Below, in pieces: positions 1-25,112 of a DNA stretch of 25,112 bases (position 1 is the stretch's first letter; every line of letters starts with the position of its first letter). This DNA comes from a virus: positions 1-25,112 of the IMG/VR virus record IMGVR_UViG_3300024999_000369, one strand, 5' to 3'. The notes beneath the pieces are model-generated. The model made no database searches, was not told the origin of the DNA, and saw nothing but the letters and a program-made list of their open reading frames with translations. Both the position numbers and the translations under genes were made by a program.

Positions 1-90
1 ACGGTAATCAAGAACACGCACACGGGAAAGATGTACTTAGGCAAAATGGTACTTTCTGAGGATGAAGACCCACTGGCTCTTGATTACCGT
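1..90. repeat. 13-bp perfect inverted repeat
   Basis: ACGGTAATCAAGA at 1-13 is the exact reverse complement of TCTTGATTACCGT at 78-90, with 64 bases between the arms. The left arm starts at the first base of the window, so the repeat may be longer than seen. It lies inside the partial coding frame. Confidence 0.6.
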
Positions 91-108
91 TTCAAAGAGA
101 TTCTGTAG
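1..108 (+). CDS. Partial unknown protein, C-terminal 35 residues
   Basis: An open frame enters from before base 1 and ends at a TAG at 106-108. The visible part reads TVIKNTHTGKMYLG... to ...DYRFKEIL. A strong ribosome site for the next gene follows within a few bases, which suggests the same rightward operon. The fragment is too short to recognise a family. Its first 13 bases form a perfect inverted repeat with 78-90, so part of the coding sequence may also fold as RNA or bind a protein. Confidence 0.5.
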   Translation, partial: TVIKNTHTGKMYLGKMVLSEDEDPLALDYRFKEIL

Positions 109-126
109 ATTAAAGGAGGGCATAGA

Positions 127-525
127 ATGCAGATGCAAACGATCTCGATAGAACAGGCTGAGAGTTTCGTTGAGTATGTGATAAAGGCATGGAGTTCCTT
201 CAAAAAGACAGTCAAAAGAATTGCTTCCGTTATCTGGAAAGCTGTCAGAAAGACGAGTATCGTAGAATTGGAAAGTCGAAGGGAATATTCGGAGCTTGCG
301 CAACCTATCGGAAAAGCATGGAATGTTCCATTGATGAAGAAAATTCGGCTTCTTAGAGAGCAGGAATACCAAAATGTTAAAAGATACAACAAGCTCATAT
401 CAAGGCTTGAGAGTATCCAAAGGAGAACGAGAAAACCAAGGGTCAAAAAGAAACTCGGGAAGCGAATAAGTGAATTGGATTCCAAGTGCCTAGCAACGCC
501 ATGGGGGTGTCGCCTTGACTGTTAG
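127..525 (+). CDS. Small basic protein of unknown function
   Basis: This encodes 132 residues and starts at ATG 127, six bases after a strong AAAGGAGGG site at 112-120. The protein is highly charged and mostly basic, with Lys/Arg clusters in the middle and C-terminal part (around RRTRKPRVKKK), and looks largely helical. I do not recognise a family. Its place among the small early/middle genes upstream of a Mor-type activator suggests an accessory phage function, and the basic clusters would allow nucleic-acid binding, but that is inference only. The end overlaps the next start by 11 bases, so the two genes are probably translationally coupled. A second ATG at 133 is an alternative start. Confidence 0.7.
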   Translation: MQMQTISIEQAESFVEYVIKAWSSFKKTVKRIASVIWKAVRKTSIVELESRREYSELAQPIGKAWNVPLMKKIRLLREQEYQNVKRYNKLISRLESIQRRTRKPRVKKKLGKRISELDSKCLATPWGCRLDC

Positions 526-913
526 AAAGAAAGGCTACAAGAAGCTCACCAATGCTCAAAAGAAGCTCAACAAAGAGATCAGAGAGGAAATGAGAAAGGA
601 AGGCATCCTCCATCCTATCAAGCCAAGACTTAACCGGACTAAGTTTGCCAAAGAAGTTGTTGCAGAGTTTAGGGAGAACTTGGGAAGCTTTGGCGACTTA
701 GAGTATATACATGCAGCCATCAGATGGATGACACCGAGCATGGGTAAGAGTTCTAAGATTAAGGTAACAGCGGAGGAAGTTGGAGTTCTGAAGGTGCTCA
801 AAATTGCAGTAGAAATCAAGAAATTTGAGGCAGAAATTAAGGCTAATGGTGATTCAAAGTACAAGTATATGGATCTCTATGAGAAGGTTGTTGCTCCTAT
901 ACGCAATCTTTAA
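515..913 (+). CDS. Conserved-looking phage protein of unknown function
   Basis: This encodes 132 residues from a TTG start at 515, preceded by a GGGGGTG site near 504-510. The N-terminus is basic and helical (KKGYKKLTNAQKKLNKEIREEMRKEG). A second part, residues about 40-125, contains helical stretches around FGDLEYIHAAIRWM and VLKVLKIAVEIKKFEAEIK, ending with LYEKVVAPI. In Mu, this position upstream of mor holds small regulatory or accessory genes such as gp16, but I cannot show homology. The gene overlaps its upstream neighbour and sits 15 bases from the next one, as expected in one operon. Confidence 0.7.
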   Translation: MTVRKKGYKKLTNAQKKLNKEIREEMRKEGILHPIKPRLNRTKFAKEVVAEFRENLGSFGDLEYIHAAIRWMTPSMGKSSKIKVTAEEVGVLKVLKIAVEIKKFEAEIKANGDSKYKYMDLYEKVVAPIRNL

Positions 914-928
914 AGAAAGGATGGGAAA

Positions 929-1159
929 ATGGAGAAAATCAAAATCAGCCTTACGTTTATGGTGGATGTTGAGATTATCAAGAAAGCACTTAAAAAACGA
1001 AATGTTGATGTAAGTATGGCAAACATCAAGAAAGTTGCAAGTCTATTCAAGGAGAGACAATACTCTCTTAGCGACGAAAAAATCTTTGATGACTTTCCAA
1101 GCGATAAAGAAACGTTGCTTATGTATGGGTTCAAAATAACCGGAAAAGGAAAGGGTTGA
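929..1159 (+). CDS. Small unknown protein
   Basis: This encodes 76 residues from ATG 929, after a purine-rich ribosome site (AAAGAAAGGATGGG) at 913-925. It is a mixed-charge, probably helical protein with no cysteine, membrane segment or recognisable motif. The segment KKALKKRNVDVSMANIKKVASLF could be a short helix-turn-helix-like region, but this is weak. The stop overlaps the TTG start of the next gene (1156), which suggests translational coupling. Confidence 0.65.
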   Translation: MEKIKISLTFMVDVEIIKKALKKRNVDVSMANIKKVASLFKERQYSLSDEKIFDDFPSDKETLLMYGFKITGKGKG

Positions 1160-1410
1160 TTATACTGGGGCGCAAGTCAAACATTGAGGTAAAAATCAGA
1201 CCGTGGAATCCCGGTAAACTCGGATATGCTTGTATGCCTTTAAAAAGGAATGTGCCAAATCCAAAACATGACGACTGGAAACTGGTTAGCTGCCCGGTCT
1301 GCGGTTCTAAATGCTGGGAGGGTGACCTGACAAGACAGGTTAAAGCAACAGGCATGAGGGCCCTTTGTACAGAGTGCGCCATTAGGGCGGGAGTCGGAAA
1401 AAGGAGATGA
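1156..1410 (+). CDS. Zinc-ribbon protein (two CxxC pairs)
   Basis: This encodes 84 residues from TTG 1156, which overlaps the TGA of the preceding gene. The ribosome site is the purine run GGAAAAGGAAAGGG just upstream. Two cysteine pairs, CPVC at about residues 46-49 and CTEC at about residues 71-74, are spaced as in a four-cysteine zinc ribbon. An extra cysteine lies between them (SKCWEG). The N-terminal half is basic. Such small zinc ribbons are common in phage middle genes and may bind DNA, RNA or a protein partner. In Mu, the zinc finger protein Com regulates mom translation from the right end, but this gene is at the opposite side of the late region and I do not claim relationship. Confidence 0.7.
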   Translation: MIILGRKSNIEVKIRPWNPGKLGYACMPLKRNVPNPKHDDWKLVSCPVCGSKCWEGDLTRQVKATGMRALCTECAIRAGVGKRR

Positions 1411-1414
1411 TGAT

Positions 1415-1768
1415 ATGGCTATGGTAAATTTGGAAACTTATATCAAAGTAAGGGAACGCGGAAAAACGATGCAAGAAATACAAGAAAGGAAATGTTTAAG
1501 TGAGGCAACCGCTTATTGCTGGGAGATTGGTTATCAATGCTATCTGAAAAAGATGCCTCTGGACAAAGCTTTAGAGGTAATAGATTCCAAAAAAACCAAC
1601 GATAAACTGATCACTATCGAAATGGGAAAACTTGAAGACTGGCCCATCACCCACTTGAGAAACGCGTGTAGAAAGAACAAAGTCAAAGGCTATACCAAAA
1701 TGAGCAAGGAAGAGCTCGTCCAGGAAGTCAGAAAAACACTTAAAAAATTCGGGGAGGAAACAAAATAG
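1415..1768 (+). CDS. Helical protein with SAP/Rho-N-like C-terminus
   Basis: This encodes 117 residues from ATG 1415, with an AAAGGAG site about eight bases upstream. The N-terminal half (residues about 5-65) resembles a helix-turn-helix arrangement (GKTMQEIQERKCLSEATAYCWEIGY). The C-terminal 40 residues (WPITHLRNACRKNKVKG...SKEELVQEVRKTL) have the helix-extended-loop-helix pattern seen in SAP, HeH and Rho N-terminal domains, which bind nucleic acid. A DNA-binding or regulatory role is an inference from these patterns. The TAG stop shares its last base with the GTG start of the amidase gene, so the two are coupled. Confidence 0.65.
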   Translation: MAMVNLETYIKVRERGKTMQEIQERKCLSEATAYCWEIGYQCYLKKMPLDKALEVIDSKKTNDKLITIEMGKLEDWPITHLRNACRKNKVKGYTKMSKEELVQEVRKTLKKFGEETK

Positions 1769-2556
1769 TGTTTGAGGTTAAAGAAAAATGGTTGAATTCC
1801 TATAACCGTCCAGGATTAAAGATCATGCCCCAGGGCTTTGTCATACACTCTACAGCTAACCCAGGAGCAACTGCTAAAGATCACTTCGATTATTGGTGCA
1901 GCAAAAAAGTCAGTGGCAGTGCTCACAAAATTGCTGACTGGACAACGATCTATAATCTTATTCCTGAAAATGAAGGAGCATGGCACGCTGGTAAAACGGC
2001 CAATAACCGATTCATCAGTCTTGAAATGTGTGAGCCTAGTTTAGATGATCCTAACCGATACGCCCAATTCGATGAAGTGTGGAATCGTACCGTATGGGTT
2101 GTGGCAGACGCTTGTGTACGTTACAAATGGAATACGGACGACAATGTTTTCTCTCATCGTGGTGTATCCCAAATGTGGCATGAAACTGATCATATTGACC
2201 CTATCCCCTTTTTAACTCAGTATGGTCGGACGTGGGAACAACTATTATCAGCGATTGACAAAGAAATTGAAAATGTTAAGAGAGGTAGAGAAGAATCCAT
2301 GCCTGTGTTAAAAAAAGCAGTCTTGTTATTCACGGAAGCTGATAAAGAGGCAGGCTTTAAGGCTGCTACTAGGAATGGGAATTGTGCCATTTTCGTACGG
2401 AATTCCGATCACTCAGCTCCAATGGAGGCAATGCAAGCTAAGGAACTTCTCGTGATCGGTGGCAGCACGGTTAATCATCCTAACGAGACCGTACTATCGG
2501 GGAAATCTTGGGCAGGAACAGCCTATGAGGTAGGCAAGTACCTTGGCGATGAGTAA
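1768..2556 (+). CDS. N-acetylmuramoyl-L-alanine amidase (endolysin)
   Basis: This 262-residue protein has an N-terminal Amidase_2 domain (residues about 15-160). That family is a zinc enzyme that cuts the bond between muramic acid and the stem peptide of peptidoglycan. Likely zinc ligands are H27 in the VIHST motif, H130 in FSHRG and D144 in HIDP. E86 in SLEMCE is well placed for catalysis. The C-terminal 85 residues contain a degenerate module resembling one cell-wall-binding repeat 2 (AVLLFTEAD, LLVIGGSTV, SWAGTAYEVGKYL), which would anchor it to the wall. There is no signal peptide, so release should depend on the holin at 3045. It starts at GTG 1768 after GGGGAGG. Unlike Mu, where the lysin opens the late operon, it precedes the mor gene. 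Confidence 0.9.
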   Translation: MFEVKEKWLNSYNRPGLKIMPQGFVIHSTANPGATAKDHFDYWCSKKVSGSAHKIADWTTIYNLIPENEGAWHAGKTANNRFISLEMCEPSLDDPNRYAQFDEVWNRTVWVVADACVRYKWNTDDNVFSHRGVSQMWHETDHIDPIPFLTQYGRTWEQLLSAIDKEIENVKRGREESMPVLKKAVLLFTEADKEAGFKAATRNGNCAIFVRNSDHSAPMEAMQAKELLVIGGSTVNHPNETVLSGKSWAGTAYEVGKYLGDE

Positions 2557-2563
2557 GTTTTAC

Positions 2564-2592
2564 TTCCCATTCCTGGTATAAGCGATTATAAT
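2564..2592 (+). promoter_or_regulatory. Candidate sigma-A promoter overlapping the mor start
   Basis: A perfect TATAAT lies at 2587-2592, with TTCCCA (4/6 match to TTGACA) at 2564-2569 and a 17-base spacer. Transcription would begin near 2599, at or just inside the GTG GTG start codons of mor (2595, 2598). The mor gene also lacks a visible ribosome site, so a leaderless message is possible. The match could still be chance. Confidence 0.35.
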
Positions 2593-2594
2593 GG

Positions 2595-2945
2595 GTGGTG
2601 GTTACAATCGATGAATGGGTAAAAGAATTGACGCTGGAGATGATACCCGAGGGAATATTCCGAAGCATTGCGGAACGAATCGGAATCGAGAATCTGATAG
2701 AACTAGCTGACCTCGTAGGTGGAGTTACGTTCTATATACCAAAGAAAGAAAGCCTTTTGCGCCCTATTAGGGATATACACATCAAGGAAGAGTTCAATGG
2801 ATTTAATCATGCTTTACTAGCCCAAAAATACAATTTGTCTGAACGCTGGGTTAGGGGGTTGTGCGGAGAAGGTTGGGCTGAAGGGCAACTGAACCTCTTC
2901 GGAAATAATGACGATGAGAATACACTCTCAGAACTAAAACTCTGA
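2595..2945 (+). CDS. mor: Mor/C-family transcription activator
   Basis: This 116-residue protein matches the Mor family of Mu. Mor and C are dimeric activators that bind a dyad upstream of the middle or late promoter and recruit host RNA polymerase. Family marks are the helical dimerisation region (residues about 5-40), the strand GGVTFYIPKKES (42-53) and a C-terminal helix-turn-helix (about 70-90, NHALLAQKYNLSERWVRGLC). Translation starts at GTG 2595 or 2598; an in-frame TAA at 2589-2591 rules out an earlier start, and I see no good ribosome site. It is followed after 35 bases by a strong hairpin terminator, then by the late genes it presumably controls. Only one Mor/C member is visible here, whereas Mu has both Mor and C. 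Confidence 0.88.
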   Translation: MVVTIDEWVKELTLEMIPEGIFRSIAERIGIENLIELADLVGGVTFYIPKKESLLRPIRDIHIKEEFNGFNHALLAQKYNLSERWVRGLCGEGWAEGQLNLFGNNDDENTLSELKL

Positions 2946-2980
2946 AGTACTTCGTATGTAACGTTCATATAAAAATTGAT
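2944..2980 (+). promoter_or_regulatory. Possible activator site and late promoter
   Basis: The AT-rich gap after mor holds a perfect 10-bp palindrome GAAGTACTTC (2944-2953), a second near-symmetric element centred on AACGTT (2960-2965) and a TATAAA (2968-2973) without a good -35. A dyad followed by a -10 with a poor -35 is what an activator-dependent Mor/C-type promoter looks like. The assignment is inference. Confidence 0.25.
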
Positions 2981-3021
2981 AAGCTAACGGTAGGAAATTA
3001 ATTCCTGCCGTTAGCTTTTTT
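2981..3021 (+). terminator. Strong Rho-independent terminator between mor and holin
   Basis: A 16-bp stem (2981-2996 with 3002-3017, one G-T pair) closes a 5-base ATTAA loop and runs into six Ts at 3016-3021. The T run ends only nine bases before the holin ribosome site. The near-perfect dyad could also serve as a protein-binding operator. Confidence 0.85.
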
Positions 3022-3044
3022 ATATGCAAAAGGAGGGTAAAAGT

Positions 3045-3488
3045 GTGAATCAATTATCTCCCGTGTTGTCCGATCTAGTTCTTGCTACTCTTTCCCTATT
3101 GCTTGCTTTTGGGGTTAATGCACTCCATAAAGTGACTACTAAAGTAAAGACTGAAACGCAGCAGATCAAGAACGATGAACAGCGAAATCTCTTATTGGAC
3201 GCACTGAATGACGTCGATGAACTTGTAACCAAGACGGTAACGCAGATCGAACAAACAACAGCAAAATCTCTTAGGGAAGCGGTCAAAGATGAATTGGAAG
3301 ACAAGTCAAAACTTGAAGCACTGGGAACGCAAGCATTCAAAGAAATTGTCGAAGCGTTGAGGCCAGAGTGCAAGGAACTGATTGAGAAGAATTTTGGAAG
3401 CTTCTCAGCCTATCTGACAAAAACCATTGAGGCTAAAGTCTTTCAGCTCAAGAATGGTGGAAGTTATGAGCTGAATGTATGGAAATAA
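3045..3488 (+). CDS. Phage holin, LLH family
   Basis: This encodes 147 residues from GTG 3045, with an ideal AGGAGGG site at 3031-3037. The longer frame from ATG 3024 would translate across that site, so I reject that start. One hydrophobic segment lies near the N-terminus (residues about 8-28, VLSDLVLATLSLLLAFGVNAL), followed by a long charged helical tail rich in Lys, Glu and Gln. This is the layout of LLH-type holins, which form membrane lesions that let the endolysin reach the wall. It is the first gene after the terminator, where the late lysis and structural operon begins. Its stop overlaps the next gene by 10 bases. Confidence 0.75.
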   Translation: MNQLSPVLSDLVLATLSLLLAFGVNALHKVTTKVKTETQQIKNDEQRNLLLDALNDVDELVTKTVTQIEQTTAKSLREAVKDELEDKSKLEALGTQAFKEIVEALRPECKELIEKNFGSFSAYLTKTIEAKVFQLKNGGSYELNVWK

Positions 3489-3790
3489 CCTGGATTTTGC
3501 AGACAGTCACAGCACTTGTCATCGGCGGGTTCGGCTTCTTTTTCAAAAGCCTTTTATCTGAGCTCAAAAATGGAATCAAGAAAAACGACGAAAAAGTCAA
3601 GGAAGTAGAAGTGAATCTTGGCTGTGATATTAAAAAACTTAAAGACGAACTCAATGATCTGAAAAGCGATCTGCCCTTTGTCTATGTTTTAAGAGAAGAC
3701 TTCATTCGTTCTCTCAATAATGTGGACAACAAAATGAATAACATAGACGGAAAGCTTGACAAGTTGCTTCAATACAACTCGAAGAGTTAA
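3479..3790 (+). CDS. Small membrane protein with coiled coil
   Basis: This encodes 103 residues from ATG 3479, inside the 3' end of the holin gene, so it is probably coupled to it. Residues about 4-25 (WILQTVTALVIGGFGFFFK) form one membrane span. The rest is charged coiled coil (KKNDEKVKEVEVNLGCDIKKLKDELNDLKSDL), and the end LNNVDNKMNNIDGKLDKLL has heptad spacing. The layout and position resemble Mu gp25 (DUF2730) and XhlA-like helpers of lysis. It could be a second holin, a holin modulator or a spanin-like partner; the sequence does not settle this. Confidence 0.7.
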   Translation: MEITWILQTVTALVIGGFGFFFKSLLSELKNGIKKNDEKVKEVEVNLGCDIKKLKDELNDLKSDLPFVYVLREDFIRSLNNVDNKMNNIDGKLDKLLQYNSKS

Positions 3791-3801
3791 GGAGACAAAC
3801 T

Positions 3802-4116
3802 ATGGATGAAATCACGGAAATAGAGATTCGAAACAATAAAGCAATTAGGGGCTACATCATCCGTTCCCTCGTGAAAGGACATCAAAACTCCCTCCTCGTT
3901 CGGCAGATAGCGAACGCCCTGGTTGCGGATGGCTTGCTTATATCACCTGATATTAGCAAGTACCTGGATTATTTAGTGGAGGCTGGATATGTATCGTTTA
4001 CGGATAAAAAAGTGACTGCATACACCGCCTACCGCAAGGATACAGTGATCAAGCTCACTAGAAACGGCGTTGATCTAGTCGAGGGAACAAGCGAAGATCC
4101 GGGAGTTGATGTCTAA
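3802..4116 (+). CDS. Winged-helix phage protein, Mu gp26-like
   Basis: This encodes 104 residues from ATG 3802 with an AGGAGA site six bases upstream. It resembles the small winged-helix proteins found before the small terminase in Mu-like phages (the VpaChn25_0724-type family). There is an N-terminal helix pair (residues about 9-25), a helix bundle with DISKYLDYLVEAGYV (about 50-64), a beta wing, and the ending VIKLTRNGVDLVEGTSEDPGVDV (80-104), which is the clearest family mark. Its molecular role is not established in the family. The position suggests a part in packaging or regulation. The stop is directly followed by the next ATG. Confidence 0.65.
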   Translation: MDEITEIEIRNNKAIRGYIIRSLVKGHQNSLLVRQIANALVADGLLISPDISKYLDYLVEAGYVSFTDKKVTAYTAYRKDTVIKLTRNGVDLVEGTSEDPGVDV

Positions 4117-4680
4117 ATGGGAAAAGAGAGACGAAGGACTCGGATATCTACAAGCCTGGATGAATTACCGGAAGAGATACGACTGCAAGTGGATGTCAAG
4201 CTTGTAAAAACCAAGACAACCTATCAGGCCATATCCGATTGGTTAAAGGCCCAGGGACATGAAATCAGCAAGAGTGCTGTCGGAAGATATGCGCTCAAGA
4301 TCAACCAGGTATCTCAGAGGATCGTGGAAGCACAGCGACAAACTGAGGTCCTTATCAACGCAGTTAAAATGAATCCTGATGTAGACTACACGGATGCCGG
4401 GAATATGCTCCTTGCGGATGGCCTCGTAAAAAGGTTAGCGATGGCTGAAGAAGAATTCGACACTCTCCCCTTAGACAAAGTTGGACGTTTGATGACTGCC
4501 TTGAGTCGGACTAAGACCTATAAAGATCGGGTAAGGCAAGATTCCAAAAAGAAGATCGAACTTGCTTTCCAGGGAATGGAGACTGAAATGATGGCTGCCA
4601 TTAAATCAGACCCCGAACTTGCCAAAGAATTAAGGTCTTTGCTCTTAAAGGCGAAAGAGAAAATGGTCGCTAATGATTAA
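4117..4680 (+). CDS. DUF3486 protein, probable small terminase subunit (Mu gp27-like)
   Basis: This 187-residue protein has the typical DUF3486 N-terminus: basic RRRTRIS, then SLDELPEEIR, and a helix-turn-helix at residues about 35-60 (TYQAISDWLKAQGHEISKSAVGRYA). The remainder is long and helical. In Mu-like phages this protein sits directly before the large terminase and is taken as the small terminase that recognises packaging-site DNA and regulates the motor. Here it overlaps the large terminase start by eight bases (4673-4680), which fits a fixed two-subunit complex. The start follows the previous stop with no gap. Confidence 0.85.
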   Translation: MGKERRRTRISTSLDELPEEIRLQVDVKLVKTKTTYQAISDWLKAQGHEISKSAVGRYALKINQVSQRIVEAQRQTEVLINAVKMNPDVDYTDAGNMLLADGLVKRLAMAEEEFDTLPLDKVGRLMTALSRTKTYKDRVRQDSKKKIELAFQGMETEMMAAIKSDPELAKELRSLLLKAKEKMVAND

Positions 4681-6433
4681 ACTGGATGATTATATAAGGC
4701 AGCTCGACGAAGAAGTTGATGGTGAAGTAGTCCAAAACCTGGAGTATCAGAAACATCTTTTCGAAACTTACATACTGAGAAACAATCAAAACCTTGAACT
4801 CAGAGAAAAGCTCCTGAAGGAATACCAGGCCGGAGGAGAACTCACCGGACTGAAAGGACTCAGGAAGAGATTAGGTGCCATCGACCTCGGATATTTCGGC
4901 AGAGCCTATCTCCCCCACTACTTCATCCGAGAGTCTCCTGAGTTTCACGAAAAGCTTGACGGAATTTGGACCCAAGGGGTTATGAAGGGTAAAGATCCGA
5001 CCGTCAGCAAAAAGGAAATATCTAGGGATAAGGGATGCAGACGGGCCATTGCCGCCCCGCGTGGTCACGCCAAGTCAACCAACTTCACCTTCAAGGATAC
5101 ACTCCACGCCACGCTTTATGAGTACAAGCATTATCTAATCATCCTCTCAGACAGCACAGAGCAAGCGGAAGGATTCCTCACAGATATTAAAAAAGAACTC
5201 GAAGAAAACCCTCATATCCTTGAGGATTTTGGCAACTTAAAAGGCGATGTCTGGAAGGCAGGAATTATCCTCACATCCACGGACATCAAGATTGATGCCA
5301 TCGGCTCCGGCAAAAAGATCAGGGGGCGAAGACACAGGAACTGGAGACCGGACCTGATCGTCCTGGACGATATCGAAAACGACGAAAACGTCAATACACC
5401 GGAGCAGCGGAAGAAGCTGGAGAGTTGGTTTTATAAGGCAGTATCCAAGGCTGGAGATACCTACACGGACATTGTCTATATCGGGACGATTCTGCATTAC
5501 GACTCCCTCCTCTCTAAGGTGCTGAAGAACCCGGAATACCATTCTGTGAAGTACCGAGGGGTTATCAGCTTCGCGGATCGTCAAGACCTTTGGGACGCGT
5601 GGGAAGTCATCTACATTAATCTTGAAAATGTTAGCAGACAGGAAGATGCCAGGGAATTCTTTGAGGCTAACCAAGAGGACATGAATCAAGGCACTGAGGT
5701 CTTGTGGGAATCGAAGCTTTCTTACTATGACCTTATGATTATTAAGATCTCTGAAGGCCAAGCAAGCTTTAACTCGGAAATTCAGAATGACCCTGTTGAC
5801 CCGGATTCTTGTGCATTTAATAAGGAATGGTTTGATTTCTACGATGAGTCCGCTCTTAACTTCTCTGACCTGGACTTTGTCTTCATCGGCTCCAATGACC
5901 CGTCCCTCGGAAAGAACGGGAAGAGTGATACGTCTTCCATTATCGCGTTAGCAAAGAACCTCCGAACGGGATACATGTACATTGTGGAGGCTTCCATTGA
6001 GAAGAGGAAACCGGATGCCATCATCGACGATGCCATTGAAATGTCCAAGAGACTTAAGCGGGATTTTAGAAAACCGTTCTATCGGTTCGGTGTAGAGACC
6101 GTCCAATTTCAGTATTACTTTAAGGATGTCATGGTTAAAAAAAGCCTGGAAGATGGCGTGTACCTTCCTATTGAGGAGATCAACAGCGTCCAGAACAAGA
6201 ATGTTAGGATCGAATCCTTACAGCCCTTCATCAAAAACAAGTATCTAAAGTTTAACCCCAAGCATAAAATGCTCCTTCAGCAGTTCGAGGAGTATCCTAT
6301 GGGTCGCAACGATGACGGCCCGGACGGTGTAGAGATGGCAGTCAGGCTTGCTCTACAGGTTAAGACCAGCACTAAGGTTGATTACAAATCGGTTATAAGT
6401 AGGATGATGAAGTTCAAACGAGGGGCTTTCTAG
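4673..6433 (+). CDS. Terminase large subunit (Mu gp28-like)
   Basis: This 586-residue packaging motor joins an ATPase that pumps DNA into the head to a nuclease that cuts the DNA at headful. The Walker A-like motif is APRGHAKST (residues 128-136) and Walker B is DLIVLDDIE (227-235). An arginine-rich GKKIRGRRHR stretch lies at 213-222. The RNase H-like nuclease part starts near FIGSNDPSLG (404-413), with D409 the likely first metal ligand, and ends with acidic NDDGPDGVE (546-554). The length fits terminases of Mu-like Firmicute phages. ATG 4673 overlaps the small subunit gene. Mu terminases package host-flanked integrated copies rather than concatemers; the same is expected here by analogy. 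Confidence 0.92.
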   Translation: MIKLDDYIRQLDEEVDGEVVQNLEYQKHLFETYILRNNQNLELREKLLKEYQAGGELTGLKGLRKRLGAIDLGYFGRAYLPHYFIRESPEFHEKLDGIWTQGVMKGKDPTVSKKEISRDKGCRRAIAAPRGHAKSTNFTFKDTLHATLYEYKHYLIILSDSTEQAEGFLTDIKKELEENPHILEDFGNLKGDVWKAGIILTSTDIKIDAIGSGKKIRGRRHRNWRPDLIVLDDIENDENVNTPEQRKKLESWFYKAVSKAGDTYTDIVYIGTILHYDSLLSKVLKNPEYHSVKYRGVISFADRQDLWDAWEVIYINLENVSRQEDAREFFEANQEDMNQGTEVLWESKLSYYDLMIIKISEGQASFNSEIQNDPVDPDSCAFNKEWFDFYDESALNFSDLDFVFIGSNDPSLGKNGKSDTSSIIALAKNLRTGYMYIVEASIEKRKPDAIIDDAIEMSKRLKRDFRKPFYRFGVETVQFQYYFKDVMVKKSLEDGVYLPIEEINSVQNKNVRIESLQPFIKNKYLKFNPKHKMLLQQFEEYPMGRNDDGPDGVEMAVRLALQVKTSTKVDYKSVISRMMKFKRGAF

Positions 6434-6446
6434 GGGGTGAGACTTA

Positions 6447-8057
6447 TTGAGTAAAAAAGAAAACAAGAAAAAATTATCCGGTGGTAAAGGCACAGGGAAA
6501 AAGCCGGATCTTTCAGAAATAGCGGTCGCCCAGGTGCAAGATAAATATTCGACGTATCCATCCAATGGTCTGACTCCGGTCCGGCTTGCTCAAATCTTCC
6601 GAGAAGCTGATGACGGAGATGTCATGCGGCAAATGGAGCTTTTCGAGGAGATGGAAGAAAAAGACCCTCACCTCTTCTCTCAGCTTCAGACGAGGAAAAA
6701 CGCAGTCACAGGCCTTGACTATGAGGTGATCCCCTTCTCGGATGATGAACTAGATAAGACCATCGCTGAGTTCGTCAAAGATGAAATTGAGAGCCTGGAA
6801 AACTTTGAAGATGTGCTCATGGATTTATTAGACGCTATTGGTAAAGGGATTGCGGTCAGTGAAATCATTTGGGTATATGACTATTACAAAGAAAGAATTA
6901 CGGTCAAAGACATCAAACAAAGACCTCAGAAGAAATTCTTCTGGGACCATAACGACACCTTCAAAGTAATTACAAAAGAGTTTGCCTCGGGAATTGAAAT
7001 CCCTAAAGATAAGTTTATAATCCACCGCTACAAAGCCAGGTCAGGACATCCGTCGAGAGCTGGAGTCCTCCGTGTAGTGGCTTGGATGTATCTATTCAAA
7101 AATTACGACATCAAAGACTGGGTGAGCTTCTGTGAACTCTTTGGAATGCCCTTAAGACTTGGAAAGTATAACCCTTCAGCAAGTGATGAGGACAAAGCTG
7201 CGCTTATGAGGGCGCTCGTACAGATCGGCACAGACGCAGCGGGCATCATCCCGGAGGGTACGGATATTGAGTTTATAGAAAGCTCAAAGACAACCTCCGT
7301 CGATGTCTATGAATCTCTAGCCCGTTTCTGTGATGAGCAGATCTCAAAGGCGGTCTTAGGCCAGACTCTCACCAGCGACTCAGGCGGATCTTATGCTCAG
7401 TCAAAGACTCACAATGAGGTAAGGCATGACTTGACCGCTGCAGATTGCAAGGCTATTGCTGCTACTCTAAGAAAAGATTTGATTCGACCTCTTGTACTCT
7501 TCAACTTTGGTGAGGATAGAAGGATTCCCTACATCAGGTTTGATTGTGAGGAAGCCGGAGACCTGAAGGAAGCTGCTGAAATCTTTGAAACACTAATTTG
7601 TAAAATAGGTCTAAAGATACCGACGGCTCATCTATACAAGAAGTTTAGTATCCCAAAGCCAGAGGCTGGCGAAGAAGTGGCGACTCCTCCCTCTCCCTCT
7701 CCTCCTCCTGCATCCGTAGCAGTTCCTCTCAAAGAGGAGTTCAAGCTCCTGAAAAATAAGGAGGATATCGCAAAAGAGCAAACGATTAGTCAGGATTATC
7801 AGGTCAAGGTGGACACGTTGGCTGATGCGGCGGCTGCTCAAAGCTCTAACCTTTTTGCCAAAATATTTGAGCCTGTTATGAAACTACTTGAAAGTTCAGA
7901 GAGTCTTGAGGAATTAAAGAAACAGCTTGAAGACGATAAATTTGTCGAGAGTCTTTATAAAAAAATGGATGTCAAAGACCTTGATGAGCTCCTTCAGAAG
8001 TCAATGTTTTACGCGGATATGCTCGGGAGGATGAAGGAAAATGAAAGAGCTGTTTAA
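6447..8057 (+). CDS. Portal protein, DUF935 family (Mu gp29-like)
   Basis: This 536-residue protein begins at TTG 6447, with a GGGGGTGA site at about 6432-6439. Portal features of the DUF935 family are visible: the N-terminal DLSEIAVAQVQDKYSTYPSNGLTP, QLQTRKNAVTGLDYEV, the central WVSFCELFGMPLRLGKY and the GQTLTSDSGGSYAQSKTHNEV stretch. Twelve such subunits form the ring through which DNA enters and leaves the head. A Pro/Ser-rich linker (ATPPSPSPPPAS, near residue 412) separates the core from a helical C-terminal extension of about 110 residues, which may contact the MuF protein or scaffold. Its 3' end overlaps the MuF-like gene by 17 bases. Confidence 0.92.
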   Translation: MSKKENKKKLSGGKGTGKKPDLSEIAVAQVQDKYSTYPSNGLTPVRLAQIFREADDGDVMRQMELFEEMEEKDPHLFSQLQTRKNAVTGLDYEVIPFSDDELDKTIAEFVKDEIESLENFEDVLMDLLDAIGKGIAVSEIIWVYDYYKERITVKDIKQRPQKKFFWDHNDTFKVITKEFASGIEIPKDKFIIHRYKARSGHPSRAGVLRVVAWMYLFKNYDIKDWVSFCELFGMPLRLGKYNPSASDEDKAALMRALVQIGTDAAGIIPEGTDIEFIESSKTTSVDVYESLARFCDEQISKAVLGQTLTSDSGGSYAQSKTHNEVRHDLTAADCKAIAATLRKDLIRPLVLFNFGEDRRIPYIRFDCEEAGDLKEAAEIFETLICKIGLKIPTAHLYKKFSIPKPEAGEEVATPPSPSPPPASVAVPLKEEFKLLKNKEDIAKEQTISQDYQVKVDTLADAAAAQSSNLFAKIFEPVMKLLESSESLEELKKQLEDDKFVESLYKKMDVKDLDELLQKSMFYADMLGRMKENERAV

Positions 8058-8787
8058 TTTACTGACAGACAAAGGCTTTGTCTTTGAAGAAGCAGCAAGT
8101 TTCTTTGGGGAGAAACTACCTATTTCTCCTTCCGACTTTTACAAGCTAGCTGAAGAGTACCAAGTACGAGCCTTTACAGTATCGGGATATTCAAAAATTC
8201 AGGTTCTTAATCAGTTTCATGGCGAGCTCCTAAAGGCAATCAAGGAAGGCACGACAATGACGGAATTCAAAAACCGGATGAATGACTTCCTGCAGGACAA
8301 AGGTTATAAAGGCATAACGAACTTCCAAGCAGACAATATCTTCAGAACGAACATCCAAACAGCCTATCAAGTGGGACATTATCGACAGATGATGGACCCT
8401 GGAGTCCTTAAGCTTAGACCTTATTGGCAGTATGACGCTGTCAACGATAAGCACACGAGGCTCTCCCATCATGCGATGGACGGACGAGTTTTTAAGGCTG
8501 ACGACCCTATTTGGGATACTTGGTATCCTCCAAATGGCTTTCGGTGCCGATGTGGAGTCAAAACCCTATCTGCAAGACAAGTCAAAGAACGAGGACTGAC
8601 AGTTGAGGAAGAAGTTCCAAGATCAGCAGAAATCAACGGAAGCTTTGTGAATGTACATCCTGATCCGAAGTTTGATACTAATCCGGCAAAGGTTGTCTTT
8701 AAACCAGATCTCGCGGACTACCCGGACAGTCTCAAAAATGCCTTCGAAAGGAGGGAAAAAACACAGAACAAACAAGATGCTCCATAA
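8041..8787 (+). CDS. MuF/SPP1 gp7-type head morphogenesis protein
   Basis: This 248-residue minor head protein is linked to the portal. The diagnostic block is at residues about 130-172: YDAVNDKHTRLSHHAMDGRVF, then W-D-TWYPPNGFRCRC. The HHAMDG histidines and the PPNGFRCRC cysteines are the conserved residues of the family. Members associate with the portal and are often injected or needed for infectivity. It is shorter than Mu gpF, as is common in Firmicutes, and carries no visible C-terminal toxin domain. ATG 8041 overlaps the portal gene by 17 bases. The stop is followed by a 120-base gap before the protease start. Confidence 0.9.
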   Translation: MKELFNLLTDKGFVFEEAASFFGEKLPISPSDFYKLAEEYQVRAFTVSGYSKIQVLNQFHGELLKAIKEGTTMTEFKNRMNDFLQDKGYKGITNFQADNIFRTNIQTAYQVGHYRQMMDPGVLKLRPYWQYDAVNDKHTRLSHHAMDGRVFKADDPIWDTWYPPNGFRCRCGVKTLSARQVKERGLTVEEEVPRSAEINGSFVNVHPDPKFDTNPAKVVFKPDLADYPDSLKNAFERREKTQNKQDAP

Positions 8788-8845
8788 GGGCTAATTTAAT
8801 AGCTTATCCATAAAGTGATGTGATTATACCAGAATGAAATTCAAC

Positions 8846-8871
8846 CCGCGTTATAACGCGTACTAACGCGG
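8846..8871. repeat. Triple CGCGTTA palindrome in a gene gap
   Basis: Three copies of a 7-mer occur as CGCGTTA (8847-8853), TAACGCG (8854-8860) and TAACGCG (8864-8870). The first two make a perfect 14-bp palindrome. The first and third make an 8-bp stem (8846-8853 with 8864-8871) over a 10-base loop. There is no T run, so it is not a standard terminator. A protein-binding site or an RNA structure that can switch between two pairings is possible. Confidence 0.6.
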
Positions 8872-8907
8872 TTTCCTGATGAATTAAGTATGAAGCGTGG
8901 TGACCTT

Positions 8908-9927
8908 ATGGCAAGAAAATTAATACTAAGTGTAAGCTCATCGGAAATCGATGGAGTGCCCAGTGTCATAAAACTATTGCCCCTCGGGCTTGTTAAGTCC
9001 CAAAAGGGAGATTTTCTTGTCGATGAGGAGAGCTTTCAACGGATCAAGAACACCTTTGAAGAACGAGGAATCGACATCGTCATTGACTACGAGCATCAGA
9101 CCCTTGAAGACGTTCAGGCCCCTGCTGGAGGATGGATCAAGGACTTGTTTATCCAAGATGGGGCAATTGCAGCAAAGGTTGAGTGGACACCAAAGGCTGA
9201 GGAGTATCTGAAGAATAAGGAATACAAATACCTCTCACCTGTCGTTCTGGTCAGAAAGAGTGACCAAAAGGCCGTTGTCCTTCACTCTGCAGCTCTTACC
9301 AACACACCGGCGATTGATGGAATGTACGCCATTGTGAACTCGTTAAACATAGATGAATTTGAAAAAGGGGTAATGGAAATGGACTTAAATAAATTAGCGG
9401 CTCTTCTCGGTCTACCTGAAGGAGCTACGGAAGAACAAATAATGCAAGCACTCACGACGGCCCTTGGGGAGTCGGAAAAGCTGAAAAAGGATACTGGAAC
9501 TGAAATTGTGTCAAATAAAGTGATTTGCGGTCTGCTCGGAATCGATGATAAAGCGTCTAAGACTGAGGATGTGGCGGCTGCTATCATGGCCCTGAAAAAC
9601 CCTGCCAACTTTGTGCCGGCAACAGAGTTCAACAAGCTCAAGGAAAGACTTGATAAAAAGGACAGCGGTGAGCTGGTAATCAAGGCGTTGAAGGCGGGTA
9701 AAATCTCAGCAGCCCAGAAGGAATGGGCTGAAGAATACGCTTTGAAAGACCCTGAAGGCTTTACAAAGTTTGTGGAAAAGGCTCCTCAAGCCGTTCCAAT
9801 GGGAGAACTTGATATTGAAGACTCCAAGCGTAATGATGGCAAAGTTTCCGAAACAACTATGGCAGTCTGCAAGCAGCTGGGAGTTTCTAAGGAAGACCTT
9901 GACAAGTACGGAAAGGATGTGAAGTAA
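8908..9927 (+). CDS. Prohead protease and scaffold (Mu gpI-like)
   Basis: This encodes 339 residues from ATG 8908, which has a GTGGTGA site at 8897-8903. An upstream ATG at 8890 is in frame but has only a weak site. The N-terminal 140 residues resemble the Mu I protease: LLPLGLV, IVIDYEHQT (57-65), APAGGWIKDL (71-80), KYLSPVV (107-113) and HSAALTNTPAI. The conserved YEH and LSP motifs are expected to hold catalytic residues. The C-terminal half is charged and helical, as in capsid scaffolds, and is probably cut off during head maturation. A nested in-frame start with its own ribosome site lies at 9379. It is followed by the decoration and major head genes, as expected. Confidence 0.88.
   Translation: MARKLILSVSSSEIDGVPSVIKLLPLGLVKSQKGDFLVDEESFQRIKNTFEERGIDIVIDYEHQTLEDVQAPAGGWIKDLFIQDGAIAAKVEWTPKAEEYLKNKEYKYLSPVVLVRKSDQKAVVLHSAALTNTPAIDGMYAIVNSLNIDEFEKGVMEMDLNKLAALLGLPEGATEEQIMQALTTALGESEKLKKDTGTEIVSNKVICGLLGIDDKASKTEDVAAAIMALKNPANFVPATEFNKLKERLDKKDSGELVIKALKAGKISAAQKEWAEEYALKDPEGFTKFVEKAPQAVPMGELDIEDSKRNDGKVSETTMAVCKQLGVSKEDLDKYGKDVK
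9379..9927 (+). CDS. Nested scaffold protein (Mu gpZ-like), alternative start
   Basis: An in-frame ATG at 9379 lies eight bases after the purine run AAAAAGGGG (9362-9370). It would produce the last 182 residues of the protease gene as a separate scaffold beginning MDLNKLAALLG. In Mu, gene Z is made in this way from inside gene I. The helical, charged composition fits a scaffold. The start falls exactly at the join between the protease and scaffold parts. The internal ribosome site is seen; production is inferred. Confidence 0.55.
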   Translation: MDLNKLAALLGLPEGATEEQIMQALTTALGESEKLKKDTGTEIVSNKVICGLLGIDDKASKTEDVAAAIMALKNPANFVPATEFNKLKERLDKKDSGELVIKALKAGKISAAQKEWAEEYALKDPEGFTKFVEKAPQAVPMGELDIEDSKRNDGKVSETTMAVCKQLGVSKEDLDKYGKDVK

Positions 9928-9929
9928 CA

Positions 9930-10796
9930 GTGTTAAGTGTAGGAAGAAACACTTCTGAAAGGAAGGTCAATTTTCTATTAGTGCTTGTTGCGGCACAAAC
10001 AATTATTTACGAAGGAGGCTTAGTCGTATTGGAAGCAGGCTATGCCAAGCCGGGGAAAGAAGCGGCCGGACTTGTTTGTCTTGGTAGAGCTGAAGAATAT
10101 GTCAACAATTTTGCTGGGCAAAACGGCGATAAATTGGTAAGAGTTAAAAGAGGCTGCTTTAAGTTCGAGAACGATTCTGATAACCCAGTGACAGGGGCGC
10201 ATGTCCTTCAAGACTGCTTTATCGTGGATGATGAAACAGTATCCTCTTCAGATGAATCTTCCGCTCGGTCGGTGGCCGGGAAAGTTATTGCTGTTGAATC
10301 TGACGGAGTTTGGGTTGATATGTGGGAATCTCCTGATCTTGTCCTTTATGAACTGGCCGGCGTAGGCAGAACCACTGAAACGGTGAAAGGTAATGCTGAT
10401 ACAATTGCTGCTCATGCGGCAAAAAGGCATGTATTCAATGCAGTGGCAATAGCCAGTCTTGCAGAAATCAACGCGGGTAAGGCAATTATTCCAGGCGTTA
10501 TAGGGAAAAAGATTGTACCGTTAAATTACTCGCTTCGAGTAAGCGGTCCGTTTGCAGCAGGTACAAATATTAAGCTGCAAGACAGTAACGACGTACCGAT
10601 TGTAGTATGTACTGCTTTAGCTGCAGCATTAACAGATGGGGCAAAAATCGGATCTCAGGCTACTGTTGCTAATGTAACAGATGGCGCTGGTTTCCAGGGA
10701 GAATTGACATCCGGTAAGAGCATGAATTTAGTAGCTACAGGTGCTTTTACAGGTGGTACATCGATTGCGATTTCTATTGATTATGCCCTTGTGTAA
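9930..10796 (+). CDS. Capsid decoration-like protein, two-part
   Basis: This 288-residue protein lies between the scaffold and the major head genes, the usual place of capsid stabilising (decoration) proteins. Residues about 20-140 have a DUF2190-like look: GGLVVLEAGYAKPGKEAAG, GDKLVRVKRGCFKFEND, VLQDCFIVDDETVSSS and AGKVIAVESDGVWVDM, all beta-rich. The C-terminal 120 residues are a further beta-rich domain (VSGPFAAGTNIKLQDSNDVP, SKGS-type strands, ending IAISIDYALV) joined by a polar helix. The likely role is to cement the capsid surface. GTG 9930 is assumed as start, with AAAGGATG about 11 bases upstream, a rather long spacing. The C-terminal addition is not something I can name. Confidence 0.65.
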   Translation: MLSVGRNTSERKVNFLLVLVAAQTIIYEGGLVVLEAGYAKPGKEAAGLVCLGRAEEYVNNFAGQNGDKLVRVKRGCFKFENDSDNPVTGAHVLQDCFIVDDETVSSSDESSARSVAGKVIAVESDGVWVDMWESPDLVLYELAGVGRTTETVKGNADTIAAHAAKRHVFNAVAIASLAEINAGKAIIPGVIGKKIVPLNYSLRVSGPFAAGTNIKLQDSNDVPIVVCTALAAALTDGAKIGSQATVANVTDGAGFQGELTSGKSMNLVATGAFTGGTSIAISIDYALV

Positions 10797-10831
10797 TTAT
10801 GCATTCTAATTAGAGAAGGAGAAATTATAAG

Positions 10832-11728
10832 ATGATAGTAAATCAACAAGCATTAGTGGGAATCACGACAGGCTTTAAGACAATATTCAACAAGGTCTTT
10901 GATACAAGCACGACGCTTTGGGACAAGATCGCAACTAAAGTTCCAAGTGAGACCGGGGAAGAAAACTATAAATGGCTTGGCAAGATCCCTCGAATGAGGG
11001 AATGGATTGGAGATCGTGAGATTCAAAACCTTACCGGATCTGATTACACGATAAAAAACAAGGACTTTGAGCTGACCATCGGGGTTGATCGGAATGACAT
11101 CGAGGATGACAAAATTGGAGTCTATAATCCAGTCATCCAGGATATCGCTCAAAGCACGGTAACCTTCCCTGATGACCTTGTTTTCGGACTCGTAAAGGGA
11201 GGTTTCACTAATAAATGCTATGATGGGCAGCCGTTCTTCTCGGATGCACACAAGGCAGGTAAAAAGACTGTCAGCAACAAGGGTACAAAAAAACTTACTG
11301 TCGAATCCTACGCCGAAGCAAGAAGCGCCATAATGTCTCAGGTTGATGAAAATGGAAACAGTTTGAAGCTCATTCCTAATATCCTGATGGTAGCTCCTGC
11401 CAATGAAGGAATGGCAAGAAAAATATTGCTTGCTGATCAAATTGAAGCCTCTGACAACGTCTTTAAGGGTACAGCAGAGCTTATGGTTGTTCCTGACCTT
11501 GCTGGAGAAGACACGGACACGGCGTGGTATCTCCTTTGTACAACTAAAGCGTTAAAGCCTTTCATCTTTCAAGAACGGAAAGCTCCAAAGTTTGACGCTT
11601 TAATTGACGACAAGGATGAGAATGTCTTCATGAGAAAACAGTTTATCTATGGTGTAACCTCAAGAGCTAATGCCGGGTACGGCTTTTGGCAGATGGCCTT
11701 TGGTTCTACTGGAGCGGATGCAGAGTAA
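10832..11728 (+). CDS. Major head protein, Mu gpT family
   Basis: This 298-residue protein closely follows the Mu gpT pattern. Its N-terminus is MIVNQQALVGITTGFKTIFN, followed by YKWLGKIPRMREWIGDREI and VDRNDIEDDKIGVYNP, with a late FMRKQFIYGVTSRANAGYGFW. It has the HK97-like capsid fold expected of this family and forms the icosahedral shell. The start ATG 10832 has an AGAAGGAG site upstream. The stop TAA overlaps the ATG of the DUF1320 gene (11728), so these are coupled. Confidence 0.95.
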   Translation: MIVNQQALVGITTGFKTIFNKVFDTSTTLWDKIATKVPSETGEENYKWLGKIPRMREWIGDREIQNLTGSDYTIKNKDFELTIGVDRNDIEDDKIGVYNPVIQDIAQSTVTFPDDLVFGLVKGGFTNKCYDGQPFFSDAHKAGKKTVSNKGTKKLTVESYAEARSAIMSQVDENGNSLKLIPNILMVAPANEGMARKILLADQIEASDNVFKGTAELMVVPDLAGEDTDTAWYLLCTTKALKPFIFQERKAPKFDALIDDKDENVFMRKQFIYGVTSRANAGYGFWQMAFGSTGADAE

Positions 11729-12177
11729 TGCCATACTGCACACTTGAAGAAGTCAGAGGCATGATAAAACCGGATGCCTTAAATGCCATCATCGGAGATG
11801 AGTACATCGAGGACGAAGCCCTCAGAGAAGCAAAGATTATACCCATTATCGAGGAGGCTATTGGGGATGCAGACGGTGAAATCGACGGATACCTTGCTAA
11901 AAGGTATTCCATCCCCTTCTCCCCTATTCCAAAGGTGATTAATAAGTTTTCTAAGGATATCGCGGTGTATAACCTCTTCTCAAGGATTGGGATTGATGAG
12001 AGTGAGAAAGAAAGCAATTACCTTACAAGGTATAAGGCAGCTGTTAGGTTCCTTGAAAATGTCGCAAAAGGCATGATCGAGATTGGAATATCAGATACCA
12101 CTATTAAGGCCAATACCGGGTTCAATATAAGTTCAAGTCCAAGACTATTCTCGCGAGAATCCATGAGAGGAATGTAA
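11728..12177 (+). CDS. DUF1320 head-completion protein (Mu gp36-like)
   Basis: This encodes 149 residues from ATG 11728, in a TAATG overlap with the major head gene. A longer frame from 11686 would run through coding sequence of gpT and is rejected. DUF1320 marks are MPYCTLEEVRGMI, IPIIEEAIGDADGEIDGYLAKRYSIPF and KDIAVYNLFSRI. In Mu-like phages this protein sits between head and tail genes and is thought to join the head and tail or complete the neck. The C-terminus is basic and polar. Confidence 0.9.
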   Translation: MPYCTLEEVRGMIKPDALNAIIGDEYIEDEALREAKIIPIIEEAIGDADGEIDGYLAKRYSIPFSPIPKVINKFSKDIAVYNLFSRIGIDESEKESNYLTRYKAAVRFLENVAKGMIEIGISDTTIKANTGFNISSSPRLFSRESMRGM

Positions 12178-12180
12178 ACC

Positions 12181-12681
12181 GTGTACAGCATTAGACTCGA
12201 TGGAGATGTTAGACGACTCATGAGAAGGCTCCGCCAATTGGAGGAAGTAGATCTTAGAGGTGTAAGCTTGGCGTTGGCAGAATCCCTCCGCACTTCTACC
12301 AGGGAACGCTTCAAGGAAACAAAAGACCCTGAAGGAAAAACGTGGGAAAAGTCAATCAGAGCCACTCGTGAGGGTGGCACAACCTTGACAAATACTGCGG
12401 GCCTCAAAAACTCTATCAAGTCCGAGGCTGATGGAACGGGATTTGCGATAGGAACCAATAAGATTTATGCCAGAACTCACCAGTTCGGAGAAGAAGGCAG
12501 AGAAATTACCATTAGAGCCAAGACATCCAAGGGACTCGTATTCAAGATAGGTGACAAATGGATTCGTAAAAAGGAAGTAACCGTCACGGTCAAAATTCCA
12601 GCACGTCCCTTCTTGGGCATCTCGGAAGACGATATGCACGAAATCAGGGGAACTCTTGAGGATGCTTTAGCGGAGGATTAA
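12181..12681 (+). CDS. Phage virion morphogenesis protein (Mu gpG / P2 gpS-like)
   Basis: This 166-residue protein begins at GTG 12181, three bases after the previous stop. Family marks are an N-terminal helical region (LMRRLRQLEEVDL), RFKETKDPEGKTWEKS (about 43-58), LTNTAGLKNSIKSEADGTGFAIGTNKIYARTHQFG (about 68-102) and ARPFLGISEDD. It completes tails or joins them to heads. In Mu it follows gpF; here it comes after gp36, an order found in other groups of Mu-like phages. Confidence 0.9.
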   Translation: MYSIRLDGDVRRLMRRLRQLEEVDLRGVSLALAESLRTSTRERFKETKDPEGKTWEKSIRATREGGTTLTNTAGLKNSIKSEADGTGFAIGTNKIYARTHQFGEEGREITIRAKTSKGLVFKIGDKWIRKKEVTVTVKIPARPFLGISEDDMHEIRGTLEDALAED

Positions 12682-12683
12682 AC

Positions 12684-13187
12684 ATGATCGAACAATGCAA
12701 AGAGTATTTAATTCAAAAGATCACGGAGGCGGGGATAAAATCAAAGGTTTTTACATGCATAAAGAAGCTTGAAGCATCTAACGAAAGTCATATCGGAGCA
12801 GTGTTATTTGCAGGTGATAGCTTCGAACGAAGCGGAGCAAAAACTATATATGTAGATCAACTAGGCATTAAGCAGAAAAGAGTTAAAACGTTCGACCGAA
12901 AATCAAGTTTCGTTGTGGTGATTGGCGAGTATGACCAGAGCAAATGTGAAAGCATATTCGAGAAGTTTATTGGCTTATTGGACCGTGGGATCTTGATTGA
13001 CGATAACTTCACAGCAATCGAAGTCGAAGATGCTGACTGGGTTGAAGAGAATGACAGTGTGCTAAAGGCCAAAGTTGCAGTTCAGGTCAAGATCCGGTTT
13101 GATGGTGGGCTTTATAAAGATAGCACTTTAGGCAAACTTAAGGAGTTTGACTTAACAATTGAAGTGGAAGGAGAAAACGATGAATAA
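12684..13187 (+). CDS. Probable tail terminator-like protein (Mu gp37 position)
   Basis: This 167-residue protein starts at ATG 12684 with GGAGG at 12673-12677. The sequence alternates helices and strands and has no clear motif that I recognise with certainty. It has the size, mixed alpha/beta make-up and acidic end of tail terminator or minor tail proteins. Its position right before the sheath matches Mu gp37 (DUF1834). The role as the ring capping the tail tube is an inference mainly from order. Its last eight bases overlap the next start. Confidence 0.55.
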   Translation: MIEQCKEYLIQKITEAGIKSKVFTCIKKLEASNESHIGAVLFAGDSFERSGAKTIYVDQLGIKQKRVKTFDRKSSFVVVIGEYDQSKCESIFEKFIGLLDRGILIDDNFTAIEVEDADWVEENDSVLKAKVAVQVKIRFDGGLYKDSTLGKLKEFDLTIEVEGENDE

Positions 13188-13404
13188 AGCTAGTGCAGAA
13201 GACACACATAGTCTTTTAACTATTGAGGACTTAAAAGAAAAAAGTCAAACGCCTGATAAAGTTTTCCAGGGCGCGAAGGCTGCCAAAGGCTGGAGAGCAG
13301 GAAAGGCAGTCACCAAAGAGGATTACGAGAACGCACTGAAAGAGTTCTTAGAGTCTCCTGCTGGAGGAAGGAAGGTGAAAAAGGATGCCGCTAAGGGACG
13401 TTAA
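13180..13404 (+). CDS. Small unknown protein before the sheath (Mu gp38 position)
   Basis: This encodes 74 residues from ATG 13180, with AAGGAGA just upstream. A longer frame from 13159 would begin inside the previous gene without a ribosome site. The protein is charged, helical and ends in a basic run (GGRKVKKDAAKGR). The segment LTIEDLKEKSQTPDKVFQGAKAAKGWRAGKAVTKEDYENALKEFL could form two or three helices. I recognise no family. The 3' end overlaps the sheath gene by 20 bases. Confidence 0.65.
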   Translation: MNKASAEDTHSLLTIEDLKEKSQTPDKVFQGAKAAKGWRAGKAVTKEDYENALKEFLESPAGGRKVKKDAAKGR

Positions 13405-14809
13405 TACAATCATTACTGACGGGGGCCTTGGAGTGGATACCACTAAGGGAGTAGGCATTCATTTTAAGATTGGAGTTTCTCCTATCGTGTCGAGTGTTCC
13501 TATTGTTATCTCTGGGACAATGAACGCAAAGAAAATCAAAGAAAAACTCGGTCTGAGTCCTTTAGCTGATGCTTGCATGGATAGTGTGGAAAATGGCTCT
13601 AATATGATCTACTGCTTGCCAGTTATTGCGTCGGTAGCTGGCACGATCGGAACCGTGACAAAGGCTGGAACAGGATTGGGACTATGCACGGTCACTGGAG
13701 CGCCTAACAATGCCTATGAATTGCTCGTGAAATTTACAGGTGCAGGAGGATTCAATGAAGCGGTGCTGCGGTATTCGGTAGATGGAGGGTATTCGTACTC
13801 CGATGAAGTCACTTTGGCAGTCAATGGAGAGGTCAGTATTCCTTCAACGGGAGTCGTTTTCAAGTTTACCGAGGATGTGGTCAAGGCAGACTCTTTTAAG
13901 ATTGGTGATACCTATACCGTTAAAACCGAAGCTCCGCAAATGACGAATGAGGACGTGCTCGGTGCAATCGATAAATTGAGGAATACAAGCTACTCCTTCG
14001 AGTTTGTCCATATCGTCGGAGAGTCAACAAAGGCCCTATGGGCGGCAGTATCTTCAGAAGAGCAGACGTTTTATGAGCAGTACAAAAAACCTCTGTTTTT
14101 TGTGCTTGAAGCTAGGAATATCACTGAAGACGAAAGCCTAGATGAATACGCTCAATACCTTGTTGACGAGAGAATTGGTCTGCAGAACTATGATATACAG
14201 ATCGTGACAGCAAGGTCTCTCTACACGAGGATGGACGGCACGATCCACGACATCAACAACGCAGGGATTGTGTGTGGCCTATACTCGAAATCGAAGGTAC
14301 AGCAGTCAATTGGTGAAGTTAAAAGCTTCAGTATTTCCGAGAATAAAATGCTGGAACTACTTCCGGTGGGGATTGAAGATTACATCGGAATACTCGATGA
14401 AACAAAATATCTCACCTTCAGGAAGTATGAAGGGCTTGAGGGGTTCTATGTTACAAATGCTAGGATGATGTGCCCAGATGGATCGGACTATCGATATGCT
14501 GAGGATGTCAGGGTAAAAAATAAAATTGTAAAAGAGACACGAAAGAAAGCACTTCTGGAGCTTCAAAGTGACGTAGACATGGTCGATGTCCAGGGTAGCC
14601 TTGAAACAATAGCTAAATTCATTCAGATACCACTCGACATAATGGCGAGATCGAAGGAAATATCTTCGGCAAAGATCATAGTTCCAGAGGGTCAGGATAT
14701 TCTTGCCACCGAAAAACTGATTATCGTTATTAGATATATTCCAATTGGTCATATCAGAGAAATCGAGATTGACCTTGGAATGGAAAATCCATTCACAAAA
14801 CAGCTATAA
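13385..14809 (+). CDS. Contractile tail sheath protein (DUF2586, Mu gpL-like)
   Basis: This 474-residue protein starts at ATG 13385, preceded by GGAAGGTG. DUF2586-type features are MPLRDVNTIITDGGLGV at the N-terminus, VAGTIGTVTKAGTGLG in the middle and the C-terminal TKYLTFRKYEGLEGFYVTNARMM, followed by RYAEDVRVKNKIVKETRKKALLEL. The C-terminal part is the conserved sheath core. Sheath subunits surround the tube and contract to drive it through the envelope. Its presence shows that the phage is a myovirus. A tube gene follows, as usual. Confidence 0.9.
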   Translation: MPLRDVNTIITDGGLGVDTTKGVGIHFKIGVSPIVSSVPIVISGTMNAKKIKEKLGLSPLADACMDSVENGSNMIYCLPVIASVAGTIGTVTKAGTGLGLCTVTGAPNNAYELLVKFTGAGGFNEAVLRYSVDGGYSYSDEVTLAVNGEVSIPSTGVVFKFTEDVVKADSFKIGDTYTVKTEAPQMTNEDVLGAIDKLRNTSYSFEFVHIVGESTKALWAAVSSEEQTFYEQYKKPLFFVLEARNITEDESLDEYAQYLVDERIGLQNYDIQIVTARSLYTRMDGTIHDINNAGIVCGLYSKSKVQQSIGEVKSFSISENKMLELLPVGIEDYIGILDETKYLTFRKYEGLEGFYVTNARMMCPDGSDYRYAEDVRVKNKIVKETRKKALLELQSDVDMVDVQGSLETIAKFIQIPLDIMARSKEISSAKIIVPEGQDILATEKLIIVIRYIPIGHIREIEIDLGMENPFTKQL

Positions 14810-14822
14810 GGAGGGATGTAAG

Positions 14823-15257
14823 ATGTCGATCATTAACGGCAAGAGTTATGACTGGTCTGATGTAGCTGTGAAGCTTCCGGGGCTTGAGATTGAGGTCCAA
14901 GAAATCTCCTATGATGATGAGCTTGAAAAAGAAGCCGTTTACGGAAAAGGCAGCAGTCCAAGAGGTTACGGTACTGGGAACTATAAAGCATCGGGAAAGA
15001 TCTCGTTTCTCAAAGATGACTTTGATGATCTCGTAAATTACTGCAAGCAGCAGGACGTTTCTCTTTACAAGCTCGTAATACCAAAAATCACTGTCAGCTA
15101 TGCGAATCTATCCCAAAGGACTACTACGGATGAGCTAGACACCGTGACCTTTACGAAGACGAGTCATAAAGATGCCCAGGGAGATAAATCCTTGAAGGTT
15201 GACATGGACTTTATCATTGTTAACGGCATTACTAGGGACGGTTTAAAGGCAGTTTAA
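14823..15257 (+). CDS. Tail tube protein
   Basis: This encodes 144 residues from ATG 14823, which has a strong AAGGAGGG site; the longer frame from 14745 starts within the sheath gene and is rejected. The protein is beta-rich (YDWSDVAVKLPGLEIEVQEISYDD; GTGNYKASGKISF; LKVDMDFIIVNGI), as expected for the tube of a contractile tail. Position after the sheath and before the chaperone agrees with Mu gp40 (gpM). The resemblance in sequence to Mu is slight, so the name relies on size, fold pattern and order. Confidence 0.8.
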   Translation: MSIINGKSYDWSDVAVKLPGLEIEVQEISYDDELEKEAVYGKGSSPRGYGTGNYKASGKISFLKDDFDDLVNYCKQQDVSLYKLVIPKITVSYANLSQRTTTDELDTVTFTKTSHKDAQGDKSLKVDMDFIIVNGITRDGLKAV

Positions 15258-15300
15258 AGAGCGTTAGTCTCAATATAAATGACAAATTGGAGGAAGAAAA

Positions 15301-15630
15301 ATGGATATCGATAACGTGGAAATATATAAGGCTAAATACGGAAAGGTATATTGCGTTAAAGCGACAATTGAGCCGGACGATTCAGCAACCGTTGAGCTTG
15401 ATTACGTTTTTAAAAAACCTGCAACGGCAAGTTATGACCGATATGTAAAGAGCACTTCCCAAAGCCCGACAAAGGCACTCAAGGCGTTTGTCCTAGACAA
15501 CATTATTGCTGAACAGACACAGAAACTTGAGGCCGATCTTGAAGAATACCCTGCCCTCTCCCTTAGTATCGGGGAAAAGCTTTTGAACATGTTGGGGTTG
15601 TCTAAAGACATAAATTTAAAGCAGCTCTAG
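15301..15630 (+). CDS. Tail assembly chaperone, short form (Mu gp41-like)
   Basis: This encodes 109 residues from ATG 15301, with a GGAGG site ten bases upstream. A beta-rich N-terminus (VYCVKATIEPDD) is followed by FKKPATASYDRYVKST and a helical end (LEADLEEYPALSLSIGEKLLNMLGL). The pattern kP-x-x-yDRY with EEYP is typical of chaperones located between tail tube and tape measure, which guard the tape measure during tail assembly. A perfect slippery heptamer sits at 15612-15618, 10 bases before the stop codon at 15628. Slipping back one base would add a second domain ending at 15836. Confidence 0.8.
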   Translation: MDIDNVEIYKAKYGKVYCVKATIEPDDSATVELDYVFKKPATASYDRYVKSTSQSPTKALKAFVLDNIIAEQTQKLEADLEEYPALSLSIGEKLLNMLGLSKDINLKQL

Positions 15631-15836
15631 AGGAGCAGCTCCAGGAGATAAGTACAAATTACATTCAGGCTGGCACCCTAGAAATACACCGATACTTACC
15701 TCCTGCTCTTTTGGAGAAAGCTGTTGCAGTCATGGACATGGACGAATTTTTGAAGGCTCTTGCTCAGGCAAGATACATTCAACAGCTCGAAGAGAATGTA
15801 ATGGCCCGGGCTATTTCGAAAGTATTTTCGGAATAA
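15606..15836 (+). CDS. Tail assembly chaperone, -1 frameshift extension
   Basis: The -1 frame is open from 15606 to a TAA at 15834-15836 and has no ribosome site of its own. Read after slipping at 15612-15618, it adds 72 residues and gives a 178-residue fusion protein. The extension reads ...KFKAALEEQLQEISTNYIQ, HRYLPPALLEKAVAVM, then DEFLKALAQARYIQQLEENVMARAI and SKVFSE. It is helical and charged. Such two-part chaperones, made by a programmed slip just before the tape measure gene, are widespread in tailed phages. The ratio of short to long form matters for tail assembly in lambda (gpG/gpGT). Confidence 0.75.
   Translation, partial: RHKFKAALEEQLQEISTNYIQAGTLEIHRYLPPALLEKAVAVMDMDEFLKALAQARYIQQLEENVMARAISKVFSE
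15612..15618 (+). promoter_or_regulatory. Slippery heptamer A AAT TTA
   Basis: The zero-frame codons are AAT and TTA preceded by A, a perfect X XXY YYZ site of the type used by Rous sarcoma virus gag-pol. A hairpin follows (15621-15627 with 15633-15639, one A-A mismatch) whose loop contains the zero-frame stop codon TAG. The -1 frame is blocked by a TAA at 15603-15605, so the slip must occur after it. Confidence 0.8.
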
Positions 15837-15872
15837 AAAAGAACCGGCCTCGTTAAAAGGTCGGTTCTTTTC
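15837..15872. terminator. Bidirectional terminator between chaperone and moron
   Basis: A 13-bp stem (15837-15849 with 15859-15871, one G-T pair) closes a 9-base loop and has a run of Ts on the right for the plus strand and a run of As (Ts on the minus strand) on the left. It can end the tail chaperone transcript and the opposing moron transcript. The moron stop codon lies in the loop. Confidence 0.85.
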
Positions 15873-16098
15873 TTGAAATCCAGCTTTTGTATAAGATTGT
15901 GGCGTGTTTCGCAGTCTTAAAGAGACTTTCCTTCTTCTTGTCATGATGCTTGCCTATGGTGAACTGATTGCCGACCCAAAGGCAATATGGGATCACATAG
16001 ATAGTAAGCGGTACAAAGATAACAACTGATATTACGACACCAGCACCAAGGGCGAAAAGGACGATATAAAAAAGACCCGTTAAAAGAAGCATGATCAT
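15853..16098 (-). CDS. Small membrane protein on the opposite strand (moron candidate)
   Basis: This 81-residue protein is the only gene on the minus strand and stands inside the tail operon, between the chaperone and tape measure. ATG 16098 has a perfect GGAGGG site seven bases upstream (16111-16106); the longer frame from 16131 would run across it. Residues about 3-43 form one long or two short membrane spans (LLLTGLFYIVLFALGAGVVISVVIFVPL..., then IYVIPYCLWVG). A basic tail follows (GKHHDKKKESLFKTAKHATILYKSWISRK), likely on the cytoplasmic side. It has its own candidate promoter and shares a bidirectional terminator. Such genes (morons) are often expressed in the lysogen, for example to exclude related phages. 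No function can be read from the sequence. Confidence 0.7.
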   Translation of the reverse strand: MIMLLLTGLFYIVLFALGAGVVISVVIFVPLTIYVIPYCLWVGNQFTIGKHHDKKKESLFKTAKHATILYKSWISRKEPTF

Positions 16099-16121
16099 GA
16101 TTGAACCCTCCTTTTTATTTG

Positions 16122-16130
16122 AATATACCA
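16122..16130 (-). promoter_or_regulatory. Extended -10 promoter candidate for the moron
   Basis: On the minus strand the bases 16130-16122 read TGGTATATT, a TGN plus TATATT extended -10 element. Transcription would begin around 16115, directly before the GGAGGG of the moron. There is no clear -35. On the plus strand the same region offers TTGAAC (16101-16106), 17 bases, then TATACC (16124-16129), which could be a weak promoter for the tape measure gene. Confidence 0.35.
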
Positions 16131-16169
16131 TAGTTTAACATTTTTATACAGGGGGGTGAAGAAAATAGT

Positions 16170-18686
16170 GTGAGCTTAGATACGGTTTTTAAGTTAAGTG
16201 TAATTGTTGGCATGATCGATCGTTTATCAGGCCCCATGGCGAGAGTCGGGTCCACCGTGGATAGTTCCGTTGGAAAAATCGAAAAGCTCAATCAGTCCTT
16301 TAATAATATGGCGAAGACAGGGATTGCAATTGCTGGCGTTGGGAGCCAGATCGCGGGGGCTATGATCGCCCCTGTTACAGCTACCTTTGGAACAAGAAAA
16401 GCTCTCGGAGAATTAAAATCAGTTGGAGTCAAGGATTTAAAAACACTCGAAAATGCTGCAAAAAGCTTTTCGGATACGTGGGCAGGAACAACGAAAGCTG
16501 ATTTTATTGGCGCTGCATACGACATTAAATCTGGAATTGCTTCTTTGAGTGATGAGGCGGTCGGTAAATACACAGAGATTGCAGGTATAACCGCCAAGGG
16601 AACAAAGGCGACTACCGCAGAGATGACCAGTCTCTTCGCAACTGGGTATGGTATCTATAAAGGGTTTTATAAGGATATGTCCGATATTGATTTCGGAGAA
16701 ATGTTTGCAGCTGGGATTGGTAATACTGCTAATATTTTTAAAACTGACGGAGCTAGTATGGCACAGGCTATCTCTGGATTGGGAGCAGCTGCAACGTCAG
16801 CAAAGGTCCCAATGGAAGAACAATTTGCCATACTTGGAATGCTGCAAGCCACCATGAGTGGAGGCGAAGCCGGTACTAAATACGCAGCCTTTATTGGATC
16901 GGCTGCTAAAGCCGGAGAAACTTTGGGTCTAAAGTTCACTGATGCCAATAAACAGCTTTTGAGTATGCCTGAAATCCTCGGTTTACTGAAAGGTAAATTC
17001 GGTGAAACAATGGATTCTGCGGAAAAGATGAAGTTGGTAGAGGCTTTCGGAACCGATGAAGCTGTAGATATGGTCGACTTGCTGTATAACAAAACAGGGG
17101 ATCTCCAAAGTGGCATCCTATCTGTATACGGAGCCATGGGGAATGGTGTTAACGAAGTTCGCGCTATGGCAAATGCAATAAATGATACTGAGCCTGACAA
17201 ATTCACGGTATTACAGCAGCGGCTTCACAATGTAGGTGAAGAAGTTGGAAATACTCTATTACCAACCTTCAATCAATTACTCGATCGTGGCGGTCAGGTA
17301 ATCGACAAAGTGGGTGCTTGGATAGGAAAAAATCAGGATCTTGTCAGGGTTATTTCTTTAACTGTAATTACAATTTCTATCATTTTAGCGGTTCTAGGAG
17401 TGTTTATTGCGGGTTTTGGGGCACTTGGACTAGTAGTTACAAAGACTGCTGGGGGAATTGTTAACTTCGTAGTAACATTGAAAAAAATACCTGACATGCT
17501 AACTACTATTCGAATTCAGGCCATGTACGCAGGAGACTCACTCAAGGCAGCTTTTGGAGGAGTTAAAAGCTTTGCTTCCTCAGCAGCAACGGGCATCAAG
17601 AATGTTTCTACATCAATCTTTAACATGGCAAGAGCTGCTGCGGTCAACGGAGCGACAGCCGTAAAGAACTTTGTAGTCAGCTTAGTTCAAATGGCTAGAC
17701 AAGCAGTTACAACAGCAGTCACCGCAATGCCTGGTCTGATAGCCTCAGTATGGGCTTTCACAGTGGCTCTCCTGGCTAATCCTATGACTTGGGTTGTTAT
17801 CGGTATCGTGGCTTTAATAGCAGCCCTGGTACTCTTGTGGCAGAACTGGGATAGCGTCGTGAGCTTTTTCTCTAATAGTTGGCCTAAGATTACTGGTGCT
17901 TTTTCAAGTGGAATCCAATCAGTTAAGGATTTCATAACCGGGTCTTTGGCATGGTTTAAGGAGTCAGGAGCTAAGGTTCTTACAACCTTCACAGAGGGAA
18001 TCACAAGTGCGGTGTCAGCCCCGGTAAACGCTGTAAAAGGTGCATTGGGAAAGATTAGGGAGATGTTGCCATTTTCAGATGCTCATGTAGGACCTTTATC
18101 AGAATTAACGTTATCAGGACGGAGAGTATTTGAAACCATAACTAGCGGTATGATTAAGACCAAGAATCTTCCTGCGGATGTAACAGAGCAAGCCTTTAAT
18201 GGCGTCAGTTTGGCTGCTACTCTAGCAGTCGCACCGGCACCAGACCCAGTACCAACTCCTACCTCGGCTCTTACTCCATCCCCTGTTGCTACTCCGGCTA
18301 TCGTTCCAGCAGTCGCACAGGAACCAGCCCCAATACCAACTCCTACCCAGGCTCTTACTCCGGCCCCTGTTGCTACTCCGGCTATCGTTCCGGCAGTCGC
18401 ACTGTCACCAGACCCAGTACCAACTCCTACCTCGGCTCTTGCTCAAAGTCCTACTAATGTGACATCTCGTGAAGAAGTTAAAAAGGTTAACATAAAGGAA
18501 ATCACAAGAGAAAAAGCGGAGAACAATCAAAGCTCTAAAGACAAAGAAAAGGCAACTATCATCGAAAAATTAATCATTCAGGTGGATATTAACAAGCTCA
18601 AGGATCTCCCGATGCTCTTTAAATTACTCAAAGAAATCGAAGACTACACGAACGGTAACGGAAGCGATCTGGTTGGGGAGGGATAA
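16170..18686 (+). CDS. Tail tape measure protein
   Basis: This 838-residue protein starts at GTG 16170 after GGGGGGTGA at about 16151-16159. The N-terminal region (MSLDTVFKLSVIVGMIDRLSGPMARVGSTV) and the TP901-type core (GAAYDIKSGIASLSDEAVGKYTEIAGI..., LGAAATSAKVPMEEQFAILG) mark it as the tape measure, which sets tail length and is ejected ahead of the DNA. Hydrophobic segments are at residues about 392-424 and 522-556 (NPMTWVVIGIVALIAALVLLW). Residues 686-761 contain a Pro/Ala/Thr-rich tandem repeat, and a charged helical end follows. The tail-chaperone genes lie directly upstream, as usual, but separated by the antisense moron and its terminator. Confidence 0.93.
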   Translation: MSLDTVFKLSVIVGMIDRLSGPMARVGSTVDSSVGKIEKLNQSFNNMAKTGIAIAGVGSQIAGAMIAPVTATFGTRKALGELKSVGVKDLKTLENAAKSFSDTWAGTTKADFIGAAYDIKSGIASLSDEAVGKYTEIAGITAKGTKATTAEMTSLFATGYGIYKGFYKDMSDIDFGEMFAAGIGNTANIFKTDGASMAQAISGLGAAATSAKVPMEEQFAILGMLQATMSGGEAGTKYAAFIGSAAKAGETLGLKFTDANKQLLSMPEILGLLKGKFGETMDSAEKMKLVEAFGTDEAVDMVDLLYNKTGDLQSGILSVYGAMGNGVNEVRAMANAINDTEPDKFTVLQQRLHNVGEEVGNTLLPTFNQLLDRGGQVIDKVGAWIGKNQDLVRVISLTVITISIILAVLGVFIAGFGALGLVVTKTAGGIVNFVVTLKKIPDMLTTIRIQAMYAGDSLKAAFGGVKSFASSAATGIKNVSTSIFNMARAAAVNGATAVKNFVVSLVQMARQAVTTAVTAMPGLIASVWAFTVALLANPMTWVVIGIVALIAALVLLWQNWDSVVSFFSNSWPKITGAFSSGIQSVKDFITGSLAWFKESGAKVLTTFTEGITSAVSAPVNAVKGALGKIREMLPFSDAHVGPLSELTLSGRRVFETITSGMIKTKNLPADVTEQAFNGVSLAATLAVAPAPDPVPTPTSALTPSPVATPAIVPAVAQEPAPIPTPTQALTPAPVATPAIVPAVALSPDPVPTPTSALAQSPTNVTSREEVKKVNIKEITREKAENNQSSKDKEKATIIEKLIIQVDINKLKDLPMLFKLLKEIEDYTNGNGSDLVGEG
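18225..18452 (+). repeat. 84-bp tandem repeats in the tape measure gene
   Basis: GCAGTCGCAC recurs at 18225, 18309 and 18393, giving two full 84-bp units and about two thirds of a third. Each unit codes for 28 residues, beginning AVA and including PTPT-ALTP-PVATPAIVP. The period is a multiple of three, so copy number can change without shifting the reading frame. Confidence 0.9.
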
Positions 18687-18688
18687 CC

Positions 18689-19309
18689 TTGATATACCTT
18701 GATGAGAGTACCATAAAGATCGGGGGGGTTATCCTCCCTGGTCTCTTCAAAAGCATTGAAATTAAGAGCGATGCCTTGATTGAGGAACAAACGGTTGAAG
18801 GCAGAACTGAAAAGCCAAAACAAGCTACCGGATATGAGGATGCAAAAATAAACGTGGAGCTTCTCATTTATGATGGTCCTGAACTTACGAAGCTACAGAA
18901 GCTTGAAGCGATTCAAAACCTCTTTAAGAAAAGCGGTCAGGCAAAGCCCGTTGTGTACGAAATGGTCAATGAACATACGGCGGTCAGAGGAGTAACACAA
19001 GTTATCTTTAAAAACCTAACAACTAAAGAGCAAAACAAAAACGACGAGCTTTCAGTCATGATTGAGCTTTGGGAGTATGTTGCAATGACTATTACTGCCA
19101 CAGAAACCTCAAGCTCGGCAAGCTCAGCAGCTTCGAAGGCAAAGAGTACCTCAGCGGCCAATGCAACTATATCGACTGAATACCAGGGCTACTTAAGCAA
19201 CCGAGGAGCAGCTCCAAAAATTCAAGATAAGACATCTAATACGGCTGCAACAGATGATGCTGATACTCTATCATTTAGGGAAAAAATGAGGCTAATAGAG
19301 CAATATTAA
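18689..19309 (+). CDS. Tail/baseplate protein at the Mu gp43 position
   Basis: This 206-residue protein begins at TTG 18689, with a GGGGAGGG site at 18675-18682. Residues 1-130 form an alpha/beta domain (IKIGGVILPGLFKSIEIKSD, EGRTEKPKQATGYEDAKINVELLIYDG, VYEMVNEHTAVRGVTQVIFKNL) of a kind seen in tail proteins that bridge the tape measure and baseplate of Firmicute phages. Then comes a Ser/Ala-rich linker (about 138-163) and a short polar end. It stands where Mu has gp43 (gpN). I cannot show homology to gpN, and the linker suggests a flexible tail or a lost second domain. Confidence 0.6.
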   Translation: MIYLDESTIKIGGVILPGLFKSIEIKSDALIEEQTVEGRTEKPKQATGYEDAKINVELLIYDGPELTKLQKLEAIQNLFKKSGQAKPVVYEMVNEHTAVRGVTQVIFKNLTTKEQNKNDELSVMIELWEYVAMTITATETSSSASSAASKAKSTSAANATISTEYQGYLSNRGAAPKIQDKTSNTAATDDADTLSFREKMRLIEQY

Positions 19310-19319
19310 ACGAGGTGAA

Positions 19320-20078
19320 ATGGTGGAAAAAAGCGAGCTCTTTTATCCTGAGATCAGTGTAAATATCGGGGGATATTTTTTTAAAAAGGGCATTGAAATC
19401 GAAGCTTACTCCTCAAAGAATTCATACTTCGATTGGGCAAAAGTTAGATTCACACAGCAGTTTAATCAAAAGATTACCCTTAATAAAAAGGATAAATCCT
19501 TAATTAGACTGGGTTATGATGGGGTTCTCGATGAAGTCTTTGAAGGGTATGTAGTCAATCCAATGAGCGAAGGAAGCTTCTCGAACGAAGTTATTTTGAA
19601 GGATGAAATGATATTCTTAGAAGAGACTTACATCACAAATACTTTTCTAAATGCGACACCACAAGAAATACTTAATTTCTGCCTAAACAAGGCAGGAATA
19701 ATAAAGATGAAGATAACCTCGAAGACTTTTCAAAAGCGAAAAACGATACCGATCTTCCGAAAGAATGTAATATCAGTCATCGAAGAGATCCACGCTATAT
19801 GGAAGATCAAAGAAGAATTCTTTTTCCTCGAAGGCGTGTTCTACTGGGGAGAAAAGCCGGAGCAAAAGAAAGTATACGAGTTTGAATATGCAGTTAATAT
19901 CATATCCCTCGAAAGACCAGGAGGAGTTTGGGAGCTTGAAACTGTATCCGCGCCCTTCATCAAGCACTCACAAAGAATCATTGTAAGGCACCCGAAAATA
20001 TCCGGGGAATTTGAAACCAAGAAGGTTGTCTTCACGACAAATGAAACGGGATTTATTCGAACCTATATTTACTTCTAA
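19320..20078 (+). CDS. Baseplate hub protein (Mu gp44 / P2 gpD-like)
   Basis: This 252-residue protein follows the usual gp44 pattern. The N-terminal part (residues about 5-90) has strands like ISVNIGGYFFKKGIEIEAYSS and WAKVRFTQQF, then VFEGYVVNP. Residues about 105-160 form the middle domain (TNTFLNATPQEILNFCLNKAGI). The C-terminal half is beta-rich. Hub proteins form the central ring of the baseplate under the tube and hold the spike. Start is ATG 19320 or GTG 19323; a GAGGTG site at 19312-19317 is better spaced for GTG 19323. The spike and wedge genes follow. Confidence 0.75.
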   Translation: MVEKSELFYPEISVNIGGYFFKKGIEIEAYSSKNSYFDWAKVRFTQQFNQKITLNKKDKSLIRLGYDGVLDEVFEGYVVNPMSEGSFSNEVILKDEMIFLEETYITNTFLNATPQEILNFCLNKAGIIKMKITSKTFQKRKTIPIFRKNVISVIEEIHAIWKIKEEFFFLEGVFYWGEKPEQKKVYEFEYAVNIISLERPGGVWELETVSAPFIKHSQRIIVRHPKISGEFETKKVVFTTNETGFIRTYIYF

Positions 20079-20090
20079 GGAGGGAGAGCT

Positions 20091-20375
20091 GTGTTGGAGC
20101 AGATGATCAAAAATGTCATCGAAAAGCTTATTCAGGTAAGATATCAACATGTAAAGCTCCCTGCCACTGTTTACGCAAAGATCACAAAAGCACAAGAATA
20201 CCCGGATTATTACATGTATAATCTCAAAATACTTGACGAAAACAAAGCGATTAACACAAGCTTTCCTGAGATACTGGAGGTAAAGTCCAAGGAAAAGCTT
20301 GATTACGGAGATGTTGCGGCGGTAGTTCTCCTGTATGGTAAGCTCGATGTTTTTGTAGTCGGGAAGGTGATTTGA
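20091..20375 (+). CDS. Baseplate spike-type OB-fold protein (gp45/gpV-like)
   Basis: This 94-residue protein starts at GTG 20091 after an excellent AAGGAGGGAG site (20077-20086). A helical start (residues 1-20) is followed by a five-strand pattern, LPATVYAKITKAQEYPDYYMYNLKILDENK, then KLDYGDVAAVVLLYGKLDVFVVGKVI, with the hydrophobic and turn spacing of an OB fold. It is shorter than Mu gp45 or P2 gpV and lacks their long spike helix and tip, so it may be only the hub-facing part. The position between hub and gp46-like genes supports a spike or spike-adaptor role. Confidence 0.6.
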   Translation: MLEQMIKNVIEKLIQVRYQHVKLPATVYAKITKAQEYPDYYMYNLKILDENKAINTSFPEILEVKSKEKLDYGDVAAVVLLYGKLDVFVVGKVI

Positions 20376-20785
20376 TGGCAGGTCTATACGATACAGATAT
20401 TAAACTAGATGATAATTGGCAGTTGACTCCTGCTACAAATGGCGACGCTCCCCTCGTTTCAAATGCGGAGTGCATCATCCAGGACATCCGGCTCGAAGCT
20501 TCATCCCAAGAAGGAGAACTCTTTTATGACCGAGATTGGGGATGGTCGCTGCTTGACTTTATTCAGGCACTAGATGATGATCTGACGAGGCTTGAGATCG
20601 AACAAAGGGTCAAGATGAAGCTCTCAAAAAGAGAATCCATTGACAATGGAACGATCAAAACAAAGCTTGAGTTCAATAGTGACACAATCTTTATCCGAGT
20701 ATCTTTCAAATTTATCAATGACTTAGCTCAGTACAACTTGGATGTTGCGCTGGATCGGGTCAAGGTTGAGGTTGTGATCGTATGA
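20375..20785 (+). CDS. Baseplate wedge protein (Mu gp46 / gpW / T4 gp25-like)
   Basis: This 136-residue protein starts at ATG 20375, sharing the TGATG overlap with the previous stop and using GGGAAGGTGA at 20361-20370; a TTG at 20372 is less likely. The sequence has the gp25-like pattern: an N-terminal IKLDDNWQLTPATNGDAPLVSNAECIIQDI, then EGELFYDRDWGWSLLDFIQALDDD and IEQRVKMKLSKRESI. Strands follow at the end. T4 gp25-like proteins are part of the wedge that polymerises sheath. It partly overlaps the baseplate J gene (20782). Confidence 0.85.
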   Translation: MAGLYDTDIKLDDNWQLTPATNGDAPLVSNAECIIQDIRLEASSQEGELFYDRDWGWSLLDFIQALDDDLTRLEIEQRVKMKLSKRESIDNGTIKTKLEFNSDTIFIRVSFKFINDLAQYNLDVALDRVKVEVVIV

Positions 20786-21912
20786 TTGATGATAAAATAC
20801 TAGACGAGATCCTCCCAGTGCCGGACATAAACGAGCTGAAGAACTCAATCCAGGATGAGTTAGCTTCAGAAGGTTTTACGATAACGAACTTCAGTTCAGG
20901 GGGCGTTTTCTATACTCTATTGATGATACTCCTCCGAATACGAATTGAGTTGGTCAAGCTCTTAAGGGGTGTAGTTAACAACACTTTTGCCTCACATGCT
21001 CAGGATGTGTGGATGGAGCTTAAGGCAGCAGATTTCTCGAAGAAGCTAAAGCAGCCAACAAAAACAAGTGGATATGTAACCATCGAGAGGGATGCTCCTG
21101 GAGATGCGGTCAAGATTGCTAAAGGAGACGTGTTCAAAACAGAGCAAGACATTAATGGCGATGAGCTCCGCTTCTTGGTAGTAGAGGATGCAATTCTTCA
21201 AACCGATTCCTTAAGTCAGAAGGTTCTTGTGATGGCTGAAACAACGGGCGCAAAATATAATGTTCCTCCTGGACAAATAACAAAGTCCCTCACTCACATC
21301 GAAGGTGTTGACAGGATATCCAATGCCTCCGATTGGCTCGTTCAAGAAGGAAGCGACACTGAGGATATTGAGAGTTTGAGAACAAGAACTCTCAATTCAT
21401 GGGCAGAACTTTCAACTAATCCTATTAGTGATAAATACAAGAATGTTTGTGAAGCAGTTGAAGGAGTCCTGTTTGTAAGAGTTGATGACATGCATCCTCG
21501 GGGTCAAGGAACAATTGATATAATAGTGACTTCTCCGGCAGGAGCTGCAACCCAAGGCTTACTTGATAAAGTGGAAGTTGAAGCTATCACAATAAAAGGG
21601 CCGTATGATAACTTACTCATAAAGTCATCAGAGGTCGTGCAGCAGGACATTGAAATTGTTATATTCATTGCAGAAGATGCAAGTGATGAAGGCATCGTGG
21701 AAAGAGCTGAAGAAATTATCACTGCGCTGCTGGTGGTCAGTAAGGATAGAGAATTAAACAATTTATACCTAGATGACATTAGATATGCACTGAAAAACGA
21801 AATCAAAGTTTACAAGAAAACAAACATCGTGTCCCCTGCTGATGACGTGATCCTAAGCAATGACAAGGTTATTATGCTTGGTTTACTCAATATAAGTGTT
21901 GAGTGGGTGTAA
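20782..21912 (+). CDS. Baseplate J-like protein (Mu gp47-like)
   Basis: This 376-residue protein begins at ATG 20782, overlapping the previous TGA by four bases. Baseplate J features are an N-terminal helical domain (FTITNFSSGGVFYTLLMILL), the strands GYVTIERDAPGDAVKIAKGDVFKT, DTEDIESLRTRTLNSW and, later, DDMHPRGQGTIDIIVTSPAG. It forms part of the wedges around the hub and cooperates with the gp46 and gp48-like proteins. The sequence is uninterrupted and of usual length. Confidence 0.93.
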   Translation: MIDDKILDEILPVPDINELKNSIQDELASEGFTITNFSSGGVFYTLLMILLRIRIELVKLLRGVVNNTFASHAQDVWMELKAADFSKKLKQPTKTSGYVTIERDAPGDAVKIAKGDVFKTEQDINGDELRFLVVEDAILQTDSLSQKVLVMAETTGAKYNVPPGQITKSLTHIEGVDRISNASDWLVQEGSDTEDIESLRTRTLNSWAELSTNPISDKYKNVCEAVEGVLFVRVDDMHPRGQGTIDIIVTSPAGAATQGLLDKVEVEAITIKGPYDNLLIKSSEVVQQDIEIVIFIAEDASDEGIVERAEEIITALLVVSKDRELNNLYLDDIRYALKNEIKVYKKTNIVSPADDVILSNDKVIMLGLLNISVEWV

Positions 21913-21915
21913 GCT

Positions 21916-22725
21916 ATGTTTGAAAAGTTTCAAGATTATATGTACTACCTTCTTCCGGGACCTCTCAAGAAAATTGCCAAGACGAAGAATCAGTTTTATA
22001 TACTTTTCAAGGTGTTTGGAAAGGTGTTTGACCAATCGAAGCAGGATATCTTCAGAGTTCGTGAGGAGTCTATGATTATCAGTGCTAGTGGAAAGATGCT
22101 GAGTGAACATGGACGAGACAGAAATATGCCAAGATTCCAGGGTGAAGATGTTGAAAACTACAGAATCAGATTGTCGATGAAGAATATCATTGCTGAAAAA
22201 GCAGGAAGCAACGAAGGAATTGTTTATGCATTAAGAAGTCTAGGATTCAAAAATTTTGATATTCAGCCACTTTGGAAGAAAGATCCTGAACGATGGGCCG
22301 AGTTCATGATAATTATTGATGAGCAAGATATAGATTTGTGTAAGACTTTCAATGCAGTTAAAAGCACAGTAAGAGATGTGAAAATGGCTAGCTCACTCCC
22401 TAATTATGGCTTTCAACTCTATTCATCTAATCCTAGCAGTGCAAATGAAACAGTCGTAAAAAATACAATGGCAGTCAACTTCTTTGGAAATATCAGTATT
22501 TTGTTAGATGGAAGCTGGATGCTTGACGGAACTAATTTATTGAGCGGATATGTAGGATATAGAGAGCCTATGCCGATGAGGACGTATCTTCAGATGTCAG
22601 TACCTACAAGCCAAGATTTAAAGGCAATGCTAACCACGGAATATAATTTATGGCGATTGGATGGTAGTTTTAGACTCGATGGAACTAAGGAGTTAAGTGC
22701 TGCGATATGGGAGGAGGAATTGTAA
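21916..22725 (+). CDS. Tail protein I-like (Mu gp48-like) baseplate protein
   Basis: This 269-residue protein starts at ATG 21916, just after the previous stop. The N-terminal 180 residues are helical and mixed alpha/beta (FQDYMYYLLPGPLKKIAKTKNQF, LSEHGRDRNMPRFQGEDVENYRIRL), as seen in the tail protein that links baseplate wedges to fibres. The C-terminal part has two copies of a motif of the form LDGSW-LDGTN-LLSG (about residues 197-212) and LDGSF-LDGTK-ELS (about residues 249-261), beta hairpins common in Firmicute tail proteins. The gene overlaps the next start (TAATG). Confidence 0.8.
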   Translation: MFEKFQDYMYYLLPGPLKKIAKTKNQFYILFKVFGKVFDQSKQDIFRVREESMIISASGKMLSEHGRDRNMPRFQGEDVENYRIRLSMKNIIAEKAGSNEGIVYALRSLGFKNFDIQPLWKKDPERWAEFMIIIDEQDIDLCKTFNAVKSTVRDVKMASSLPNYGFQLYSSNPSSANETVVKNTMAVNFFGNISILLDGSWMLDGTNLLSGYVGYREPMPMRTYLQMSVPTSQDLKAMLTTEYNLWRLDGSFRLDGTKELSAAIWEEEL

Positions 22726-23105
22726 TGGCGAATAGTGTCACAACTAATATTGGTAGGCAGAAGCTTGCAAGTGCAAGAGCAGGAGAAATAACCTTACCGT
22801 CCATAACTAAAATGGCTTTTGGCGATGAAGGTGTAACGTTGGATGGCACCCCTATTCCACCGGTTGGAACTGATATCGCGCTAAACCATGAACTACTCAG
22901 AAAAGATATAACTGAACACAGTTTTCCGATTGCTACAACATGCCGGTATTCGTGTCGATTGCTTAAACCTGATTTGGCAGATCAAAAGATCAATGAAATA
23001 GCATTAATTGACTCTGACGGCGACATTGTAGCTATCAAGACATTTCGAAATAAAGAAAAAGATGCCGATGCCGAAATGGTATTCGAAATAGATGATGAAT
23101 TTTAG
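22725..23105 (+). CDS. Tail fibre N-terminal-domain protein
   Basis: This 126-residue protein starts at ATG 22725, with a GAGGAGGA site at 22711-22718; the frame extends to 22707, but that start lies within the preceding gene. The sequence has the usual phage tail-fibre N-terminal pattern: TTNIGRQKLASARAGEITLPSITKMAFGDEGV, then LNHELLRKDITEH and INEIALIDSDGDIVAIKTF. In larger phage fibres this domain binds the baseplate and is followed by the shaft. Here it is a separate protein, so it probably serves as an adaptor for the fibre encoded next. Confidence 0.8.
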   Translation: MANSVTTNIGRQKLASARAGEITLPSITKMAFGDEGVTLDGTPIPPVGTDIALNHELLRKDITEHSFPIATTCRYSCRLLKPDLADQKINEIALIDSDGDIVAIKTFRNKEKDADAEMVFEIDDEF

Positions 23106-23117
23106 GGGGTGTACTAA

Positions 23118-24275
23118 GTGCCTAACCAAGATATTCATGTTCCTTTGGATTATAGCCTTGATTTAAGAAAGCTTGAAACAACAGATTTAGCTCATCCAGA
23201 TACTTTCAACCCGTTATTTGAGCGACTGATCAATAACGATGCATTTATGAGTGCATTCGCTTTGGCCCTGGCTGGAGTTGGTTGGACGAATCAAACAGTC
23301 AAGGGAGTGTCCGATGCCCAAGTCGCACATATGGGGGCAGCTGATCCACACACTCAGTATGCATTAGACACTGACCTTGATACGCATAAGGCGGAAACTG
23401 CGATAGAGACAGTCAAAGGACATGTCGAACTTGCTACCGCTGCCGAGACTACCGCTGGCACAGATAATACTAGGGCAGTACACCCGGCTGGGCTCAAGGT
23501 GGAACTAGACAAAAAGTTAGCACTGGCCTTATTGACAACTCAAGGTGATATACCCTACGCTACTGCGGCAGGAATTTGGGCTAGACTTGCAAAGGGAGCA
23601 GCATACCAAGCGCTAGGCATGAACGCAGGGGCTACAGCACCCCAATACATGGTTAGCCTGCAATCCCTATTAACGGCAGCGGGAGATATTATCTATGCTT
23701 CTGGTGCAAATACGCCAGCGAGGTTAGCAAAGGGAACAGCAAGTCAACTACTCTCTATGAATGCTGGTGCCACTGCTCCCGAGTGGAAAACAGTTAGTTT
23801 AAGTGATGGAGCCTGGGAAAAGATTGCAGAAATTATTGTGGATTCTAGCGCTCCCAGTACACTTGCCTTTTCTTCAATTCCGTCTACCTATCGACTCCTA
23901 AAAATCATAGGACATCAGATCGTATCTAGTACGACCTCTGCAGTAGGTTTATGGCTACGCTTTAATGATGATAGTAGTTCGTACAGTTACTACGATGCGA
24001 GTGGACAAAGTTCCCAGATAGATCTTCCCAATTTAATAGTGGGTAATGCAGCAAACTTTAGAGGACTACTTGAGTGCAGTATTGCAAATAATGCTGCGAA
24101 GAAAAAGACCCTTAAGAGTGAGTTCGTTACATCCTCTTCTTCAGTTGTAGGGCCAAAATCGCACGGATGGGGGAATGATAGTGTAGTAATTAGCAAAATT
24201 TCTCTTATCTCTTCCAGTCCAGCTAGTGCCCAATTTGGAGAAGGTACTACCTTTGAGCTTTGGGGGGTGAAGTAA
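23118..24275 (+). CDS. Tail fibre / receptor-binding protein
   Basis: This 385-residue protein starts at GTG 23118 after AGGGGGTG. The N-terminal region is adaptor-like. Residues about 90-133 have a shaft motif (KAETAIETVKGHVELATAAE, NTRAVHPAGLKVELDKK). Two 34-residue repeats follow at 143-176 and 189-222, each ending in MNAGATAP. The C-terminal 160 residues (WEKIAEIIVDSSAPSTLAFSS... to EGTTFELWGVK) are a beta-rich head whose ending, FELWGVK, is common in phage fibres. This head is expected to contact the host surface. The modular repeats should allow exchange of the tip between phages. Confidence 0.88.
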   Translation: MPNQDIHVPLDYSLDLRKLETTDLAHPDTFNPLFERLINNDAFMSAFALALAGVGWTNQTVKGVSDAQVAHMGAADPHTQYALDTDLDTHKAETAIETVKGHVELATAAETTAGTDNTRAVHPAGLKVELDKKLALALLTTQGDIPYATAAGIWARLAKGAAYQALGMNAGATAPQYMVSLQSLLTAAGDIIYASGANTPARLAKGTASQLLSMNAGATAPEWKTVSLSDGAWEKIAEIIVDSSAPSTLAFSSIPSTYRLLKIIGHQIVSSTTSAVGLWLRFNDDSSSYSYYDASGQSSQIDLPNLIVGNAANFRGLLECSIANNAAKKKTLKSEFVTSSSSVVGPKSHGWGNDSVVISKISLISSSPASAQFGEGTTFELWGVK

Positions 24276-24485
24276 TTGTACGGTGCTCATGAAGTAAACT
24301 GCTCTACAGGGGAAGTAACCAAAAGAGATTTCTTTCCCGAAGAAATACTACAACACGAGCTAGAGCGTCAATTGGCAGAACAGCAAGCACTTCTTGATTC
24401 CCTCATGCCGTCTCAAAACGAGATTGACCAAGCTGAATTTGAACTAAGAACACTAAATTTATTAATGGAGGTTGGATTAATATGA
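24276..24485 (+). CDS. Small protein after the tail fibre
   Basis: This 69-residue protein begins at TTG 24276, directly after the fibre stop, with GGGGGGTGA at 24262-24270. It has a beta-like start (YGAHEVNCSTGEVTKRDF) followed by a helical, Glu/Gln-rich segment (ILQHELERQLAEQQALLDSL) and LLMEVGL at its end. It may be a fibre chaperone or short tail protein, as small genes of this kind follow fibres in Firmicute phages, but I do not recognise it. It overlaps the next gene in an ATGA. Confidence 0.65.
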   Translation: MYGAHEVNCSTGEVTKRDFFPEEILQHELERQLAEQQALLDSLMPSQNEIDQAEFELRTLNLLMEVGLI

Positions 24486-24652
24486 CGATTATACAAGGTA
24501 AATTGGTTAACTCTTATGCAACATTGGTGATGGCAAGTCGTATGACTATTGGAGAAGTTCCAGAAACAAAGCTAATTGGTGGAGTCGAGTTACCAATACG
24601 CTCCGAGGTTGAAATTGTAATTGCTGAAAGAACAATTACAGTGCTAGGTTAG
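24482..24652 (+). CDS. XkdX/CD1375-like small protein
   Basis: This 56-residue protein starts at ATG 24482 in an ATGA overlap with the previous stop and ends at TAG 24650-24652. The sequence MTIIQGKLVNSYATLVMASRM-TIGEVPETKL resembles the short CD1375/XkdX-like family found immediately after fibre genes (a YA-L-x-x-G-R-x-T-x-x-EVPE pattern). Its function is unknown. The ending (VELPIRSEVEIVIAERTITVLG) is strand-like. The coupling, the coding length and the family resemblance are the evidence that it is real. Confidence 0.65.
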   Translation: MTIIQGKLVNSYATLVMASRMTIGEVPETKLIGGVELPIRSEVEIVIAERTITVLG

Positions 24653-24663
24653 TAGACAGTTGA

Positions 24664-24712
24664 CGCATTATGCGCAGTAAGAAAGCCCCTGGTCTCACGA
24701 CCTGGAGCTTTT
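24664..24712 (+). terminator. Terminator after the tail operon
   Basis: A hairpin with arms 24682-24694 and 24699-24712, two internal mismatches and a 4-base TCAC loop, runs into TTTT. A small dyad CGCAT-T-ATGCG lies before it at 24664-24674. It would end the long tail transcript. Confidence 0.7.
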
Positions 24713-24751
24713 AAATACCCCTTATCTGAAAAAGAAGGATGGTGAAAAACA

Positions 24752-24958
24752 ATGGAGGAGCAACACCAAACGAAGTGGAGTCGGCGTATTTACGTTGCAC
24801 TAATTACAACCTTGATAATTACAAATATTTATGTCGTTATTGACTCGGTAAGAACAAGTCGCTCAACTAGAGCGCTTAATCAGCAAATATCTGAAACTGA
24901 CAAACGATGGTCTAATGTCATTGATCGGATTCAGAAACGCTTGGATGCTCAGGAATAA
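24752..24958 (+). CDS. Small single-span membrane protein at the right end
   Basis: This 68-residue protein starts at ATG 24752 after GAAGGATGG (about 24733-24741). It has a basic N-terminus (KWSRRIY), one membrane segment (residues about 13-31, YVALITTLIITNIYVVID), and a helical coiled-coil tail (LNQQISETDKRWSNVIDRIQKRL). It lies beyond the tail-operon terminator, the position where Mu carries com/mom and other phages carry morons. No family is recognised. A role in the lysogen, in late lysis or in superinfection exclusion is possible; it may be transcribed separately. Confidence 0.65.
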   Translation: MEEQHQTKWSRRIYVALITTLIITNIYVVIDSVRTSRSTRALNQQISETDKRWSNVIDRIQKRLDAQE

Positions 24959-25012
24959 GACAAATTATGCCCATCAAAGAGTTTTAAATAACGAATATAA
25001 AAAGCAAATAAA

Positions 25013-25045
25013 ATAGAGGGTAAATCTATCGGGCTTTCCCTCTAT
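25013..25045. terminator. Stem-loop near the right end
   Basis: ATAGAGGG (25013-25020) pairs with CCCTCTAT (25038-25045) over a 17-base loop. The plus strand has no T run after it, but on the minus strand it is followed by a TTTTATTTG stretch. It is therefore more likely to stop leftward transcripts, including any from host DNA beyond the right end. Confidence 0.5.
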
Positions 25046-25048
25046 GAA

Positions 25049-25111
25049 CTACTTCTAAAATCTAGGTCATTTTTGCCAAAAATCTTGAGAACTTTTGCCA
25101 AAAATTTTGAG
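25049..25111. repeat. 22-bp direct repeats, likely transposase-binding sites
   Basis: TTTTGCCAAAAATCTTGAG (25071-25089) and TTTTGCCAAAAATTTTGAG (25093-25111) agree at 18 of 19 bases and have a 22-bp period. A weaker copy in register occupies 25049-25070 (11 of 22 bases shared, including AAAATCT). Mu transposase binds sites of about 22 bp set close together at the ends of its genome, so this pattern next to the window end suits the phage right end. Confidence 0.6.
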
Positions 25112-25112
25112 C

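Follow-up and report, generated by a model that had tools for sequence, protein, structure and literature searches.

Tandem 22-bp repeats at the edge of a viral contig as predicted transposase-binding sites at the right end of a Mu-like phage of Firmicutes

The linear IMG/VR fragment analyzed here (25,112 bp, in its whole length referred to as the window) ends in two direct repeats that are almost certainly R1 and R2, the tandem 22-bp sites predicted to bind transposase, at the right end of a Mu-like DDE-transposase phage of Firmicutes. This assignment follows from a gap-free alignment in 22-bp register, together with the termini and target duplications found in relatives. R1, the outermost predicted site (25093..25112, plus strand), is represented by the first 20 of its 27 bp according to the gap-free right-end alignment, and R2, the second one (25071..25092, plus strand), lies exactly 22 bp inward in the same orientation. 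The last 7 bp of R1 would fall beyond the record and are predicted to read GGCTACA, ending in the cleaved CA. At the sequence level the relatives display the site architecture, the termini, the 5-bp duplications, a left-end counterpart and genes of the MuA/MuB type. The putative transposase-binding role of R1 and R2 rests on homology of position and architecture, and for the window itself we infer the last 7 bp, the left end and the transposase.

The two units (TTTTGCCAAAAATCTTGAGAAC at 25071-25092 and TTTTGCCAAAAATTTTGAGC at 25093-25112) are identical at 18 of 20 positions. When offsets from 10 to 60 were compared, this 22-bp-spaced pair gave the best 20-mer match in the whole window. The two-unit array is beyond chance, since it was never equalled in simulations: no window generated with a first-order Markov model (n=200) exceeded 16 matches at offset 22, and 0/5000 simulated 150-bp tails reached 16 matches. 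An earlier note on this DNA had counted three units, of which the two near-identical ones stand and the weak third one (25049-25070) does not. The latter agrees with the unit that follows at just 11 of 22 positions (equally good matches are found for 423 of 25,000 22-mers of the window, or 1.7%), and a conserved in-register third unit is absent among 26 distinct right ends. An Rfam search gave no match.

What follows position 25112 was read in relatives. The spaced double motif is present in nine other viral contigs, and in eight of them it runs on as [C/T]TTGNNC[A/G]GC[T/C]ACA before giving way to unrelated sequence (L006, where the spaced pattern is present and the GGCTACA end absent, was set aside). 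With a broader pattern we obtained 26 stretches from Firmicutes isolate genomes and MAGs, which likewise switch abruptly after ACA; in relatives the two units extend as ...TTTTGAGCGGCTACA, followed by unrelated host DNA. A Thermincola prophage (L120) is identical to the last 44 bp of the window and continues with GGCTACA and then unrelated DNA; other phage contigs match these 44 bp almost fully and change to unrelated DNA at precisely the same base. Four different contigs of one Lachnospiraceae MAG have a common end and diverge only past it. Over the 26 distinct right ends the information content climbs at -50 and stays high through to -1. Given that relatives switch to unrelated DNA right after GGCTACA, the record must end 7 bases before the terminus of the element, which would be the expected stopping point of an assembler if the flanks vary. 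The CA predicted to lie just past the window is indeed found in the relatives that are identical to it over 43-44 bp (these continue with GGCTACA), the window itself being unreadable beyond 25112. For the window's own phage past this position, 10 genomes of the Thermincola order and 113 of the Desulforamulus class gave only end-sequence or distant matches. In L007, which is closest to the window at the right end (86% identity over about 7.9 kb), no phage genes follow the equivalent position, a host cobalt-transport gene (CbiM) lying about 1 kb beyond the terminus.

A pattern search for left ends as inverted copies of the right end (up to three mismatches) returned mostly right ends themselves, because the left site L1 keeps only TGT-N7-CARAAT-N3-TGNCAAA. 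Left ends were found by searching upstream for the five bases following the right end, placed directly before TG, and all seven candidates obtained in this way carry that motif. The motif alone, with the duplication left unused, located further left ends, and the flanks of L139 and L140 (Paenibacillus sanguinis) and of viral contig G008 then matched exactly. In ten complete integrated relatives, with an element size of 30.9-38.6 kb, TGT...ACA is immediately flanked by a perfect 5-bp target duplication: GTAAA, GGAGC and CTTAA in three different prophages of one P. sanguinis genome, and ATAGG, ATGGA, CGAAT, AATAT, AAAAT, GCATT and GTGAT (the last in G008) in other relatives. Two metagenomic elements (G001 and G006) have both ends correct and 5-bp flanks that do not match. 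Their flanks are short, which would be expected of copies taken from virions or from replicating phage, or of a chimeric assembly. For L134 and L136 no left end was found in the stretches examined, and the contig of L114 begins inside the phage.

All left ends begin with TGT, and their first 27 bp hold an inverted, diverged, in-register copy of the unit. A weight matrix built from the right-end units locates L1 in most left ends at bp 11-27, in inverted orientation, and a second left site (L2) is present in relatives at about bp 107-134. The terminal CA, the inverted left site and the 5-bp duplication are all found in relatives; the window stops 7 bp short of its terminus and has no left end. 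The proposal in the earlier note of a probable right end of a transposable phage is therefore upheld by the termini of relatives, the alignment with Mu and the two features it had named for the other end and the joints, namely an inverted copy of the core (bp 1-27) and a 5-bp duplication of host DNA. If binding, cleavage and the roles of the individual sites resemble those in Mu, the MuA-type transposase of the phage would bind R1, R2, the inverted L1 (bp 1-27) and L2, bring both ends together and introduce nicks 3' of the terminal CA. Subsequent joining of the ends to target positions 5 bp apart would give rise to the 5-bp duplication.

It might be argued that the repeats serve a phage repressor or regulator as operators or enhancers and have no part in transposition. 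Tandem sites about two helical turns apart are common operators, and the repressor and transposase of Mu have common binding sites elsewhere in its genome. We nevertheless consider this very improbable: in all relatives the sites sit right at the terminus and reappear inverted at the opposite one, conservation holds up to the final base of the element and breaks off there, and no promoter-like site stands out near the array. Fainter still are the chances of a separate insertion sequence (for instance IS21-like, with TGT...ACA ends) having inserted at or beyond the right edge of the phage. IS21-type elements do have repeated terminal sites and CA ends, and some relatives contain several copies per genome, but in the complete relatives the left partner is situated 31-39 kb away, with phage genes in between and a 5-bp duplication outside both ends, by which the idea is already refuted. 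With this distance, an IS21-like identity (a short element with istA/istB between its ends) was rejected as well. Moreover, the sites line up with the ends of the phages Mu, FP_Mushu and BalMu-1, and inside the right ends examined there is no IS transposase ORF, the neighbours being phage tail or diversity-generating retroelement (DGR) genes. Finally, a chance similarity in A+T-rich sequence, or one of the artefacts that contig ends tend to gather, can be dismissed, given the simulated tails and the identical array type inside long contigs of independent isolate genomes.

The assignment to R1 and R2 can be compared directly with known phages: the right ends of Mu, FP_Mushu and BalMu-1 align with the window from the terminus without gaps, in 22-bp register, over both sites. 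Escherichia phage Mu (AF083977) has, like the window and its relatives, two direct 22-bp units ending in CA, with R1 as the outer 27 bp; it resembles the relatives in its 5-bp target duplication and the window in its late-region type. Differences concern the core (TTTTCGCATTTAT in Mu against TTTTGCCAAAAAT here), the end (CGCTTCA against GGCTACA), the orientation of L2 (in relatives mostly opposite to that in Mu) and the MuA protein, whose identity to that of relatives is about 20% in the DNA-binding half and 23% in the catalytic one. Furthermore, the Mu sequence has an inverted R3 next to the tandem R1 and R2, whereas no Mu-like R3 was detected in the window, where no third site reached the weight-matrix threshold; in several relatives a third, inverted right site is present at about -90 to -127 from the terminus. 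Aligned from the terminus, R2 of Mu and R2 of the window are identical at 13 of 22 positions (TTTT..CA...ATC.TGA.A; hand count), which contradicts the earlier claim of a core unlike the Mu consensus. What had been called a new site specificity is therefore better described as a clade-specific variant of the Mu-type site: judging from the alignment the core TTTTGNCAAAAATYTTG is particular to the clade, yet recognizably related to that of Mu. The core reads TTTTG[C/A/T]CAAAAAT[C/T]TTG in the window clade, TTTCTCAAAAATCGTG in FP_Mushu and TTTTCTCATTTTG in BalMu-1.

FP_Mushu (Faecalibacterium; Mushuvirus mushu, MG711460 / NC_047913) is the closest described phage, with an equal gene order, a terminase 66% identical to that of the window, a MuA 54% identical to a relative's MuA and a right end of two units in the same register that ends in CGCTACA. 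It differs from the window by its core and by a DGR near the right end. Placement of the window in the genus Mushuvirus was rejected in view of the terminase (66% amino-acid identity) and the different core. FP_Mushu replicates by transposition, with a 5-bp repeat and variable host DNA at both ends of the packaged genome (PMC5883640). BalMu-1 (Bacillus, NC_030945) is, like the window, a Firmicutes Mu-like phage with two 22-bp right-end units, and has a terminal GCTACA; apart from the core it differs by a MuA only 23-26% identical to a relative's and by a left end that lacks the GGG comb described below. Toussaint is said to have treated the Mu-like prophages of Firmicutes as a group in 2013 (cited in PMC5883640 and PMC4406082).

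In relatives, MuA-like and MuB-like genes are located near the left end, at the expected place. G001, the closest relative in which both ends are present, codes for a 697-aa protein carrying Mu-transpos_C and DDE_2 domains; after it comes a 324-aa AAA ATPase that has an N-terminal HTH, in a MuA/MuB-like arrangement. The MuAs of relatives with these ends cluster in one group with 38-82% identity across the DNA-binding half, to which FP_Mushu belongs (41-56% in that half). One P. sanguinis genome contains three different Mu-like prophages (L138, L139 and L140) with near-identical right ends. Of these, L139 (G018:C2) has an almost unchanged right end and a transposase only 16-22% identical to the group in the DNA-binding half. 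Its L2 is oriented opposite to that of L138 and L140; the L2 of G010 is turned like that of L139, and the G010 transposase is 42% identical to the one of L139 against 24% to the one of G001. Tentatively, and with less than even confidence, these comparisons could be read as a clade-wide specificity of the core TTTTGNCAAAAATYTTG, distinct from that of Mu and kept by two transposase lineages (about 20% identical in the DNA-binding half), with L2 turned in the second. If so, the ends would either be constrained beyond the transposase or have been kept through transposase replacement, and they would provide a natural series from which to derive the code by which MuA recognizes its sites.

The gene content of the window is of the Mu type. 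A Mor/C-family middle/late transcription activator (2595..2945, plus strand; PF08765, E 4.5e-16) precedes a Mu-type packaging, head and tail region (4117..23105, plus strand), which is based on PHROGs and Pfam matches and on synteny with FP_Mushu. This region includes the small and large terminase subunits, the portal, Mu F-like, Mu I protease and gpT major head proteins, with the tail genes after gpT assigned by position; Mu-type head, packaging and tail genes thus occur in Mu order, as in Mu-like transposable phages (Saltoviridae-type). No MuA/MuB-type gene is present in the window, which begins downstream of their expected place. The last late-region ORF (24752..24958, plus strand) encodes 68 aa with an N-terminal hydrophobic stretch and no family match, and the array starts about 110 bp past it, confirming its position after the last gene of a Mu-type late region. 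Between this gene and R2 lies a hairpin (AUAGAGGG...CCCUCUAU; 25013..25045, plus strand) with a fold of -12.5 kcal/mol (z -2.86; equalled by 0/200 shuffles). It has no canonical T-run and was not called as an intrinsic terminator; it probably marks the end of late transcription. Similar GAGGG...CCCTC hairpins are found in the equivalent place in L002, L010, L119 and L127.

The analysis fixes the exact right terminus for a large group of Mu-like phages of Firmicutes, covering Paenibacillus, Thermincola, Desulforamulus, Ruminiclostridium and Lachnospiraceae. The consensus obtained for both ends allows prophage boundaries and insertion sites to be recognized from sequence in these bacteria. The principle is already known from Mu and Firmicutes Mu-like prophages are already in the literature, so that the main value lies in the comparative set of ends. 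This set comprises about 25 right and 14 left ends that differ in their cores and come with matching transposases; it could serve the study of how MuA-type proteins read their sites, and it suggests ends for transposition tools of different specificity.

Many relatives carry DGR-type genes (reverse transcriptase, accessory protein and variable-protein candidates) just inside the right end: L003, L004 and L009, judging by ORFs also L002, L008 and L010, and by annotation FP_Mushu and BalMu-1. The window's phage is without them. DGR-bearing members of the Firmicutes Mu-like prophage group have been described before. In six Lachnospiraceae elements (L095, L116, L119, L121, L122 and L165) a conserved palindrome, CGGGAAATATTTCCCG, is located directly inside R2, at about -72 to -53. 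One Lachnospiraceae MAG contains a 65-bp near-palindrome (L137:3201-3265) formed by a back-to-back pair of inverted R1 ends (TGTAGCCGCTCAAAATTTTTGTCAAAG...TTTTGACAAAAATTTTGAGCGGCTACA), with no phage between the ends and no 5-bp duplication; it is possibly a deletion remnant or a miniature element.

Between L1 and L2, the left ends of relatives bear a comb of GGG[A/G/T] motifs with 10-bp phasing (at bp 30, 50, 60, 80 and 90, for instance). It was seen in L093, L138, L140, L142, L100, L146, L147, L149, L150, L096 and L109, together with FP_Mushu (L158 1-107) and Mu (L160 1-107). Within ends, 87 of 103 distances are at most 1 from a multiple of 10 (about 30% expected; 0/5000 random placements), a statistic that overstates independence as the left ends are related. 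Mu has a partial comb (33, 53, 63, 78) and BalMu-1 none. The packaging (pac) signal of Mu is placed near the left end, and the GGG comb may represent such a signal.
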